A stretch of DNA of 64,000 bases from Methylacidimicrobium sp. B4 (GTDB lineage Bacteria > Verrucomicrobiota > Verrucomicrobiia > Methylacidiphilales > Methylacidiphilaceae), in assembly GCF_017310545.1 (NCBI RefSeq), contig NZ_CP066203.1, positions 1,240,001 through 1,304,000 of the forward strand. The letters are read 5' to 3'. Of the stretch, positions 1 through 64,000 are shown piece by piece. Numbering within the stretch: the stretch's first letter is position 1; each line of letters opens with the position of its first letter. The notes below the pieces were generated by a model. It saw only the letters and a list, made by a program, of their open reading frames with translations. It did not search any database and was not told the DNA's origin. Position numbers and translations under genes: made by a program.

Positions 1-99
1 GAACTCACCGAGGACATCCCCGGCTTCAACCGTCCATGGACAAAGCAAAACGTGTGCCAGCTTTTCGCCGGAAATCCGTGGCTTCGTCTCAAAAGGTGA
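1..99 (+). CDS. C-terminal fragment of an unidentified protein
   Basis: The frame beginning at base 1 is open for 32 codons and stops with TGA at 97-99. The visible tail reads like a folded protein end (PGFNRPWTKQNV, then GNPWLRLKR). A short GN-x-LRL ending is seen in some amidohydrolase-type TIM barrels, but this is far too little to assign a family. It would converge on the porin gene and overlap its stop by 11 bases. The remainder lies upstream of the window. It could also be a chance open frame. Confidence 0.4.
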   Translation, partial: ELTEDIPGFNRPWTKQNVCQLFAGNPWLRLKR

Positions 100-1705
100 A
101 GACCGCCTCGAGCCCCGCGAAAAAGAAGGGGCCGCTGGAAGAGCCCACGAGTCCGTTGCCAGCGAGTCCGACATCGGCCGGCGGGATCCCGTCTGCGGGC
201 GCATAATAGTTCATCATGTTGTTGCCCCAATCCATGCGATACTCCGTCCGCACCATGAAGTTATCGGCCAGGTCGAAGCGGAGGGTGACCGTTGTGCTGT
301 AGATGTTCGTCGGCGCGATCATCCCTTCGAGATAGCTGTTCCAGGAAGCCTGAAGCCACTGCTCCCGCAGAATCAGGCTCACGAGAGGATTGAATCGATA
401 GATCTGATAAAGCCCGGCCCCCAGCCAGTTGGTCGGACCTCCGTAGCCGGCGGCATACGGGAAAAGCGGAAAGATCCCCAGCGCGGTTTCCGTCGCCGGA
501 CCCAAGCCCGTGATTCCCGCTGGAGCGACGGCATTGTTGTAGAAGCCGCCGATGAGCTCATAGGCGAACTGCAGCCGCTTCCGGTAGACGAAGGGGGGGG
601 TCCAGATTCCATAATCATTGAGCTCCATGTACGTTCCCGGAGAGTTGTACGGTCCCGAAACGATGTCCCCGGCCGCATAGGCACCCGGATAGAAGGTGTT
701 GCCCACCATCCCCGGTGATGTGCCGAAGCCGGGCGGATTGGTCCCATGGGGCCCATAGAGCATCCCATAGGTCGACAGAAAGCTCTTGTCGGGAGAGGTA
801 TAGTCGACATTGAAGGTCAGCAGGAAGCTCGATAGGCTATTGATCGAGTTGTTGACCATCCCGAAGAAAGGGTAGCCCCCTCGCCCGGTGTTGAACCCTC
901 CGTCGGTCACACCTCCCCGGATGGCCCAGCAATCGTCCACCCGGAAGAGGAACTGGGTCCCCACCAGCACGAACGGCTCGACATTGTTGAAGAAGAGGCC
1001 GTAGGTCATGTTGAAGTTTGCTGGTCGCTCGAGGACTTCCAGGCCGATCGGGGCCGCGAACTTTCCGACGTGCACTTCCAGCTTGCGGTCGCCGATCGGA
1101 ATTTGAAACTGGACGTAGGCCTGCTCCAGGAAGACCTCGCTCGTGTTGAAGCCCAATCCCGTCGAGTTCGCGCTGCCGGTTCCGGAAAGGAAGTCCGGCA
1201 CTCCGAGCGCGGCGTCCTGGGCAAGCATGAGGTCCATCCGAAAGCCGGCATCCCAGCGGTTCTCCGTCGTCAGCCCTTTTTCTGCCCAGAGCTTGAGCTG
1301 GTTGAGGTTGAAGCCCCCACCCGGAATGCCGTCGTCCGCCAGCCGCATCGGAAGAAGCGGATAGCCTCTGGCGAGCCGGCTTCCGCCTCCAGGGGTTGGC
1401 GCAACGAAGCGCGGCACCTGGTTGAAGGACGGGGCGTTGATGAAGTTCATTTCAAAGGCGCTATCCACATAGCCTCCCAGCTTCACCCCGGGAGAGGGCG
1501 TACTCACGGCCATTCCCTGCTGCTCCAAGAGCTGCTGGAGATGCTGGGCCTCCGCCTCATCGCCCGTTCCGGGAGATGCCGTCAGATCCAACTCCCCCTC
1601 ACTTCCTCCGCCCGTGGCACCGAAGAGGGGCTGCGGCACTGCGCCGACAAGAAACAAGGCGGCAACGATGGTCGCGGTGAAGACGCCGTTCCGGAACCGC
1701 TGCAC
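89..1705 (-). CDS. BBP2-type outer-membrane beta-barrel porin (paralogue 1)
   Basis: Predicted outer-membrane beta-barrel protein of the OmpL-like porin-2 (BBP2) type, about 538 aa from the chosen GTG start. That start gives a clean signal peptide (basic QRFRNG, hydrophobic run [12 protein letters not shown], cleavage near LFGA). In-frame ATG/TTG starts at 1783/1786 would add an unlikely 26-27 residues. After cleavage there is a Gly/Glu/Ala-rich stretch and a short Gln/Leu-rich helix (LQQLLEQQG). The barrel follows, with aromatic-rich strands and a C-terminal Phe (AVFTF), the usual BAM signal. The motif [10 protein letters not shown] near residue 90 is shared with the second porin at 52144-53739, so the two are paralogues. 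The substrate cannot be told from sequence. The gene stands alone downstream of the two-component pair. Confidence 0.82.
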
Positions 1706-1862
1706 CTTGCATCTTCTCCCTACGGGGGCGAATCTACCCTGAGGCGGGACCCGGCTGGGAATCAAAAGAGGGCCAACCCGCATCAACAGGCGATCAAAAC
1801 CGTTGTGGGCTCTCTCCGCTAGCTTTTTGCAGCCCTGAGCGCCCTTGGTCGCAACTTCGACT

Positions 1863-3230
1863 TCACACGGCCCGGTCTTCGAGGGGTACGCTAGCGATCT
1901 TGCGCAGAAGCGTCTTTCGGCTGATGCCGAGTTTCCGGGCGGCTTCGCTCCGATTGCCTCCGCAAGAGTGGAGCGCTTGGAGAATCCACTGTTTTTCCGC
2001 CTCCCGCAGGGTCATCGACGCGGGTGCCGTGCCGTGCGCCGCACGAAGGGCGGAGGGAACGCAAATTCTTTCCGGAAGGTCCTCCCGTGTGATCAGAGAT
2101 CCTTGCGTCATCACGACCCCGTGCTCGAGCGCCATGCGCAGCTCCCGGACGTTTCCCGGCCAGTCGTACTGGCAGAGCAGCTTTTCCGCATCCTTGGTCA
2201 GCCCGCTCACTCGCTTGCCGTTTTCCCGCGCGAACTCCCCGATGAAAGCCTCAAAGAGGAGGGGCAGATCCTCCTTCCGCTCCCGGAGCGGCGGCAGGAC
2301 GATCCTCACCACGTTGAGACGAAAGAACAGATCTTCCCGAAAGGTCCCATCCGTTACCATCCGTTCGAGGTTACGATTGGTGGCCGCGATGACGCGAACG
2401 TCGATAGAAATCGCCTTGTTGCTCCCCACTCGCTGAATCGTCTTCTCGCCGAGCACGCGCAAGAGCTTGACCTGGGTCGTCGCATCGATCTCTCCGATCT
2501 CATCGAGGAAGATGGTGCCCCGCTGGGCTTCCTCGAAGCGCCCGATTCTCTTTTCCAAGGCGCCCGTGAAGGCTCCGCGCTCATGGCCGAAGAGCTCGCT
2601 TTCCAGCAACTGTGGAGAGAGCGCCGCGCAGTGAACGGCAACGAAGGGATAGGCACGACGTGGACTGGCAAGGTGCAGCGCGTGAGCAGCCAGCTCTTTC
2701 CCCGTCCCGCTCTCTCCTTCCAAGAGCACGGTCGCGCGGCTCCCCGCAACCTGCCGGATCTTCTCGACCACGGGCATCATCGCCGCAGACTTCCCGATGA
2801 TCCGCTCCAAGCCGAATTTCCATCCGAGCTGCTCCCGCAGATTCTGATTCTCCGTCTCCACCTGTCGAGAGCGGACCGCCCTTCGCAGAACGATGGCGAG
2901 CTTCCCAAGATCGAGAGGCTTGGTGACATAGTCGTAAGCCCCCCGCTTGATCGCCTCCACCGCATTATCGACCGAACCGTAGGCCGTCATGATCACGCAT
3001 GCGGGAGAGGTCGGCAGATTCCGGCTGAATTCGAGAAGATCCAGGCCTGACTCCTTCCCCAGTCGGAGATCGAGCAGGACAAGATCAATCGCCTCGTCTT
3101 CCAAAATGCTTTTGGCCGCGGCCACACCCTCGGCCGTATAGGTTTCAAACTCCTCCGAGAAGGCGCGCCGGAGGCCCTCGCGGGCGTTCCGTTCGTCATC
3201 CACGATCAACAGCCCAGGATGCTCGTTCAT
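1863..3230 (-). CDS. Sigma-54-dependent response regulator, NtrC family
   Basis: A 455-aa transcriptional activator with the full NtrC layout. The receiver domain (residues 1-120) has acidic pocket DDE at 11-13, phospho-acceptor Asp54 in LVLLDLRLG and the Lys of VTKP. The central AAA+ domain (about 140-370) shows Walker A GESGTGKE, the sigma-54 contact loop GAFTGA and Walker [11 protein letters not shown] Fis-type helix-turn-helix closes the protein ([19 protein letters not shown]). It should activate sigma-54 promoters after phosphorylation by the kinase encoded 8 bases upstream. The length is typical of the family. The target genes are unknown, and no clear -24/-12 promoter was recognised nearby. 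Confidence 0.93.
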
Positions 3231-3238
3231 CGCGTTGG

Positions 3239-4438
3239 TCAGGCGCGCTCCCCGCTTTTCTCGCAGGAATCCGCCGGATCGGGTCCCATCGGCAAAAGGC
3301 GGACACGCCGCTCGCTGCGCGGCAGCAGGATCCGCACGGTCGTCCCTTTCCCCTCCCGGCTTTCCAGCTGGATCTCCCCGCCGTGCTCCCGCACGATGCG
3401 GCGCACAACCAAGAGCCCGAGCCCCGTACCCGACTGCTTCGTCGTAAAGTAGGGCTCGAACGCGCGCCCCATCTCCGCCACCGACATCCCCGAGCCATTG
3501 TCTTGGAAGCTGATCAGGAAATGGCTGTCAGAGAGCTCCGTGCGCACCTGCAGGATGCCGCCACGATCCATCGCCTCAAGCGAATTCTTCATCACGTTGA
3601 AGAATGCCTGCCTGAGCTGGTCCCGATCGGCCCGAACCAGGGGCATATCCTTGGCCAGCTCCATCTCGACCAGGACATCCCGGTTTTCCATCTGCGGAGT
3701 GAGGAAGAGGACCGCGTCGCGTACGATCTCGTTCAACACGGTCCACGAAAGATCGGGCGGAGCGGGGCGGATCGCCCGGAGGAACTGATTGACGATCACG
3801 TCGAGCCGCTGCAGCTCCGACCGGATCGCGGCGAGCGATTCGGAAACCGCCGTTCTCGTCTTCTTCCGGATAAGCTCCCTCTGGAGCAGCTCTGTGTGAA
3901 TCTGCAGGGAGTTGAGGGGATTCCCGAGCTCGTGGGCGACTCCGGCGGCGAGCAGGGTAAGCGCATTAAGCTTCTCGGACTCGATCATCTCCAAGGTCTT
4001 CTCTCGGTTGGCGGTCATATCATAGACGATCACGACGAAAGCTTCCGTTCCTTCCGGCCCTTTTTCGAGAGGGACCGCTGAACAGTTGAGATACCTCACC
4101 TCCGGATAGGTGATCTGCAAGTCCCGACTGATGACTTGCCCGGAGGCGAAGAGGGAGGGCCAGTCGACGTCGGGCAGATAGCGACCGATCGATTTTCCGA
4201 TGGCTCTCTCCCAATCGATGCCCAGGAGCCGCTCTGCGCTCTGGTTTCCGTACAAGACCTTCCCACGGACGTCCACGACCAGGATTCCCTCCTGAAGCGC
4301 GTTGAAGACCGTCTCGAGAAAGCCCTTTTCCTGGGCCAGGCGCTGAAGATAGTTCTGGATCTCCGACGGGCCGAGTCGTTCGATCCGGCCCAGGAGCTTG
4401 TTCAAAAACGAATTCCGCAAGCTCATGCTCAGCGCCAT
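3239..4438 (-). CDS. Soluble PAS-domain sensor histidine kinase
   Basis: A 399-aa kinase without membrane segments, so probably cytosolic. Residues about 40-145 form a PAS-like sensor (NALQEGILVVDVRGKVLYGN). The dimerisation/phospho-acceptor helix has His169 in GVAHELGNPLNSLQ, the NtrB/AtoS-type H-box. The ATPase domain has an N-box (NVMKNSLEAM), a G1 box (DNGSGMS) and a G2 box (GTGLGLLVVRRIV). The ATG at 4438 follows a strong purine-rich ribosome site (GGGGAGGGGAC). The gene lies directly upstream of the NtrC-type regulator and is surely its partner. A PAS fold without transmembrane segments suggests a cytoplasmic signal such as redox, nitrogen or energy status, which the sequence does not settle. 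Confidence 0.92.
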   Translation of the reverse strand: MALSMSLRNSFLNKLLGRIERLGPSEIQNYLQRLAQEKGFLETVFNALQEGILVVDVRGKVLYGNQSAERLLGIDWERAIGKSIGRYLPDVDWPSLFASGQVISRDLQITYPEVRYLNCSAVPLEKGPEGTEAFVVIVYDMTANREKTLEMIESEKLNALTLLAAGVAHELGNPLNSLQIHTELLQRELIRKKTRTAVSESLAAIRSELQRLDVIVNQFLRAIRPAPPDLSWTVLNEIVRDAVLFLTPQMENRDVLVEMELAKDMPLVRADRDQLRQAFFNVMKNSLEAMDRGGILQVRTELSDSHFLISFQDNGSGMSVAEMGRAFEPYFTTKQSGTGLGLLVVRRIVREHGGEIQLESREGKGTTVRILLPRSERRVRLLPMGPDPADSCEKSGERA

Positions 4439-4519
4439 GTCCCCTCCCCCTCGCTCGAGGGGAATGTAGCGAAGAAGTGGATACCGGTCGAGGTCGAGCG
4501 GGAGGGGGCCGTCCGGCCG

Positions 4520-5569
4520 CTACCGCTGCCGGGCTGGCCGGTTCCCTGGAAGCTCGGGTGTAGCCGAGGCTCGCGCGCGAGTCTCTTGAAAGAAACGACC
4601 GAGCCCGCGAGCCACGGCTTCGGCGAGTCGCTGCCGATACTCCGGACGATCGATCGAGGAAGAATCACTCGGGTCGGACAAGAACCCTCCTTCCACGAGG
4701 ACTCCCGGCAGGGGATTATCCCGGAGCACGACGAATCGCGCGCGCCGGAAGCCCCGATCCATTTCCGGGTCGTCCGGCCGCAGCCGGACGAGCTCAAGAT
4801 GAATTTCGTGCGCCAAGAGCGTATTGAGAAGGTCGTTGTCGTTTCCCGGCAGGGGCAGATAGTCGACCCGTCGCACCCACGTCCCATTGTTGCTCGAGGG
4901 AGCACCCCGTGGCGCCAGGCAATAGGTCTCCACGCCGTGGCCGCTCGGCTCCGACTGGTTGTAATGGAGGCTCACAAAAACATAATCCGGGTGGGATTGC
5001 GCAACCCGAACCCGCTCCTCCAACGGAACAAAAACATCGCTCGTTCGGGTGAAGACCGTCGGGATGCCTTGGGAACGGAGAATCGATCCCAGCCGCCGAG
5101 CGGTGTCCAAGGCGTAGTCCTTCTCGTACCGGCCATTGCGGCTTCTCGCCCCCTTGTCCTCCCCACCATGGCCGGGATCGATCACCACCCCGCGAAGCCA
5201 GAGTCGGACCGGCACGTGTGAGGGACGAAAAATCGGATCGAACAGACAGGAGAGGTCGGTGCGAGAAAGATACCATCGCCCATCCCTCTCCAGCAGCGGA
5301 AACGAAAGCGCGTGACGGATGCCGTCAAGGAAGACATAGGGGCTTCCCTGCTTCCCGTCTACCGTCCCGATCCTGCCGGAGAGATGGATCTCCCCGATCA
5401 CGGGCTCCGCCGCCGACATCGAGTAGAAACGGCAAACATCCTCGATCGGCACGTACTCTCGCGCGCCGATCGGCACGAGGTGCCATCCGGGAGCTCCTTG
5501 CGCCCCCGCAGACCCGAGGGGCAGAAGAGCAGCTCCCGCCAAAAGCAAGGCCTGGGTTAGGCTCCGCAT
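4520..5569 (-). CDS. N-acetylmuramoyl-L-alanine amidase (Amidase_3)
   Basis: A 349-aa secreted peptidoglycan amidase that cuts the MurNAc to L-Ala bond during cell separation or recycling. The signal peptide is MRSLTQALLLAGAALLPLG, cleaved near AGA. Residues about 25-125 form an N-terminal region of uncertain type, possibly a copper-amine-oxidase-N-like or AMIN-like cell-wall domain. The zinc amidase domain begins at VVIDPGHGG (His ligand). It continues with the Glu ligand in RYEKDYALD and the His ligand in FVSLHYN, and ends with the catalytic Glu in LVEGGFLSDP. All four key residues are present. The start overlaps the panC stop by 13 bases, so the two genes are probably cotranscribed. Confidence 0.9.
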   Translation of the reverse strand: MRSLTQALLLAGAALLPLGSAGAQGAPGWHLVPIGAREYVPIEDVCRFYSMSAAEPVIGEIHLSGRIGTVDGKQGSPYVFLDGIRHALSFPLLERDGRWYLSRTDLSCLFDPIFRPSHVPVRLWLRGVVIDPGHGGEDKGARSRNGRYEKDYALDTARRLGSILRSQGIPTVFTRTSDVFVPLEERVRVAQSHPDYVFVSLHYNQSEPSGHGVETYCLAPRGAPSSNNGTWVRRVDYLPLPGNDNDLLNTLLAHEIHLELVRLRPDDPEMDRGFRRARFVVLRDNPLPGVLVEGGFLSDPSDSSSIDRPEYRQRLAEAVARGLGRFFQETRARASATPELPGNRPARQR

Positions 5570-6339
5570 GGAAAGTTGTCGATCAAACGAATCTTATCGA
5601 TCCAGATCGCTCCGCACAAGCGGCCATCCGCTTCTTCGACGTAGTCGACTCGACAGCCGGGCACCCGGCTCAGCTCTGCAGACGCCCAAGCGCAACCATC
5701 CGGGCGGCGGGCCGCCTCCGCAAGGATGCGGGGAAACGCGGCCGCTCTCTCCCGCTGCTCGGGTGAAAGATACCGGTTCCTCGAGCTCCACGCCAGCCCG
5801 TCCCGATCCCGCTGGATTTCGACCGGCACGATCCGGACCGGAAATGCAAGATCCCGAACCAGGCGTCGGATCACGGAAAGTTGCTGTGCGTCTTTCCATC
5901 CAAAGACCGCCGTTGCCGCCTGGGTCAGATTCAATAGCTTGACGACCACGGTGGCCACTCCTCGAAAGTGCCCAGGCCGGCTTCTTCCGCACCTGCCGGC
6001 GGAGAGAGCTTCTTCGGTGACGTAGCTCGAATGGTCCGCCGCGTAGAGATCACGGGGAGCGAAGAAGATATCCACCCCTGCAGCTTCGCAGGCCTGCCGG
6101 TCCGCCTCCCCGGTTCGTGGATATACGGCAAGATCCTCTCCCGCTCCGAATTGCAGCGGATTGACGTAGACGCTGACAATCACCGGAGCGCCTTCTTCTT
6201 TCGCTCGTTCGATCAGGGAGAGGTGCCCTGCGTGAAGTGCCCCCATGGTCGGCACAAGAACGGGAAACGCCCCCTCCCTGCGCAGACGCAGTCCGACCGA
6301 CTGCATCTCTTCGGCATCTTCCATGAGCCGCATCGGCAT
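5557..6339 (-). CDS. panC: Pantothenate synthetase
   Basis: ATP-dependent condensation of pantoate with beta-alanine, the last step of pantothenate (vitamin B5) synthesis, in the cytosol. The 260-aa protein shows the nucleotidyl-transferase signature PTMGALHAGH, VYVNPLQFG, the GHFRGVATVV loop and the KDAQQLSVIRR and SSRNRYLS motifs. ATG 6339 was chosen because GGAGG lies 5 bases upstream. The frame is open further upstream, but that part is highly charged and low-complexity and is antisense to the TerC gene. It is slightly shorter than the usual 280 aa, with a compact C-terminal domain. No panB or panD lies nearby. Confidence 0.93.
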   Translation of the reverse strand: MPMRLMEDAEEMQSVGLRLRREGAFPVLVPTMGALHAGHLSLIERAKEEGAPVIVSVYVNPLQFGAGEDLAVYPRTGEADRQACEAAGVDIFFAPRDLYAADHSSYVTEEALSAGRCGRSRPGHFRGVATVVVKLLNLTQAATAVFGWKDAQQLSVIRRLVRDLAFPVRIVPVEIQRDRDGLAWSSRNRYLSPEQRERAAAFPRILAEAARRPDGCAWASAELSRVPGCRVDYVEEADGRLCGAIWIDKIRLIDNFPCGA

Positions 6340-6417
6340 CCTCGCCTCCGATAGTACCACTTTTTCCTTGAGCCGGAGGCGCCGTCGCCCCAAAAGAAGC
6401 CGCCCTCCCCGGGTCTC

Positions 6418-7314
6418 ATGGGCTCTTTCTTCCTTGTCTTCCTCGGCCTCTTCTCCCTGCTCGCCCTGCTCGACGCACTCTCGTCCAGGAGCTCGGGGGA
6501 CGTCTCGCTCGGCCGCGCTCTCCTCCTGACTTTCCTCTGGTTGCTCTTCTCGCTGGGCTGCGGCGCGTACCTCTGGAAAGCGCACGGACCTTCCGCAGCC
6601 ATCGACTTCACGACAATCTACGGGATCGAGTATGTCCTGAGCATCGACAACCTCTTCGCCTTCTATGGAACCTTCCGTCTCTTCGGGATCCGAGGGGCGG
6701 CCCAGTCTCAGCTGCTCACCCTGGGCATCCTTCTCGCCGTCCTCCTGCGTGCCCTGCTGATCTGGGGGGGCTTGAGCCTGCTGGGAAAATATGAGGCGGC
6801 CTTTCCCCTCCTCGGTCTCCTGCTCCTGGTCGCGGCGGTCCGCCTCTCCCAAAGGCCATCATCGGAAGCCGTCCTCCCCAAAAGCTGGAGGCCCGCCGTT
6901 CTTCCTCCACAGGAGCTCCCGGAAGCACCTCGATGGATGATTCGCCGCGCAGGCAGGGTCCGGCCGTCTGCTCGACTGCTCGCGCTTTTGTCGATCGAGC
7001 TGGCCGATCTGCTCTTCGCCTTGGATTCGGTCCCCGCAGCCTTTGCCATTACGCTCGATCCCACGGTGGTATTTCCGGCCAACCTCTGTGCCGTAATGGG
7101 TCTGCGCTCCCTCTATCCCTTGGTGCAACAGGCAACGGACCGGTTACCATGGCTGACCCGGGCGATTCCTTGGATCCTGGCCCTGATGGGAATAGAACTC
7201 TGCGCCAAGCCGTGGATCTCGATCCCGACCAAGCATACGCTGACCCTCGTTGCTTCTCTCTTCCTGTGCGCCTTTCTCCTCTCTGCAGGGCGGAAAGGCT
7301 CCCGCGACCGATAG
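6418..7314 (+). CDS. TerC-family integral membrane protein
   Basis: A 298-aa multi-spanning membrane protein with about eight to nine hydrophobic helices. The two family signatures are present: an acidic/Asn pair in GIEYVLSIDNLFAFY (about residues 70-85) and its repeat in ELADLLFALDSVPAAFAIT in the second half. TerC proteins are linked to tellurite resistance and more recently to manganese efflux (Alx/MeeF class). The Asp/Asn-containing helices would form the ion site. The gene is divergent from panC. No other ter genes are nearby, so a metal-homeostasis role is more likely than tellurite resistance. No good ribosome site precedes the ATG. Confidence 0.88.
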   Translation: MGSFFLVFLGLFSLLALLDALSSRSSGDVSLGRALLLTFLWLLFSLGCGAYLWKAHGPSAAIDFTTIYGIEYVLSIDNLFAFYGTFRLFGIRGAAQSQLLTLGILLAVLLRALLIWGGLSLLGKYEAAFPLLGLLLLVAAVRLSQRPSSEAVLPKSWRPAVLPPQELPEAPRWMIRRAGRVRPSARLLALLSIELADLLFALDSVPAAFAITLDPTVVFPANLCAVMGLRSLYPLVQQATDRLPWLTRAIPWILALMGIELCAKPWISIPTKHTLTLVASLFLCAFLLSAGRKGSRDR

Positions 7315-7324
7315 GATGCGCGCC

Positions 7325-7819
7325 TTACTTGCTCTCGCCGCCGAAGAGCGGTTCGTCAGGCGGCTCCTGCTGCTTGCGCTGAGCCTCCCGCATCTTTTCC
7401 AAGAGCTCGCTCATGTCCTCCACCTCGTCCCAGACTTCGCGAGAGACCAGAATCGGCCGCTTCGCCTGCAAGGCGAGCGTAAGGCAGTCGCTCGGCCGCG
7501 CGTCGATCTCGATCATCTTCTTATGTACTTCGCTTTCGGCGTGGAGAAGGAGCCGCGCAAAATAGGTATTGTTTCGCAAGTCATTGATTATGACTCGATC
7601 AATGGCGATCGAGAAGCCCTCGAAGATCAATCCTACCAGCTCGTGGGTCAGGGGTCGCTCGTTCCGCTCCCCACGGAGCGCCATCATGATGGCCCGGCCG
7701 ACATAGCTGTCTACGTTGATCACGAACACCTTCTCCTCGTTGCCCAGAAAGACGGCGAACCCCTGCGGTCCTGTCGGGAGAATTCCCGCCACCTCGACGG
7801 AAACGAGATCGTTGTTCAC
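7325..7819 (-). CDS. Bifunctional nuclease (DUF151) family protein
   Basis: A 164-aa cytosolic protein of the bifunctional-nuclease (BFN/DUF151) family. Conserved blocks are VFVINVDSYVGRAI, the RPLTHELVGLIFEGF helix (about residues 55-70), VIINDLRNNTYFARL and the ARPSDCLTLAL box. Family members have been reported to cleave RNA or DNA or to act as small allosteric modules, and their cellular role in bacteria is unclear. The start is GTG at 7819, preceded by AAAAAGGT. It converges with the TerC gene (10 bases apart) and lies divergent from speA. Confidence 0.87.
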   Translation of the reverse strand: MNNDLVSVEVAGILPTGPQGFAVFLGNEEKVFVINVDSYVGRAIMMALRGERNERPLTHELVGLIFEGFSIAIDRVIINDLRNNTYFARLLLHAESEVHKKMIEIDARPSDCLTLALQAKRPILVSREVWDEVEDMSELLEKMREAQRKQQEPPDEPLFGGESK

Positions 7820-7849
7820 ACCTTTTTCGTATCATAATCCCGTGGCTTC

Positions 7850-7896
7850 GCAAGCAGGCGCAAAGGAGCTTGCCTCCTAAGGGGAAAATTTCCCTT
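7850..7896 (+). promoter_or_regulatory. Inverted repeats in the speA leader
   Basis: Three symmetric elements lie in the 125-base gap before speA. GCAAGC at 7850-7855 pairs with GCTTGC at 7868-7873. AGGAG/CTCCT (7864-7878) can form an alternative overlapping hairpin. The near-palindrome AAGGGGAAAATTTCCCTT spans 7879-7896. The mutually exclusive stems could be an attenuator, an mRNA-stability element or operator half-sites. No known riboswitch class is recognised. Confidence 0.3.
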
Positions 7897-7944
7897 TCGC
7901 CGGGATTGCGAAGAGGGGAGAGCGGTTTTTATATAGGGTGACCG

Positions 7945-9915
7945 ATGAGCGTCAAAATCCCCTGGAAGATCCCCCAAGCCCTGCAGACCTATCAGATTCC
8001 CAGATGGGGCGCGGGGTATTTTTCCGCCAATGAAGCGGGCCACATGACCGTTCGCCCATTGCAAGACAAGGGCCCGGAGCTCGATCTGCTCGAAGTGGTC
8101 GAAATGGCTAGGGAGCGCAAGCTTCAATTTCCGCTTCTCCTCCGCTTCCAGGATCTTCTGCGCCACCGGGTCGAAAGCCTCAACCGGGCATTCCTCGAGG
8201 CGATCGAGGAGGCCGGCTACCGCGAAGGGTTTCGCGGCGTCTTCCCGATCAAGGTCAACCAGCTACAGGAAGTCGTGGAAGAGGTGCTCGACGCGGGGGC
8301 TCCTTATCACCATGGCTTGGAGGTCGGGAGCAAACCGGAGCTTTTCGCCGCCTTGGCACTCCATCGAGACCCGGAGAGCCTGATCATCTGCAACGGGTTC
8401 AAGGATAGCCTCTTCGTCGAGACAGCACTCCTCGGGCGCAAGCTCAACAAGAAGATCTTTCTCGTCATGGAAAAGCCCACGGAGCTCGAGGTCGCCATCG
8501 ATGCCGCCCGGAGGTTGGGAGTCGATCCATTCCTCGGGGTGCGCATCCGCCTCTCGGCCAAAGGCCGGGGACGCTGGGCACTCTCCAGCGGCGAAGGGGC
8601 CAAGTTCGGTCTGTCCACCCCGGAGCTGCTCGACGTCGCCGATCGGCTGCGCCAATCCGGGATGGGGCACTGCCTGCGACTCGTTCACTTTCACATCGGC
8701 TCGCAAATTCCCGACATCATCACCATCAAGCGCGCCGTCCGCGAGGCGACTCGGTATTACGCACGCCTGCGCCAATTGGGATTCCCGGTCGCCTACCTCG
8801 ATGTCGGAGGAGGCCTGGGGGTCGATTATGACGGGAGCCGCTCGACCGACTCGAGCATCAACTACACGCTGCAGGAGTATGCGCGTGACGTGGTCTACAA
8901 CGTGGCCGAAATTTGCGACGAGGAGAAAGTCCCCCATCCTTGCCTCATTACCGAAAGCGGGCGTGCGGTAGCCGCACACCATTCGGTTCTCGTCGTTGAC
9001 GCCTTCGGTTCGATCGAGAAGGAACGCACCCCGTCCGCTGCGAAAGAAACCGAGCCACACAAGCTTGTTCGAGAGCTCCTCGAGGTCAAGAAGCTGCTCT
9101 TGAGCCGAAAAAATCGCCTCGAGCATTACCACGACGCCCTCCAGATCAAGGAAGATGCGCTTTCCATGTTCGATCTGGGCCTCCTCGATCTCCACACGAA
9201 GGCGCACGTGGAGACGCTCTACTGGGAAATCAGCAAGGAGGTGCTCTCTCTTTACGAAGGCACCAAGCAGGTCCCGGAAGAGATTCGCAAGCTCGGCAAC
9301 TCGCTCTGCGACCAGTTTCTTTGTAACTTTTCCGTATTCCAGTCTCTCATCGACTACTGGGGCTTGGGCCAAGTCTTTCCCATTGTTCCCATCCATGAGC
9401 TCCACCGGCCGCCGACCCGCCGAGCCATCCTTGCGGACATCACTTGTGACTCCGATGGCAAGATCGCGACGTTCATCGATGGGGACGATGCCGTTCAGAG
9501 CACGCTTCCGCTGCATGATTTCACGGGGAAGCCCTACCTCGTCGGTGTTTTTCTGATCGGCGCCTACCAGGATATCATGGGCGACCTCCACAATCTGTTG
9601 GGGAGAGTCAACGAGGCGCATGTCTTCCTCGACGCCGACGAGCCGCAAGGGTTCTACATCGAGGAGACGATCCCGGCCCTCTCGATTGCGGAAGCGCTCG
9701 CGTCGGTGCAGTACGAGACCCACGCTCTTCAGCGGGCATTCAAATCGCAGATCGACGCAGCGATCAAGGGCGACGTGCTCAAGCCGAACGAAGGCATGCG
9801 CCTCCTGCAATTTTACGAGGCCGGGCTTCGTCATCCGACCTACCTCGAGTTTCCCTATCCGGCGAGCCTCGCTCCGACCCCGGCACCACCCCTACCGTCT
9901 CTGGTGGCGGGCTAA
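7945..9915 (+). CDS. speA: Biosynthetic arginine decarboxylase
   Basis: PLP-dependent decarboxylation of L-arginine to agmatine, the first step of the agmatine route to putrescine and spermidine. At 656 aa it is full length for the SpeA (alanine-racemase-fold) class. The PLP lysine is Lys103 in FPIKVNQ. Other family blocks are GLEVGSKPEL, VRIRLSAKGRGRW, HFHIGSQIPD, YLDVGGGLGVDYDG and the ITESGRAV segment. The second half has CDSDGKIATFID and VGAYQD-type residues (IGAYQDIMGDLHN). The ATG at 7945 lies a few bases after an AGGGTG ribosome site. No agmatine-processing genes (aguA/aguB/speB) are adjacent. Confidence 0.96.
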   Translation: MSVKIPWKIPQALQTYQIPRWGAGYFSANEAGHMTVRPLQDKGPELDLLEVVEMARERKLQFPLLLRFQDLLRHRVESLNRAFLEAIEEAGYREGFRGVFPIKVNQLQEVVEEVLDAGAPYHHGLEVGSKPELFAALALHRDPESLIICNGFKDSLFVETALLGRKLNKKIFLVMEKPTELEVAIDAARRLGVDPFLGVRIRLSAKGRGRWALSSGEGAKFGLSTPELLDVADRLRQSGMGHCLRLVHFHIGSQIPDIITIKRAVREATRYYARLRQLGFPVAYLDVGGGLGVDYDGSRSTDSSINYTLQEYARDVVYNVAEICDEEKVPHPCLITESGRAVAAHHSVLVVDAFGSIEKERTPSAAKETEPHKLVRELLEVKKLLLSRKNRLEHYHDALQIKEDALSMFDLGLLDLHTKAHVETLYWEISKEVLSLYEGTKQVPEEIRKLGNSLCDQFLCNFSVFQSLIDYWGLGQVFPIVPIHELHRPPTRRAILADITCDSDGKIATFIDGDDAVQSTLPLHDFTGKPYLVGVFLIGAYQDIMGDLHNLLGRVNEAHVFLDADEPQGFYIEETIPALSIAEALASVQYETHALQRAFKSQIDAAIKGDVLKPNEGMRLLQFYEAGLRHPTYLEFPYPASLAPTPAPPLPSLVAG

Positions 9916-9926
9916 CCGCCGCCTAT

Positions 9927-10907
9927 TCAGGCCGAGCCCGAGCTGACCGCCGCAACGTACTGCGCTCGCTCGAAGTTTTCCGGATCCGCACAGTTCTTCT
10001 GGCTCAAAAGACCCTGCCACTGCTCGATCGACTCGTACCCATGGCGTTCCATCCACTGGGCCATGCCTTCGCGCAGCCTCCCGACCGAAGCCACGCCATG
10101 CTCCAGGAGCGTCGAACAGAGCATCGCGACTCGAGCTCCGGCAAGAATGACCTTGATCGCATCGGCGGTCTCCATGATGCCGCCGGTCGCCGCCAGATCG
10201 ATCGCCACCCGGCCGTAGAGGATCCCGATCCAGGTAAGCGGGATCCGGGTATCCCGGGAGGAACCGGGCAAGAGGCCACTCCGCAGAGCCAACCGCTCGA
10301 CGTCGATATCGGGTTGATAGAAGCGATTGAACAGTACCGCCCCATTCACCCCCGCTGCATGGAGGCGCTTCGCCATGTGTGCAACGTTGGTGTAGAACGG
10401 GCTCAGCTTCACAGCCAGGGGAATTCGGATTTGGGCGCGAACCAGGCGGACGATGTCGAGCGTTTCCATTTCCAGATCCGCACCCGCCTTGTCCGGGTCG
10501 GTCGGCACCGAATAGATGTTGAGCTCCAGCGCATCAGCTCCCGCCTCCTCCAGGACCTTGGCGTAGCGGGTCCACCATCCCGGGGTCGCTCCGTTCAAGC
10601 TGGCGATCACCGGAATCCCCACCGACGATTTGAGCATGCGAATGTGGTCGAGGTAGGCTCTCGCGCTGAACCGGAACTCTTCCAGCTTGGGGAACGCCTC
10701 CAGCGCGCCGCCATAGTCCTCGTACGAGTGCTCGGCAATCTCCTCCTTGAGAAGCTGCTCCTCGAAGAGAGAAGGGAGCACTACGGCCCCGATGCCCGCC
10801 GCCTCCATCTCCTTGATCCTCTCCAGCGAGGCGGTCAGGGGGGAAGAGGAGGCAACCAGTGGGGAGCGGAGCGATAAGCCAAGATAGCGCGTCTGCAAAT
10901 TCGACAT
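9927..10907 (-). CDS. Dihydroorotate dehydrogenase-like flavoprotein
   Basis: A 326-aa TIM-barrel protein of the DHOD/PyrD superfamily. The N-terminus LGLSLRSPLVASSSPLT matches the FMN-barrel start. VKLSPF carries the FMN-contacting lysine, and TGGIMETADAIKVILAGA is the phosphate-binding end of the barrel. The usual NxSCPN substrate segment is replaced by ELNIYSVPTDPD, so this is the orphan DHOD-like subgroup rather than a proven pyrimidine enzyme. The ATG at 10907 has GGAGG five bases upstream; an upstream in-frame start at 10955 lacks one. It converges with speA. The electron acceptor and substrate are unknown. Confidence 0.83.
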   Translation of the reverse strand: MSNLQTRYLGLSLRSPLVASSSPLTASLERIKEMEAAGIGAVVLPSLFEEQLLKEEIAEHSYEDYGGALEAFPKLEEFRFSARAYLDHIRMLKSSVGIPVIASLNGATPGWWTRYAKVLEEAGADALELNIYSVPTDPDKAGADLEMETLDIVRLVRAQIRIPLAVKLSPFYTNVAHMAKRLHAAGVNGAVLFNRFYQPDIDVERLALRSGLLPGSSRDTRIPLTWIGILYGRVAIDLAATGGIMETADAIKVILAGARVAMLCSTLLEHGVASVGRLREGMAQWMERHGYESIEQWQGLLSQKNCADPENFERAQYVAAVSSGSA

Positions 10908-11044
10908 GAGTCCTCCGCTTTCTCTCTTCTTTGCTCCTTTTTTATCCGAAGGCAAGCGGGCTCTCCTGGGAAAGAGGCCGCCCGTTCCCCAGGCTCCCGG
11001 GCAGAAGGAGGGTCTTCGATGCCAATCGCTGCGGTCGGCAAGCC

Positions 11045-11974
11045 CTATTCGCCTACCGCTTGCGGCGTGTCGGCGTCAGCTACCCCGTCGGTCCGTTCCT
11101 CCTGGAGAGCCTCGAGAAAACGCTTGACAGCGGGCGAAAGAACTCTGCCCGCCTTACAAAGCAGGGCGATCGGCCGGTAGCACGGCTCACCCGTAATTTC
11201 CACCGCCGCAAGCGATCCGTTGAGCAACTCCTGCGCCACGGTGGCCGCGGGAACAATGGAAACCCCGATGTCGATCTCGACCGCGCGCTTTACCGTCTCG
11301 ATGTTGTCGAACTCCATCACGGGCCGAATTTCCAGCTTGCGATCCCGAAAGAGCTGATCGATCCCCTTACGCGTCGGCATGTCCGAGGTAAAGCCCACGA
11401 AGCCCTGCCGGGCTACCTCCTCCAACCCCACTTCCTTCCGCTTGGCCAGCAGATGCTGCGGGTGACAGATGAAAATGAGGCGATCCTTGCGAAAGGATAC
11501 GGCCTTCATGCCTTTGCGAACAGCAGGAAACGCAACGATCCCCACATCGCAGGTTCCATCGGCCACATCTTCGTAGACCTGCCGCGAATGGCGGTATTCC
11601 ACGCGCACGTTCACTTCGGGATATTCGCGAAGAAACTTTTTCAGATAAGGCGGCAGTTCATAGAGCCCGACGCTGTAAATCGTGGAGACCCGAATCGTTC
11701 CGGCAATCGTGTTCCTCACCTCCGCAATGCGATTTTGCAGAGCCTGGTAGAGGGCGACGATTTCCTTGGCCGCCTGGTAAACCAGGGCCCCTTCCGGGGT
11801 CAGGCCGATGCGCCGTCCCGCACCCCGTTCCAACAGCGGCAGCCGAAAGCGCTCTTCGAGCCCGCGAATCTGCTGGCTGACAGCCGATTGGGAAATCGAA
11901 TTGGATTGCGCAGCTTTGCTAAAGCTGCGCGAATCGACAAGATCACGAAAGACCTTTAAGGTCTCCAATTGCAT
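11045..11974 (-). CDS. LysR-family transcriptional regulator
   Basis: A 309-aa regulator. The N-terminal winged helix-turn-helix (residues 1-60) reads SFSKAAQSNSISQSAVSQQIRGLEERF, the classic LysR DNA-binding helix. Residues about 90-290 form the periplasmic-binding-protein-like effector domain (GTIRVSTIYSVGLYELPPYL, CDVGIVAFP, DIGVSIVPAATV). The overall style resembles CysB/CbbR-type members, but the effector is unknown. ATG 11974 matches the family N-terminus. In-frame starts reaching 12268 would run through the divergent PLP gene and are rejected. The short, AT-richer 39-base gap to the divergent gene at 12014 is the obvious place for its operator. Confidence 0.92.
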   Translation of the reverse strand: MQLETLKVFRDLVDSRSFSKAAQSNSISQSAVSQQIRGLEERFRLPLLERGAGRRIGLTPEGALVYQAAKEIVALYQALQNRIAEVRNTIAGTIRVSTIYSVGLYELPPYLKKFLREYPEVNVRVEYRHSRQVYEDVADGTCDVGIVAFPAVRKGMKAVSFRKDRLIFICHPQHLLAKRKEVGLEEVARQGFVGFTSDMPTRKGIDQLFRDRKLEIRPVMEFDNIETVKRAVEIDIGVSIVPAATVAQELLNGSLAAVEITGEPCYRPIALLCKAGRVLSPAVKRFLEALQEERTDGVADADTPQAVGE

Positions 11975-12013
11975 TGCGTGAGTCTTAAACAAACCTAATA
12001 AACTGTCAATTTC

Positions 12014-12727
12014 ATGGACCTCTTCGAGGCAGCAACGCTGCCAGACCGGCTGAGCCTGCTCCAGCAGCGAATCGAAATTGCCGCAGGGAAGTCCGGCCGG
12101 CTGCCCGGCGCGATCCGTCTGATCGCTGCCACCAAATCCCATCCGCCGGAAGTCCTGGCCGCGCTCTTTGCTCTCGGAATCCAAGATGTCGGCGAAAACC
12201 GGGTTCAGGAGGCGGCCGCCAAGCGCGAGGTTCTGGGATCGAAGGGGACTTGGCATTTCATCGGCCATCTACAGAAGAATAAGGCGAATACGGCCGCGCA
12301 TCTCTTCGACTGGGTGCAGTCGCTCGATTCGCTGGAGTTGGCGCAAGCCCTTTCCCGAGGGGCAGCGATCCTGGGACGCAGAATCTCGGTATTGATTCAA
12401 GTGAATATTTCCGGAGAACGGAGCAAATTCGGGGCCCCTTCGGACGCAGCGCAAGCGCTCGCGCGCGAAGTCAATGCTCTCTCCGGGCTCGAATTGCACG
12501 GATTCTTCACGATCGCACCGTTTACCGAAGACCCCGAAGCATCGCGGCCCATTTTTGCGGGCTTGCGGACGCTGCGGGATCGGGTGGAAAAGGAAACCGG
12601 GCTCGCTCTTCCGGTCCTCTCGATGGGGATGAGCCACGACTTCATGATTGCGATCGAGGAGGGGAGCACGATGATCCGTATCGGCACGGCCCTCCTCGGC
12701 CCAAGACAAGCGCACGCCGATCGATGA
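12014..12727 (+). CDS. YggS/PLPBP-family pyridoxal-phosphate homeostasis protein
   Basis: A 237-aa single-domain PLP-binding protein with the alanine-racemase N-terminal barrel. It has no known catalysis and helps balance free PLP and amino-acid pools. The PLP lysine is Lys41 in IAATKSHP. Other family marks are DVGENRVQEA, WHFIGHLQKNK, VLIQVNISGE, and the phosphate-binding end LSMGMSHDFMIAIEEGSTMIRIGTA. It is divergent from the LysR gene and overlaps the next gene by 4 bases (ATGA), suggesting translational coupling. Confidence 0.93.
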   Translation: MDLFEAATLPDRLSLLQQRIEIAAGKSGRLPGAIRLIAATKSHPPEVLAALFALGIQDVGENRVQEAAAKREVLGSKGTWHFIGHLQKNKANTAAHLFDWVQSLDSLELAQALSRGAAILGRRISVLIQVNISGERSKFGAPSDAAQALAREVNALSGLELHGFFTIAPFTEDPEASRPIFAGLRTLRDRVEKETGLALPVLSMGMSHDFMIAIEEGSTMIRIGTALLGPRQAHADR

Positions 12728-13521
12728 CCCTCCGACGATTCTGGTCTTGCTCTCTCCTCTTCTTCCTCCTCTGGACCGGAGGAGAATTGGCCGCGGCGGA
12801 GGGCTTCCGTATGGACTTTCTCTGGAAAACCAACCGCAAGGAAGAACGCCTGTCGCTCCTCCGGCGGGGACCCTATATCCGCATCGATCAGGCGGCCAAT
12901 CTCTTTTCCTTGATCTACAATGTGGAGCTCCAATCTTTCCTGGGGTTGGAGCATCTGGACGCCCACTTCTGGTCATTTGACTGGCCGACGATCCATGCCC
13001 ATGCCACAGCCAGCCGGGAAAACCGGTGGCGCCTGCGTTCCGATCCCTTTCCGGAAGATCCGACTCTTGTCCCGTTCTCCCCGTCCGCCCCATCCCCTTC
13101 GCCCCGGGCGAGCGTCTTTCACGACTTAGCTCGCTTCTCCTGGGTGCGGAATGCGGGCCAGGAAGACCGCTGGAAGGGGCGCTCCGACGAAGCCGAGGAG
13201 GCGGAAGTTCTTGCCACTCCCTGGGGAAAAGAACGTCAGGCCTTTTGGCTCTCCACCGTGCAGCAGATGAAGACCCTCTGCCAGGTTTTCCACTTTCTCC
13301 TCGGGCGGGAGGCCTGGCCCGAATCCTCTCTGGCGATCTGGCTTTCTCTCCCGGCGGAGAGCGGCATGCCCTTGGAAATGTCCTGGCGGAAAGCGGGCGG
13401 GGAAGAGGGGAGGCTGCGGCTGCTCGCTCAGCAGTGGACCGACCCGCCGGCCGAATCCTTCACGGCTCCTAAGGACTACGCGCGCGAGAGCCTCGAGGAA
13501 ATCGAAGGATTCCTCCCTTAA
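12724..13521 (+). CDS. Secreted protein of unknown function
   Basis: A 265-aa protein that I do not recognise. A signal peptide is clear (MTLRRFWSCSLLFFLLWTGGELAAA). The mature part is rich in Trp, Arg and Pro, with no cysteine after the leader and no obvious repeat. A middle Pro/Ser-rich stretch (SPSAPSPSPRAS, about residues 118-130) may be a linker between two domains. It is translationally coupled to the PLP homeostasis gene by ATGA overlap. The location is periplasm or envelope; no function is offered. Confidence 0.68.
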   Translation: MTLRRFWSCSLLFFLLWTGGELAAAEGFRMDFLWKTNRKEERLSLLRRGPYIRIDQAANLFSLIYNVELQSFLGLEHLDAHFWSFDWPTIHAHATASRENRWRLRSDPFPEDPTLVPFSPSAPSPSPRASVFHDLARFSWVRNAGQEDRWKGRSDEAEEAEVLATPWGKERQAFWLSTVQQMKTLCQVFHFLLGREAWPESSLAIWLSLPAESGMPLEMSWRKAGGEEGRLRLLAQQWTDPPAESFTAPKDYARESLEEIEGFLP

Positions 13522-13585
13522 CCGCTTTTCTCTCCCCCCGGGCCGACCGGATTTTGTATATTCCGCCGATCATCGGTCCGGAGAA

Positions 13586-14050
13586 ATGGTCCTTACCCGA
13601 AGAAGCAAATATGCCTTGCGCGCGCTGGTCTACCTGGCGCGAGCCCGAGGAAAGGGCAGCATTCTCATCGGGGAGATCGCGGAAAAGGAACGAATCCCCA
13701 AGAAGTTCCTGGAAGCGATCCTGCTCGAGCTCAAGAACAAAGGCGTCCTGGAAAGCCGCCGGGGAAAAGGGGGGGGCTATCAGCTCGCCGAAGCGCCGGA
13801 CAAGGTCCTCGTCGGCCAGATCATCCGGCTCATGGACGGGCCGATCGCTCCCGTCCGCTGCATCAGCAGGAGCGCCTACGCGGCCTGCGAGGATTGTCCT
13901 GACGAAGAGCTCTGCACGATCCGGGCCGTCATGAAGGAAGTGCGCGAAAAGATCTGTGATGTGGTCGATCGGACCACTCTTTCCGACTTGGTCCGGAAGG
14001 AGGAAGAGCTCCGGCTGGCGACCCGGCGCGCGCTCAGCTTCGATATCTGA
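13586..14050 (+). CDS. Rrf2-family transcriptional regulator
   Basis: A 154-aa regulator with the Rrf2 winged helix (residues 1-80): SKYALRALVYLA, IGEIAEKERIPKKFLEAIL and GGGYQLAEAP. A cysteine cluster follows (C at RCIS, ACEDC and LCTI, about residues 92-112), which could bind an iron-sulfur cluster as in IscR or NsrR, though the spacing differs from both. TCCGGAGAA lies just before the ATG, and an AT-rich TATATT element about 27-32 bases upstream is a possible -10. An imperfect CCGATCATCGG palindrome at about 13567-13577 may be an autoregulatory site. Confidence 0.92.
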   Translation: MVLTRRSKYALRALVYLARARGKGSILIGEIAEKERIPKKFLEAILLELKNKGVLESRRGKGGGYQLAEAPDKVLVGQIIRLMDGPIAPVRCISRSAYAACEDCPDEELCTIRAVMKEVREKICDVVDRTTLSDLVRKEEELRLATRRALSFDI

Positions 14051-14123
14051 GCTGGCTGCGCCCTTCCGTGCATCCATCCATCGGCTCATCGAGCCGCCCT
14101 TTCACGCCCGTATACGCTTGCGA

Positions 14124-14786
14124 TCAGACGCCAAAGAACTTCGGCATCAGGAGACGCAAGAGCAGGATCGCGGAGCATCCGGCAAAGAAGCCGATCGCTA
14201 GCAGCAAGCCCACGGCCCAAAGGCGAAGGCCGGTAAGGCGCTTCTGCAGGGTCCGACTCTGCTCCGTGATCTGTGAAACCAGCCCGGTCAGTTGCGAGGT
14301 CTCCTGCTGTAATCGCTCTTGCCACTGCTGGGACGAGGAACCCAGAAGATCCTGCAGCTGGCCGGTGTAGTGGTGCATCTGCTCGCTGACCTGCGCAAGA
14401 AGGGAGGAGAGCTGCGAGGTCTCCTGCTGCAACCGCTCTTGCCACCGCTGAGGCGAGGAACTCAGGAGATCCTGCAGTTGAGTCGTGTAGTGGTGCAGAT
14501 ATCCCAGGAACTGCTGCAAATCGTCCTGGCTGGAGGCCGCGCCAGCAGCATGGCTCGAGGTGCGTTCCAGAAGCTCCTGTACCGCACGCGGCACGCGCTC
14601 CAGATAGGCGGCATTGGCTTCGAGGAGAAGCAACAACCCACTGAGGCTGTCGAAAGAATGAGCGGGCTCGGACCGGCTTTGGTACCACTCCCAGGCAGCT
14701 TCCCTCTTTTCCGGCGGGAGATGGGCGATCGCAGCCTTCCAATACCGCCGCGGATCTGCAGGTTCCTCCGCCTCCGGGTCATTCAT
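14124..14786 (-). CDS. Coiled-coil, C-terminally membrane-anchored protein with a 40-residue tandem repeat
   Basis: A 220-aa protein of unknown function. Residues 1-75 are acidic and helical. Residues about 90-175 contain two near-identical 40-residue units (HHYTTQLQDLLSSSPQRWQE and HHYTGQLQDLLGSSSQQWQE, each continuing RLQQETSQL). They are Gln/Leu-rich and should form a long coiled coil. A single transmembrane helix lies near residues 187-213 (LWAVGLLLAIGFFAGCSAILL), so the rod would project from the inner face of the membrane. The start overlaps the stop of the upstream ATPase gene by 4 bases, so the two products probably act together. Similar coiled-coil membrane proteins accompany TraL/StbB-type ATPases on plasmids, but homology is not shown. 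Confidence 0.75.
   Translation of the reverse strand: MNDPEAEEPADPRRYWKAAIAHLPPEKREAAWEWYQSRSEPAHSFDSLSGLLLLLEANAAYLERVPRAVQELLERTSSHAAGAASSQDDLQQFLGYLHHYTTQLQDLLSSSPQRWQERLQQETSQLSSLLAQVSEQMHHYTGQLQDLLGSSSQQWQERLQQETSQLTGLVSQITEQSRTLQKRLTGLRLWAVGLLLAIGFFAGCSAILLLRLLMPKFFGV
14291..14498. repeat. Tandem duplication with 120-bp period inside the coiled-coil gene
   Basis: Bases 14291-14376 align with 14411-14496 at an offset of exactly 120 bases, with about 13 differences over 86 positions by eye. The period equals 40 codons, so the duplication is in frame and lengthens the coiled coil. Similarity fades gradually at both ends. Confidence 0.85.
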
Positions 14787-15613
14787 AGAAGATTTTGCAG
14801 ATTCACCTTCCCTCCTCGCCGAGCTCCCGGTCGTTCCTGCTCGTGATCGGGTGATGAGGGTGCAGTCCGCTCGATCTTTTCCGCCTCTTCGCCAGCTAAA
14901 AGAGAAAGGGCGGCACGATCATACCGGCCGAAAAGCAGCCGCAGCCAATCTTCCAGAATGATTCGATGGATCAGATCGAGCTTCACCTCTGGATCGACAA
15001 CGGCCTGCACCGGAGTGATCACCCGCTGTAATCCGATCTCCAGGGCGGCCAGTGCATCCTTGGTGTCAGCAAGCAGTGCTGGCAGCTCGAGAGTTACCGC
15101 ACCCAACGAAAGCAGCTCCTTCTCAAGATCGCTACCCTCGAACATGCGAATGCGGGGAATTCGAGCGCGATTCCGTACGATTGCATAGTCCGCCTGACTA
15201 CCCACTCGCTCCACCACTTCCGCGATCTCGTCCATCACCGCGAGATCATCCATTGGATAAAAGAGGATGGTGACCCGGGTATCCGGCTCTCTGCCGGTGT
15301 ATTGGAAAAAGCGCACGGCTTCCAAGGAGCGCAGCAGAACGCGAGAGAGATGCGCTCGCGGATCGATCAGGGTAAGGGGCGTCTCCGGGATCCCGCGAAA
15401 AAGGCGGATCAGATCGGTCTCTGGCTCCTCGGAGAGTTCGATCAACTGAACACCCGGCACGGCCTTCGATAAGGTTCGATTGTCCGAATCGAGATCAAAT
15501 GCCCGCCACGATAGTCCTCGCGCTGACATCCACCCCAGACGCGCAATCGCCTCCAAGGATTTGCCCACATTGCCCTTGCTCTGAATCGGAACGGTCACTC
15601 GATGCTTGATCAT
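14783..15613 (-). CDS. ParA/MinD-superfamily P-loop ATPase, TraL/StbB-like
   Basis: A 276-aa protein beginning with VTVPIQSKGNVGKSLEAIA. This is a deviant Walker A motif (SKGNVGKS, residues 12-19) of the ParA/MinD class, with the KG-x-VGKS form seen in plasmid TraL, MobB or StbB proteins. LTLIDPRAH (about residue 83) occupies the Walker A' position. The C-terminal 40 residues are charged and look disordered. It is cotranscribed with the membrane-anchored coiled-coil gene. No partition sites, relaxase or replication genes lie in the window, so a plasmid-type function is not supported by context. A positioning or membrane-scaffold ATPase is a reasonable alternative. Confidence 0.75.
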   Translation of the reverse strand: MIKHRVTVPIQSKGNVGKSLEAIARLGWMSARGLSWRAFDLDSDNRTLSKAVPGVQLIELSEEPETDLIRLFRGIPETPLTLIDPRAHLSRVLLRSLEAVRFFQYTGREPDTRVTILFYPMDDLAVMDEIAEVVERVGSQADYAIVRNRARIPRIRMFEGSDLEKELLSLGAVTLELPALLADTKDALAALEIGLQRVITPVQAVVDPEVKLDLIHRIILEDWLRLLFGRYDRAALSLLAGEEAEKIERTAPSSPDHEQERPGARRGGKVNLQNLL

Positions 15614-15842
15614 GGGTTAGCTGATTCTCCAGAAAGAAACGGATGGGAAGGTCGAGCCGATCCGCATCACGCCATCGCTCAAATTAATTTTCCCCCTGAT
15701 CGGGAGAACCGGATCCTGAAATGAGGAACGATCGTCGTCAATCGGATTTTTCGGCAGCTTGCTCGGAGTGAAGGGAAGCGGTTCCCCGCCACAGGGCGGC
15801 TGGGGTAATCGCGTCTCGAGGTGCCGGTCTTGCTCGGCGACA

Positions 15843-17243
15843 CTACGGCCTGCCCTGGAGAGGCTGCCCCACGGAAATGATCTCTCCCTCCTGCGATCGG
15901 TGCCGGCTTCCCAACGCCGCTGTCGCCCACGCCACGGTGGGGCAATTTTCCGGACCGAAGGCGATGTGCGGAAAGGGTCGGCTCGTTCCATCCCCGACCT
16001 GGCGCCTCCATTGGAGATGTCCGGCGGAATCCAACCTTGCCAAGTAGACCCTCCCTCCTTGAGCCAAGGGATCGCTCGAGACCAGCGGCCCCTTGGCTTC
16101 TCCCAAGAGCCAGAGGCTCCCATCCTCTCCGTAGCCGAGCGCCATCGGTCCGATGGAAAGATTCCTTTCGATTTCCTGGCACCAGCGGAGGGAAGCCGGT
16201 TCACCACCGTATTCGGCGACGAAGAGCCGAAGCCCGCTTGGCCGCAACGAGCGGTCTTCGGGACAAGCCCCCCAGACGCTGCTCCCCGCGATGGCAACGG
16301 CCCCTTTTTCCGAACCCGCTACAGCAAACGCAAGATTGTTCCACATCCTGCCAAAGAGATGGGACCAGAGCCTGCGCCCGGATTCGTCCCAGCGATCGAC
16401 GAAGATCTTGACCTGTGGGATCCCCCGGCCACCCGAAGAAAGCCACCCGTAGTCGAGCTTCTGCTCGGTGACTCCCCGCAGAGGGCTGGGTGGGTCTCCC
16501 GACATCCCGGCAAAATAACCGACGACGGCGATCCCTCCGGTGGGGATTACGGTCAGGGCCACAGGATTTTGAATCCCTAGGGAGCCCGTTGCGAGCCACC
16601 CTGCACCGGGCTGCCTCACCTCCGGAACGGCGTGCAGCGCATAGCTCTGCAGGAGGACTCCTTTCTCCGAATAATGAAAGATTCGTGTCTCCCCTTCGGC
16701 AATCTCTGGGTGATCAAAGCCTCCTTTACCGGAAGGAGGCTGGCGCAAGGCGACATAAAGTCCTCCCTTCCCATCGAAGGTTACCACTTCGTTGGGATTG
16801 ACCGGATCTGCGGCCAGCTGCTGCCCCCAAAGCAGGTCTCCCTTATCCGAAAACCGCCAGATCCGCAAAGCGCCGCCCGACTGTCCGGCCACCACGACCT
16901 CCCCCCCCGGCTCGGAAACAAGGTGAAACCGGATGTCGAACGGGACGGCTTCGACGATTGTCCTCCCCCAGAGCCGGCGTCCTCCGGAAGCCCAGCGGCT
17001 GAGCTCGGCGGAGTTCCTTCGACCCTCCTTCGGCAGCGTCGACGCAAGGAGCCAGAGGCCGCCGTCGCCGCGCGGCAGGGCATCGTATGCTCTCTGGATT
17101 CTTCCGGGACCGATCGTCCAGCTGCGCACATCCGACCCGTCCGCGGGCGCCGGCCGCGCCTTCGCGCCGAGGAGAAGGAAGCCGATCGCGACCAGAAGCA
17201 ACCCGAGAGAAAGCTTGGGACGGAAGGAGCAACGGCTTGTCAC
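15843..17243 (-). CDS. Secreted beta-propeller-like protein of unknown function
   Basis: About 466 aa from a GTG at 17243 that overlaps the pepA stop by 4 bases (GTGA). An N-terminal leader (FRPKLSLGLLLVAIGFLLLGA) suggests export. The body has repeating Trp/Gly/Asp blades: GDGGLWLLAS, LRIWRFSDKGDLLWGQQ, GKGGLYVALRQ, RIFHYSEKGVLLQ, GGIAVVGYFAG, DESGRRLWSHLFG, EDGSLWLLGEAKG and VYLARLDSAGHLQWRRQ. These resemble SBBP/PQQ-like propeller repeats. A longer reading frame reaching 17513 only overlaps pepA and is not used. No catalytic residues are recognisable. Confidence 0.72.
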   Translation of the reverse strand: MTSRCSFRPKLSLGLLLVAIGFLLLGAKARPAPADGSDVRSWTIGPGRIQRAYDALPRGDGGLWLLASTLPKEGRRNSAELSRWASGGRRLWGRTIVEAVPFDIRFHLVSEPGGEVVVAGQSGGALRIWRFSDKGDLLWGQQLAADPVNPNEVVTFDGKGGLYVALRQPPSGKGGFDHPEIAEGETRIFHYSEKGVLLQSYALHAVPEVRQPGAGWLATGSLGIQNPVALTVIPTGGIAVVGYFAGMSGDPPSPLRGVTEQKLDYGWLSSGGRGIPQVKIFVDRWDESGRRLWSHLFGRMWNNLAFAVAGSEKGAVAIAGSSVWGACPEDRSLRPSGLRLFVAEYGGEPASLRWCQEIERNLSIGPMALGYGEDGSLWLLGEAKGPLVSSDPLAQGGRVYLARLDSAGHLQWRRQVGDGTSRPFPHIAFGPENCPTVAWATAALGSRHRSQEGEIISVGQPLQGRP

Positions 17244-18661
17244 TGGGGCTCTTGATTCGCCAGGGAAAGCAGATACCGGATCAGGAGGCGCACGCCAAAG
17301 CCCGTCACGCCCTTCTCGAGGTAGGGAAGCTCGCGACTGACCCAAGCCGGCCCCGCAATGTCGAGGTGAACCCAGGGAGTGGCTCCCACCCAATGCTGGA
17401 TAAACGCGGCACCGACCGATCCTCCTCCTTCCCGGGCGCCGGAGACGTTCTTCACCAGCGCCACGTCGCTCTGAATGGCCTCCGCGAACTCTTCCCCCAG
17501 CGGCAGAGGCCACACCGGCTCTCCCGCCTCTTCTCCGAGCTGCCAGAGCCGATCCCGAAGACCAGAGTCCGGAGAAAAGAGCCCCGCCCGATACCGACCC
17601 AAAGCCACGATACAGGCGCCCGTGAGCGTGGCGAGGTCGAAGAGCAGGCGCGGAGCGAAGCGCTCCACAGCGTAACCGACCGCGTCCGCAAGCAGGATGC
17701 GCCCTTCGGCATCGGTGTTGAGCACCTCGATCGTCTTCCCTCCGTAGCTGCGGATCAGGTCCCCCGGGCGATAGGCGCGCGCGCTCGGCATGTTCTCGGC
17801 ACTGGCCACGACTCCGACCAGCGGCACGGGCAATCCAAGCCGGCTTGCCGCTCGCATGACGCCCAGGACGGCGCAGCCCCCCATCTTGTCGAACTTCATC
17901 TCGTCCATGTGCTCGCCAGGCTTGATCGAGATCCCGCCCGAATCGAAGGTTACCGCCTTCCCTACGACGACAATCGGCGGGGCAGCCGTCGGCCGATGCT
18001 CCAGGACAATCAACCGGGGCGGGTTGTCCGATCCCTTCCCGACCGCGAGGATTCCCCCGAATCCGGCCTCTTCCAGCTCCTTCGGACCCAAGACCTGGCA
18101 GGAGAGACGACTTTCGGTGGCGAGCTCCCGCGCCTTCTCCGCCAGGACCGCGGGGGTGACGACGTTGGCTGGTTGATTCCCAAGCTGGCGGACGTAGTTG
18201 ACGGCCTCGGCCAAGGTCGTGGCACGCTCGACCTCCGCGCGGACCTTCCCGGGACCCCCTTTGCCAACGGCTACGCCCAGTGCCCGCAGCGGACCCCCTT
18301 TTCGAGCCTCGGGCATCCGAAAATCTTCAAACCGATACGAGGCCAGCAAGGCTCCTTCCACAGCAAAGTCAGCTCGTTCGGGAAAGGCGGTGCAATCAAT
18401 ATAGACTTCTTCTGCGCCCAGCCTGCGAAGCAGCTTGACTCCTGTCCCTGCGGCCTTGCGCAGAAGATCGCCCGTAACGGGACCCTCCCCCAGGCCTACG
18501 TAAACGATACGCCCCCGCCCCTCCCGCCATATCAGGGTGGCAAGCTTCCCGCCATCGAACTCCTCTCGGAGCACCCCTTCCTTGGCGAACTCGCCCTTGC
18601 GGGCGAAGACGACGCGATCCCCCGCCTGCGGCAGATCCTCGACTGTCACCACCATGCCCAT
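17240..18661 (-). CDS. pepA: Leucyl aminopeptidase (M17)
   Basis: A 473-aa cytosolic dizinc aminopeptidase that removes N-terminal residues in peptide turnover; some homologues also bind DNA. The C-terminal catalytic domain is complete. VGKAVTFDSGGISIKP carries a metal-binding Lys and Asp, and MDEMKFDKMGG the next set. NTDAEGRILLADAV is the M17 signature (Asp, Glu and Arg), and LATLTGACIVALG completes the core. The N-terminal macro-like domain is divergent, as usual. It is followed by the coupled propeller-like gene. Confidence 0.95.
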   Translation of the reverse strand: MGMVVTVEDLPQAGDRVVFARKGEFAKEGVLREEFDGGKLATLIWREGRGRIVYVGLGEGPVTGDLLRKAAGTGVKLLRRLGAEEVYIDCTAFPERADFAVEGALLASYRFEDFRMPEARKGGPLRALGVAVGKGGPGKVRAEVERATTLAEAVNYVRQLGNQPANVVTPAVLAEKARELATESRLSCQVLGPKELEEAGFGGILAVGKGSDNPPRLIVLEHRPTAAPPIVVVGKAVTFDSGGISIKPGEHMDEMKFDKMGGCAVLGVMRAASRLGLPVPLVGVVASAENMPSARAYRPGDLIRSYGGKTIEVLNTDAEGRILLADAVGYAVERFAPRLLFDLATLTGACIVALGRYRAGLFSPDSGLRDRLWQLGEEAGEPVWPLPLGEEFAEAIQSDVALVKNVSGAREGGGSVGAAFIQHWVGATPWVHLDIAGPAWVSRELPYLEKGVTGFGVRLLIRYLLSLANQEPQ

Positions 18662-18703
18662 TCACTCCCCCTGGTTTTCCTGACGGCGATGTCCGAGCCG
18701 CGC

Positions 18704-19939
18704 TCAGCCGCCGTGAACCGGAAGAATCGCCGCCACGTCGACTTCGCGCAATTCATAAAGGCGCTGGATCGTTTCTTCGATCAGGTTGTTGGGACAAGAA
18801 GCGCCGGCCGTGATCCCGATCTCGACCTCTCCGTCGGGAAGCCAGGGCTCGGTGAGCACCTCGCATCCCTTGTGCAAATCCCAATGAAGAATTTGGGACG
18901 TGGAAATGATCTTTTCCGCATTCTTGAGGAAATAGGTCGGGAGCCGGCTCTCCCCCATCTCCGCCAAGTGACTGGTATTGCTGCTGTTGTAGCCTCCGAC
19001 CACGATCAGGAGATCGAGCTTTCGGTGGTCGAGCATCTCGCGCAGGGCGTCTTGCCGCTCCTGAGTCGCGCCGCAAATGGTATCGAAGTAGCGGAAGTGC
19101 TCGAAGAGCTTCTCCGATCCATACCGGTCGATGATCGCCTGACGGATTCGCCGCTGCACCTCCTCAGTCTCCCCCCGCATCATCGTCGTCTGATTGGCAA
19201 CTCCGACATACTGCAAGTGGACATCCGGATCAAAGTCGGGAGAGATGGCTCCTTGAAACTTCCGCAGGAACTCCTCCTTGTTTCCGCCTCTGCGGATATA
19301 CTCGCAGACCAGATCGGTCTCGGCCAGGTCGTACACGACCAGATAGTGGCCGCTGCCATCCTCCCCGACAGCACGGGAAGCGGTGGCCTTGGTTTCCTCA
19401 TGCCAGGCCTTTCCGTGAATGATCGAGGTCACTCCCTCCCGCCGATACTGCCGAACCCGCTTCCAGACCGTCATCACGTCTCCGCAGGTGGTATCGACGA
19501 TCTGACAGCCGATCTGGGCGATGCGCGCCATCGTTTTCACCTGGGCCCCAAACGCCGGCACGATCACCACGTCTGAACCATCGAGATCGTCAAGATCCGA
19601 TTCTCCACCGTGCTCCTGCAGTCGTTGGATTCCCAGGGCGGTCAACTGGTCGTTCACCTCGGGGTTATGGATGATTTCGCCCAGGAGAAAGATGCGCCGG
19701 TCCTGGAACACCTTGGTGGTGGCATAGGCCAAATCGATCGCCCGCTCGACCCCGTAGCAAAAACCAAATGCCTTGGCCAGCCGTACCGTGAGGCCCGCAG
19801 CAGACAGGCATCCTCCCGTTCCCTGGAGATACTCGACCAGAGGACTCCGATAGTGCTTCTCCACCTCCGCTTGAACGAGGCTCATGACTTCCGGGGTTCG
19901 CAGATTCACTTTTCCCGGCAGGGGGGCGGTCTTGCTCAT
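18704..19939 (-). CDS. ispH: 4-hydroxy-3-methylbut-2-enyl diphosphate reductase, long cyanobacterial-type
   Basis: Last enzyme of the MEP isoprenoid pathway, reducing HMBPP to IPP and DMAPP with a 4Fe-4S cluster. The three cluster cysteines are in FGFCYGVERA, DTTCGDVM and AGASCPNN. At about 411 aa it is much longer than the 316-aa E. coli enzyme. It carries the N-terminal extension (VNLRTPEVMSLVQAEVE) and internal insert (EEFLRKFQGAISPDFDP) typical of cyanobacterial and plastid forms. The start is uncertain: ATG 19939 is used, and an in-frame TTG at 19978 adds 13 residues. Neither has a good ribosome site. The gene is divergent from the ABC-like gene. Confidence 0.94.
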   Translation of the reverse strand: MSKTAPLPGKVNLRTPEVMSLVQAEVEKHYRSPLVEYLQGTGGCLSAAGLTVRLAKAFGFCYGVERAIDLAYATTKVFQDRRIFLLGEIIHNPEVNDQLTALGIQRLQEHGGESDLDDLDGSDVVIVPAFGAQVKTMARIAQIGCQIVDTTCGDVMTVWKRVRQYRREGVTSIIHGKAWHEETKATASRAVGEDGSGHYLVVYDLAETDLVCEYIRRGGNKEEFLRKFQGAISPDFDPDVHLQYVGVANQTTMMRGETEEVQRRIRQAIIDRYGSEKLFEHFRYFDTICGATQERQDALREMLDHRKLDLLIVVGGYNSSNTSHLAEMGESRLPTYFLKNAEKIISTSQILHWDLHKGCEVLTEPWLPDGEVEIGITAGASCPNNLIEETIQRLYELREVDVAAILPVHGG

Positions 19940-20026
19940 AACGGGAATGATCTTGCGTGGGGAACTGGTCGGCGTCAAAAGCGTTTTTCCGGAGGGAACT
20001 CCCGAAGCCCAGAGCAGGCCGAACGC

Positions 20027-20707
20027 ATGGCAACGCCTCTTGCGCCCTCGAGAATGAACACGGAGGGCACCCCGCTGCTCCTGGCCGAAAACCTCGTCCT
20101 CTCCCTTCCGCCCCTCCCTCCGCTACGCATCCCGAGGCTTGTCGTCCCTTCCGCCGGCTTCGTCGTGATTCTTGCGGGCGTACGGGATCTCCCGCCGATT
20201 CTGGAGCAAGCCCTGTGGCAGACGCTTGTGGGAGAGCGCCGAGCCGAAGTCGGCCGCGTGCTTTACCTGGGAGAGGAGCTCGCGCAAGCCGATCCCGGTT
20301 GGGCGGCGGCCCACGGGCTTTCCCTGGGCGTCGAGGCAGGAGTTGACGGGGCAAGCTCGGTCGAAGCCAATCTTCTCCGCTCCACAGGGGGGGCTCTTCC
20401 CACCTGGCTCTTCCGCTTTCTCCCCCTGCAAGAGCGCCTTCCCGTCCCGGCCGATCTGCTCTCGCCGGTCGAGCGGCGATGGCTCGTGCTTGCCCGCGCC
20501 CTGGCGCTGCGCCCGCGGCTTCTTCTTTTGCGGCGCCCCCTGGATGCATTCCCTCCGCTGCCCCGGCAGTCCCTGCTCGAACGCCTGATCCGCATCAATC
20601 TGGAAGAAGGCATCGCCTTCTGCTTCACCGCCGCACCCAGCGCGCTGATCGAAACGGCGGCCGCCGGGGCTTACCGGATCGTCTCTGGTCTCCTGGTTGC
20701 CGCCTAA
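20027..20707 (+). CDS. Degenerate ABC-type ATPase homologue lacking catalytic motifs
   Basis: A 226-aa protein that still lines up with an ABC nucleotide-binding domain but has lost its active site. LSPVERRWLVLARALALRPR (residues 145-164) matches the ABC signature-to-Walker-B stretch. The LSGGQ Gly-Gly is gone, and LLLLRRPLD replaces LLLLDEPT(S/A), removing the Walker B Asp and catalytic Glu. The P-loop position has AGVRDLPPILEQ with no GxxGxGKS. The H-loop region reads CFTAAPSAL instead of a TH(D/E) motif. Starts at 20027 or 20054 are possible and neither has a clear ribosome site. It stands alone, divergent from ispH, with no permease beside it. It could be a structural pseudo-ATPase or a decaying gene, though the frame is fully intact. 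Confidence 0.7.
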   Translation: MATPLAPSRMNTEGTPLLLAENLVLSLPPLPPLRIPRLVVPSAGFVVILAGVRDLPPILEQALWQTLVGERRAEVGRVLYLGEELAQADPGWAAAHGLSLGVEAGVDGASSVEANLLRSTGGALPTWLFRFLPLQERLPVPADLLSPVERRWLVLARALALRPRLLLLRRPLDAFPPLPRQSLLERLIRINLEEGIAFCFTAAPSALIETAAAGAYRIVSGLLVAA

Positions 20708-20717
20708 TCCTTGAGCC

Positions 20718-21353
20718 TCATTGCGGAGGCTTCTCCCCGGACGGAGAGTCCTCCTGCTGCGGCAGCTCCGGCTCGAGCGGAGGCGGGGGACTCTCGCGAA
20801 CGGGCGCAGCCGCCTCAGGGGTAGGCTGCGGGGAGATCTTCGCAGCGTGAGCCTTCTTTTCGGGCTCCGGAGGAGGGCCCTGATAAAACTCCTTGTGGCG
20901 GATCTGACCTCCCGCATGACTCGTCCAGATCCCCAAAAGCAAGGAGGCGAGGCCGGCCAGCACGGTCGCGGAGGAGAGAAAGCTCAAGCCCTTGGGGAAG
21001 AGGGCGGAAGAGACCAAGGAGAGAGTCGCGATGGCCGCGGTTCCGTAGAGCATCCATGCCGTTCTTTCGCCTCGTTCTTCGTGAACCGCAAGCCAAGCTT
21101 TCTGCTTCTGCGTGATCATGGTTTCCACCCGGTCCTCCCCTTCGTGCCCGTAATGCTGCACGAGCCATCCGGAGGCCGAGGTGAGGATGACGAGCGAGAG
21201 GGCAACGACTTGCGTGGCTCGGCTCTTGAACGCGAGACCGGCAAGGTAGGCGGTCAGCGCCGTCGCCAGACCGTAGACCGGGATCGGATGAAGAAGGACA
21301 TGGACGTACTCCGGCTGCTTGAGGGTCTCCAAAAAATCGCGGAGTTCGTTCAC
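20718..21353 (-). CDS. Four-helix membrane protein, DUF2231-like, with Pro-rich tail
   Basis: A 211-aa inner-membrane protein. Four hydrophobic segments span about residues 20-40, 45-65, 100-118 and 122-142. LHPIPVYGL near residue 21 and a HYGHEGED loop near 67 place histidines at the membrane face, as in DUF2231-type proteins where heme binding has been suggested. The last 60 residues are Pro/Glu/Lys-rich (PPPEPEKK, PPPPLEPELPQQ) and probably disordered. It converges with the ABC-like gene, with 10 bases between stops. The function is unknown. Confidence 0.65.
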   Translation of the reverse strand: MNELRDFLETLKQPEYVHVLLHPIPVYGLATALTAYLAGLAFKSRATQVVALSLVILTSASGWLVQHYGHEGEDRVETMITQKQKAWLAVHEERGERTAWMLYGTAAIATLSLVSSALFPKGLSFLSSATVLAGLASLLLGIWTSHAGGQIRHKEFYQGPPPEPEKKAHAAKISPQPTPEAAAPVRESPPPPLEPELPQQEDSPSGEKPPQ

Positions 21354-21420
21354 GTCTCGTTTCGCGGGAGCCCGGCCAATGCGATTCCTGGAATGGGCAG
21401 TGGCGCTGCGACGTTTTTGT

Positions 21421-21434
21421 GGGTCTCCAGACCC
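21421..21434. repeat. Short perfect hairpin GGGTCT-cc-AGACCC
   Basis: Six-base stem with a two-base loop, lying between two minus-strand genes. On the minus strand it is followed by an A-rich rather than T-rich stretch (ACAAAAACG), so a simple intrinsic terminator is not indicated. It may be an operator or an RNA processing site upstream of the gene at 20718-21353. Confidence 0.4.
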
Positions 21435-21459
21435 TCCTCTGAGAGCGGAACGACGAGAA

Positions 21460-21505
21460 AGCCTTTCCGGAGGTCCCCCAAAAGGAGGAGACCAACGGAA
21501 AGGCT
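21460..21505 (-). terminator. Putative hairpin terminator
   Basis: AGCCTTTCCG (21460-21469) and CGGAAAGGCT (21496-21505) are perfect 10-base inverted arms. An inner partial stem (GGTC...GACC) extends the structure. It lies 25 bases after the stop of the minus-strand gene at 21530-21883 and is followed in that direction by TTCTCG, a weak T-tract. It most likely ends that transcript or stabilises its 3' end. Confidence 0.5.
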
Positions 21506-21529
21506 ATCCCTTCGTCGCCAGGAGGAGCT

Positions 21530-21883
21530 CTATTTTTCGAACTCGGTATCTTCGATCAGGTTGTAGCCTTCGGCACTCACCAGCTTCCCCTTGACCGTGA
21601 CATTCGCCGTCTTGGGAATCTCCGCCGACTTGAGCGGCTTGTGCTCTCCATAGAGCATATAGAGCTTGCCATCGTCCCCTTTGAGGCCCACCGGCAATCC
21701 CAGGTTGATGCACTTCCGGGCGCAACTCGAATGCTTGTCTCCTGCCGCGCCGTGATCGAGATAGCAGTAGAGGTCCACCAGCTCGCCTTTGACAGTGACC
21801 TCTTGCTTTTCCTCCGCGCGAAGCCCCGCGATTCCGGCACAGAGCAGTAAAATCCCGCACAAGATCCTTTTTCCGATTCGCAT
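21530..21883 (-). CDS. Small secreted Cys/His-motif protein
   Basis: A 117-aa exported protein. The signal peptide is MRIGKRILCGILLLCAGIAGLRA. The mature part is a small beta-rich domain opening with VTVKGELVDLYCYLDHG. It continues with a compact cysteine/histidine set (C-Y-x-D-H-G, then H-S-S-C-A-R-K-C-I) and a GLPVGLKGDDGKLYMLYG segment. The CYLDHG/CARKC pattern looks like a metal, heme or redox site. Similar short proteins occur in many aerobic bacteria without known function. GGAGG lies six bases before the ATG. A strong hairpin follows the stop. Confidence 0.78.
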   Translation of the reverse strand: MRIGKRILCGILLLCAGIAGLRAEEKQEVTVKGELVDLYCYLDHGAAGDKHSSCARKCINLGLPVGLKGDDGKLYMLYGEHKPLKSAEIPKTANVTVKGKLVSAEGYNLIEDTEFEK

Positions 21884-22010
21884 TGTTCCTCCTATGTCGT
21901 TCAGTCCTCGAGCCGCGCAGCATCCTACACAGCCGCCTTCTCCATCACAAGGCTAATCGGTGCCGAGTCCTTCCGGCTCGAGCGCCTCTCAAGCGCAGGG
22001 GGCCGGGCGG

Positions 22011-22199
22011 TTACGGATGCGTTCCGGACGACGGCACAATCTCCCAGAGCGGTCCTTTCCGTCCTTCCACCACGATCTTCTCCTTTTGACCGAGGTGATT
22101 CCGGATCAGGAGGACGATGGTCGCGCAAAAGAGGACAAAGACTAGCAGGTCCGCTACGCGCAGCAGAGATCTTCTTACCCTACGCCCGAATGCACCCAT
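22011..22199 (-). CDS. Small single-pass membrane protein
   Basis: A possible 62-aa protein: basic N-terminus (MGAFGRRVRRSLLRV), one transmembrane helix (ADLLVFVLFCATIVLLI), then a short polar tail (GQKEKIVVEGRKGPLWEIV). The membrane helix flanked by the positive-inside pattern is convincing, but there is no strong ribosome site and the frame continues upstream to 22316. It is placed between the secreted Cys/His gene and the divergent nrnA. No family is recognised. Confidence 0.42.
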   Translation of the reverse strand: MGAFGRRVRRSLLRVADLLVFVLFCATIVLLIRNHLGQKEKIVVEGRKGPLWEIVPSSGTHP

Positions 22200-22285
22200 G
22201 ATTCGCGCCCGTCGTCTTCCTCGCAAGCCGTCCTGAAAACAAGAGAAGCTTGCGCCCACGACGCCGCCTGTGCAACAGAAAGCCG

Positions 22286-23260
22286 ATGGTCGAATCACTG
22301 CGCAGCCTTGCGGCACTCTTCCGGGAGAATCACAGTTTCGCCGTCCTTTCGCACATCCGTCCCGACGGCGACGCGATCGGGAGCTCGATCGGCTTGGCTC
22401 TCATCTTGAAGGAAATGGGCAAGAAGGTGCGCGTCTTCAATGAGGAGGGGCCAAGCGATCCCTATGCCTACCTCTGCGGCTCGATTCCGGTCGAAAGGAC
22501 TCCGGTCGAGCCTCCGGCCGACTCCCCGAAGGTGATCGCCGTCGATTGCTCGACTCCGGAGCGGCTCGGAGAGCGCTTCCTGCGCTGGGGCGTCCCGGTG
22601 GATGCGAATATCGACCACCATCCGGACAATCCGGGATACGCCGCGATCAACTGCGTCGAGGCCAGCGCGCTCGCCACCGCAGAGCTCCTTGCCCGGACCG
22701 CTCTGGAGCTCGACCTTCCGCTCCGCGCGGATGCGGCATCCGCGCTCTACGTCGGTATCCTGACCGACACCAACTCCTTCTCCTTTCGTCCCCTCCGGCC
22801 GGAAACCCTCGAGCTTGCGGCGGCCTTGATCCGCGCAGGTGCCGATCCCGAAACGCTTTCGTGGCGAACCTTCCGGAACTTTTCGCTCAACCGCTTCGCG
22901 CTGCTTCGCGAGATCCTCAACCGGACGCGTTTCGCCGCGGACAATCGGATCGCCTTTTATCGTCTCACGGCCGACCTCTATGCCGAAACGGGCACGACTT
23001 CGCTCGAGGTCGAGAACTTCCTGAGCTATCTTCAACTGGTAGAGACGGTGCAAGTGGCCTTTATGGTCGAAGAGATCAGCCCCCAGATCACTCGCATGAG
23101 CCTTCGATCGATTCCTGCGATCGACATCCGCCCCGTCGCTGCCCGCTTCGGAGGCGGAGGACACCGGTGTGCCGCGGGAGCACGCGCACCTCTGCCTGTG
23201 GAGGAAGTCGAGCAGCAGCTTCTCGAGGCGATCGTTCCTCACCTGCTCCCCGGCTCTTGA
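22286..23260 (+). CDS. DHH-family phosphoesterase, NrnA-type
   Basis: A 324-aa cytosolic phosphoesterase of the DHH/DHHA1 family. NrnA members degrade nano-RNA or cyclic-dinucleotide products and pAp. The catalytic DHH domain shows LSHIRPDGDAIGSSIG (the DxD motif), VIAVDCSTPERLG, the DHH box itself in NIDHHPDN, and GILTDTNSFSF. The DHHA1 substrate-binding domain ends with FGGGGHRCAAGA. The gene order nrnA-truB-ribF is a well-known translation-factor neighbourhood and supports the assignment. ATG 22286 fits the family N-terminus. Confidence 0.92.
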   Translation: MVESLRSLAALFRENHSFAVLSHIRPDGDAIGSSIGLALILKEMGKKVRVFNEEGPSDPYAYLCGSIPVERTPVEPPADSPKVIAVDCSTPERLGERFLRWGVPVDANIDHHPDNPGYAAINCVEASALATAELLARTALELDLPLRADAASALYVGILTDTNSFSFRPLRPETLELAAALIRAGADPETLSWRTFRNFSLNRFALLREILNRTRFAADNRIAFYRLTADLYAETGTTSLEVENFLSYLQLVETVQVAFMVEEISPQITRMSLRSIPAIDIRPVAARFGGGGHRCAAGARAPLPVEEVEQQLLEAIVPHLLPGS

Positions 23261-23281
23261 GCCCACCCGAGCGAGCGATTC

Positions 23282-23995
23282 ATGGACATCGACGGCGTTC
23301 TTCTTTTGGACAAGCCCAAGGGATGCACATCCCACGACATGGTTGAGTTCCTGCGCCGCCGCTTCGGGCTACGGAAGGTCGGCCACTGCGGCACTCTCGA
23401 CCCTCTGGCGACCGGGTTGCTGGTCCTGGTTCTCGGCAAGGCGACGCGCATTCAAGATCTTCTGATGGCCGAAGACAAGCGGTATCGCGGAGTCATGCAT
23501 CTGGGCCAGATCACCGACACGCAAGACGCTGACGGCCAGATCGTCGAGGAGCGGCCCGTTCCCCCGCTCACCCGGGAAGAACTGGAGGCGGTCTTCGTCA
23601 AATTCTCCGGGGAGTTCCTCCAGGTTCCGCCGATGGTATCCGCAATCAAGCACCATGGGAAGCCGCTCTACAAGCTTGCGCGGGAAGGGAAGGTGGTCGA
23701 GCGTCCGCCCCGCCTGGTCCAGGTCTACTCTCACCAGATCCTCGAATGGAAGCCGCCGTTTCTCGGCTTCGAGATCCGCTGTCGCAAGGGCTTTTATGTG
23801 AGGACCTATTGCCACGATATCGGGCTGACCCTTGGATGTGGAGCCCACCTCGCGGAGCTGCACCGGCTCCAATCCGGAAACTTTTCCGTAGAGGGAGCGC
23901 TCTCCTTCCCCGCACTGCAGGAAATGCATCGGGCGGAGGAGCTCCTGCCTCACGTCCTGCCTCTGCCCGAAGTTTCTCGTATTCGGCGACAGTAA
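23282..23995 (+). CDS. truB: tRNA pseudouridine(55) synthase
   Basis: Converts U55 of the T-loop of tRNAs to pseudouridine. The 237-aa protein keeps the catalytic core: LLLDKPKGCTSHD, the catalytic Asp40 in GHCGTLDPLATGLL, YRGVMHLGQITDTQDADG, QVPPMVSAIKHHGKPLYKLAREG and the GFYVRTYCHDIG strand. It is short because the C-terminal PUA-like domain of E. coli TruB is missing, as in many bacteria. It lies 21 bases after nrnA and just before ribF. Confidence 0.95.
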   Translation: MDIDGVLLLDKPKGCTSHDMVEFLRRRFGLRKVGHCGTLDPLATGLLVLVLGKATRIQDLLMAEDKRYRGVMHLGQITDTQDADGQIVEERPVPPLTREELEAVFVKFSGEFLQVPPMVSAIKHHGKPLYKLAREGKVVERPPRLVQVYSHQILEWKPPFLGFEIRCRKGFYVRTYCHDIGLTLGCGAHLAELHRLQSGNFSVEGALSFPALQEMHRAEELLPHVLPLPEVSRIRRQ

Positions 23996-24029
23996 CTTGG
24001 AGAACGAGGGATCGAGAAGTGGCGATTCC

Positions 24030-24974
24030 ATGGATGAGTTAAGTCGAGAAGCTCTGACCGTATCGCTTTTCGAAGCCGACCCTCGGCCCGAGATCCGCCA
24101 TATTTCGATCGGGTTCTTCGACGGCGTCCATCGCGGTCACCAGGAAGTCCTCCGCCAGCTGCTCGTGCTCCCTCCCGACCCGAGCGCCTGCGGGGTGCTC
24201 ACCTTCGAGCCCCATCCCCTGGCGGTCATCCGCCCCGAAGAAGCTCCTCCCCGACTGACGACTCCCGCGCAAAAAGTCCGGCTGTTGGCCGCCGCCGGTC
24301 CGGGGCTCGTGCTCGTGGTTCGCTTCGACGGAAAGCTGCGCGAGCTCTCTTCAAAGCTTTTTTTCGAACGAATCGTCCGGATCTTTCCCAACCTGCGGAC
24401 CGTAGTCGTCGGGCAGGATTTTCGCTTCGGACGCGGTGCGGAAGGAGACGCCGAGCGCTTGCGGGAGCTCGGCTCGAGACTGGGCTTCGCGGCGAGAATC
24501 GTTCCCCCTCTGCTCGACGGCGGCAGCCGTGTCGCGAGTAGCCGGATTCGCCAGGCGATCCGGGAGAGGCGATTCGGGGATGCCGAGCGCTGGCTGGGAC
24601 GCAGTTACGCCGTCCTCGGTCGGGTGGCTCCCGGCGCGGGCATGGGCCGCCAGATCGGGAGCCCCACGGCCAATCTTACGGGCATCTCCCAGCTTCTCCC
24701 TCCCGAGGGAGTCTATGCGTGCCAGGCCCGAGTGTCGGATGTCTTTCCCGCAGTGGCCAATTACGGACGACGCCCCACATTCGGAAGGGATTCCCTTCCT
24801 CGGCTCGAAGTCCACCTGCTCGACTTCGCCGGAGATCTCTCCGGTGCCGAGATCGAGGTCTCTCATTGGCACTTTTTGCGGGAGGAGAGGCGCTTTGCCG
24901 GGGTCGACGAGCTTCGCGCACAGATCGCGCACGACGTCGCGCAGGCCCGCAACCATTTTGCGCAGCCCGACTAA
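24030..24974 (+). CDS. ribF: Bifunctional riboflavin kinase/FAD synthetase
   Basis: Makes FMN from riboflavin and then FAD. The 314-aa protein has the FAD-synthetase nucleotidyl-transferase domain: IGFFDGVHRGHQEVL, VLTFEPHP, VVGQDFRFGRGAEGD and the SSRIRQAI motif. The riboflavin-kinase domain follows: GAGMGRQIGSPTANLT, PPEGVYACQ, VANYGRRPTFG and LEVHLLDF. ATG 24030 matches the family start; an in-frame TTG at 23997 is possible. The stop overlaps the ATG of the next gene (TAATG). Confidence 0.95.
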   Translation: MDELSREALTVSLFEADPRPEIRHISIGFFDGVHRGHQEVLRQLLVLPPDPSACGVLTFEPHPLAVIRPEEAPPRLTTPAQKVRLLAAAGPGLVLVVRFDGKLRELSSKLFFERIVRIFPNLRTVVVGQDFRFGRGAEGDAERLRELGSRLGFAARIVPPLLDGGSRVASSRIRQAIRERRFGDAERWLGRSYAVLGRVAPGAGMGRQIGSPTANLTGISQLLPPEGVYACQARVSDVFPAVANYGRRPTFGRDSLPRLEVHLLDFAGDLSGAEIEVSHWHFLREERRFAGVDELRAQIAHDVAQARNHFAQPD

Positions 24975-25528
24975 TGGGGGGGACCGTGTCGTTCTCTCTT
25001 CTGGTTCTCCGTGCTTCCAAGACGATCCTGCCGCTTTTGGTCGGAGCCTACTTCCTCCTGGCCGGGATCGACAACATCGTCGATCCCTCCGCGAACTGGA
25101 CCTATCTCGTCCACGTCCTATCCATGGACACGCTGCCCGCCGACTCATCCTTGGGCTGGCGCGCCTTGCGATCGCCCACCGCCGCGCGGCTCCTCTTCAG
25201 CGGGTTGATCGCTTGGGAGCTGGCCACCTCTCTCCTCTGCTTCATCGGGAGCGCCCGGCTGTTCCAGGCTTGGTTCGGCAGCCAGCAGCAGTTCGCGCAA
25301 GCAAAGGGCTGGGCGGTGGCGGGCCTCACCTGTGGCTTGGTGGAGTGGCTCTTCTTCTTTCTGATCCTGGCGGGCGAATGGTTCCAGATCTGGCGGGGAA
25401 CGCTCTCCGCGGCACTCGGCGTCGCCTCCCGGATGTTCGCCGTCACGGCACTCTCCTTGATCTACTTGACCCAAGAAGAGAGCGGTGCGGAGCCTATGGG
25501 TGAATCGCCGCGGAAAAGCGCCGGCTGA
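24974..25528 (+). CDS. DUF2165 family integral membrane protein
   Basis: A 184-aa membrane protein with four predicted helices. The family mark is clear: LLVGAYFLLAGIDNIVDPS near residue 20, followed by NWTYLVHVLSMDT. Function is unknown. It is coupled to ribF through a TAATG overlap, but the connection may be only positional. Its 3' end overlaps the converging thioredoxin gene by 35 bases. Confidence 0.85.
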   Translation: MGGTVSFSLLVLRASKTILPLLVGAYFLLAGIDNIVDPSANWTYLVHVLSMDTLPADSSLGWRALRSPTAARLLFSGLIAWELATSLLCFIGSARLFQAWFGSQQQFAQAKGWAVAGLTCGLVEWLFFFLILAGEWFQIWRGTLSAALGVASRMFAVTALSLIYLTQEESGAEPMGESPRKSAG

Positions 25529-26309
25529 ACCGCTCGGTCAGGGGATGACGCCATCCCAGGATCTGGAAGAGTGCCCGACAGATCCGCGCGAGTTCTCCCT
25601 GGCGGAAGTTCCTCTCTTCTTCGAGGATGCCGAGCCAGGCCTCCATGGCTTGCTCCAGCCGTCCGTCGCGGACGGCCTCCAGGCCTTCAAGATAACGAGC
25701 GAGACGCGCATCGGAATTCGCCCCTGGCGGAGCCGGGGAGAGGAGCGCTCCTCCGAGCTCCCGGATCGCTTCCGCGACGGCGGGATCTTGCGCGGTCTCC
25801 TCTGGGCCAAGGGCCTCCAAGGCAGCCTTCGGATCGGAACAGACTGCGGCGCGCGCATAGAGCAGGGAGGCCTCGGGGTCCCGGACTCCTGCCGTCCGCT
25901 CCTGGGCAAGCAGCTCGGCCGCCTGCCGACAGCCTCCTTCGCTAAAGAGTGCGCGCGCCCTCTGGTAGCGGGCCGAACGGGCAATCGGAATCGCCTGTTC
26001 GAGCCAACGTTCGATCTGACTTTCCGGAAGAGCCCCCACAAACCCGTCGATGACCTTCCCTCCGGCAAAGAGGCGGACATCGGGGATGCTGTAGACCTCG
26101 TATTGACGAGCGATCTCCGGTGCTTCCTCGGTGTTGATCTTTACGAGCTCCCAGCGGCCACGGGCTCGCTCCGCGAGCCGCTCGAGCACAGGTCCGAGAA
26201 CGCGGCAAGGGCCGCACCAGGGAGCCCAGAAATCGACCAGCACCGGAACCGTACGGCTCCTTTCCAAGACACGCTGCGCAAAGCCGCCGGCTTCACTCCC
26301 GCTCACCAT
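25494..26309 (-). CDS. CnoX/YbbN-like thioredoxin-TPR protein
   Basis: A 271-aa cytosolic protein. Residues 1-110 are a thioredoxin fold with active site WCGPC at 31-35 (VDFWAPWCGPCRVLGPVLE) and a cis-Pro loop (VYSIPDVRLFAGG). Residues about 125-271 are Ala/Leu/Glu-rich helical repeats of TPR type. This architecture is that of CnoX (YbbN), a holdase that protects substrates from oxidation and works with GroEL. E. coli CnoX has SxxC, while here the full CxxC is present, suggesting real disulfide exchange activity. It is not linked to groEL here. Confidence 0.9.
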   Translation of the reverse strand: MVSGSEAGGFAQRVLERSRTVPVLVDFWAPWCGPCRVLGPVLERLAERARGRWELVKINTEEAPEIARQYEVYSIPDVRLFAGGKVIDGFVGALPESQIERWLEQAIPIARSARYQRARALFSEGGCRQAAELLAQERTAGVRDPEASLLYARAAVCSDPKAALEALGPEETAQDPAVAEAIRELGGALLSPAPPGANSDARLARYLEGLEAVRDGRLEQAMEAWLGILEEERNFRQGELARICRALFQILGWRHPLTERFSRRFSAAIHP

Positions 26310-26351
26310 GCGACCACAATGTCATATCCACGTTGAGCTCGCAAGGGAGGC

Positions 26352-27017
26352 TCATCGCTTCCGGCAGAGGTAGATCCCGTCAGCCACCGGGAGAAGCAGC
26401 CCTTCGATGCGTGAATCCTCCCGCAGCTTGTCGTTCAGATTGCGGATCGCCTGGGTATCCGGGTCGTCCGGCTGGTCGCTCTCGAGAACCCGCCCCTCAC
26501 GAAGCATGTTATCGAAAAGGAGGACTCCTCCCCGCCGCATCCGGGGAAGAAGGGCCTCGTAGTAGGCGTCGTACCCGGTCTTGTCCGCATCGACGAAGGC
26601 AAAATCGAAGTTTGGCTCTCCTTCGATCGCTTCGAGGCTCTCCAGCGCTGGACCGAGCCGGAGCTCGATCCGTTCGCCAACCCCCGCTCTTTCCCAGAAG
26701 ACCCGGGCAATCCGAGTCCACTCCTCGCTTCGGTCCAGGCAGAGAAGCCTGCCCCCTTCGGCCAAGCCACGGGCGATCGCCAGGCTGCTCGCACCCGTGA
26801 AGGTCCCGATCTCGATCGCCCGCCGCACGCATAGCGCGCCGACCAGAAAGAAAAGCAGCGCCGCCTCTTCCTCGGGAATCATCATCTCCGCGACCGGCCC
26901 AAGCCGCATCGTCTCCGCCCGGAGATCGCTCCAGACGGGATCCACCGACCCGCTCCGATGCTCGCGCACATAGGAGCAGAGTCGATCGTCGAGTCGAATA
27001 TACTTCTGCAGGGCCAT
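26352..27017 (-). CDS. Class I SAM-dependent O-methyltransferase (family 3)
   Basis: A 221-aa enzyme of the catechol/caffeoyl-CoA O-methyltransferase family. SAM-binding motif I is AIEIGTFTGASSLAIARGL, motif II is LLCLDRSEEW, and NFDFAFVDADKTGYDAYYE carries the metal-binding Asp pair. GGVLLFDNMLREG completes the core. The methyl acceptor is unknown. The ATG lies 11 bases after the proC stop, and the GGAGG inside the proC end serves as its ribosome site, so aroK-proC-omt form one operon. Confidence 0.92.
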   Translation of the reverse strand: MALQKYIRLDDRLCSYVREHRSGSVDPVWSDLRAETMRLGPVAEMMIPEEEAALLFFLVGALCVRRAIEIGTFTGASSLAIARGLAEGGRLLCLDRSEEWTRIARVFWERAGVGERIELRLGPALESLEAIEGEPNFDFAFVDADKTGYDAYYEALLPRMRRGGVLLFDNMLREGRVLESDQPDDPDTQAIRNLNDKLREDSRIEGLLLPVADGIYLCRKR

Positions 27018-27027
27018 GATCGAACGC

Positions 27028-27837
27028 CTACGCCTCCTCCAAGGCCTTTGCTCGACTCCACGCTGCGTCCAGAGCTCGCCGCAGCGTCTCCTGCCAGCCC
27101 TCCTCCTCCAAGACGGATACGGCCGCGTTGGTGATCCCGCCCGGGGTCCGACTCTCCTGGACCACCTCCGCCGGATCGAGGTCGGTCTGCCGCAGCAGGG
27201 CAAGCGCCCCCGAAACGGTTGCCAACACCATCCGCCGGGCTTCTGCGGCCCGCAGGCCCGACTCCGCGGCAAACCGAAGCAGGGGGGCGAGAAAGGCGCA
27301 CACATAGGCCGGCCCGCAGCCGATGAGTGCCGTGGCCAGGGGGAAGAGACTCTCCTCGAGCTCGACGGCCTCGCCAAACCGCTCCAATAGCCTTTTGGCC
27401 CACTCGCGATCGCCCGCCTCCCGGCCGGAACCGAGGCAATAGGGGATCACTCCTTGGCCAATGAGCGAGGGGAGATTCGGCATTGCACGGACGACCCGAG
27501 CCGAGGGCTCCACCTCCGAAAGGATCGAAGCCAGGGAAACGCCGGCCGCTACGGAGACGATCCGCTTGCCGGCCGTCATCGGCCGAATCTGGCGCAGAAC
27601 GCCGATGGCCTCTTGCGGCCTGACGCAGAGAAAGACGATCTCACTCTCCCCAACCAAGTCGCGATTCCGCTCCTCCGGATAGAGCCGTGCCTGCGGGAGC
27701 GCCTTCCGGAAGGCCTCCCCGCCCGCCCGAGTCCGGGAAGAGGCGAATAGCTCCCAAGAGTCCTCGCCGCGCACCAGCCCGCCCGCCAAAACGCGGGCGA
27801 TCCGTCCGGCACCTAAAAAGCCTACCTTCGTCCTCAT
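27028..27837 (-). CDS. proC: Pyrroline-5-carboxylate reductase
   Basis: NAD(P)H-dependent last step of proline synthesis. The 269-aa protein begins with the Rossmann motif VGFLGAGRIARVLAGGL. FLCVRPQEA, VSVAAGVSLASI, RAMPNLPSLIGQG and the C-terminal signature block (LATVSGALALL, SRTPGGITNAAVSVLEE) are all present. ATG 27837 overlaps the aroK stop by 4 bases. Reading further upstream runs antisense-like through aroK and is not used. Confidence 0.95.
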   Translation of the reverse strand: MRTKVGFLGAGRIARVLAGGLVRGEDSWELFASSRTRAGGEAFRKALPQARLYPEERNRDLVGESEIVFLCVRPQEAIGVLRQIRPMTAGKRIVSVAAGVSLASILSEVEPSARVVRAMPNLPSLIGQGVIPYCLGSGREAGDREWAKRLLERFGEAVELEESLFPLATALIGCGPAYVCAFLAPLLRFAAESGLRAAEARRMVLATVSGALALLRQTDLDPAEVVQESRTPGGITNAAVSVLEEEGWQETLRRALDAAWSRAKALEEA

Positions 27838-28454
27838 TCTGCTCCCTCGATTTGCTCGCAATAGGCCCGCCAGACCGACTCCCCCAGCTCTTCCTCGCCC
27901 TGCCCGGCCACTCGAACGGTCAGATGGGCCATTCGATAGAAGGGCGCCCGCTTCTCCAAAAGCTCCTGAAGAGCCTGCCGACGATCCACCATGGAATCCA
28001 GAAGCGGTCTTCCTCGGCTCTCGCGAAGCCGCGCCTCCAGGAGATCGAGGGGAGCCTCGAGATAGACGACGAAGCCCCGCTCCAGGAGCAGGCGGCGGTT
28101 TTCCTCGAAAACAAAAGTGCCTCCGCCGGTCGAAACAATTCCCGGCGGCAGGGCAAGCGCCTGGCGCAGCGCCTCCGCCTCCCTCCGGCGGAAATAGGCC
28201 TCCCCTTTCTTTTCGAAGAGAGCGGAGATCGAGCGATGCTCCCGCCGCGACACCATCCGGTCCAAGTCGTAGATGGGCAGACCGGACCGCCGGCCCAGCC
28301 AGCGACCGAGAACGGTTTTCCCACAGCCCATCATGCCGACCAACACGAGATGCCTCCGCGCGGAAGCCGTCGGACCCCCGCTCTCCTCCGGGAGAGAAAC
28401 CAGTGGCTCCTCCCTTCCTCTGACTGCTTCGGAAGCCCGCCTCGCCATCCCCAT
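27834..28454 (-). CDS. aroK: Shikimate kinase
   Basis: Phosphorylates shikimate in the chorismate pathway. The P-loop is LVGMMGCGKTVLGR, the shikimate-binding Asp lies in IYDLDRMV, and IVSTGGGTFVFEENR and ESRGRPLLD (lid arginine) follow. From ATG 28454 the protein is 206 aa, with about 35 extra N-terminal residues (ARRASEAVRGREEP) before the conserved core. A later start cannot be excluded. It is divergent from aroC, so two chorismate-pathway genes share one 66-base intergenic region containing an AT-rich stretch (TTTATCATAATTTT on the minus strand). Confidence 0.93.
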   Translation of the reverse strand: MGMARRASEAVRGREEPLVSLPEESGGPTASARRHLVLVGMMGCGKTVLGRWLGRRSGLPIYDLDRMVSRREHRSISALFEKKGEAYFRRREAEALRQALALPPGIVSTGGGTFVFEENRRLLLERGFVVYLEAPLDLLEARLRESRGRPLLDSMVDRRQALQELLEKRAPFYRMAHLTVRVAGQGEEELGESVWRAYCEQIEGAE

Positions 28455-28520
28455 GCATTCCGAGCGGGGTTGAAAATTATGATAAACTTTTTGCGCCACT
28501 CGCGATAGGAACGATAAGGC

Positions 28521-29615
28521 ATGCCCAACACATTCGGCCATCTCTTTCGGATCACCACCTGGGGCGAGTCACATGGCGGCGGGATCGGCGTGGTGATCGA
28601 TGGATGTCCACCCCGCCTGCCTCTTGCGGTGGAAGAGATCCAGCGGGAGCTCGACCGGCGCAGGCCCGGTCAAAGCCGGCTCACCACGCAGCGAAAGGAA
28701 AGCGATCGGGTGGAGATCCTCTCCGGCACCTTGGACGGCCTCACCCTGGGTACGCCGATCCTTCTCTGGGTGCGAAACGAAGATGCGCGGTCCGAAGCCT
28801 ACGAGGAGATGCGGGAAATCTTCCGACCGAGTCACGCCGATTACACCTATCAGGCGAAATATGGGATCCGAAGTTGGATGGGAGGCGGACGGGCTTCCGC
28901 CCGCGAAACCGTCGGAAGGGTCGCAGGAGGTGCGGTGGCCGGGCAGTTCCTTCGCCGGGCCTTTCCCTCCCTCAAGGTTGTGGCCTACGTTTCGGAAATT
29001 TGCGGCTTTTCGGCTCCGGAGGCGGCCGTCATCGTCGACGAAACGCTCGTCGAGGCCAACCCCCTGCGCTGGCCGGATCCGGAGACCCTTTCCCAAGCCA
29101 TTGCGCTGGTCGAGGATGCCCGCAAGGGGGGAGACTCCGTGGGAGGAGTCGTCACCTGCCGCGTGCAAGGCATGCCGGCTGGACTCGGGGAGCCCGTGTT
29201 CGACAAGCTCGACGCCGACCTGGCAAAGGCCATGCTCTCGATCCCGGCAGCGAAAGGATTCGAGCTGGGTTCTGGCTTTGCGGGCACGCGGCTACGCGGC
29301 TCTCAGCATAACGATCCCTTCTATTCCGAAGAGGGCCGAATCCGTACGCGGACCAACCGGAGCGGAGGCGTCCAAGGGGGAATCAGCAACGGCGAGGAGA
29401 TCTTCTTCCGCGTTGCCCTGAAGCCGGTGGCCACGATCGCCCTGCCCCAGGGAACGGTGACCGAGAAGGGCGAACCCACGATCCTTCGGGCACGGGGGCG
29501 CCATGATCCCTGTGTGCTTCCGCGCGCCGTCCCCATCGTCGAAGCGATGACCCGTCTGGTCCTGGCCGATCATGCCCTCCGGCAGAAAGCGATCGCCTGG
29601 GAATTCCGGCCATGA
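28521..29615 (+). CDS. aroC: Chorismate synthase
   Basis: Converts EPSP to chorismate using reduced FMN. The 364-aa protein shows all signatures: [77 protein letters not shown] and [17 protein letters not shown]. The start is fixed by the conserved MPNTFGHLF. The stop overlaps the plsY start by 4 bases. Confidence 0.97.
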
Positions 29616-30283
29616 GTCCGTTCTCCTGGAGCCATCCGGGATGGATGGCCGTACTCCTCCTGGCAAGCTTCCTGCTTGGATCGATGCCCTTTGGCTACTG
29701 GCTCGGTCGCCTGCGCGGCCTCGACCTTCGCACCCAGGGGAGCGGCAACATCGGAGCGACCAACGCCTGGCGCGTCCTGGGAGCGCGATGGGGAGTCGCG
29801 ATCTTTTTGCTCGATTTTCTCAAGGGGGCGTTGCCGACCGGCGCCGGGCTCCATGGGTTTCCGACCACGTCGGTTCCGGTCGCCGACCTGCTCGGGTCCG
29901 CGGCCGGGTTAGCCGCCATCCTGGGTCATAATTTCACCCCCTGGCTCCAGGGTCGAGGCGGGAAAGGCATCGCCACCACGGCCGGCGTGCTGCTGGTACT
30001 GGTCCCCTGGACCTTTCTTTTCCTCGCGGCGATTTGGGGCGGCCTCTTTCTCCTCTGCCGAATCGTCTCCCTGGCATCTCTTGGCGCAGCCCTGGCCTTT
30101 CCGATCGCCACTTGCCTCCTTTATCCCGGGCGCTGGGTGCTGCTCACCTTTTCCCTCCTTGCTTCCCTGCTGGCCATCCTCCGACATCGGAGCAACATTC
30201 GGCGCCTGATCCAGGGAACGGAATCCGGTTTTGGCCGGAAGGACCGGGAAGACCTCTCCGGCATGGGAGGGAGCGGAGCTTGA
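29612..30283 (+). CDS. plsY: Acyl-phosphate:glycerol-3-phosphate acyltransferase
   Basis: A 223-aa inner-membrane enzyme that makes lysophosphatidate from acyl-phosphate and G3P, the first step of phospholipid synthesis. The PlsY signatures are present: [42 protein letters not shown], the [21 protein letters not shown] loop and a late [16 protein letters not shown]. There are five to six membrane helices. It is followed by gpsA, which supplies its G3P substrate. Confidence 0.95.
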
Positions 30284-30302
30284 GAAAGGGCGATCTCCAC
30301 CT

Positions 30303-31193
30303 GTGAAAGTCTGTCTCCTGGGCGAAGGGCGCTGGGGCAGGGCGGCCGGGGCGATCCTCGCCGAAAACGGCCATGAGCCCTTTTTTGCTCATCATACGCT
30401 GGCCACCTGGCCGCAAGCCTTCGACCTCCTCTGCCTCGCTATCCCGGTGCAGCACGTCCGCCAAACCTTGCTCCGAGTTGCGGCGCCGCCCGTGCCCGTC
30501 GTCAGCCTGGGGAAAGGATTGGAGATCGGGACAGGCTTCCGCGTGACCGAGATCGTCCGCGATGTTTGGGGCAGCCGACCTCTTGCTGCGCTTTCCGGAC
30601 CGAACTTCGCTGCGGAGATTCTCCGGGGGCTCCCCGCGGCGACGGTGGTGGCATCCGAAAGCGAGGAGCTCGCCACGCGGGTACAGCAACTCTTCCACAA
30701 CCGGCGATTCCGAGTCTACCGCTCTTCGGACCTCGTCGGAGTCGAGATCGGAGGAGCTCTGAAAAACATCTACGGCATCGCCGGAGGGCTCTGCACCGGC
30801 CTGGCACTCGGAGAGAACGCCTCGGCCAGCCTCCTGACCCGATGCCTGGCCGAAATGACACGCTTGGGGCTTCGCCTGGGTGGCCGTCCCGAAACCTTCG
30901 CAGGCTTGAGTGGCCTCGGGGATCTCATCCTGACCGCACGGAGCCCACAAAGTCGCAATTTCCGGCTCGGGCTGTCCCTCGCCCAAGGCGCGTCCTTGAA
31001 GGAAGCGCTGGCCATGGCAGGAAGCGTCGTGGAGGGAGTACCGACCGCCGCCTCGGTCCACGAAAATCCGCTCTTCGGCGACGTCAAAAAACCGGTTGCC
31101 GACGAGATCTACCAAATCCTCTTCGAGGGAAAGGAGATCCGCCACTCCCTGCTCGACTTGCTGGAGCGGGAGGCGGCACCGGAGGGGCGATAG
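30303..31193 (+). CDS. gpsA: NAD(P)-dependent glycerol-3-phosphate dehydrogenase
   Basis: Reduces dihydroxyacetone phosphate to sn-glycerol-3-phosphate for lipid synthesis. The GTG at 30303 starts VKVCLLGEGRWGRAAGAILA, a GpsA-type nucleotide loop in which the usual GAGSWG is GEGRWG. VSLGKGLEIG, ALSGPNFAAEI, the catalytic Lys in GGALKNIYGIAGGL, GLSGLGDLILT and VVEGVPTAASV follow. At 296 aa it is shorter than the usual 330, mainly from a trimmed N-terminal nucleotide domain. It lies 19 bases after plsY. Confidence 0.92.
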   Translation: MKVCLLGEGRWGRAAGAILAENGHEPFFAHHTLATWPQAFDLLCLAIPVQHVRQTLLRVAAPPVPVVSLGKGLEIGTGFRVTEIVRDVWGSRPLAALSGPNFAAEILRGLPAATVVASESEELATRVQQLFHNRRFRVYRSSDLVGVEIGGALKNIYGIAGGLCTGLALGENASASLLTRCLAEMTRLGLRLGGRPETFAGLSGLGDLILTARSPQSRNFRLGLSLAQGASLKEALAMAGSVVEGVPTAASVHENPLFGDVKKPVADEIYQILFEGKEIRHSLLDLLEREAAPEGR

Positions 31194-31233
31194 GTCGGCG
31201 CTCGCCCTCTCCGGAGATGTCATGACCTGTTTC

Positions 31234-31263
31234 TTTACAGTTGACAGCGCACGAGATTATTCT
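31234..31263 (+). promoter_or_regulatory. Putative sigma-70-type promoter
   Basis: TTTACA (31234-31239) and TATTCT (31258-31263) with an 18-base spacer lie in the 97-base gap after gpsA and before the DUF2892-TolC-RND operon. A TTGACA also sits at 31241-31246, but with poor spacing to any -10. Assignment is by eye only. Confidence 0.35.
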
Positions 31264-31290
31264 CCATGGAAAATCGAGGAGGGAGCTGAT

Positions 31291-31500
31291 ATGTCCATCG
31301 AACGAAAAGTGCGCGCGCTGGCGGGAACGATCATCCTGGTCAGCCTTCTCCTGTCGCTCTGGAGCTCCTGGTGGCTGCTTTTGACGGCCTTTGTGGGCCT
31401 CAATCTGCTCCAGTCGGCCTTTACTGCTTTCTGCCCGGCGGAAAACGTCTTCCGGAGGCTCGAGCGGCGCCACGGATCGACGGCGAGGACGGCCAAGTAG
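31291..31500 (+). CDS. DUF2892 (YgaP-type) small membrane protein
   Basis: A 69-aa protein with two short hydrophobic segments (LAGTIILVSLLLSLW and WLLLTAFVGLNLLQSAF) and the DUF2892 ending FTAFCPAENVFRRL. Family members are often fused to rhodaneses (YgaP) or sit next to RND and sulfur genes. GAGGAGGG lies eight bases before the ATG. It is the first gene of the operon with the TolC and RND genes. Confidence 0.87.
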   Translation: MSIERKVRALAGTIILVSLLLSLWSSWWLLLTAFVGLNLLQSAFTAFCPAENVFRRLERRHGSTARTAK

Positions 31501-31515
31501 GAGTCGATCGGATCC

Positions 31516-33039
31516 ATGTCGTTCCTTCGCTCGGCAAGGAGTGTCCTTGCGCTCCTTTTCCTGGCGGGCGCGACCACCCGAGACGTGGGCAGGGCCGAGC
31601 CGACGGGCCAGGCGGCTCCGCCGCCCGAGGCGGCCGGCGCACAACCCATGGAGTTCCGCAGTCAAGCGCGCAACCCGCAGGACGCCGATCCTCCCCAAAG
31701 GCCCATTCCCCTCGAGAAGAGCGCCGTCGGATCCGATCATCCGCTGATCCGCTTCTGGAGAAGGGTTCAGGCACACTATCCCGAGCTCAAGAAAAAGCAC
31801 GCCAAGCTCCAGGAGATGCTTGCCCAGAAGGCCCTGGCGGCTTCCGGCTTCCTGCCTCGGGTCTACGGCTGGGCAGACTCGATCACCACCGATAACCCGA
31901 TTTTCGGTTTCATGTTTCACCTGACCGAGCGAAACTTCTCGGCGGGCGACCTCAATCTCAATTCGCTCAACCATCCGGGCACAGTTTCCAACCAGAACAT
32001 GGGCCTCATGGCGCTCATCCCGATTTTTGACGCCATGCAGACGATCGATTCGATTCGCACGGCCAAGCACCTGATCCAGCAGAGCGAGCAGGAGGAGCGA
32101 TTCACGCGGATGGAGGCGAGCCTGCTCGCCATCGACGCCTATATGCAGCTCCTTTTGGCGGAACGCGAGGCAGCCCTCGCCCGGCTCGATGTGCAGGCAT
32201 CCGCGCGCGATCTTGATCAGGCCATCCACCTGATGGAGCAAGGACTTGTTCTGGGCGCAGATTTTTATGCCGGCCGCTCGATGAGCGCTTCGATCGAGCA
32301 GAGCCAGAATGGCTATGTCTCCAAACGCAAGGTGGCACGGGTGGCGGTCAATACGCTCCAGGGAGAGAGTGCAGATGCCGAGGTTGCCCTGGCTGGCTCG
32401 ATTCCCACCCTTCGCAAGGGCCCGACGAAGCCGCTCGAGCAGTGGGTACAGGAAGCCTTCCTCTACCGAAGTGATCTCTTGGCCCTCCAGTCGTCGATCG
32501 CCGCCCAGCATTCGGAGGTAGGCAGGATCAAGGCCACGGCGCTTCCTTCGGTCAACGGCTTTGCTTCCGGCATGCTCGACAGCGACAACTTCAACTCAGG
32601 TGGGAGAAGCTATACGGTCGGAGTCCTGGGAACCGTCCCGCTCTTCGATCCCGCCCGGGATCCGAAGGTCAAGCAGGCCCAGGCCGCTGAGGAGCAGCTT
32701 CGCCACGAAGCGGCTTCCTTGCGCGATCTCATCCAGAACAAGCTTGGCCAAGCCTACACCGAGTATCAGGGTGCGCTCCAGGACGCGGAGATCCTGGGCC
32801 GGGCCAGCGCCGACGCCCGGAAGTCGACCGAGATGATGGCCGAGCTCTACCGGGAAGGACGGAAGACGATCGTCGACCTGCTCGGTGTGCGCCAGCTGCA
32901 GCTCCAAACCGAAATCGGGTACTGGGACAGCCTCGCCCGGCTCGAGCTGGCTCGAGCAAAGCTCTACTTCTTGTCGGGGGAGCTCGATGACTATCAGGTT
33001 CAGCAGATCGCCCAGGAGATCGGAGGGGCGACCCCGTGA
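31516..33039 (+). CDS. TolC-family outer-membrane efflux protein
   Basis: A 507-aa trimeric outer-membrane channel subunit. A signal region comes first (FLRSARSVLALLFLAGA), then a Pro/Ala-rich linker. Two homologous OEP halves follow, made of long amphipathic helices: ELKKKHAKLQEMLAQKALAASGFLP, then EQLRHEAASLRDLIQNKLGQAYTEYQGAL and the end helix RQLQLQTEIGYWDSLARLELARAKL. It overlaps the RND gene by 4 bases (ATGA or GTGA type). It could serve both RND pumps of this window. Confidence 0.92.
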   Translation: MSFLRSARSVLALLFLAGATTRDVGRAEPTGQAAPPPEAAGAQPMEFRSQARNPQDADPPQRPIPLEKSAVGSDHPLIRFWRRVQAHYPELKKKHAKLQEMLAQKALAASGFLPRVYGWADSITTDNPIFGFMFHLTERNFSAGDLNLNSLNHPGTVSNQNMGLMALIPIFDAMQTIDSIRTAKHLIQQSEQEERFTRMEASLLAIDAYMQLLLAEREAALARLDVQASARDLDQAIHLMEQGLVLGADFYAGRSMSASIEQSQNGYVSKRKVARVAVNTLQGESADAEVALAGSIPTLRKGPTKPLEQWVQEAFLYRSDLLALQSSIAAQHSEVGRIKATALPSVNGFASGMLDSDNFNSGGRSYTVGVLGTVPLFDPARDPKVKQAQAAEEQLRHEAASLRDLIQNKLGQAYTEYQGALQDAEILGRASADARKSTEMMAELYREGRKTIVDLLGVRQLQLQTEIGYWDSLARLELARAKLYFLSGELDDYQVQQIAQEIGGATP

Positions 33040-36000
33040 GCGGCAAGCAAGACGGTGGAGCGATCGGTGGATTCATCCGCTTCTTCTCTTCTTCCCTCGT
33101 CACGCCTCTGCTCATCCTCGCTTCCTGGCTTCTGGGCTCCTTCGCCTTGATGGAGCTGCCCCGGGAGGAAGAACCGCAGATCGTCGTTCCCCTCTTCGAC
33201 GTTTTCGTCTCCATGCCGGGGGCGAGCCCCGAAGAGGTGGAAAAGCGCATCGTCAACAATGGGGAGCGCGTCTTCTGGCAGATCCCGGGAGTGGAATACG
33301 TCTATTCCACGGCGGCTCCCAACGGTGCCATGTTCATCGTCCGGTTTGAGGTGGGCGAAGAGATGGAGAAGAGCCTCATCAAGCTCTTTACCAAGGTTTA
33401 CTCCCATCTCGACTTCCTTCCTCCCGGCGCGTCGATCCCGCTGATCAAGCCCCGCTCGATCGACGATGTGCCGATCCTTGCCCTCACCTTCTATAGCCCG
33501 ACGCGGGATCCCCTGAGCCTGCGCCGCGTCGTCGCGACGGTTCGCGATAAGATCAATCCGATCTCGGACATCTCGGAAACTACGATCCTCGGCGGCCGCA
33601 AACGTCAGTTCCAGGTCTTCTTCGACCCGGCCAAGCTCGCCATGCACCTGCTCACCCCGGCGGATCTCGTCGCGTTGATCCACCAGAACAACGTCCGGCT
33701 GCCCGCCGGCCACCTCGAATCGGAGCCCAAGCTCATCGAGGTGGAGCCCAGTGCTCTCCTCATGACGAAGCGGGACCTGGAAAACCTGGTCGTCAGCGTC
33801 AGCCAGGGGAAGATCGTCTATCTCCGGGATGTCGCTCAGGTCGTTGACGGACCCGACCAGGAGGAGCGGAGCTTGACGCTGCGCTTCGGAGCGGGGTCGC
33901 ACCAGCAGATCCGGGAACCGATCGACGCGGTCACCCTGGCGGTTGCCAAGAGAAAGGGCGCCAACGCCACGTTCCTGGCCAAGAAGATCCTCGAAGACAT
34001 TGCTGCCCTAAGGCCGGACACCCTCCCTCCCGACGTCCAATACGTGGTCACCCGGGATTACGGGCAGACGGCCGCCGAGAAATCGAATGAGCTCTTGGAG
34101 CATATGGCCATCGCGATCTTCGGCGTGAGCCTTCTGATTGCGCTCTTCCTCGGATTACGGGCGGCCGCCATCACCATCATTGCCATTCCGACCACCCTGG
34201 CGATCACGCTCCTCACCTTCCACCTCTTCCATTTCACGATCAACCGGGTGACCCTCTTTGCCTTGATTTTCACGATCGGGATCCTCGTCGACGATCCGAT
34301 CGTCGGCGTTGAAAACATTGTTCGCCATCTCCATCTCCCGGGCAGTGCCGGGCGACCGCTGCTCGCCGTCGCCACCGAAGCCATGCTCGAGATCGTCGGA
34401 CCCTTGATCCTGGCGACATTTGCGGTGATCGCGGCGATCCTTCCGATGGCCACCGTCGGGGGCCTCATGGGCCCCTACATGCGGCCGATTCCCATCGGAG
34501 CGACGACCGCCATGATCGTCTCCATGCTCGTCTCCCTTTCGGCGACGCCCTGGGCCTCGGTCCTGCTCCTCAAAGGGAGCAAGCATGTGGGAGAGCGAGG
34601 CGAAGGCTTCCTGCTGCGTCTCTATCGCTGGTTTGTCACACCGCTGATCTACAATCGCTGGCTGCGCCTGCTGTTTGTCCTTGTGGTTCTTGTCCTTCTC
34701 GGGGCTGCGATGGCCTTGATCCCGCTGAAGCTCGTCCGCGCCAAGATGCTCCCATTCGACAACAAGAACGAGTTCCAGGTCATCCTCAACATGCCCGAGG
34801 GGACTCCGGCAGAGGCGACTCGCGCCGTGCTCGATCAGATGGCTGGTGTCGTTCTTCGCCTTCCCGAAGTGACCAACGTCGAGATCCAGGCGGGCACCCA
34901 TTCGCCGTACAACTTCAACGGATTGATTCGCCACTACTTCCTCCGGGAAGCCCCCCACCAGGGCGACCTGCAGGTGAACCTCAGGGACAAATCGGAGCGC
35001 AAGCGGCAGAGCCACGAGATCGCGGAGAGCGTGCGGCCGGAAATCAACCGCATCGCCCAGGCTGCGGGCGCGCACGCACAGGTCGCAGAGGTGCCGCCGG
35101 GTCCTCCCGTCCTCTCAACCCTGGTCCTGGAGATCTACGGCCCCTCGGCGACCGAACGCCAGGCGATGGCGACGAAAATCGAAGGCCTCATGCGCGCGTC
35201 TCCCGAGATGACCGATATCGCCACCTACGAAGAGACTCCACGTCCCTTGGAGGTCTACAACATCGACCTGGTCAAAGCTTCCTTGAACGGCCTCCCAGCG
35301 GAGGCGATCGCCCAGAGCCTCGTCACCGCCCTCCATGGAGCGAGCCCCGGCCTGGCCCATACGCCGGAGGAACCCGAGCGCGTCGAGATCCTGGTCCGCC
35401 TGCCCGAGCAAGAGCGCCGATCCGATCAGGCGGTGCGCGACATGACGCTCCTGAGCCGTTTCGCGCGGTTGCTCCCGATCAAGGATCTCACCTCGGCAGA
35501 GCGGACGCATCAGCACTATCCCATCTACCACAAGAACTTGATGCCGGTTACCTATCTTCTGGGCGACGTTACGGGCCAGATCGGCAGTCCGGTCTACGGC
35601 ATCCTCGATTTCACGCCCGCACTGGAGAAGCTCCGCACCCCGCAGGGCAAGCCGTTCGAGATCCTGTACACCCACCTTCCCGAGAGCCCGAACAGCTGGG
35701 CAATCAAATGGGACGGAGAATGGCAGGTGACCTACGAGGTCTTCCGGGATCTCGGCAAGGCCTTCGCCATCGTGCTTGTGCTTATCTTCATCCTGGTCGT
35801 TGGCTGGTTCCGTTCCTTCGTGACCCCCTGGGCCGTGATGCTCCCCATCCCCCTCTCCCTGATCGGCATTCTCCCCGCCCACTGGTACCTGGGCATGTTC
35901 TTCACCGCCACCTCGATGATCGGCATGATGGCCGGCGCGGGAATCGTCGTCCGCAACGCCATCATCCTGGTGGATTTCATCGAGATGCGCCTCGCAGAGG

Positions 36001-36269
36001 GCGATTCGCTCGAAGAGGCCGTGATTTCCGCGGGGGCCGTCCGGCTGCGACCGATCCTGCTCACCGCCCTGGCTGTGATCATCGGAAGTGCTGTGATCCT
36101 CTTCGATCCGATCTTCCAAGGGCTGGCATTGGCACTCATGTCGGGCGAGATCGCGGCGACGCTCCTCTCGCAGCCCGCAGTCCCCGTTTTTTATTACATG
36201 TTGCGCAAGAGACAGATCGCCAGGCAGAAGCAGGTATTGGCGAATCCCTCCGAACCCGTGCGGAGTTGA
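33036..36269 (+). CDS. RND-superfamily efflux permease (HAE-like)
   Basis: A 1077-aa inner-membrane proton-driven exporter with the usual twelve helices and two large periplasmic loops. The helix-4 proton relay shows adjacent aspartates in FTIGILVDDPIVGVENIVRHL, and the second half has GAGIVVRNAIILVDFIEMR. The first periplasmic loop carries PGASPEEVEKRIV and PGVEYVYSTAAPNGA, the porter-domain pattern of HAE/hydrophobe pumps rather than the CzcA/CusA type. It is coupled to the TolC gene, but no periplasmic adaptor gene is present in the operon, which is unusual. The substrate is unknown. Confidence 0.92.
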   Translation: MSGKQDGGAIGGFIRFFSSSLVTPLLILASWLLGSFALMELPREEEPQIVVPLFDVFVSMPGASPEEVEKRIVNNGERVFWQIPGVEYVYSTAAPNGAMFIVRFEVGEEMEKSLIKLFTKVYSHLDFLPPGASIPLIKPRSIDDVPILALTFYSPTRDPLSLRRVVATVRDKINPISDISETTILGGRKRQFQVFFDPAKLAMHLLTPADLVALIHQNNVRLPAGHLESEPKLIEVEPSALLMTKRDLENLVVSVSQGKIVYLRDVAQVVDGPDQEERSLTLRFGAGSHQQIREPIDAVTLAVAKRKGANATFLAKKILEDIAALRPDTLPPDVQYVVTRDYGQTAAEKSNELLEHMAIAIFGVSLLIALFLGLRAAAITIIAIPTTLAITLLTFHLFHFTINRVTLFALIFTIGILVDDPIVGVENIVRHLHLPGSAGRPLLAVATEAMLEIVGPLILATFAVIAAILPMATVGGLMGPYMRPIPIGATTAMIVSMLVSLSATPWASVLLLKGSKHVGERGEGFLLRLYRWFVTPLIYNRWLRLLFVLVVLVLLGAAMALIPLKLVRAKMLPFDNKNEFQVILNMPEGTPAEATRAVLDQMAGVVLRLPEVTNVEIQAGTHSPYNFNGLIRHYFLREAPHQGDLQVNLRDKSERKRQSHEIAESVRPEINRIAQAAGAHAQVAEVPPGPPVLSTLVLEIYGPSATERQAMATKIEGLMRASPEMTDIATYEETPRPLEVYNIDLVKASLNGLPAEAIAQSLVTALHGASPGLAHTPEEPERVEILVRLPEQERRSDQAVRDMTLLSRFARLLPIKDLTSAERTHQHYPIYHKNLMPVTYLLGDVTGQIGSPVYGILDFTPALEKLRTPQGKPFEILYTHLPESPNSWAIKWDGEWQVTYEVFRDLGKAFAIVLVLIFILVVGWFRSFVTPWAVMLPIPLSLIGILPAHWYLGMFFTATSMIGMMAGAGIVVRNAIILVDFIEMRLAEGDSLEEAVISAGAVRLRPILLTALAVIIGSAVILFDPIFQGLALALMSGEIAATLLSQPAVPVFYYMLRKRQIARQKQVLANPSEPVRS

Positions 36270-36320
36270 CGCCGCTCCCGCGCGATTCCTTCCCGAGCGC
36301 AGCTTGGATCATAAATACGC

Positions 36321-36349
36321 TTGCGCTACGTTTCTTGCGTTTGTATCCT
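36321..36349 (+). promoter_or_regulatory. Putative promoter upstream of the DF-type gene
   Basis: TTGCGC (36321-36326) and TATCCT (36344-36349) are separated by 17 bases, in a 187-base gap that is more AT-rich than its surroundings. It would serve the gene starting at 36457 with a leader of about 100 bases. By eye only. Confidence 0.3.
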
Positions 36350-36456
36350 TTGGACGAGTCGGCTTTCCCGCCGGGGGCAATCGGCCTCACTCGGAATTGG
36401 GACGGGGATCTTTCCCTGACGACGAACGCCGACGAAGAAGGGAGCGAAGTTGCCTC

Positions 36457-36921
36457 ATGGAAATAGAACTCTTCTACTTCGAAAGTTGTCCTCACTGGCT
36501 CGACGCCCTGCGCCGCGTGGAGGAGGTGCTAGCCGAGGAAGGTGGAATCCATGAGATTCGCTTGATCCCCATCCGGACGGTTGCGGAAGCGCAAAGACAC
36601 CGCTTTTTCGGTTCTCCCACGATCCGAATCGGCGAACGGGATATCGACCCCGCGGCCTGGGGTCGAATGGACTACGGCCTTGGCTGTCGCCTCTACGCCA
36701 ACGTGGACGGCTCGATTCATCCCGTTCCGTCCAAGGAGTTCGTCCGGCAGGCCTTCCGGTCGCACCGACCGCTTTCACTCGCCGAAGCACACGACGAGAT
36801 CCTTGAATCCATCAAGCATCAACACCCGGAATGGGTGGCTGATCCAATGGAGGAGTGCTCCCGCTGTGTGCGCTACGAATACGAATTGGCCGATCCGCTC
36901 ATCATGCCGCTCGAGGAGTAG
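36457..36921 (+). CDS. DF-family thioredoxin-like protein (Cys form of a selenoprotein family)
   Basis: A 154-aa protein. Residues 1-85 form a thioredoxin-like half: IELFYFESCPHWLDAL holds a single N-terminal Cys where selenoprotein relatives carry selenocysteine, and FFGSPTIRIGERDIDP is the cis-Pro region, followed by GLGCRLY. The remaining 70 residues are charged and end with a CSRC pair (ECSRCVRYEYELADP), perhaps a metal or partner thiol site not usual for the family. It may act in thiol or metal redox defence. It converges with exbD. Confidence 0.78.
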   Translation: MEIELFYFESCPHWLDALRRVEEVLAEEGGIHEIRLIPIRTVAEAQRHRFFGSPTIRIGERDIDPAAWGRMDYGLGCRLYANVDGSIHPVPSKEFVRQAFRSHRPLSLAEAHDEILESIKHQHPEWVADPMEECSRCVRYEYELADPLIMPLEE

Positions 36922-36963
36922 CCGACGGAGAAACCCTCCACGACGGAAGCGGAAAGCAGACCG

Positions 36964-37389
36964 CTAAGGTGCCTTTTCGCGCTTCTCGGTCTGAATCGCA
37001 ATCCGCGTGATCCCTTGCTTGCGGATTTCGTCGAGCACGCCCACAACGTTATCGAAAGTCGCCTTCCGATCACTGTTGAGGAAGACCTTGGCCTTCTCCG
37101 AACCGACCTCGGCCTTCAGGGCGGCAAGCTTCCCCGGAAGCTCGGCCGTGGAGACCTTGTCGTGGTCGAAATAGACCTCGCCCTTGTCGGTGACCGTGAG
37201 GGTAACCTCCTGTTCTTTTCGCTCCTCGCTCCCAGACGTCTGGGCCTTGGGAAGCTGCACGGCCACCCCGGCGTTTTTCACCATGGCCAAGGAGACCATC
37301 ATGAAGGTGGCTAACAGGAAGAACATCACGTCGATGAACGGGATGATCTCAAGACGCGGGCGATGGCGGCGGGGGGCGGAGACTCGCAT
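36964..37389 (-). CDS. exbD: ExbD/TolR-family proton-channel subunit
   Basis: A 141-aa protein with one N-terminal membrane helix and a periplasmic domain. The membrane segment IIPFIDVMFFLLATFMMVS contains the essential Asp. The C-terminal part (VFLNSDRKATFDNVVGVLDEIRKQGITRIAIQT) is the ExbD/TolR fold. With ExbB it makes the proton-driven motor that energises TonB or Tol. The ATG at 37389 is 16 bases after the exbB stop. No tonB or tolA gene is beside it. Confidence 0.92.
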   Translation of the reverse strand: MRVSAPRRHRPRLEIIPFIDVMFFLLATFMMVSLAMVKNAGVAVQLPKAQTSGSEERKEQEVTLTVTDKGEVYFDHDKVSTAELPGKLAALKAEVGSEKAKVFLNSDRKATFDNVVGVLDEIRKQGITRIAIQTEKREKAP

Positions 37390-37405
37390 GATGCTTGCTC
37401 GGGCG

Positions 37406-38074
37406 TCAATTTCCTTGCGGATTTCCGGCGACCGGCGCCTCCAGCTCCTCCGCCTCGACCGAAGAGCGACCCTCAAAGCGCAGCAGGAGCATCTCCAGCT
37501 TGGTGGAAGCCGCTTCCATCTGCCGGCGCATGTTCTCCATGCGGGAGCTGAAGAAGTTAAGGGGCACGATCGCCACGATCGCCACGGTGAGACCGAAGCT
37601 CACCGCGATCAACGACTCGGCGACACCCCCGGTGATCGCCGCCTGCTTGCCTGCGAGCTCCCCACCTCCGACGATGCTGAATGCGCGCATCATTCCCGTG
37701 ACCGTACCGAGAAGGCCGAGCAGCGGCCCCAGGGTCACCGCGGTGTCCAGCACGACGAGCCCCTTGTTGTAGCGATCGAGCTGGGAGTTGGCCGCCTCCA
37801 GCAAGGCGTCCGAGACCGACCCGTCCTTGTGACGCATCCCTTCCACGAGCACGTGGATCACCGGATCCTTCGATTTCTCCCCGACGGCCAGCGCCTGAGC
37901 GATGCGACCATGCTCGACCAGCTCGAAGATCTTCCGCACGAGAGGGAGATCTCTCCGACGCGCTTCCGTCAGAAGGAAGAGAAAGCGCTCGAAGAGCACC
38001 GCCACGGTCGTAACCGACAAGAGGAGAATCGGCCACATGATCGGGCCGCCTTTGAGGAAAAGTTGATAAATCAT
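37406..38074 (-). CDS. exbB: ExbB/TolQ/MotA-family proton-channel subunit
   Basis: A 222-aa inner-membrane protein with three helices. The first is GGPIMWPILLLSVTTVAVLFERFLFLL. The second and third, LGPLLGLLGTVTGMMRAFSIVG and ITGGVAESLIAVSFGLTVAIVAIVPLNFF, contain the conserved Gly/Thr-rich pore segments. A long cytoplasmic loop lies between helices one and two. It is cotranscribed with exbD. Whether it serves TonB-dependent transport, Tol function or gliding-type motility cannot be told. Confidence 0.94.
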   Translation of the reverse strand: MIYQLFLKGGPIMWPILLLSVTTVAVLFERFLFLLTEARRRDLPLVRKIFELVEHGRIAQALAVGEKSKDPVIHVLVEGMRHKDGSVSDALLEAANSQLDRYNKGLVVLDTAVTLGPLLGLLGTVTGMMRAFSIVGGGELAGKQAAITGGVAESLIAVSFGLTVAIVAIVPLNFFSSRMENMRRQMEAASTKLEMLLLRFEGRSSVEAEELEAPVAGNPQGN

Positions 38075-38238
38075 GGCGCTACGGGAAGTTTCTGCTCACG
38101 TACAGGCCGGGGCCGAGGATAATCTCCAGCGCCGCCAATCAAGGGCGAGCTCACTGGTCTCCAAAGGCCGCCGATCCTCCATGCATCGACCTGTACTCAA
38201 GACACGGGATCGAAGCAAGCGCCAAATGAATGCTCCGA

Positions 38239-38541
38239 TCAGGCTCTACGACGACCCCTGCCCAAGAGGAGACGGCCGGCCCAGCGTCCGATCGTCCACG
38301 CCAGCCGGGCTCGCTCCGCCCAGGAGAGGAGGCGCCAAGCGGAAAGAAGAGAGCTTCTGGCTTTCTTGGGCGTCTGGAGGTTCCAGACGTCACGAACCTC
38401 GCGGAAGAGCTGCAAGCCGGGCCGAATCACCTGCGCCAACCGCCAGCCGACTTCGAGCAGGCGCACGGGCGTACGCAATTCTTCGAGAGATGCGGCCAAC
38501 TCCTCCCGCTGCCGGTCGCAGGCGGCAACGAGCTCCCGCAT
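38239..38541 (-). CDS. Small YqjK-like basic protein of the yqjDE set
   Basis: A 100-aa protein starting MRELVAACDRQREELAAS, followed by helical, Arg/Leu-rich segments (VRLLEVGWRLAQVIRPGLQLF, LAWTIGRWAGRLLLG). It has no clear hydrophobic span. AGAGG lies directly before the ATG, 12 bases after the stop of the YqjE-like gene. By position it corresponds to YqjK of the yqjDEK triad, but sequence similarity is weak to my eye. Confidence 0.6.
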   Translation of the reverse strand: MRELVAACDRQREELAASLEELRTPVRLLEVGWRLAQVIRPGLQLFREVRDVWNLQTPKKARSSLLSAWRLLSWAERARLAWTIGRWAGRLLLGRGRRRA

Positions 38542-38552
38542 CCTCTGCTCTC

Positions 38553-38951
38553 TTATTTCCTGGCGCGATTGTGCAGCCACGCGACGTCCTTCCCCAGCTC
38601 GCGTATGGTCTCGGCAAAGGGCGTGCCAAGCGCCTGGATCCGCTTCCATACTCGCCTTCCCACGAAGATCGTGGCACCCAGGCAGAACGCCCCCAATGTC
38701 CCCACCGTGGCGATTCGAGCCGTCGGATCGTTCCAGGTCAAAGAGAGCAGGGCAATCCCGATCCAGAGAATCGAAAGGGCGCCTAGGAAAACCCCGGCAC
38801 CCAGCCAGAGCAGCAGGCGGAGCAACCGCTCGATTTCCGCTTGCAGCTCCACGGAAAAGAGCTCCAAGCGGAGCGCGAGCAGCCGTAGCAGGAGCGTGAG
38901 CAGCTTCTGCCCCGAGCCAGTGACCCCGCCGCGCTGCTGCGCTTCCGTCAT
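38553..38951 (-). CDS. YqjE-like putative actinobacterial holin-X family protein
   Basis: A 132-aa protein with two membrane helices (LLRLLLWLGAGVFLGALSILWIGIALLSL and IATVGTLGAFCLGATIFVG) after an amphipathic leader (LLRLLALRLELFSVELQAEIERL). This is the YqjE/phage-holin-superfamily pattern, but in this context it is an envelope-stress or membrane protein, not a phage holin. It begins one base after the stop of the DUF883 gene. Confidence 0.82.
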   Translation of the reverse strand: MTEAQQRGGVTGSGQKLLTLLLRLLALRLELFSVELQAEIERLLRLLLWLGAGVFLGALSILWIGIALLSLTWNDPTARIATVGTLGAFCLGATIFVGRRVWKRIQALGTPFAETIRELGKDVAWLHNRARK

Positions 38952-39257
38952 CTATCGGCGGCTCAAGAGCGCTCCGAGCAGGACGCCGAAGACCACCCCC
39001 ACACCGACCGCCTGGTAGGGGTGATCGCGGACGATCCGATCGACGTCTTGCACTCCTCCCACCGCACGGTCCGCCAAGCGGTCCTCCCGCTCACCCAGGT
39101 ACTCGCGCAACGAGCTGATCCGGGCGGTCAGGCGCTCCTGCACGTCGCGAGCCCTTTCTCCGAGGTTGCCCGCCGATTCCTTCACGAGGATCTCCGCGTC
39201 GTGCATCACCTCGCGCACATCGTTAAGAAGCTTCTGCCTAGTGACAACTTCGTTCAT
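38952..39257 (-). CDS. DUF883 (YqjD/ElaB) family membrane-anchored protein
   Basis: A 101-aa protein. Residues 1-80 are charged helix (LLNDVREVMHDAEILVKESAGNLGERARDVQERL). A C-terminal hydrophobic anchor follows (VRDHPYQAVGVGVVFGVLLGALLSRR), the hallmark of ElaB/YqjD, which in E. coli tether stationary-phase ribosomes to the membrane. AGGAGG precedes ATG 39257. It heads the yqjD-yqjE-yqjK-like operon, divergent from the sigma-factor cassette. Confidence 0.9.
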   Translation of the reverse strand: MNEVVTRQKLLNDVREVMHDAEILVKESAGNLGERARDVQERLTARISSLREYLGEREDRLADRAVGGVQDVDRIVRDHPYQAVGVGVVFGVLLGALLSRR

Positions 39258-39462
39258 GCCAAACCTCCTATCCCCATCTTCGGACGGTAGCAGATGCCGG
39301 CCTAGGGGCGCAAGCGAGGCTTTTGTGCCGGCCGCCTTCGATCCAGCGCACGTGCCTACTCCCTCCGCGGGAAAGGTCACCGATGACGACCCCTCTTTCG
39401 AATTTTGCGCGGGAAAACGAATCTGGCGGTGTTTACTTTGTCTGGAGCGATAGGAAAAAGGC

Positions 39463-39765
39463 ATGAGCAGCGATCCGTTGGATGAGCTTCTGCAGAGCTG
39501 GCGGCCGGAGGGTCGGCTCCCCGACGAATTTCAATCCGAGGTCTGGAAGCGGGTGGCCTTACGCTCCCGGATCGCCCTTACGCCGATTCGTCTGAGCCGA
39601 GGGACGTGGGCGACGGTTCTAGCCGCTTCCCTTTTCGCATTCCTCCTTGCCACAGGCCAGGTGCTCCGATGGGAGCAGGAGCGCTCCGCTGCGCTCAGAG
39701 CCCAATACTTCCAATCGATTGACCCGCAGGCCCTCGCCGCCGCGCAGGAAGGGCGATCGCCGTGA
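39463..39765 (+). CDS. CnrY-like single-pass anti-sigma candidate
   Basis: A 100-aa protein with a cytoplasmic N-terminus (LDELLQSWRPEGRLPDEFQSEVWKRV), one membrane helix (TWATVLAASLFAFLLATGQVL) and a short periplasmic tail. Length, topology and position match CnrY/NccY, the small anti-sigma factors that hold an ECF sigma at the membrane. The next two genes are a periplasmic metal-sensor-like protein and an ECF sigma, in the same order as cnrYXH. It overlaps the sensor gene by 4 bases. The anti-sigma role is inferred from context rather than a recognised domain. Confidence 0.72.
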   Translation: MSSDPLDELLQSWRPEGRLPDEFQSEVWKRVALRSRIALTPIRLSRGTWATVLAASLFAFLLATGQVLRWEQERSAALRAQYFQSIDPQALAAAQEGRSP

Positions 39766-40250
39766 GAAGGCTCCTTTCGCTCGCCCCACTGACCGTTTTC
39801 GTTGCTGTCGCCGTCTATCTGGCCACGCTCTTTTTGGAGACCCTCCCTTCCCGGCGCTCCACCCGCGAGCCCGATGCGGGACTGCAATGGCTCCGCCACG
39901 AGCTCGATCTTACGGACCGGCAGATGGACGCAATCTCCCGCTTGCAAGAAGCCTATCGCCCCAGCTGCCAAACGATGTGCCGCCAGATCCTGGCGAGCGA
40001 CTCGAAGCTCCGGGAGCTCTTCGAACAAAACCGCTCGATCACGCCCGAAATGCTCACGGCCATGGCCGAGCGAGACCAGCTCCGCTCCAAATGCCGGCGC
40101 GCATTCCTGCGGCACGTCCACGAGGTAAGCGGCGAGCTCTCCGCCCCGCAGCGGCAACGCTATCTCTCCCTCGTCTCCGATGAGATTCTGGGTCCATCGC
40201 AGAACGCGAGTGTGGGGCAGAGGGGGCAGAGGAGAGATGGCGGCCCATGA
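39762..40250 (+). CDS. CnrX/CpxP-like periplasmic metal-sensor protein
   Basis: A 162-aa protein with an N-terminal membrane anchor (LLSLAPLTVFVAVAVYLATLFL) and a helical periplasmic domain of the heavy-metal-resistance (CnrX/ZraP/Spy) type. LRHELDLTDRQMDAISRLQEAY and LSAPQRQRYLSLVSDEI match the two LTxxQ-like hairpins. Candidate metal ligands are SCQTMC (about residues 68-73), SKC (about 106) and the RHVHEVS histidines (about 113-117), a thiol-rich set unlike the His/Met set of CnrX. It overlaps both neighbours by 4 bases. Confidence 0.83.
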   Translation: MRRLLSLAPLTVFVAVAVYLATLFLETLPSRRSTREPDAGLQWLRHELDLTDRQMDAISRLQEAYRPSCQTMCRQILASDSKLRELFEQNRSITPEMLTAMAERDQLRSKCRRAFLRHVHEVSGELSAPQRQRYLSLVSDEILGPSQNASVGQRGQRRDGGP

Positions 40251-40828
40251 GCGAGCCTGATCCCGACTGGCAACTCATGGCCCGGCTCGCCAAGGAGGAC
40301 GATCGCGCGCTCAACGCTCTCATGGATCGCTGGCAGGAGAGGCTCTTTCACTTTCTATGCCGGGTCACCGGCGACCAAGCGTCGGCCGCCGACCTCGCTC
40401 AGGAAACCTTCGTCCGCGTCTACGAAGCCCGCCACAAGGTCCGGCAAGAGGGCCGCTTTTCCGCCTGGCTCTTCACGATCGCCGCCAATCTCAGCCGCAA
40501 CCTGGCCCGGTGGCGCAGGAGACATCCCACGGTTTCCCTGACCGAAACCGCCGAGCAGGACGGATCGCCCACCCTGGAAGATCGTCTTGGCGAGCAAAGG
40601 TCCCCGGGAGCCCGACTCGAAACGGAGGAGCTCTGCACCCAAGTCCGGTCCGCGATTCTCTCTCTGCCGTCGCCACTCAAGGAAACCCTGATCCTTTTCG
40701 AGTACGAGGAGCTCTCCTACGAGGAGATTGCCCAGGCGCTGGGCTGCTCCCGCAAGATCGTCGAGATGCGGCTCTATCGGGCACGCAAACGCTTGCGGAG
40801 GGCGCTTGCCAGAGAACATCTGCTCTGA
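40247..40828 (+). CDS. ECF-type RNA polymerase sigma factor
   Basis: A 193-aa sigma factor with only regions 2 and 4. Region 2 (about residues 20-85) shows CRVTGDQASAADLAQETFVRVYEAR and FSAWLFTIAANLSRN. Region 4 (about 125-185) shows ILSLPSPLKETLILFEYEELSYEEIAQALGCSRKIVEMRLYRARKRL, a clean helix-turn-helix. It is the third gene of the cnrYXH-ordered cassette, so its activity is probably released when the periplasmic sensor detects its signal. The DsrE-TusA-SQR genes start 127 bases downstream and may be targets. Confidence 0.93.
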   Translation: MSEPDPDWQLMARLAKEDDRALNALMDRWQERLFHFLCRVTGDQASAADLAQETFVRVYEARHKVRQEGRFSAWLFTIAANLSRNLARWRRRHPTVSLTETAEQDGSPTLEDRLGEQRSPGARLETEELCTQVRSAILSLPSPLKETLILFEYEELSYEEIAQALGCSRKIVEMRLYRARKRLRRALAREHLL

Positions 40829-40954
40829 GCCCCTCCTCGTCGTGGTCCTCCGGAAAACCCGATGGGACTTTTGGCTTGACCGGCGGCAGCTCGATTGCGA
40901 GCATTGTCATGTCAAGCAGAGGGACTCAATCCGAATTCCAACCTGGAGATTTCC

Positions 40955-41368
40955 ATGAGCGAGAAACTGTCGATCGTCCTTTTTTCCGGCACAGTGGATA
41001 AGTTAATGGCGGCTTCCGTCATGGCTTCCGGTGCTGCGGCCATGCAAAAGGAGGTAACCATCTTCGCAACCTTCTACGGTCTCTTCGCGCTCCGCAAGGG
41101 GGATTGGAAGCAGAACCGGCGCGTCAGCAAGGATTTCGAGGATTACGGAGAGCAATTTCTGCGCGTCTTGGAGGAGAAGAAAGCGCCTAGCTGGCTCGAG
41201 ACGCTGCAGGGCGCCATGGAGATCGGCAACGTGAAAGTGAAGGCGTGCGGGCTCACGATGGACCTCCTGTCGATCAAGCTGGAGGATTTGGAGCCGATCG
41301 TGAGCGAGATTGTGGGGGTCGCGCATTTCGTCGAGGAGGCTGCGGACGGGCAAATTCTTTTCCTGTGA
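40955..41368 (+). CDS. DsrE/DsrF/DrsH-like sulfur-trafficking family protein
   Basis: A 137-aa cytosolic protein. [26 protein letters not shown] and [16 protein letters not shown] match the peroxiredoxin-like DsrE family (DUF1641-associated, DsrE2-like). One conserved cysteine lies in [13 protein letters not shown] (near residue 95), the position used to carry persulfide sulfur. ATG 40955 has GGAG eight bases upstream. It sits directly before tusA and the sulfide:quinone oxidoreductase gene, which fits a sulfane-sulfur relay. Confidence 0.88.
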
Positions 41369-41414
41369 GCCACGCTTCCTTCATCGAAAGACTGCGGAAA
41401 CAACGGAGGACATC

Positions 41415-41657
41415 ATGGAAGGGGTGAAGATTGCGAAGGAGAGCGACGCGCGGGGAAGCTTCTGCCCGGGGCCGCTCATGGAGATGATCCGGCTGGTTCG
41501 CTCGGCGAACGTGGGGGAGGTCGTCGCGGTGATTTCCGGCGACGAGGGCAGCAAGAAGGACATTCCCGCATGGATCCAGAAGGCCCGTTACGAGCTCGTC
41601 GGAACGGAGGAGGTTGCCCCCGGAGCAACCCGTTTCCTCTGCCGCAAGAATCACTAG
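41415..41657 (+). CDS. TusA-family sulfurtransferase
   Basis: An 80-aa protein of the TusA/SirA fold. The signature is [17 protein letters not shown], the CPxP box with the sulfur-carrying Cys at residue 17. A second Cys lies at FLCRKN at the C-terminus. GGAGG lies six bases before ATG 41415. With DsrE upstream and SQR downstream it most likely passes persulfide sulfur from sulfide oxidation to acceptors, rather than acting only in tRNA thiolation. Confidence 0.93.
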
Positions 41658-41719
41658 GTGAAACGCGCACTACGGCGCTCGGGTAGATTCTTCCAGAGAG
41701 AGAGAAGGAATTGAGCATC

Positions 41720-42862
41720 ATGAAAACCATCCTCATCCTCGGTGGCGGAACCGGAGGAACGATCGTGGCCAACCGGCTCGCCCATGGATTGCGGCCCGAA
41801 GATGCCTCCATCGAGGTGGTCAGCGATTCCCCGCTCCACTACTACCAGCCTGCACAGCTCTACATCCCCTTTGGCGAGGAGGATCCGAGAAAGATCGCGC
41901 GCTCGGAGCGCAAGTTGCTGAATCCAAACGTCAAATTTCGGATCGACACGATTTCCGAATGGCTTCCCGAGAAGCAGCTGCTCCGTACCGCCAAAGGGGA
42001 AGCTCTCTCCTACGACTTCCTGGTCATTGCGACCGGCTCCATCGCCTGTCCCGAGACCGTGGAGGGATTCGTCGCTGGCTCAGATCACTTCTACACGCCG
42101 GAAGGAGCCTATCGTCTCTACCATAAGCTCAGCGAGTTTGAAGGCGGACGCATCGTCGTGGGAGTGGGTGGCATCCCTTACAAGTGCCCGGTAGCACCTC
42201 TCGAGTTTACTCTTCTTGCGGAAGCCTTTCTCACCCGCAAGGGGATCCGGTCCAACACCGAGATGGTCTACACCTTCCCGTTGAACGATGTCTTCCAGAT
42301 CCAGAGCGTGGTCCCCGTGGTGCGATCTCTTTTCGAGCAGCGCTCCATCCGCGCGGAAACGTTTTTCAATCTCGAATCGGTCGATCCCGAAAAGAAGGTC
42401 GTCAAGAGCCTGGAAGGAACCGAGCTTCCTTTTGACATCCTCGTGATGACTCCGCCCCATAAGGGTGCCGCCTTCCTTCGAGGCCATCCGATGGCGGATG
42501 ACGACGGATGGGTCAATACCGACCGCAGCACCCTCCGCGTGAATGGGCTCCCCAACGTCTGGGCGCTGGGCGACACGACCAACCTGCCGATCAGCAAAGC
42601 GGGGAGCACCGCGCATTTCGAGGCACCGGTGATCGTCGAGCAGATCGTGGGTATGATTCGCCACGAGGAGCCCGCTCCCGGGAAGGCGACCTATCATGGG
42701 CATGTCACCTGCTTCATCGATTCGGGCTACGGGAAGGCAACCATCCTCGATTTCGATTACGATCACCCACCGGCGGTGTACGATCCCGACGAATTTCGCC
42801 ATCTCCAGAAGATGGCGTTCAACAAGCTCTACTGGTATCTGGTTCCGACGGCGGTCATCTGA
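41720..42862 (+). CDS. Sulfide:quinone oxidoreductase-like FAD protein
   Basis: A 380-aa membrane-associated flavoprotein of the SQR/FCSD family. The FAD-binding start is TILILGGGTGGTIVANRL. DFLVIATGS precedes Cys110; Cys156 lies in IPYKCPVAPLEF and Cys331 in HVTCFIDSG. This gives the three-cysteine layout used by SQR for the sulfide/persulfide site. WALGDTTNLP is the second FAD motif, and the C-terminal LYWYLVPTA is an amphipathic membrane-docking segment. It would oxidise sulfide to polysulfide and reduce quinone. ATG 41720 is used; an in-frame TTG lies at 41711. Confidence 0.88.
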   Translation: MKTILILGGGTGGTIVANRLAHGLRPEDASIEVVSDSPLHYYQPAQLYIPFGEEDPRKIARSERKLLNPNVKFRIDTISEWLPEKQLLRTAKGEALSYDFLVIATGSIACPETVEGFVAGSDHFYTPEGAYRLYHKLSEFEGGRIVVGVGGIPYKCPVAPLEFTLLAEAFLTRKGIRSNTEMVYTFPLNDVFQIQSVVPVVRSLFEQRSIRAETFFNLESVDPEKKVVKSLEGTELPFDILVMTPPHKGAAFLRGHPMADDDGWVNTDRSTLRVNGLPNVWALGDTTNLPISKAGSTAHFEAPVIVEQIVGMIRHEEPAPGKATYHGHVTCFIDSGYGKATILDFDYDHPPAVYDPDEFRHLQKMAFNKLYWYLVPTAVI

Positions 42863-42937
42863 CCGGATCGCCCGGATCGCAAGCTGGCCGAAAGACAGGA
42901 GCGGCACGATGCGATCACGTGCCGGCAGCCCCTCCGG

Positions 42938-43687
42938 CTATCGGACTGCGCGGATGGCGACCATGCTTCCGACGAAGATCAGCCAGACCAGCAGAAAGAC
43001 GCGGGCGGGCTTTTTGGGAATGATCGTACAGGCATACGAGCCTCCGATTGCCCCCAGGATTCCTCCGGCAACCATGGCGAAAATGAGTTGGGAGTCGCTC
43101 AAGCCCTGGTGAGCGTGGATGCCTCCGCCCACCAGCGAGAGGAGCATGCCGAAGGCGATGTCCGTCCCCACGACCTCGCTCGGGCTGAGCTTGGTCAAGG
43201 TGAGAAGGAGAAGGCTCCCCAAGGCGCCGCCGCCAGCGGAAAACGACCCCACCTCAAGCCCGATGAAGAAGGAAAAGGCGGGAAGCCATCGCAAGTAGCG
43301 GTGGAGATGGAGACGGTGCTCGGTCAGAGTAAACCAGAGATTGAGCAGGGAGGAGAGGACGACCGTCAAGCCGATCGCGAGCAGGATAAACGAGCCGAGG
43401 TGGCCTTTTCGCGAAACGTGGGCGAGCAGAAATGAGCCAGCCACAACCCCGGGAATCCCCCCTAAGGAGAGAAGGAGCAGAATCCGTTGGTTGATATCCC
43501 TCTTCAAAAAATAGATCAGGGAGCTCGGGATCTTGATCAGCGCCGAGAATCCCAACGCGACGCCAACTGCCACTGCCGGCTCGATCCCAAGGAAGAGAAG
43601 GATGGGGACCGTGAGCGTGCCTCCCCCGACTCCGGTCAACCCGATGAGAAAGGCGATGCAGAAGCCGAGGAAGTAGAATTTTGTCAC
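42938..43687 (-). CDS. TauE/SafE-family sulfite/organosulfonate exporter
   Basis: A 249-aa membrane protein with about seven to eight helices and the two-repeat TauE/SafE pattern: FLIGLTGVGGGTLTVPILLFLGIEPAVAVGVALG and FSAGGGALGSLLLLTLTKLSPSEVVGTDIAFGMLLSLVGGGIH. Family members export sulfite, sulfoacetate or related anions. It lies next to, but opposite, the DsrE-TusA-SQR genes, so a role in disposing of oxidised sulfur is likely. The start is GTG at 43687. Confidence 0.92.
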   Translation of the reverse strand: MTKFYFLGFCIAFLIGLTGVGGGTLTVPILLFLGIEPAVAVGVALGFSALIKIPSSLIYFLKRDINQRILLLLSLGGIPGVVAGSFLLAHVSRKGHLGSFILLAIGLTVVLSSLLNLWFTLTEHRLHLHRYLRWLPAFSFFIGLEVGSFSAGGGALGSLLLLTLTKLSPSEVVGTDIAFGMLLSLVGGGIHAHQGLSDSQLIFAMVAGGILGAIGGSYACTIIPKKPARVFLLVWLIFVGSMVAIRAVR

Positions 43688-43691
43688 GCGT

Positions 43692-43732
43692 ATTGTCTAT
43701 TTTGTCTATAGATATTCAGTTTATAGCTTCAA
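43692..43732 (-). promoter_or_regulatory. AT-rich promoter/operator of the TauE gene with tandem TTGTCTAT repeats
   Basis: Two copies of TTGTCTAT (43693-43700 and 43702-43709, 9-base period) lie just before the GTG. On the minus strand, TTGAAG (43727-43732) and TATAGA (43705-43710) with 16 bases between them are -35/-10-like. The direct repeats would overlap the -10 and the transcription start, as a repressor site does. The AT-richness stands out in this GC-rich region. Confidence 0.45.
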
Positions 43733-43869
43733 GCTTTCCCGCCGTCATCGGTCTTTGGCAGTCTTCCGCAATCGGAGAGGCGCATGCGGGAAAGGAGAGC
43801 ACACCGGGCGCCTCTCGTCGATCTCGGGAAAGCGCCTCCCCGCCTTCCTTGGTCTCTTCGGCTTTCAGC

Positions 43870-46800
43870 TTAAGATCGCGTCGGTCTCGCCGCCGAACCA
43901 AGGTCGAGTCCAGCCTCGGAAGAGCCGTCCCCGTTCGGCAGGCTTCGGCCGCGCCAGAGCAGGTAGAGGATCGGATAGAGGAGCAATTCGAGCACCCCCG
44001 AGGTCACGATCCCGCCCACCATCGGTGTCGCGATTCGCTTCATCACGTCCGCCCCGGTTTCCTGGCTCCAAAGGATGGGAAGAAGCCCGAAGAGAATCGC
44101 ACAGATGGTCATCATCTTCGGCCGGATCCTGCCGAGAGCGCCCGCCTCGATCGCCGCGCGCAGGTCAGCACGGGACCGCATCCTCCCTTCGCGACTCCGC
44201 TCTTCATAGGCATGATCCAAGTAGAGAAGCATGACGACCCCTGTCTCGGCGTCGAGGCCGGCCAGGGCGATCAACCCGACAGCCACGGCGACGCTCAGGT
44301 TGTAGCCAAGCCAGTAGAGCAGCCAGAAAGCTCCTACCAGGGAAAATGGGACCGCGAGCAGCACGAGCAGGGTTCGGCTGGCCGATCGCGTGTTCAAGTG
44401 GAGCAAGATCAAGATGATCATCAGGGTGAGGGGAATCAGGAGGAAGAGACGATGCTTCGCACGGAGGAAGTACTCATAAGAACCGGCCCATTCGACGTAA
44501 TACCCGGGAGGGAAGGCTACGTTCCGGGCGATCTGCGCACCGGCTCGGCGAACGTAGCCAACAAGATCTTTGGCCGTGCTATCGACAAAGACAAAGCCGA
44601 CGAGCTGGGCATTTTCGCTCCGAACCTCGGGCGGACCAAAGGCAAAATGGATATCCGCCAGCTCACCCAGAGGAACCTGAACGCCGGAGAGCGGTGCCCC
44701 CGGCAAGCTTCGGGACAAGGAGTCGGCTGAAACGGTTGGAGGTGTCTCGCCCAGGAGGATGCGAGAGAGTGCGAGCGGATCCTGCCGAAAGTCTCGATTG
44801 TAGCGGACGCTCACGGGGTATCGCTCCCGCCCCTCTACCGTGACAGTTACGGTATTGCCGCCAATCGCTCCTTCAATCGCCTGGTTCACGTCCTCGACCG
44901 TGAACCCGTAGCGCGCGAGCGCTTCGCGGCGCACCTGGATATCCAGGTACCTCCCCCCTTCCACCCGCTCCGCAAAGACGCTTCGAGTTTCGGGGAAGCC
45001 GGAAAGAGCACGCTCGATCTTCTCCCCCAAATCGCGGATCACAGCGAGGTCGGAACCGAAGATCTTGATTCCCAGATTGGACCGAAAGCCCGTCTGCAGC
45101 ATCTCGGTGCGAGTCTGGATCGGCATCCAAAAGATGTTAGCGACCCCGGGAAACTGGAGCTGTCGATTGAGCTCCGCAAGGAGCTTGTTCCAGCTCATCC
45201 CTTTCCTCCACTCGGCTTCCGGCCGGAAGGTCACCACCGTCTCGGTCATCGAGAGCGGGGCCGGATCGGTCGCCGTATCTGCCTGCCCTACCTTCCCAAA
45301 GACGGTGGCGACCTCGGGCATCTGGGCGATGATCCGGTCTTGCGTCTGAAGGATGCGCGCCGCCTCCGCAATGGCCACGCCAGGTACCGCAGTCGGCATG
45401 TAGAGCAGGGTCCCCTCGTTGAGCGGAGGCATGAACTCCGCTCCCAAGCGACGAAGCGGGTAGAGAGTCGAGCCGAGCACTACAAGCGCGAGGAGAAGCA
45501 CGAGAACGCCGTGGCGGAGAACCAGGCGGAGGATGGGGCCGTAGAGGGCGAGGAGAAGCCGGTTGAGAGGGTTTCGTCTTTCCGGAACGATGCGCCCCCG
45601 GACAAACCAGAGCATCAGCACGGGCACCAGGGTCACCGAGAGCACGGCGGCGAAAAACATCGCGAAGGTCTTGGTAAAGGCGAGCGGACGAAAGAGACGG
45701 CCCTCTTGAGCCTCGAGAGCGAAGACCGGCACAAAGGAGACCGTGATCACCAGAAGCGAAAAGAAGAGAGGTCGTCCCACCTGCTTGGCGGCGGTGAGCA
45801 CGACCCGCAACCGTTCTGCCCCACGCGGATCCTTCCCCGTCTTCTCCCTGGCTTCTTCCAACCGCTTGTGGGCGTTTTCCACCATGATGACCGCACCGTC
45901 GACCATGGCCCCGATCGCGATGGCAATGCCTCCCAGCGACATGATGTTCGCGGTCAGCCGCAGGCCGCCAAAGGGGATGAAGGAGAGCACGATCGCCGCC
46001 GGGAGGAGGAGGATCGCCACAAGAGCGCTCCGAATATGCCAGAGGAAGAGAATGCAGACCAGGCTGACGACGAGGCACTCCTCGATCAGCTTCTTCCAGA
46101 GCGTGTGAATCGATCGAAGGATGAGCTCGGAGCGATCGTAGGTGGGCAACACTCGGACGCCGGGAGGGAAAGAGCTTTCGAGGGTGTTCAGCTTTTGCTT
46201 GACGCCGTCGATCACCCGCAGCGCATTTTCGCCATGGCGCATGACGACGATGCCGCCGACGGTTTCTCCTTTCCCGCCCAGCTCGGCGAGCCCTTGCCGC
46301 AGATCCCCCCCAAGCGTGAGACTCCCCAGCTGCCGGACAAGAATGGGAAAGCCCCGCGGGTCGGTGCGCACGACTGCGTTCCCCACATCCGCAAGGGACT
46401 GAAAGTAGCCCCGCCCGCGAATGTAATACTCCATGGTGGAGATCTCGAAGCTCTTTCCGCCGACGTCCCGGTTGCCCTTGCGAACCGCATCGACGACCTC
46501 CGAGAAGCGGACCCCGTAGGCCACGAGCTTACCCGGGTCGAGGTTCACCTGGTATTGGCGGACATAGCCGCCAACGCTCGCCACCTCGGAGACGCCGTGA
46601 ACGGAAGCCAGGGCGTAGCGGAGGGTCCAATCCTGAAAAGAGCGGAGCTCGGCCAAGTCGTGCCTTCCCGACTCATCGACGAGCGCGTATTCGAAGACCC
46701 AGCCGACACCGGTCGCATCCGGTCCCAGGGTGGGGCTGACTCCTTCCGGCAGTCGGCTCCGGGCACCGTTCAGATACTCGAGCACGCGCGACCGAGCCCA

Positions 46801-47112
46801 GTAGAGATCGGTTCCATCTTCGAAGATCACGTAGACAAACGACTTCCCGAAGATCGACTCGCCACGGACAAACTTCACCTTCGGCGCCGAAAGAAAAAGT
46901 GTCGAGATCGGATAGGTAATCTGATCCTCGACGAGCGTCGGGCTCCGTCCGGGCCATTCGGTGTAGACGATCACCTGGACGTCGGAGAGATCCGGAATGG
47001 CATCCAGAGGAGAATTCCGCAGCGCCAAGATTCCCCAGGTAAGGCCAAAGGCGGCCAGTATGCTGACCAGGAATGGATTGCGCCCGCTCCAGTCGATGAG
47101 GCGATCCAACAT
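43870..47112 (-). CDS. cusA: Cu(I)/Ag(I) RND efflux permease, CusA-type
   Basis: A 1080-aa heavy-metal RND pump (HME class). DAIPDLSDVQVIVYTEWPGR and the twelve-helix pattern are typical. The metal-path methionines are recognisable in NIFWMPIQTRTEMLQTGFRS, the CusA-like substrate segment. The helix-4 motif reads IAIGAMVDGAVIMVENAHKRL. The end block RPKMMTICAILFGLLPILWSQETGADVMKRIATPM is characteristic of CusA/CzcA. It begins two bases after the stop of the adaptor gene, so cusB-cusA form one operon. No outer-membrane channel gene is in this operon. Confidence 0.93.
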   Translation of the reverse strand: MLDRLIDWSGRNPFLVSILAAFGLTWGILALRNSPLDAIPDLSDVQVIVYTEWPGRSPTLVEDQITYPISTLFLSAPKVKFVRGESIFGKSFVYVIFEDGTDLYWARSRVLEYLNGARSRLPEGVSPTLGPDATGVGWVFEYALVDESGRHDLAELRSFQDWTLRYALASVHGVSEVASVGGYVRQYQVNLDPGKLVAYGVRFSEVVDAVRKGNRDVGGKSFEISTMEYYIRGRGYFQSLADVGNAVVRTDPRGFPILVRQLGSLTLGGDLRQGLAELGGKGETVGGIVVMRHGENALRVIDGVKQKLNTLESSFPPGVRVLPTYDRSELILRSIHTLWKKLIEECLVVSLVCILFLWHIRSALVAILLLPAAIVLSFIPFGGLRLTANIMSLGGIAIAIGAMVDGAVIMVENAHKRLEEAREKTGKDPRGAERLRVVLTAAKQVGRPLFFSLLVITVSFVPVFALEAQEGRLFRPLAFTKTFAMFFAAVLSVTLVPVLMLWFVRGRIVPERRNPLNRLLLALYGPILRLVLRHGVLVLLLALVVLGSTLYPLRRLGAEFMPPLNEGTLLYMPTAVPGVAIAEAARILQTQDRIIAQMPEVATVFGKVGQADTATDPAPLSMTETVVTFRPEAEWRKGMSWNKLLAELNRQLQFPGVANIFWMPIQTRTEMLQTGFRSNLGIKIFGSDLAVIRDLGEKIERALSGFPETRSVFAERVEGGRYLDIQVRREALARYGFTVEDVNQAIEGAIGGNTVTVTVEGRERYPVSVRYNRDFRQDPLALSRILLGETPPTVSADSLSRSLPGAPLSGVQVPLGELADIHFAFGPPEVRSENAQLVGFVFVDSTAKDLVGYVRRAGAQIARNVAFPPGYYVEWAGSYEYFLRAKHRLFLLIPLTLMIILILLHLNTRSASRTLLVLLAVPFSLVGAFWLLYWLGYNLSVAVAVGLIALAGLDAETGVVMLLYLDHAYEERSREGRMRSRADLRAAIEAGALGRIRPKMMTICAILFGLLPILWSQETGADVMKRIATPMVGGIVTSGVLELLLYPILYLLWRGRSLPNGDGSSEAGLDLGSAARPTRS

Positions 47113-47114
47113 GG

Positions 47115-48551
47115 TTACATCCCGGGCATTCCCGGCATCCCATGGGAATGGTGATGATCCGCCGGCGGCGCGGACGGAACCGCCTTCCCGGGCACCGACC
47201 CTCCTTCGGTGGGCTGTTCCCCGGACCAGATCTGCAAGGCCCCCTGGACACGGGACTCGGCTTCAATGAGGAAGTTGGCACCTGTCACGACACGCTCCCC
47301 CTCTTGGAGCCCGGCCAGCACCGGGTAGTCGTCGTCGAGCTTCTCGCCCAGGCGGACGAATCGGGGTTCGAGATGCCCTCCCCCGTGATCGACGAAGACG
47401 ACAAAGCGCCGTCCTGTCGGAATCACCGCATCGCTCCGCACGGCGAGCTGCACTCCGTAGTCGAGCCGAGCCGCCACATCGGCATACATCCCCGGGCGCA
47501 GCTTGTGACCAGGGTTGGAGAGAATGATCCGCGCCTGCAGCCGGCGCACCGTCTCGGTGAAATGAGGTTGGACGAAATCGATTCGGCTCCGAAATCGTTC
47601 TCCGGGCAGGGCGGGCAGGGTCACCTCGCACGGCTGGCCTTCGGAAATAAAAGGCGCCTGATCTTCCGGAAATTGCGCAAGGACCCAGACACGAGAAAGA
47701 CTGATGAGCCGGAAGAGCGTTTGTCCCGCCGAGAAGCGCATCCCCTCGACGACATTCTTTTCGTGCACATGGCCGGAAACCGGAGAGAGAAGATCGAAGG
47801 TCCCGTGAATCCCTTTTCCGGTGCGAACATCATTGGTCGACATGCTCCACGCATGACTTTCGAGCTCCCGGATCTGTGCGTCGGTCAGATCCCAGACGCG
47901 GATTCGGTTCCGGATATGCTCGAACTGCTGGTCGAGAAGGATCGGGTTGGCCTTTTGGACGAGCAGGCTTCTCCGCCAGGCGCGGTAGGCGCGGATATAG
48001 TCCATTTGGGCTTGGACCCAGTTCTCGGAGAGGATCGTCGCCAGCCTTTCTCCTTTGCGGACTTCTTTCCAGAGATAGTCGGCGTAGAGCTTGATGACAT
48101 ATCCATCACCCGCCTTCACGTTGATATCGACCTCCTTCGACTCGTCGACGGCGATGAGGGCGGGGGCACGCAATTCACGCACCAGGTGCCGCCGCTCGAC
48201 TACGCCCGTCCGGATGCCGATCGCTTGCAGCCGCTCGGGAGGGACAAAAAAAGGGCTGGTCGACGGGAGCGAAGGAGAGGAAGAGAGCTGCTCAGTCCGA
48301 AAGGGTGCTCCGGCGGTGGCGGTCTCCGCGGCTTTCCCTGAAAGTGATCCGCTTGCTCGAACCGGAACCAGGTCCATGCTGCAGATCGGACACTTGCCAG
48401 GAGAGGGAGAACGCACGCTCGGGTGCATGGTGCAGGTGTAATAGAGAATCCGTTGCTTAGCCTCCGGATCTGCGGAGGCCGAACCGGCTTCGAGCCAGCC
48501 CCACAGGCCGAAAGCAAGAAGAAGGGCTGCCAAAGGTCGCAAGTGATTCAT
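47115..48551 (-). CDS. cusB: CusB-type periplasmic adaptor with heavy-metal-binding domain
   Basis: A 478-aa membrane-fusion protein. After a signal peptide (LRPLAALLLAFGLWGWLEAGSASA) comes a heavy-metal-binding domain, YYTCTMHPSVRSPSPGKCPIC with MDLVPV after it (residues about 35-60). This is the Cys/His/Met module often fused to CusB or copper ATPases. The adaptor core follows: FVPPERLQAIGIRTGVVERR, a coiled-coil region around residue 180, SPVSGHVHEKNVVEGMRF (lipoyl-like), and a beta-barrel with LSRVWVLAQFPE. The C-terminus is His/Met-rich (DHHHSHGMPGMPGM), a likely copper-capturing tail. Confidence 0.93.
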   Translation of the reverse strand: MNHLRPLAALLLAFGLWGWLEAGSASADPEAKQRILYYTCTMHPSVRSPSPGKCPICSMDLVPVRASGSLSGKAAETATAGAPFRTEQLSSSPSLPSTSPFFVPPERLQAIGIRTGVVERRHLVRELRAPALIAVDESKEVDINVKAGDGYVIKLYADYLWKEVRKGERLATILSENWVQAQMDYIRAYRAWRRSLLVQKANPILLDQQFEHIRNRIRVWDLTDAQIRELESHAWSMSTNDVRTGKGIHGTFDLLSPVSGHVHEKNVVEGMRFSAGQTLFRLISLSRVWVLAQFPEDQAPFISEGQPCEVTLPALPGERFRSRIDFVQPHFTETVRRLQARIILSNPGHKLRPGMYADVAARLDYGVQLAVRSDAVIPTGRRFVVFVDHGGGHLEPRFVRLGEKLDDDYPVLAGLQEGERVVTGANFLIEAESRVQGALQIWSGEQPTEGGSVPGKAVPSAPPADHHHSHGMPGMPGM

Positions 48552-48639
48552 GGATGCAAAGAACCGGCTCTGGCAAAGAAAAACACCCCTTCCTGCGGAA
48601 ACCCTCGCAGCGGCAGCGCGGAGTCCGGCGTTGCGCCTC

Positions 48640-49146
48640 TCATCGACCCGCGTTGCCGGGCTCCCGCAATGCCACGGGAGGGTTCCAGAGGATCTCGGCC
48701 CCGAGGAAGGCTTCCCGCGCTCCCATCGGCTCGCGAAGCCGACGGAGGACTGCGACGGATGACCTCGCTGCCCTGGAGCGAGGGGGAGTCGAAGAAGCTT
48801 CCGCTACTGGCGAGGGAGGAATGGCTCCATGGTCGGAGTCGAGTGCTTCACCCCTAGGTGCAAGCTCTCCAGGAATCGAGGGAGCCGCGGCAGTCGGGAT
48901 TTCCTGAGCGGCCCCTCGGGGAGCGTCTGCCCCGGCTCGCTCCGCTTGCGGCGTGGAGGTGCGCACGGGAGAGGGCCGTCGCTCTCCGCCCCGCGGAAGG
49001 GGCTCGACCTTCCCGCGGCGGTAGGCGAGAGCCGTCTGGATCGCCAGCAGGAGGAGAATCGCAAGGAGAGTGCCCCACTCCGTCGAAAACGGGATCCCCG
49101 CTCCCAGGATGGGTGCGACGGCAGAAGGCGCGAGCGAGTCGAGCAT
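48640..49146 (-). CDS. Pro/Ala-rich single-pass membrane protein downstream of floA
   Basis: A 168-aa protein of unknown function. A short exposed start (MLDSLAPSAVAPILGAGIPFS) leads into one membrane helix (TLLAILLLLAIQTALAY). A long Pro/Ala/Arg/Ser-rich, probably disordered tail follows. GGGGGGAACG just before ATG 49146 is a strong ribosome site, and the gene starts 28 bases after floA. The tail composition could also reflect non-coding sequence read by chance, so the 3' half is less certain than the start. Confidence 0.55.
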   Translation of the reverse strand: MLDSLAPSAVAPILGAGIPFSTEWGTLLAILLLLAIQTALAYRRGKVEPLPRGGERRPSPVRTSTPQAERAGADAPRGAAQEIPTAAAPSIPGELAPRGEALDSDHGAIPPSPVAEASSTPPRSRAARSSVAVLRRLREPMGAREAFLGAEILWNPPVALREPGNAGR

Positions 49147-49174
49147 CGTTCCCCCCAAATGGTTCGCCTTTGGC

Positions 49175-50176
49175 CTACGAAGAGGGCAAGCTCTCTTGAC
49201 TCGTCCCCGGAGGCTCGCCCGCAATGCTCGAGCGCATCGCGGTATCGGCCTGGACGTTGCGCAGCCGGTAGTAGTCCATGACCCCGAGATGTCCTTTCCG
49301 GAAAGCGTCCGCCATCGCCAGAGGGATTTCGGCTTCCGCCTCGACGAGCTTGGCGCGCATCTCCTGCTCCAGGGCGACGGCCGCCGCACGCCGCACCTCG
49401 GCTTTCGCTTGAGCAACCCGCTTGTCCGCTTCCGCCTGCTCGGCCTGAAGCTTCGCCCCGATGTTGTCCCCGATGGTGACCTCTGCGATATCGATCGAGA
49501 GGATCTCGAAAGCTGTCCCGGAATCGAGTCCCTTCTGAAGAACCGTCTTCGAAATCCGATCGGGGTACTCCAGGACCTCCTTGTAATTGAGCGCCGAGCC
49601 GATCGTCGTGACGATTCCTTCTCCGACCCGCGCGATGATCGTCTCCTCGGTCGCTCCCCCGACAAAACGTTCGAGATTGGTGCGAACGGTGACTCGGGCC
49701 CGCGCTTTCACCGCGATCCCATCCTTGGCCACGCCCGCAATCGTGTTTTGCCCGGACGCCGGATTCGGACAGTCGATTACCCTGGGATTGACGCTGGTCC
49801 GGACGGCTTCGAAGACGCTCTTCCCGGTGCCGATCGTAGCCAGATCGATGGCGCACGCCCGGTTGAAATCGAGGGAGATCCCCGCTCGGTCCGCCGCGAT
49901 CAGAGCACGGACGACCTGCTCCACGTTGCCGCGCGCCAGGTAGTGGGATTCGAGCTGAGCGGTGCTCAGATCGAGGCCGGATCGGACCGCAGTGACGCGA
50001 TTGTTGACAATGAGGGAAGGAGGGATACCCCGCAACCGCATGGCCACCAGGTTGAAGAGGCTCACCCAGGCCCCGGAGATAAAGGCGCGGACCCAGATGC
50101 CAACAAAATTGATCACGAGAACGGCAAAGACGAGGGCAACCAGGGAGAGAAAACCGAGCAAGAATAGAGAGATCAT
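49175..50176 (-). CDS. floA: Flotillin-like protein FloA
   Basis: A 333-aa membrane-scaffold protein. The N-terminal hairpin membrane segment is [22 protein letters not shown]. The SPFH/PHB domain follows ([52 protein letters not shown]). The C-terminal coiled coil is Ala/Glu-rich ([54 protein letters not shown]). FloA organises functional membrane microdomains, usually with an NfeD protein, which is exactly the neighbour here. The start overlaps the nfeD stop by 4 bases. Confidence 0.95.
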
Positions 50177-50634
50177 GCTGTGGCCTCCACGATCCAGTGG
50201 CCGTCACGCCATCCCACCACGCGGATCCTGGTCCCTTCCTCCAGAAATCCGCTCTCCGCAACAACCTCTGTCCGCTTCTCCTCGAATAGGGCGACCCCGA
50301 TGGGATGGCAAGGCGAAACAAGAAGCCCCTCGTGACCCACCAGATCCGAATGAGGGCGCCCGACGCCGGACGGATTGCGGAACTCGAGCGCCATCCGATG
50401 GCCGAGGCGACTCTTGGGCAGGAACCGGAGCCAGGCCCACAGGAACGCGCTGGAGAAGAGAAGGCTCGCCGCGAGCACCGCCAGGCCCGCTCCCCATCCC
50501 GAACGGGCAAAGGCGACGACAACTCCTGTCAGGAAGGCGACGAGCGCCAGCAATCCCAGAATCGTGCTGGGAAAGAAGAGCTCGGCGCCGAATAAGACCA
50601 AGCCCGCCAAAAGGCAAAAGAGAATCGCGATCAT
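50173..50634 (-). CDS. Short NfeD-family membrane protein
   Basis: A 153-aa protein. Two to three membrane helices ([39 protein letters not shown] and [19 protein letters not shown]) are followed by a C-terminal OB-fold ([37 protein letters not shown]). This is the NfeD C-terminal module without a protease. It overlaps both the upstream protease-type NfeD gene and floA by 4 bases. Confidence 0.9.
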
Positions 50635-52025
50635 CCCTCCTCGCCTAGCGCCTCGACAACGACCCGGGCTCCCTCCACCGAAACGATCCGCAACCGGCTC
50701 CCTGCGGGGACGAAAGCTCCGGGGGTCACGACGTCGACAACCTTTTCCCCAAAGCGACCGGCACCCGACGGCCGCAAGACCGTGATCGCAACCCCTTCCT
50801 CGCCGGGATGAACGGGCGAAACGATCTTTTCCGCCGAGATCCCATCCAGACCCATCCCGAGGCGCCGCGCCGGGAGAAATCGTGCGGCGATCGCCCCTAT
50901 GGCCACGGCTCCCATGATGGCCAGCAGAAGCAGGAGGAGAGGTCGGGCGAGCGCTTCGGCCCCGATCCAGAGCGCCTCCTTGGGATAGCGATCGACCATC
51001 GCATAGAGCAATCCCAGAAGGACGAGAATCGACCCGACCATCGTCGGCAGAAGAAGGCCCGGAAGGAAGAGGAGCTCAAGGACGATGAGCCCCACCCCGA
51101 CGAGAAAAAGAAAAAGCGGTTCCCATCCGCTCAAGCCGGCCAGGTAGTGGCCAAAGAAGTAGAGAAGGAAGCAGAGCAGGGCGCCAGCTCCAAACAGTCC
51201 GAAAGAGGCACCGGTCTTGAGTTCCCAGTAGCCCAAGAGCAGGCCAAGCCCCAGCAATAGTGGGCCTGCGGCCATCAGTCCGCGACCAAGGCGCTCGAAA
51301 CCCGTGGGGCGCAGCTCCCGGAGCTGCTTGCCGCCGATCGTGCCCACCAGGCTCTGGAGATCCGCGACCGTTCCCTCCGACAACAGAGGTCGGGGAGGAT
51401 TGCCGAAGCGGTGCCCCGCCTCGACGTCGGTCAGCGTCAGGACCTTTCCTTTCGGGAGAAGGGTGGCCCCGTCGATCACCAGGCCGCTTTCCCGATCGAC
51501 CATGGCTTCAAAGACCGCCGGGGGATGGCCGTGACGCTGCGCCGTAGCCCGGACGAGAGCTTGGTAGGCCGAAAGAATCTTCTTCTCGTAGCTTTCGGGA
51601 AGCGGCTGAACCGACCCGCCTCCCGGAGCGACCAAGATCGGGGTGGCGGCACCGATGACCGAGCCGGGGGCCATATAAATATGGCGGGTGGCCGCCGCAA
51701 GGAAGGCGCCCGCCGAAAGCGCCTTGGGGTTGACGTAAGCGTAGGTCGCCTCCTGATTCGGGAAATGCTCGACGATCCGAATCGCCTCCTCCATGGCATC
51801 CGCCCGCCCGCCGGGGGTATCGAGGTCGAGCACCAGTGCAGAGGCTCCTTGGGCGACCGCTTCTTTCACCCCGCGACGGACGAGGTAGATGAGCGCTGGA
51901 TCGATTTCGCCATGCACCGGGATCACGTAGACCAAGTGGTCCGCGAACGCCGAAGTCGCTTGGAGCAAGCCAGCGACAATCCAAGGGAGCTTCCAGGAGA
52001 GCCTTGATCGAACCCTACTCCACAT
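50631..52025 (-). CDS. Long NfeD protein with ClpP-like serine protease domain
   Basis: A 464-aa membrane protein of the 1510-N/NfeD1b class. A signal segment (PWIVAGLLQATSAFA) precedes a ClpP/SppA-like protease domain: VYVIPVHGEIDPALIYLVRR, LVLDLDTPGGRADAMEEAI, and the nucleophile Ser104 in NPKALSAGAFLAAA. GSVIGAATPI follows, with a Lys expected about 35-40 residues on. Residues about 240-370 hold several membrane helices, and the last 75 residues form an OB-fold. GGAG eight bases before ATG 52025 fixes the start. It probably cleaves stomatin/flotillin partners, here FloA. Confidence 0.92.
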   Translation of the reverse strand: MWSRVRSRLSWKLPWIVAGLLQATSAFADHLVYVIPVHGEIDPALIYLVRRGVKEAVAQGASALVLDLDTPGGRADAMEEAIRIVEHFPNQEATYAYVNPKALSAGAFLAAATRHIYMAPGSVIGAATPILVAPGGGSVQPLPESYEKKILSAYQALVRATAQRHGHPPAVFEAMVDRESGLVIDGATLLPKGKVLTLTDVEAGHRFGNPPRPLLSEGTVADLQSLVGTIGGKQLRELRPTGFERLGRGLMAAGPLLLGLGLLLGYWELKTGASFGLFGAGALLCFLLYFFGHYLAGLSGWEPLFLFLVGVGLIVLELLFLPGLLLPTMVGSILVLLGLLYAMVDRYPKEALWIGAEALARPLLLLLLAIMGAVAIGAIAARFLPARRLGMGLDGISAEKIVSPVHPGEEGVAITVLRPSGAGRFGEKVVDVVTPGAFVPAGSRLRIVSVEGARVVVEALGEEG

Positions 52026-52143
52026 AAGCTCTCCTTCACCTTCCGCCAATGATCTCCTGCCGTCAATCCCGGCCCCAAAGAGCATTGACACGCCCGCGCC
52101 TCTTGGGCCAGGCTTCTGGCGAAAGTCAGGATCCGATCGGGCG

Positions 52144-53739
52144 ATGTCTACCGGCTTCGTTTCTCCGTGCAGGTCTGGCTCCTCGTCGAGAGAGGGCCAT
52201 CCATTCCTCCCGTCAATCTGTGGGCTCGCCGCGCTTCTGTTGTGGATCGCACCCCCGCTTTCGGCGAGCGCGGCAACCGGCGGTTCCGATGCCTCGGGCG
52301 GAACGACCGATGCCAGCTCGCAGAGCTCGCAGGTAGCGGAGCTGATCAAGCGGTTGGAGGATCAGGGGATACCGGTACAGGCGAACACCAAGGGGATTGT
52401 CTTATCGGGGTATGTGGATGCGAGCTACACCTACAACGCGATCAACGCGCCATCGTTTAACCAGGTGCCTGGTTTTGCGGCGCCGGCGGGGTATGCGGGG
52501 CCGACCAATGCGGCGGGGCAGGCTTTAGGGTATCCGGCGATTCCGGGGCGGGAGCCGGTGGATGGGATTCCGGGCGGGGGCTTCAACATGAACGCCTTCA
52601 AGCTGGCCCTGGAGAAGCCGCTTACCGATGAGAACCGGTGGCAGGCGGGGTTTCGGGCGGATCTGATCGTGGGGCAGGATGCTTCGATTGGGGCTCCGGA
52701 CACGATTGGGGGCTTGGGGACCAACGCCAGTTCGCTGGTGCTCTTCAACACCTCGAGCTTCTGGTTGGAGCAGGCCTACGTGGTCTTCCGGGTACCGGTG
52801 GGCAACGGGCTCGACATTCGGATTGGGAAGTTTGTCGATCCGGCGGGCTACGAGGTGGTGGAGCGGCCGGTGAACCTCGACTTCAGCTACGGGCTGCTCT
52901 TCAGCAATCTTTTGCCGACGACGCTCACGGGGATGCAGGCGATCTACCATTTTGACGACCAGTGGTCGACTCGCTTCGGGGTGGCCGACGGAGGCTTCGA
53001 TGTCTCCCGTGGGGGCTACCTCTACAACGGTTATTTGAACAACACGATCGATAGCAACGATGCCTATCTGCTTTTTTGGAACGGGCAGTGGGAGGCCAAG
53101 GGGAAGAACGCGATCCTGAGCGCGACTGCGATGTACGGGTTCAACGGGGTCAATCCTCCGGGCTTCGGAGCCTCTCCGATCAATGGGGTAGCCCAGCCCT
53201 ACGGCATCGCACAGGGGATTCGCGGAGAGGGGCCCTTCAACCAGAACAACGCCTTCTTCCTGGGCGATGTCTGGGGCTCCTGGGCCCCAAAGTTCGCCCA
53301 CGACCGGCTCCTCCTGGGCTTCGAGTTGACCGGGGGCTTCTACAACAATGACGTGAGCTACGTCTCTCCCGCGGTCAGCGGATTGCCAATGGGCCTCTAC
53401 AGCGGCCCCTCCAACTGGTATGGCGCCGCCCTCCACATGAAGTACCAGTTCAACTCGATCGTCAGCCTCTCCCAACGCGCCGAATGGATGCAGGCGGGCT
53501 GGAACAGCATCCTGGCCGGCCACAACGCCCCCACCGATATCTGGGAGTATACCGCCACCTTGGCCTTCGACCTCGCCGAGAACTTCATGATGCGGCTCGA
53601 AGGAAGAATCGACTGGGGCCTCGGTGTCATGGGCTACTACGGCTATCCCTACCAAGGCACTACCTCCCCAAGTGCCCTTCTCTACTCCGGCAACGGCCCC
53701 ATCTTCCTCGGCGCCCTCGAATTCGTCTATAGCTACTAA
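52144..53739 (+). CDS. BBP2-type outer-membrane beta-barrel porin (paralogue 2)
   Basis: A 531-aa outer-membrane barrel. The start MSTGFVSPC leads to a hydrophobic export signal (ICGLAALLLWIAPPLSASA), then a Gly/Ser/Thr-rich linker and a short helix (VAELIKRLEDQGIPVQ). The barrel opens with [23 protein letters not shown], nearly the same as porin 1 of this window. Later blocks (GGFNMNAFKLALEKPLTDENRWQAGFRADLIVGQDA and EWMQAGWNSILAGHNAPTDI) also match it, and the end is a Tyr (VYSY). Bases from about 52370 to 53160 are G-rich on the coding strand with G-ending codons, whereas the last 450 bases are C-rich like the other plus-strand genes. Confidence 0.88.
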   Translation: MSTGFVSPCRSGSSSREGHPFLPSICGLAALLLWIAPPLSASAATGGSDASGGTTDASSQSSQVAELIKRLEDQGIPVQANTKGIVLSGYVDASYTYNAINAPSFNQVPGFAAPAGYAGPTNAAGQALGYPAIPGREPVDGIPGGGFNMNAFKLALEKPLTDENRWQAGFRADLIVGQDASIGAPDTIGGLGTNASSLVLFNTSSFWLEQAYVVFRVPVGNGLDIRIGKFVDPAGYEVVERPVNLDFSYGLLFSNLLPTTLTGMQAIYHFDDQWSTRFGVADGGFDVSRGGYLYNGYLNNTIDSNDAYLLFWNGQWEAKGKNAILSATAMYGFNGVNPPGFGASPINGVAQPYGIAQGIRGEGPFNQNNAFFLGDVWGSWAPKFAHDRLLLGFELTGGFYNNDVSYVSPAVSGLPMGLYSGPSNWYGAALHMKYQFNSIVSLSQRAEWMQAGWNSILAGHNAPTDIWEYTATLAFDLAENFMMRLEGRIDWGLGVMGYYGYPYQGTTSPSALLYSGNGPIFLGALEFVYSY

Positions 53740-53754
53740 GCGGGGGAACCAAGC

Positions 53755-53799
53755 GAGCCGGGCCCCTCGTTCCCCGCGAGAGCCACCGCCGCCCGGCTC
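53755..53799 (+). terminator. Putative intrinsic terminator of porin 2
   Basis: GAGCCGGGC (53755-53763) and GCCCGGCTC (53791-53799) are perfect 9-base arms followed by TTT. A second inverted pair, GGGGAAC (53743-53749) and GTTCCCC (53769-53775), overlaps it. The structure begins 16 bases after the porin stop. The T-tract is short, so termination strength is uncertain. Confidence 0.5.
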
Positions 53800-53811
53800 T
53801 TTGGGTCTCGT

Positions 53812-54252
53812 TCAGAGGATCGCGTAGTGAGCCAGGATCGTGCCGTCTCTTGCCTTCCGCCATCGGATCAGGCCTAACGGCAGCCGTGCCCTTCCTTCTG
53901 GCGGCTCGTATCCGGAGACCAAGGGGTCCGCGTCCCCATGACCGAATTCCGGGAGCCATCGGATGTGGATCTCCCTCACGCGCCCGCTTTCGAGCGCCAT
54001 GCGATTCCAAAGTGCATCGCCCAAGAGGCAGATGCCGTGCGATCCCGGCTCAAGGCACCGTGCGAGCTGCCCGGCGGACCGCTTGCGGGTTCGCAGCCCT
54101 CCCGCTTGTGCCGGCAGCTCCCAAGGGGTCCACAGCTCTTCCATACTCCCTCCGCCTCCAGTGCGGCAGAGGGTTTCTACGAGGAATTCGGCTCGCTCGG
54201 GACGGGTCGAGAGCCGCCCGTCAAGAAAGAGTTCCGCCAGCAGCACGATCAT
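53812..54252 (-). CDS. Hypothetical protein overlapping the fmt 3' end
   Basis: A possible 146-aa protein (MIVLLAELFLDGRLSTRPERAEFLVETLCR at the start), with no signal peptide, membrane segment or recognised motif. The sequence is Arg/Gly/Leu-rich. It begins inside the last 32 bases of fmt, and the nearest purine-rich site (GGAGGAGAAGG) is further upstream than usual. It could be a real coupled gene or an accidental frame of a GC-rich region. Confidence 0.45.
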   Translation of the reverse strand: MIVLLAELFLDGRLSTRPERAEFLVETLCRTGGGGSMEELWTPWELPAQAGGLRTRKRSAGQLARCLEPGSHGICLLGDALWNRMALESGRVREIHIRWLPEFGHGDADPLVSGYEPPEGRARLPLGLIRWRKARDGTILAHYAIL

Positions 54253-55216
54253 AGCCGACGGGGAGACCTTCTCCTCCGAATACCGACCCGACCGACAGCC
54301 GCATCCCCCGCGCAAATTCGGCCGCAGCCATCCGCCGCTTGCCTTCGAGCTGCACCTCGCGCAGCAAGAGACCCCCACTTCCCCCTGCGGCTACGAGGAT
54401 CCCGTGCGAATCGATCCGTACGACCTCGCCCGGCCTCCCGGAAGCGCGAATCGATACGATGGCGCCGAAGATCTTCAGGATCCGCGCCTGTCCGCCGTCC
54501 CGAAGCGATGTGTAGGCGATCGGCCAGGGGTTCATCGCCCGAATGTGTGCGTGAATCTCCCACTTGTCCCGCGTCCAATCAATCTCCGCATCCTCCTTGC
54601 GCAACTTTCTCGCGTAGCTCGCTCGGGACGGGTCCTGCGGCACCCGTTCGGCAGCACCCGATTCCAGGCGGTCGAGCGCTTCCACAATGGCCCGGGACCC
54701 CAGTTTCGCCAATCGTTGCTGCAGGGTCGCCGTCGTATCGGTGGAGCGAATCAGGATCTTCCTGGTCAACAGGATATCACCCGTATCCAGTCCCTCATCC
54801 ATCCAGATCACGGAGACCCCGGTCTCCCGGTCGCGGCTTCGAATGGCCGCCTGGATCGGCGCCGCACCCCGATGGCGGGGGAGCAGCGACGCATGCAGGT
54901 TGAGCGCAGCGCGGGTCGGAAGCTCGAGCACCTCCCGTGAAAGGATCTGCCCATAGGCGACAACCACCAGGACGTCCGGTTGCAGGAAGCGGATCTGCTC
55001 GACAGCGGTCGGGGCACCGATCTTTTCTGGCTGGAAGATGGGCAGCCGGAGCTCGAGGGCGGCAGACTTGACTGGGCAAGGGGTGGGGAGGCGGTGCCTT
55101 CCCGCAGGCCGATCGACCTGCGTGATGACCCCTTGGAGCCGATAGTCCCGGTGGACGGCCAGCGCTCGAAGGCTAGGAATCCCGAACTCACCCGACCCGA
55201 TAAAGACGACTTTCAT
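54221..55216 (-). CDS. fmt: Methionyl-tRNA formyltransferase
   Basis: Formylates the initiator Met-tRNA using 10-formyl-tetrahydrofolate. The 331-aa protein starts VVFIGSGEFGIPSLRAL, where the usual GTPEFA is GSGEFG. VVVAYGQILSREVLELP, the catalytic NLHASLLPRHRGAAPIQAAI with its Asn/His and the following DTGDILL Asp are complete. The C-terminal OB-fold (SYARKLRKEDAEIDWTR, GILVAAGGSGGLLLREVQLEGKRRM) is present. ATG 55216 matches the family start. Confidence 0.95.
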   Translation of the reverse strand: MKVVFIGSGEFGIPSLRALAVHRDYRLQGVITQVDRPAGRHRLPTPCPVKSAALELRLPIFQPEKIGAPTAVEQIRFLQPDVLVVVAYGQILSREVLELPTRAALNLHASLLPRHRGAAPIQAAIRSRDRETGVSVIWMDEGLDTGDILLTRKILIRSTDTTATLQQRLAKLGSRAIVEALDRLESGAAERVPQDPSRASYARKLRKEDAEIDWTRDKWEIHAHIRAMNPWPIAYTSLRDGGQARILKIFGAIVSIRASGRPGEVVRIDSHGILVAAGGSGGLLLREVQLEGKRRMAAAEFARGMRLSVGSVFGGEGLPVGYDRAAGGTLS

Positions 55217-55254
55217 GTTCCCAGAAGAAAGCCTCACGACGGCCCCTTGCCGCG

Positions 55255-55503
55255 CTACGCTCGGCGGTGTCCCCGATGCCGATGCCGGTGGGGATGATGC
55301 AAAGGTGCCGCCAAGCGCGAAGGCTCCCCGGGCGAAGCAACGACCTCCCGCTGCCCGAGCGAGGCCCCGCAGCCCGTGCAGAGATAATCGTAGATCTCCT
55401 TCCCCGGCAAGACGAGCAGGAGTCGTTCCCGGACAGCCATGGGTTTTCCGCACGAAGAGCAGTAAAGGGCAGAAGCCGAAAAGCTTTCGAACGAACCGCT
55501 CAT
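55255..55503 (-). CDS. Small zinc-ribbon protein with His-rich tail
   Basis: An 82-aa protein. YCSSCGKPM and YLCTGCGASLG form two CxxC knuckles about 23 residues apart, a typical zinc ribbon, with LLLVLPGKEIYDYL between them. The last 20 residues are His/Arg-rich (HHPHRHRHRGHRR) and could bind metal or nucleic acid. It lies 38 bases upstream of fmt on the same strand. The function is unknown; a regulator or RNA-binding role is possible. Confidence 0.68.
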   Translation of the reverse strand: MSGSFESFSASALYCSSCGKPMAVRERLLLVLPGKEIYDYLCTGCGASLGQREVVASPGEPSRLAAPLHHPHRHRHRGHRRA

Positions 55504-55653
55504 GAGTTAAACTTACTCATTGCTCAGGATGAGCCGCAAGGCAATTGGTGGTCGGGCCATCTGGCCCCTCTCCTCTCATCCGGGTGCGGGGATCGGCGCG
55601 ATCGGATGCACCGCCGCTCGAACCGCCTGGAAGATGGGGTAAGCGAAGTTCCG

Positions 55654-56688
55654 ATGAAGGCAGGCCGCACCGGAGACGGGTCACTGGCACCCGACATCGA
55701 TTCGATCCTCGATCGGGCCGCAGCGCTCCTACATGCGGGAGAGCTCGTCGGCGTGCCGACGGAAACGGTTTACGGGCTCGCCGCCGATGCGACCAATCCC
55801 GTGGCCGTGGCCCGGCTCTTCGAACGAAAGGGGCGCGCCTCCTTCCAGCCGATCAGCGTCCTTTGCGGCTCCTCCGAAATGGCCTTCGGCCTGCTGGCCA
55901 ACGTTCCCGAGAGTGCGGCTCGTCTCGCGGCCCGCTTCTGGCCGGGGCCGCTCACCTTGATTCTGCGCAAGCGCGCGGAGGCGCTTCCCGACCTTCTCAC
56001 GGCGGGCCTCCCGTTCGTAGGGGTACGCATCCCCGATCACCCGCTCACTCTCGCCCTGTTGGAGCGCTTTGGCGGCCCCTTGGCCGCTCCCAGTGCCAAC
56101 CGCTCCGGCCACCTGAGCCCGACCACGGCGCGCGCCGTCGAAGACGAGTTCGGGGAGGAGATCGCCCTCGTGCTCGATGGGGGGCCCTGCCGTGTCGGCG
56201 TAGAATCGACGGTGGTCTCCCTTGTGCACCGGCGGCCCATCTTGATCCGGCTCGGGGGGATCCCTCAGGAGCTCCTGGAGGAAGAGATCGGCTCCGTCGA
56301 TCGCGAGACGGATTCCCCATGCCTCTCCCATCGTCACTACATGCTGCGCACGCCTCTCTTTCTCGTCCGGACCCCCGAAGCGATCCTTCTCCCCGAACGC
56401 AAGGAGGCCGGATTCCTCGCTTGGGGGCCCTGCCCGGAAGGGTTTTCCCTCTGCCGCAGCCTCTCCCTTACCTATCGGCTGGACGAAGCGGCGGGGAACC
56501 TCTTTCGACAGCTCCACGAGCTCGACGATTGTGGCCTGAGACGGATCTATGCCGTGCTCCTGCCCGATCGCGGGCTTGGGTGTGCGATCAACGAGCGGCT
56601 GCGGAAAGCAGCCGACGCCTCTGCCTCCTCTGGAAACCTTCCCGAGGGCGGCTACGCGAGCAGCCCCGCTTCCCCTTCCTCCTCCTGA
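55654..56688 (+). CDS. L-threonylcarbamoyladenylate synthase, Sua5/YrdC family
   Basis: Makes the TC-AMP intermediate for the t6A modification of ANN-decoding tRNAs. Residues about 10-205 form the YrdC domain: GELVGVPTETVYGLAADATN, FERKGRASFQPISVL, FWPGPLTLILRKR, GVRIPDHPLTLALL and AAPSANRSGHLSPTTA are diagnostic. GVESTVVSLVHRRPILIRLGGI is the conserved end of the core. A further 125 residues correspond to the Sua5 C-terminal domain. ATG 55654 is used; starts further upstream are antisense to the zinc-ribbon gene. The stop overlaps the converging gyrA end by 37 bases. Confidence 0.92.
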   Translation: MKAGRTGDGSLAPDIDSILDRAAALLHAGELVGVPTETVYGLAADATNPVAVARLFERKGRASFQPISVLCGSSEMAFGLLANVPESAARLAARFWPGPLTLILRKRAEALPDLLTAGLPFVGVRIPDHPLTLALLERFGGPLAAPSANRSGHLSPTTARAVEDEFGEEIALVLDGGPCRVGVESTVVSLVHRRPILIRLGGIPQELLEEEIGSVDRETDSPCLSHRHYMLRTPLFLVRTPEAILLPERKEAGFLAWGPCPEGFSLCRSLSLTYRLDEAAGNLFRQLHELDDCGLRRIYAVLLPDRGLGCAINERLRKAADASASSGNLPEGGYASSPASPSSS

Positions 56689-59249
56689 TCGGGCACGATC
56701 CGGGCGACACTGATCAGCCGATCGCCTTGATCCAAAGACAGGAGGCGGACTCCTTGGGTATTGCGGCCGACGCGCCGGATCCCCTTGACCGGCATGCGCA
56801 CCGTCAATCCTCTCTGCGTCAGCAGCATCAACTCATCCCCATCGACGACCGACAGCGCGGCGACGACCTCCCCGGTCCTCTTGGTCATCCTCATGGTAAT
56901 GACCCCCTTGCCCCCTCGCCCTTGGCGGCGGTATTCGTCGAAATCGGTTCGCTTGCCCAGCCCATTGGAGCCGGCCACCAGGAGCATGGCGGCAGGATCG
57001 ACCACGGCGGCCGCCACCACTCGATCTTCCCTTCCCAAGCGAATTCCCCGCACCCCCGCAGCGGTCCTGCCCATGGAACGGACGTCTTCCTCGGGAAAGC
57101 GGATGCTCAAGCCCTCCCGCGTGATCAAGACGACTTCGCGATCTCCCGTGGTGAACTTCACGTCGATGAGCCGGTCGCCTTCCGAGATGTGGATGGCCCG
57201 AATCCCCTTCTTGCGCATATGGGCGAATTCGGAAAGGGGGGTCTTTTTCACCTGTCCCAGAGCGGTGCAAAAGAAGAGGAACCCCGGACGATCCCAAGCC
57301 GCCCCGTCCTCGGAAGCGGAGGAGCCGACACGAAGGAGGGCGGCAATCTCCTCATCCGGTGCCAGCTCAAGCACGTTCGCAATGCTTCTCCCTTTGGCCG
57401 CTCGCGCCATCTCCGGGATTTCATAGACCCGCTCGATGTAGGCACGCCCCGCTGTAGTAAAGAAAATCAGGTGATCGTGCGTGGAAGCGGTGAACAGATG
57501 CTCCACGAAGTCGTTCTCTTCGGTCCTCTCCCCTTCCTGGGCCACCATTCCGATCACCCCTCGGCCGCCGCGCCGCTGCACCCGGTAATTGGCCAGGCCG
57601 GTCCGCTTGATGTAGCCCTTGTGGGTCAGGGTGATGACGACCGATTCCCGGGCCACCAGGTCTTCGAAGGCAACCTCCCCTTCCGCCGGAACGATCTCCG
57701 TCCGCCGCGGGGTCGCGCGTTTGGCGGCCACCTCCAGGAGCTCTGTTCGAATCAAGGAGAGCACCCGCGCTTCGCTCCCTAAAATCTCCTCAAGCTCGCG
57801 AGCCCGCTCCATGAGCTTCCGATATTCCTCGATGATCTTTTCCCTCTCCAGGCCAGTGAGCTGGTAGAGGCGAAGATCGAGGATCGCATCGAGCTGCGCG
57901 TCGGAGAGTACGTATCGGCCGCTCTCGAGCCGCTCCGCATGGCGAACGACGATGCCGAAGGCTTCCACCTGTTCCCGGGTAAACTCATATCCCCCCAGCT
58001 CGATCCGAGCCGCTTCGCGATTGGCCGCTCCCCGAATGATGCGGAGAAACTCGTCCAGGTTGGCCAGGGCGATCAGATAGCCCTCCAGGATTTCCGCCCT
58101 CTCTTCCGCCTTCCGGAGCTCGAAGCGGCTTCGCCGCAGGACGACCTCTCTCCGATGCTCCAGGTAAGCGAGAAGCATCTCCTTGAGATTGAGGGTGCGA
58201 GGCCGCCCTCCGTCGATCGCCAGCGAATTGACGGCGAAGATCGTCTCGAGGGGAGTCAGTCGGTAGAGATTATTTTCGACGACCTTGGGCACCGCGTCGC
58301 GACGCAGCTCGATGACAACCCGGGTGTTCTCGTCGGATTCATCCCGGACGTCGCTGGCATCGATCAGCTTTTCGGTGATCAGATCACCGATCCGCTCCAC
58401 CAGGGTCGCGCGATTCACGTTGAAGGGAATCTCGTCGACGATGATCGTTGCTCTCCCGTTCCGCAACTCCTCCACATGGAGACGTGCCCGAAGCCGTATG
58501 CTCCCCTTGCCCGTCAGGAAATAATTCCGAATCCCCTCCTGGCCGACCACGATCCCTCCCGTCGGAAAATCCGGTCCCTTCACAAACTCGAGGAGATCCT
58601 CCGCGGAGAGCGCCGGGTTGTCGATGAGAGCGCAGACCCCTTGGACGAGCTCTCCGAGATTGTGCGGAGGGATGTTGGTCGCCATCCCCACCGCAATGCC
58701 CGTGCTCCCGTTGACCAGCAGGTTGGGAAAAGCCGCCGGGAAGACGACCGGCTCGGTCCGGGTTTCATCGTAGTTGGGGACGAAGTCGACCGTATCCTTG
58801 TCCATGTCCGCCATGAGGAGCGCGCCAAGATGCGTCAGACGGGCTTCGGTGTACCGCATCGCGGCGGGAGGATCCCCTTCTACCGACCCGAAGTTCCCCT
58901 GCCCGTCGATCAAGGGGTCGCGCATCGCCCACGGCTGGGCCATATGGACCAGGGTCGGATAGATCGCCTGATCCCCATGAGGATGGTAGTTTCCCATGGT
59001 CTCGCCGACGATCTTGGCGCATTTGAGATGCTTCCGATTGGGAGCGAGCCCGAGCTCGTGCATCGAGTAGAGGATGCGCCTCTGCGAGGGCTTTAGGCCG
59101 TCGCGCACGTCCGGGAGCGCCCGGGCGATGATGACCGACATCGCATAGTCGAGGAAGCAGCTGCGCATCTCCTCGGAGACATCGCGCGCTTCGAAACGCT
59201 CTGCTCCCAGCAGGGGCTGCCCATCGCCACCCGTTGTGCCATCCGGCAT
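56652..59249 (-). CDS. gyrA: DNA gyrase subunit A
   Basis: An 865-aa breakage-reunion subunit of gyrase. The catalytic Tyr133 lies in AAMRYTEARL. LKPSQRRILYSMHELGL and the winged-helix and tower regions are standard, and the C-terminal beta-pinwheel contains the GyrA box QRRGGRG needed for DNA wrapping. In the quinolone pocket the stretch reads HPHGDQAIYP (residues 89-98). The E. coli Ser83 and Asp87 positions are therefore Gln94 and Pro98. The gene follows gyrB with a 32-base gap. Confidence 0.96.
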   Translation of the reverse strand: MPDGTTGGDGQPLLGAERFEARDVSEEMRSCFLDYAMSVIIARALPDVRDGLKPSQRRILYSMHELGLAPNRKHLKCAKIVGETMGNYHPHGDQAIYPTLVHMAQPWAMRDPLIDGQGNFGSVEGDPPAAMRYTEARLTHLGALLMADMDKDTVDFVPNYDETRTEPVVFPAAFPNLLVNGSTGIAVGMATNIPPHNLGELVQGVCALIDNPALSAEDLLEFVKGPDFPTGGIVVGQEGIRNYFLTGKGSIRLRARLHVEELRNGRATIIVDEIPFNVNRATLVERIGDLITEKLIDASDVRDESDENTRVVIELRRDAVPKVVENNLYRLTPLETIFAVNSLAIDGGRPRTLNLKEMLLAYLEHRREVVLRRSRFELRKAEERAEILEGYLIALANLDEFLRIIRGAANREAARIELGGYEFTREQVEAFGIVVRHAERLESGRYVLSDAQLDAILDLRLYQLTGLEREKIIEEYRKLMERARELEEILGSEARVLSLIRTELLEVAAKRATPRRTEIVPAEGEVAFEDLVARESVVITLTHKGYIKRTGLANYRVQRRGGRGVIGMVAQEGERTEENDFVEHLFTASTHDHLIFFTTAGRAYIERVYEIPEMARAAKGRSIANVLELAPDEEIAALLRVGSSASEDGAAWDRPGFLFFCTALGQVKKTPLSEFAHMRKKGIRAIHISEGDRLIDVKFTTGDREVVLITREGLSIRFPEEDVRSMGRTAAGVRGIRLGREDRVVAAAVVDPAAMLLVAGSNGLGKRTDFDEYRRQGRGGKGVITMRMTKRTGEVVAALSVVDGDELMLLTQRGLTVRMPVKGIRRVGRNTQGVRLLSLDQGDRLISVARIVPDQEEEGEAGLLA

Positions 59250-59281
59250 ACGATCTTCGTTCTCCTTACGTTTCGTAACGC

Positions 59282-61867
<2,586 letters not shown>

Positions 61868-61990
61868 TTATTCAAGAGCATACTACGGCACCCCGTCCTC
61901 GAAGACAAGCCGAACGCTTCCCCCCGACCCGCCGTCTTGGACCTCCGGAGATTGCGCTCCTCCTTCCGTTCGGGTAGCTTCTGCTCCAGC

Positions 61991-62746
61991 ATGATGGCCC
62001 TTCCCCGGCCCCAGGTTGTCCTCGTAGTGGAAGACGAGCCCGACGTGCTGGAGCTGATCTGCCTCAACTTGATGGCGGCGGGTTTTCACACCGTCCGGGC
62101 CTCGAGTGGAGCGGACGGGCTGGAAAAAGCGATGAGCGACCTGCCCGACTTGATGGTTCTCGACCTCATGCTTCCGGAGCTGGGCGGCCTCGAAGTCTGC
62201 AAGACCTTGCGCCGGAATCCGACGACAGCGGATCTACCCATCCTGATCCTGACCGCGAAAGCCGAACCGGCCGATCGCGTGCAAGGACTCGAGCTGGGCG
62301 CCGACGACTATTTGACGAAGCCCTTCAGCCCGCGGGAACTGGTCCTTCGGACGCGTTCGTTGCTGCGGCGCCGCGTAGACGGGACCCTGCCTGCGGAGCC
62401 GATCCGCCATGAAAATCTCGTCGTCCATCCACGGCGGCACGAAGCATTCGTTCGCAGCCGCCGGGTCGACCTGACCGCGACCGAGTTCCGCCTGCTCAAC
62501 ATGCTGCTTCGCGGACGGGGACGGGTCCATCGACGCGAAGATCTCCTGCGCGAGGTCTGGGGCTACGAGAAGGCGATGGATACCCGCACGGTCGATACCC
62601 ATGTCCGTCGCTTACGGGAAAAGCTCGGAAGCGCGGCCCACTATATCGAAACCGTCCGTGGAATCGGATACCGCTTCCGCGCCAAGCGCCGGGAAGCGGA
62701 AGAGCCCGCTCGCAGGCCCCGCTCTTGGCCCGAGCCCGACGAATGA
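61991..62746 (+). CDS. PhoB/OmpR-family response regulator
   Basis: A 251-aa regulator. The receiver domain has the acidic pair in VVEDEPDV, phospho-acceptor Asp58 in LMVLDLMLPELGG and the Lys of DYLTKPF. The C-terminal winged helix is of OmpR type (LTATEFRLLNMLLRGRGRVHRREDLLREVWGY, VDTHVRRLREKL and YIETVRGIGYRF). The layout and TVDTHVRRLR resemble PhoB, but no pst/phoU genes lie in the window. ATG 61991 matches the family N-terminus. It overlaps the kinase gene by 4 bases. Confidence 0.94.
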   Translation: MMALPRPQVVLVVEDEPDVLELICLNLMAAGFHTVRASSGADGLEKAMSDLPDLMVLDLMLPELGGLEVCKTLRRNPTTADLPILILTAKAEPADRVQGLELGADDYLTKPFSPRELVLRTRSLLRRRVDGTLPAEPIRHENLVVHPRRHEAFVRSRRVDLTATEFRLLNMLLRGRGRVHRREDLLREVWGYEKAMDTRTVDTHVRRLREKLGSAAHYIETVRGIGYRFRAKRREAEEPARRPRSWPEPDE

Positions 62747-64000
62747 CGTTTTCCTCCTTCCTGATCGTCCTCCTTGGTTCGGCCCTGGCGGTGGCCCTTC
62801 TTCAGCTGCTGGCCTGGGCGCGTTCGGCCGCCAAGCTCGAGCGCATTGCCGAAGAGATCGTCCAGGGACGTCATCCGCGCTCCTTCGTCATCTTTGGCCC
62901 CCAAAGCCTCTTTCGCGTGGCGAGCCGCCTCGAAACGATTCTCGCCGCACGGGAGAAGCTTTCCGGGCAAATCGTACAGCAGGGTGAGAACTTCCACGGA
63001 GTCCTCCGGAACATGATGGAAGGGGTGGCAATCGTCAATCGTGACCACCGGGTCGAGCTCGCCAACGAGGTGCTGGTGCGACAGTTCGGACTCGGCGTGG
63101 AGCCGGCGGGGCGTACGGTCCTCGAATCCCTTCGCGTCGCCGAGATCGACCACCTGATCCGCGAAGCCTTTACCCGCCAAGAAGCCGTTTCCGGAGAGAT
63201 CTCCCTTCGGGGCTTTCCCCGTTCGGAAGCCGCGCTCTTTCTCATCGTCAACGCCGTGCCGATGCGCGGTGAATCGGGCATGCCCTCCCAGGTCCTCCTC
63301 GTGCTCCATGACATCACCGAGCACAAGCGGAGCGAGGAGCGGCAGAAGGAATTTCTTGCGAGCGTCTCGCACGAGCTTCGGACCCCGCTCTCGATCTTTC
63401 GCGGCTATGTCGAAACGCTCTTGCATTCCTCCCCCTCGCTGGCCCCGGAGGAGGTCCAGCGAGTCCTGAAGATCCTCCGACGCCATGCGCTTCGGCTGAG
63501 CAAGCTCGTCAACGATCTCCTCACCCTTTCCGCCCTCGAGCCGGGCCGCATGAATTTGGAACGGGCCCCCGTCTCGCTGCCCCACTTCCTCCGCAGAATC
63601 GAGGCGGACCTGCGCCAGCAACTCCAGGAAAAGCGGCTTGACCTCGTGGTCGCCCTTGCCGAGAACCTTCCCAAGGTCGATGCCGATCCCTTCCGTCTCG
63701 AGCAGGTCTTCTATAACCTCGTCGAAAACGCGATCCAATATTCCGAGCCCGGCTCCCCGATCCGGATCGAAGCCCATGCGGAGAAGGAAACAGTTTCGAT
63801 TCGCGTGATCGACCAGGGCGTGGGCATCCCCCCTTCCGACCTCCCCTATGTCTTCGAACGGTTTTATCGGGTCGACAAGACCCGGAGCCGACAGGCGGGA
63901 GGAACCGGACTCGGCCTCTCCATCGTGAAGCGGATCGTCGATCTCCACCAGGGACGCGTCGTCCTGACGAGCGAGCCCGGCAGAGGAACGACCGTTACGG
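62743..64000 (+). CDS. PhoR-like sensor histidine kinase (3' end outside window)
   Basis: The first 419 codons are present and the frame runs off the window edge. An N-terminal membrane segment (FLIVLLGSALAVALLQLLAWA) is followed by a PAS-like domain (MMEGVAIVNRDHRVELAN). His210 lies in SVSHELRTPLSIFRGYVETL, the N-box is FYNLVENAIQYSE, and the G boxes are DQGVGIPP and GTGLGLSIVKRIVDLH. This is the PhoR-type arrangement. The start overlaps the PhoB-like stop (ATGA), so the two form a pair. Only the last residues of the ATPase domain are missing. Confidence 0.93.
   Translation, partial: MTFSSFLIVLLGSALAVALLQLLAWARSAAKLERIAEEIVQGRHPRSFVIFGPQSLFRVASRLETILAAREKLSGQIVQQGENFHGVLRNMMEGVAIVNRDHRVELANEVLVRQFGLGVEPAGRTVLESLRVAEIDHLIREAFTRQEAVSGEISLRGFPRSEAALFLIVNAVPMRGESGMPSQVLLVLHDITEHKRSEERQKEFLASVSHELRTPLSIFRGYVETLLHSSPSLAPEEVQRVLKILRRHALRLSKLVNDLLTLSALEPGRMNLERAPVSLPHFLRRIEADLRQQLQEKRLDLVVALAENLPKVDADPFRLEQVFYNLVENAIQYSEPGSPIRIEAHAEKETVSIRVIDQGVGIPPSDLPYVFERFYRVDKTRSRQAGGTGLGLSIVKRIVDLHQGRVVLTSEPGRGTTVT

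Follow-up and report, generated by a model that had tools for sequence, protein, structure and literature searches.

The window, by which we mean the whole stretch of 64,000 nucleotides analysed here, covers positions 1,240,001-1,304,000 of a single 2,371,269-bp contig, and the gene pair it contains is thus chromosomal, as the preliminary description of this DNA had held. The pair consists of an ATPase gene with the motif SKGNVGKS followed by a gene for a helical rod protein, and both open reading frames, as well as their overlap by 4 bases through a shared ATGA, were found exactly as previously described. The features, in window positions, are as follows.

14783..15613, minus strand: ATPase of the TraL/StbB group within the ParA/MinD superfamily, 276 aa (open reading frame and homology)
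15557..15580, minus strand: deviant Walker A motif SKGNVGKS, residues 12-19 (alignment of 20 homologues)
14786..14803, minus strand: ATPase C-terminal tail NLQNLL, a candidate docking motif (conserved end in the alignment)
14124..14786, minus strand: helical rod protein with one predicted C-terminal membrane helix, 220 aa, in StbC/TraM position
14783..14786, minus strand: ATGA stop/start overlap of the ATPase and rod genes
14258..14377, minus strand: rod repeat, C-terminus-proximal copy, 40 aa
14378..14497, minus strand: rod repeat, N-terminus-proximal copy, 40 aa, 79% identical
14157..14213, minus strand: predicted single transmembrane helix of the rod, residues 192-210
15736..15741, minus strand: promoter-like -35 TTGACG, the same in 6/6 aligned Methylacidimicrobium loci (consensus match only)
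15713..15718, minus strand: promoter-like -10 CAGGAT (CACGAT in other loci), 17 bp from the -35 (consensus match only)

The ATPase carries IQSKGNVGKS at residues 10-19, and the columns that are invariant over 20 homologues include G14, G17, K18, S19, D40, D42, and D84. K13 is the signature lysine of the deviant Walker A motif (KGGxGK[S/T]-like) by which membership of the superfamily is recognised. The protein ends in a (V/I)NLxN(L/I) pattern common to its orthologues and to mobile-element relatives (L048-L050), with N271, L272, and N274 invariant over 14 ATPase sequences, and this NLxNL tail is a candidate docking motif. A sequence search of the PDB returned 0 matches. The structure model reached a mean pLDDT of 57.7, with most 10-residue blocks of residues 1-180 at 57-84 (an earlier model from five near-identical rows gave 34), and resembled ParF (Z 14.4, rmsd 3.2, 187 aligned), MipZ (Z 13.7, rmsd 3.4, 202 aligned), and McdA (Z 12.2, rmsd 3.5, 193 aligned), with 7-22% sequence identity among the 50 matches listed. 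With moderate confidence, and bearing in mind that two ParA-like rows in the model's alignment may favour such an outcome, we assign the ATPase a ParA-type P-loop alpha/beta fold, the kind of fold on which the preliminary description depended.

The rod protein has one strong hydrophobic stretch, residues 192-210, which lies 10 residues from the C-terminus (Kyte-Doolittle 2.50; next best 1.06), includes a conserved G199-x3-G203, and agrees with the single terminal membrane helix proposed earlier. The proposed coiled-coil rod held up as a helical rod but not as a coiled coil: the periodicity of its hydrophobic residues is strongest at 3.60-3.64 residues and next to nil at the heptad value of 3.5, and its best Pfam matches, all below cut-offs, include an apolipoprotein family. 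Because of this period and this match, the protein is better read as a putative hendecad-like amphipathic rod. It also contains a 40-residue tandem duplication (120 nt per copy; the 79% identity is at the DNA level), whose copies are 94% identical in L040 and 71% identical in L041; the Methylacidiphilum rods have no second copy. The range of 71-94% across species suggests homogenisation of the repeat.

A promoter-like block (TTGACG-17-CA[GC]GAT) precedes the pair in all six aligned Methylacidimicrobium loci. The neighbours of the pair include an Rrf2 regulator and an upstream protein without a Pfam match, neither of which matched ParB models, and a gene that we take to encode an aminopeptidase (LAP). 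The statement that no relaxase is present was borne out, as 0/14 protein queries, covering relaxase, coupling protein, T4SS, the StbA-position HTH, and a second TraL-like gene, matched within the 64-kb window at E<=1e-3. Neither an Rfam scan nor a tRNA scan of the window gave a hit; since the tRNA scan was empty, the window holds no tRNA attachment site.

Conservation and selection in Methylacidiphilaceae

Homologues of the ATPase were found at E<=0.001 in 20 of 60 related genomes. Four named records contain a relative at 83-91% identity; they come from two Methylacidimicrobium species, a MAG of the Methylacidiphilaceae, and "Verrucomicrobia bacterium LP2A". Methylacidiphilaceae are acidophilic methane oxidisers, and 11 of the family's 13 genomes carry an orthologue at this one locus, namely 6/7 that we assign to Methylacidimicrobium (the window's included) and 5/5 that we assign to Methylacidiphilum; the orthologues are chromosomal and not confined to plasmids, a result that favours the preliminary description. 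The remaining Methylacidimicrobium genome (G003) has nothing closer than a homologue of 29% identity; the contig there breaks off within the upstream gene, and the missing orthologue may reflect an assembly gap. No orthologue was found in G008, which represents a third genus of the family, nor was a clean empty site, as the aminopeptidase is kept there in a different neighbourhood.

The order of aminopeptidase (LAP), upstream secreted protein, ATPase, and rod is kept in 11/11 loci, and the Rrf2 side could be seen in 10 of these, the contig ending in the other. The four-base overlap is the same in 10/10 orthologous loci, so the pairing is not due to chance, and the reading frames are intact in all 11 genomes with an orthologue. 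For the ATPase, dN/dS was 0.055-0.124 over 15 Methylacidimicrobium pairs and 0.033-0.101 over 7 of 10 Methylacidiphilum pairs (3 saturated pairs omitted); for the rod, it was 0.109-0.207 over 15 Methylacidimicrobium pairs and 0.066-0.104 over 4 of 10 Methylacidiphilum pairs (6 saturated pairs omitted). Both genes are under clear purifying selection (overall dN/dS 0.03-0.21). Judged by its conservation, the pair is a functional operon, vertically inherited. The earlier suggestion that the pair may be a fixed plasmid remnant was right, but the word "remnant" undersells two genes that selection maintains.

Relatives in mobile elements and plasmid systems

More distant homologues in related Verrucomicrobiota (22-40% identity) form pairs of the same layout inside mobile elements. 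We fetched 26 divergent loci for neighbourhood scoring, and a MOBF (TrwC) relaxase was found by 20 of them (the matches at L052, L054, L055, and L057, in the SGRIGKS group, being weak at 24-30% identity), a StbA-position HTH gene by 20, and a coupling protein by 12. Pfam searches on the examples tested gave E 5e-75 and 1.5e-73 for TrwC and 2.4e-7 for TraG-D_C. The usual order has the relaxase divergent from HTH-ATPase-rod(-coupling protein). The six loci without a relaxase match comprise four where the ATPase lies near a contig end (L053, L056, L058, L059), one on a 4.6-kb contig (L051), and one with a coupling protein and HTH (L032). The relaxase families searched were TrwC and PF03432, the TrwC search covering 9 of the 13 Methylacidiphilaceae genomes, and G019 (loci L037 and L060) is the one of five matching survey genomes outside Methylacidiphilaceae that was scored for relaxase context. 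In 34/35 loci, the ATPase gene is followed by an open reading frame of 120 aa or more whose start lies from -14 to +3 relative to the ATPase stop, and at -4 in 27, in a count that keeps L028, whose "rod" frame runs into the coupling protein (no proper rod), and leaves out the ATPase of L037, which belongs to the 26 divergent loci.

The closest non-orthologous ATPases, those of L048-L050, are 38-39% identical to the window ATPase over its full length including the C-terminal tail. In the unrooted ATPase tree, the orphans fall with element-borne copies in a 23-row clade (support 100/99), and the union of the 11 orphans in a clade of their own lacks firm support (48/17); given the unrooted tree and this weak grouping, the direction and number of captures are what we infer. 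The ATPases of L052-L059 carry SGRIGKS, which does not have the lysine that marks deviant Walker A sequences, and are followed by larger rod proteins. MOBF relaxase genes also occur within two Methylacidimicrobium genomes, at G002:C124 (L088) and G006:C82 (L087), the former accompanied by a TraL-like ATPase of its own and, close by, a coupling protein.

The TraL/StbB relationship proposed in the preliminary description was upheld through these relatives, which adjoin MOBF relaxases. The window ATPase itself had no match to the TraL (PRK13886) or StbB (NF041292) model at E<=1. A relative, the L035 ATPase, matched NCBIfam TraL at E 8.1e-10, below the 360-bit cut-off, and is one member of a TraL-like group whose profile aligned with that of the window clade over 232 columns (probability 99.9%, E 2e-33). 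Full-length homology to TraL is thus established via intermediates, short of the direct model cut-off, and the link is weaker because it has no direct TraL/StbB match and goes through those intermediates. Though short of the model cut-offs, the pair resembles TraL-TraM and, judged by the homology of its ATPase, comes from the same stock. IncN-type StbB was ruled out as the nearest family, as the profile comparison aligned the P-loop alone (13 columns). The rod had no sequence match to StbC (NF041291) or TraM (PF11657, PRK13895) among the matches listed (best 25 of 32 and best 25 of 26), and what it shares with these proteins is layout: it is helical, has a single predicted C-terminal membrane helix, and is encoded directly after the ATPase. 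Its similarity to TraL-linked rods is weak (E 9e-7) and may be helped by composition, and homology was not significant to the closest element-borne rods (L048-L050) or to the SGRIGKS-group rods. As far as sequence and layout tell, the pair is a TraL/StbB-type ATPase with a partner in TraM/StbC position, and is thereby related to genes with which plasmids direct their DNA to the membrane when it is to be transferred.

Several known systems resemble the pair to different degrees. TraL-TraM of IncP-type plasmids (PRK13886/PRK13895) likewise consists of a ParA-type ATPase followed by a C-terminally membrane-anchored helical protein, and in a viral-collection contig (L098) a clear TraL (1.7e-70) is encoded ahead of a TraM-like protein (2.4e-5) whose C-terminal segment is hydrophobic; the window ATPase, however, is longer, ends in the conserved NLxNL tail, and has neither relaxosome neighbours nor a reportable TraL match. 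A scan of the viral collection with the window clade found no relative. In StbABC of R388/R46, an ATPase gene again precedes a gene for a helical C-terminal-anchor protein, and the R46 order (mobF, stbA, stbB, stbC) resembles that of the element-borne relatives, with their upstream HTH gene and divergent MOBF relaxase; but the window ATPase aligns with StbB at the P-loop only, the window has no StbA, and StbC shows no detectable sequence relation to the TraL-linked rods. The MOBF elements at L048-L050 have the same 4-base overlap, and differ from the window in that a TrwC relaxase and HTH adjoin and the rod protein bears an extra domain of ~94 residues after the membrane helix; an open reading frame downstream in L049 is presumably recombinase-like. 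The positioning ATPases ParA/ParF, MipZ, and McdA appear to share the fold of the window ATPase, but no known cargo gene is adjacent to the pair.

A study of R388 (PMC3098194) reports that StbB is required for the formation of plasmid foci close to the polar membrane and, if StbA is also present, for conjugation, describes no effect of StbC deletion, lists RP4 TraL within the StbB family, and treats StbB/TraL ATPases as components of the modules for plasmid transfer. The location typical of such modules, beside a relaxase and a StbA/TraK-like gene, was seen in 0/11 orthologous loci, and relaxase, StbA-position HTH, and coupling protein were each found in 0/11 syntenic loci (10 orthologous loci and the window). 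Our literature search, outside whose coverage most subscription papers lay, found no paper on a chromosomal TraL/StbB pair in Methylacidiphilaceae.

A type IV secretion island and a second orphan fragment

Methylacidimicrobium and Methylacidiphilum have a chromosomal type IV secretion island in common, at ~337-388 kb of G000:C1 (L163, L154, L164) and ~1,333-1,376 kb of G007 (L165, L156, L166), which we compared along its length in one genome of each genus and partly in others. It encodes VirB4/TraC-like, TrbI/VirB10, VirD4-like, and ParB-like proteins, a GspE/PilB-type ATPase, and sigma-factor-like frames; matches in G007 include TraC-F (1.1e-38), TrbI (4.3e-19), T2SSE (2.6e-84), and CD1115-type VirD4 (4.9e-15), and the VirB4-like protein of G000 is 69% identical to that of G007 over 869 aa. 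The coupling-protein family PF02534 occurs in 11 of the 13 Methylacidiphilaceae genomes. PF03135 occurs in 0/13, from which a family without T4SS might be concluded; this is wrong, as the models that recognise the VirB4-like ATPase of the island are PF19044 and TraC-F. No TrwC and no PF03432 (MOBP) relaxase was found in G000. A previous report (PMC6688271) describes, at one common position in three strains of Methylacidiphilum, a putative integrated plasmid of ~45 kb, which is apparently the island seen here; because Methylacidimicrobium has it too, the island would be older than that report states. Pair and island are both present in the two genera and both absent from G008, a coincidence that may be, and probably is, the outcome of one event.

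A second orphan fragment, at G000:C1:408804-410216 (L107:5805-7217), consists of an HTH gene (HTH2) followed by a TraL-like ATPase gene (ATPase2, KGGVGKT), with no rod. It is syntenic in 6/7 Methylacidimicrobium genomes, as found by a search with the element's HTH gene, and is flanked by what we take to be fabH/plsX-like and purF-like genes. HTH2 is 35-41% identical to the closest element's HTH, MOBF relaxases adjoin 4 of the 5 related loci found in other genomes, and no HTH relative was found in the five Methylacidiphilum genomes.

Origin and possible roles of the pair

We consider it probable, if some way from certain, that the pair belonged to the "Stb" module in the leading region of a MOBF mobile element, has since been domesticated, and positions a cargo at the membrane. 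It would have been kept after the loss of transfer genes, and it is neither plasmid debris nor a new kind of system; to call it an undescribed membrane-linked positioning system, as was done earlier, overstated its novelty, since the layout is that of plasmid stbB-stbC (R46) and TraL-TraM (L098). Because the surrounding plasmid genes are gone yet selection preserves the pair, it probably does a new job for the cell. Identity and origin are well supported, and the mechanism we infer would run as follows. The common ancestor of Methylacidimicrobium and Methylacidiphilum would have captured the pair from an element and lost the rest. The rod would sit in the inner membrane by its C-terminal helix, with its amphipathic part in the cytoplasm, and an ATP-bound ATPase dimer would dock on it, perhaps via the NLxNL tail; by analogy, the rod would thus anchor the ATPase, which would carry a DNA-protein or protein cargo to the membrane and release it upon hydrolysis. 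Since the original client (relaxosome and coupling protein) is absent nearby, the present client would be the family's secretion island or another host cargo.

That the pair is functionless plasmid DNA in decay is scarcely credible: the lack of transfer genes around the orthologues would suit it, but the dN/dS values already contradict it, as do intact frames in 11/11 genomes and the conserved overlap and promoter-like block. The domestication reading also has a sharper version in which the client is named, the pair being a detached working part of the secretion island that steers DNA or protein substrates to it. This we hold only tentatively. PF02534 is absent from G008, which also has no pair, the island is annotated in G007 with its VirB4-like counterpart in G000, and 12/26 element-borne loci have a coupling protein close to the pair. 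The shared distribution, however, is probably one phylogenetic event and not independent evidence; pair and island lie ~0.87 Mb apart in G000, G006 (140 contigs) has the pair and no PF02534 match, the coupling protein of the island is no more than a remote relative of the element-borne ones (22% over 200 aa), and the absence of TrwC and MOBP relaxases from G000 also weighs against it.

It is somewhat more doubtful that secretion is uninvolved and that the pair positions a host cargo, such as a chromosome region or a cell-surface or metabolic structure, like other dispersed ParA/MinD ATPases. Purifying selection at a locus without transfer genes, the pair's own conserved promoter-like block, and the probable ParA-type fold are consistent with this, but the neighbours (the Rrf2 regulator, the Pfam-less protein, and the aminopeptidase) include no cargo candidate. 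A split Stb system, in which HTH2 supplies the missing StbA-like DNA adaptor to the pair in Methylacidimicrobium, seems quite improbable: the synteny of the second fragment, the resemblance of HTH2 to the element's HTH, and the MOBF relaxases beside related loci would fit, but Methylacidiphilum keeps the pair without any HTH relative, and by eye the two operons share no upstream repeats. A broader proposal, unlikely on present evidence, is that Methylacidiphilaceae turned an ancient conjugative element into a host system, in which dispersed Stb-type parts (the ATPase and rod here, HTH2 and ATPase2 elsewhere) would serve the chromosomal T4SS island in trans, in genomes without a detected MOBF or MOBP relaxase, and would place DNA or protein at the membrane to be released or secreted.

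On the favoured reading of a domesticated Stb piece, a pair kept by selection in two genera without the module would set the basic activity of ATPase and rod apart from conjugation and would illustrate the conversion of a positioning device of plasmids into one of the host, with the old secretion island as a concrete possible client. TraL-like ATPases also occur singly in the family. ATPase2 has a counterpart in G008 (59% identity), where a lone TraL-like ATPase lies at G008:C1:253913-254578 (L130), and Methylacidiphilum has another at G007:C1:645013-645702 (L131), present in G009-G012 as well.

Follow-up and report, generated by a model that had tools for sequence, protein, structure and literature searches.

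Loss of nickel ligands and gain of cysteines in a CnrX-type sensor of Methylacidimicrobium, with a matching promoter at a copper/silver pump, suggest a phylum-wide shift of one signalling architecture from nickel towards copper-like metals

The locus described here lies in a 64,000-nucleotide stretch (hereafter "the window", meaning the whole analysed DNA) covering bases 1,240,001–1,304,000 of the single-contig, 2.37-Mb genome of Methylacidimicrobium sp. B4 and comprises a compact three-gene cassette, a set of sulfur genes located behind it on the same strand and an efflux operon in convergent orientation. Its features are as follows.

39408–39437, plus strand: putative ECF promoter for Y-X-sigma, CGCGGGAAA-N12-GTGTTTACT, ending 25 bp before the Y start codon
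39463–39765, plus strand: Y, a 100-aa single-pass membrane protein, presumed anti-sigma factor
39762–40250, plus strand: X, a 162-aa, presumably membrane-anchored periplasmic sensor with predicted CnrX/NccX fold, GTG start
40247–40828, plus strand: ECF sigma factor, 193 aa, without C-terminal cysteine-rich extension
40866–40915 (approximate), plus strand: sigma-70-like element, TTGAC(C/G)...TTG(T/A)(C/A)ATG, not an ECF site
40955–42862, plus strand: sulfur genes, namely DsrE-like (40955–41368), TusA (41415–41657) and type III SQR-like (41711–42862)
43870–47112, minus strand: cusA-like HME-RND pump, predicted target, with three CusA methionines and the GAMVDGAVIMVEN motif
47115–48551, minus strand: cusB-like periplasmic adaptor, predicted target, with an N-terminal YYTCTMHP heavy-metal-binding motif
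48578–48607, minus strand: predicted ECF promoter of cusBA, CGAGGGTTT-N12-GTGTTTTTC, 27 bp before the cusB start

The cassette genes overlap by 4 bp each, GTGA at 39762–39765 joining Y to X and ATGA at 40247–40250 joining X to the sigma gene, and the reading frames, their overlaps and their order were recovered just as the first-pass annotation had described them. Its comparison with cnrYXH also holds at the level of gene order, the presumed anti-sigma factor, the sensor and the sigma factor being arranged in one operon here as in the cnr locus used for comparison (L181). Y possesses a single hydrophobic segment (residues ~49–68) and two conserved motifs, cytosolic LP..FQ.EVW.R(I/V)A.R and periplasmic Y..(S/E)IDP; no Pfam family match was found for it, and alignment with CnrY, a protein of similar length and the same single-pass topology, gave no detectable similarity (hhalign probability 0.5%). 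The third protein matches Pfam Sigma70_r2 and Sigma70_r4_2 (sigma70 regions 2 and 4), has cysteines only at positions 38, 130 and 167 of its 193 residues and is related to CnrH (hhalign 99.2%), RpoE-type chains scoring higher in the PDB search (6in7, 3e-41) than CnrH itself (4cxf, 9.5e-20). In six other genomes of the genus, and within the reach of their contigs, the Y-X-sigma order is kept together with the neighbors on both sides, DUF883/ExbBD genes preceding the cassette and DsrE-TusA-SQR-TauE-CusA-CusB following it, and therefore the arrangement is not due to chance.

X starts with a hydrophobic membrane segment (residues ~5–25) and matches two Pfam families with scores exceeding the gathering threshold, Metal_resist (3e-7) and LTXXQ (9e-7). 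When a profile of 15 X homologues was compared with the PDB, NccX (3.3e-7) and CnrX (4.2e-6) ranked first, the match spanning the membrane segment as well as the sensor domain, and pairwise comparison with CnrX of pMOL28 gave 96.4% in hhalign. The structural model of X was obtained by single-sequence AlphaFold2 with a mean pLDDT of 70, values of ~80–92 over most of residues 40–140 and poor termini. Its 15 best Foldseek matches were all CnrX/NccX (probability 1.00, TMt mostly 0.69–0.79), and after realignment CnrX came on top with the best values in the list, Z 9.4 and 2.3 Å over 102 residues, such a Z alone being modest for helical bundles, so that the claim of CnrX relationship is carried by the sequence evidence. 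The kinship with CnrX put forward initially is borne out, structure prediction included, by agreement of the profile, hhalign and Foldseek results; judged by sequence profile and predicted fold, X is a genuine relative of CnrX/NccX.

The residues of X which might bind a ligand are nevertheless different from those of CnrX. H42/H46/E63/H119/M123 of CnrX align to L41/R45/Q62/H118/V122 of X, and since only H119 is kept (as H118), X has to be regarded as a variant and not as a Co/Ni CnrX. X has cysteines C69, C73 and C111 (within SCQTMC and SKC) and histidines H46, H118 and H120. The three cysteines are invariant in the 15 nearest homologues, down to 24% identity, where they belong to eight invariant columns, and occur in 38 of 77 family rows; rows L103, L110 and L118 have split alignments, yet all three cysteines are present in them. 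The early suggestion that cysteines and histidines stand instead of the CnrX set was justified as regards the loss of that set and the cysteines. If residues 62 and 118 of X are opposed in its hairpin, as they would be in CnrX, then 69 and 111 are opposed as well (both pairs sum to 180), and the three cysteines could meet a turn or two away from the CnrX site, a position deduced from the geometry of numbering and not from a measured distance. For CnrX itself, methionine and not cysteine is considered the appropriate residue in the periplasm, and the M123C substitution abolishes nickel signaling (PMC7689651); the periplasmic cysteines of X could be oxidized, which counts against a thiolate site.

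In the tree of the 77 family members, the exact H-H-E-H-M set is found in about 10 Verrucomicrobiota sensors, which form a clade with CnrX separated with 99% support, the other half of the tree being dominated by the three-cysteine type; further ligand sets are L-C-S, L-A-C and M-S-A. Verrucomicrobiota contain at least two sensor clades, one with CnrX ligands, grouping with CnrX, and one with three cysteines, to which X of the window belongs. The AU test did not accept a tree with all three-cysteine sensors in one strict clade (p 0.0003), an outcome which a loss of cysteines in derived members would explain.

The promoter motif was learned by expectation-maximization from 35 Y-upstream regions, all outside the genus, and has the form yGAGGGtTT-N12-gnGTwT, with 0.91 of the weight on the fixed gap and a typical position 40–66 bp ahead of the aligned Y start. 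Scanning of both strands of the window with the resulting PWM gave the best score, 21.9 bits, to 48578–48607 (runner-up 13.8), whereas the maxima of 60 Markov-simulated windows averaged 14.0 (sd 2.3) and none of them attained 21.9; the site precedes cusB in six of the seven genus genomes and is degraded in the seventh (G005). The site before Y is conserved in all seven with the 12-bp spacing of the motif and scores only 2.3 bits owing to AA in the position of TT, a variant also present in cnrCp (CGAGGGGAA) and upstream of cusB in L030 (CGAGGGAAA); by its sequence, the cassette is probably autoregulated from 39408–39437. Start sites mapped for cnrYp and cnrCp (PMC9045368) fall 4 nt after AAGGGGGAG-N12-CCGTATAAG and CGAGGGGAA-N13-CCGTATAGA, respectively, and since this places them 4 nt past a matching −10 element, the promoter type appears to be common with CnrH. 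A predicted CnrH-type promoter hence stands before Y, as a weak variant, and before an HME-RND operon, in strong form at cusB. Of the three positions for which a shared promoter had been envisaged, 48551 (cusB) gave a clear match, 39463 (Y) a weak one and 40955 (DsrE) none.

In a pattern search of the genome, the first pattern returned exactly two matches in 2.37 Mb, the cusB and Y sites, a result which is not independent, since the pattern was built after both sites had been seen; two other exact motif matches were not taken as targets, one lying opposite a coding frame and the other (10.7 bits) inside an ORF. When loci are compared, cusB lacks a separate ECF site if cusBA is contained within the Y-X-sigma operon (L023, L024, L025, L028) and mostly has one if cusBA is separate (the genus, L134, L139, L140). 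In L103 and L126 the motif stands in front of an outer-membrane efflux gene which adjoins cusBA-like genes. Small secreted proteins are encoded right behind the motif at L023:10671-11604, L024:10144-11146 and L110:6658-7014, some of them with YHS-like cysteine motifs (YPL.TC.VS...FCC..C), and are likely periplasmic metal-binding members of the regulon. The motif makes regulons predictable across the phylum.

The pump so marked is of Cu/Ag type. CusA scores 1122 bits with TIGR00914 (NCBIfam CusA/CzcA) and 1093 bits against E. coli CusA, with LLYMP, APL(E/S)M and (I/T)(D/E)ML, i.e., the three substrate-path methionines, kept; both these Cu/Ag-type methionines and the CusA-type motif are present. 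CusB matches NCBIfam CusB at 7.7e-40, below the curated cutoff. As described at first, cusA ends 3.0 kb from the cassette, in convergent orientation. The ECF promoter match 27 bp upstream of cusB agrees with the earlier view of the Cus pump as a natural target. Several observations concern these genes and their surroundings. In G005 (L018:537-1888) the cusB sequence is divided between two frames and the −10 element of the ECF site is degraded, reflecting either a sequencing error or a decaying pump, and in G011, a Methylacidiphilum-type genome devoid of the sensor module, a CusA homologue (contig 1, 88390-91182) has seven in-frame stops and therefore looks like a pseudogene. Three ORFs at 48640-52349 on the minus strand of the window, NfeD- or band-7-like by eye, lie upstream of cusB on its strand and end shortly before it. 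A second RND adaptor/pump pair, not of CusA type and present in most of the genus, is found at 31516-36921, followed by a thiol-protein-like ORF.

Of 288 genomes sampled across the phylum, 47 contain an X match, with the Y-X-sigma order almost always kept. In four other genera the module either is directly followed by cusBA or diverges from it; it runs directly into cusBA in families of the same order (L023, L024, L025, L028) and is divergent from it in another genus of the same family (L030). A high-scoring CusA is encoded at most 7 kb from the three-cysteine loci of about 11 genera; over half of all such loci, however, lack an RND pump in the surrounding ~7 kb, and L139 and L140 combine a different sensor class with adjacent cusA, so the link from cysteines to Cus is not exclusive. 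Sensors of the latter class, M-S-A, lacking both the cysteines and the CnrX ligands, occur at L139:4977-8314, L140:6980-13620 and L134:5153-7887 in Y-X-sigma modules next to cusB/cusBA with the ECF promoter motif, and are possibly a second solution for copper sensing. One sensor of the CnrX-ligand type (L132) shares a contig with cusBA of a three-cysteine cassette, and Methylacidiphilum-type genomes keep CusA in the absence of the module. The search for plasmid-borne relatives gave none by DNA and one fragment at E 0.7 by protein.

Taken together, the data make it probable that the cassette works as a transmembrane switch of CnrYXH type which has been adapted to a thiophilic metal, with Cu(I)/Ag(I) as the likeliest one, and which drives cusBA and itself. 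By analogy with the CnrYXH working model (PMC7689651), the conserved cytosolic N-terminus of Y would tether the ECF sigma factor to the inner membrane, with X anchored beside Y and its sensor domain folded as the CnrX helical hairpin. C69 and C73 on one helix and C111 on the antiparallel one may form a three-thiolate site, with H118, at the position of H119 in CnrX, located nearby. Metal binding would alter X, Y would let the sigma factor go, and the latter would transcribe cusBA from 48578–48607 and probably its own operon from 39408–39437. Homology and predicted fold of X, the loss of CnrX ligands, the invariant cysteines, the promoter motif and its position at cusB were computed directly; sequestration by Y, thiolate coordination and release of sigma are deduced from them, and so is the identity of the metal, for which Cu(I)/Ag(I) is preferred because of the thiolates and the pump.

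The location of DsrE, starting 126 bp past the sigma stop on the same strand in the genus, raises another option, that the cysteines respond to sulfide, to persulfide or to the redox state of the envelope, three cysteines being capable of redox or persulfide chemistry, and that the sigma factor drives DsrE-TusA-SQR. A generic scan for sigma-70 promoters and terminators called nothing, the sigma-70-like element before DsrE included, and, as no terminator was called between sigma and DsrE, read-through from the cassette into the sulfur genes is possible. (The SQR-like product at 41711-42862 reaches 360 bits, below the cutoff of 525, with the NCBIfam model "type III sulfide quinone reductase, selenoprotein subtype".) Against this option, no ECF site was found before DsrE (PWM 0.2 bits), the genus alignment revealing there a conserved TTGAC(C/G)...TTGTAATG-like element; the best promoter match of the window belongs to cusB; and adjacency of cassette and sulfur genes was seen only in this genus, five relatives, with Methylacidiphilum-type genomes among them, having SQR but not the module and G008 having the module next to cusBA but no SQR. 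For these reasons of promoter sequence and decoupled linkage the sulfur genes are most likely mere neighbors, their nomination as targets was not upheld, and sensing of sulfide or redox state is judged quite unlikely. Of the thiophilic signals proposed at first, only the copper/silver part thus stands, being favored by the thiolates and by the Cu/Ag-type pump at the promoter match; of the two checks offered at first as possible refutations, on the structure of X and on shared promoters, neither speaks against the cus genes as targets.

Other ligands of the same switch, or another role of X, deserve consideration as well. A different soft metal (Hg, Au, As, Cd) acting through the same switch on the same pump would fit a three-cysteine site too, and many three-cysteine loci of the phylum lack a nearby RND pump, but no methionine of the three in the Cu/Ag path is missing from CusA, and it is cusBA that recurs as neighbor or promoter target, which leaves this version unlikely. 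That X might be a nickel/cobalt sensor like true CnrX, as fold, gene order and promoter type would allow, is hardly credible given that four of five CnrX ligands are missing, among them M123 needed for signaling (PMC7689651), that sensors with CnrX ligands sit in another clade together with CnrX and that the adjoining pump is of Cu/Ag type. The LTXXQ match above cutoff, the presence of Spy and ZraP lower in the fold list and the sigma factor being nearer to the RpoE type than to CnrH in the PDB search could be read in favor of a periplasmic chaperone of Spy/CpxP/ZraP type reporting envelope stress via an ordinary RpoE-like sigma; with CnrX/NccX first in every search, X presumably membrane-anchored and encoded in a Y-X-sigma operon and a CnrH-type promoter found at metal-efflux genes, such a role is very improbable. 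The re-tuned CnrYXH-type switch for Cu(I)/Ag(I) remains the preferred reading.

A broader proposition, for and against which we see about equal chances, is that CnrX-type sensing forms a modular platform in Verrucomicrobiota, in which one architecture and promoter type is combined with several sets of ligands (H-H-E-H-M, three cysteines and a minimum of two or three others) selecting different metals and pumps, the three-cysteine clade being the first periplasmic thiolate sensor of Cu(I)/Ag(I) acting via an anti-sigma factor and controlling CusBA without CusRS. No description of a cysteine site in any sensor of CnrX type, nor of anti-sigma-controlled CusBA, was found in a literature search which covered few subscription journals, and absence from the literature is for this reason weak evidence. 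CnrYXH has so far been a textbook case of Cupriavidus, cobalt and nickel; if the proposition is true, its mechanism operates widely in a second phylum, where the metal sites can be exchanged, and natural sensor variants become available for asking how ligand sets define metal selectivity in an oxidizing periplasm. Methane monooxygenase of acidophilic methanotrophs is copper-dependent, and these bacteria would gain a means of controlling copper export.

Among known systems, the closest is cnrYXH/nccYXH of Cupriavidus metallidurans, with which the cassette has in common gene order, overlaps (L181), the CnrX-type fold of a presumably membrane-anchored sensor, a related ECF sigma factor and GAGGG-type −35 and GTAT-type −10 elements upstream of Y and of an HME-RND operon. 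It differs in the replacement of H42, H46, E63 and M123 and the three invariant cysteines of X, in Y not being detectably related to CnrY and in the pump, CusBA-like (Cu/Ag) and encoded in a separate convergent operon instead of CnrCBA. With ZraP, CpxP and Spy, soluble chaperones with lower fold scores, X shares the helical-hairpin periplasmic fold family (LTXXQ), differing from them by its N-terminal membrane segment, a presumed anchor, and its place in a Y-X-sigma operon. The copper-dependent CorE of Myxococcus xanthus is likewise an ECF sigma factor, the role of copper being predicted here, but it carries its own cytoplasmic C-terminal cysteine-rich sensor (PMC8999054), an extension which the sigma factor of the window lacks, its cysteines residing in the separate periplasmic protein X. 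Finally, control of a CusBA pump by periplasmic sensing, predicted for this locus, is exerted over cusCFBA in E. coli by the two-component kinase/regulator CusRS (PMC10141476), in the place of which an ECF sigma factor with a CnrX-type sensor is found here.
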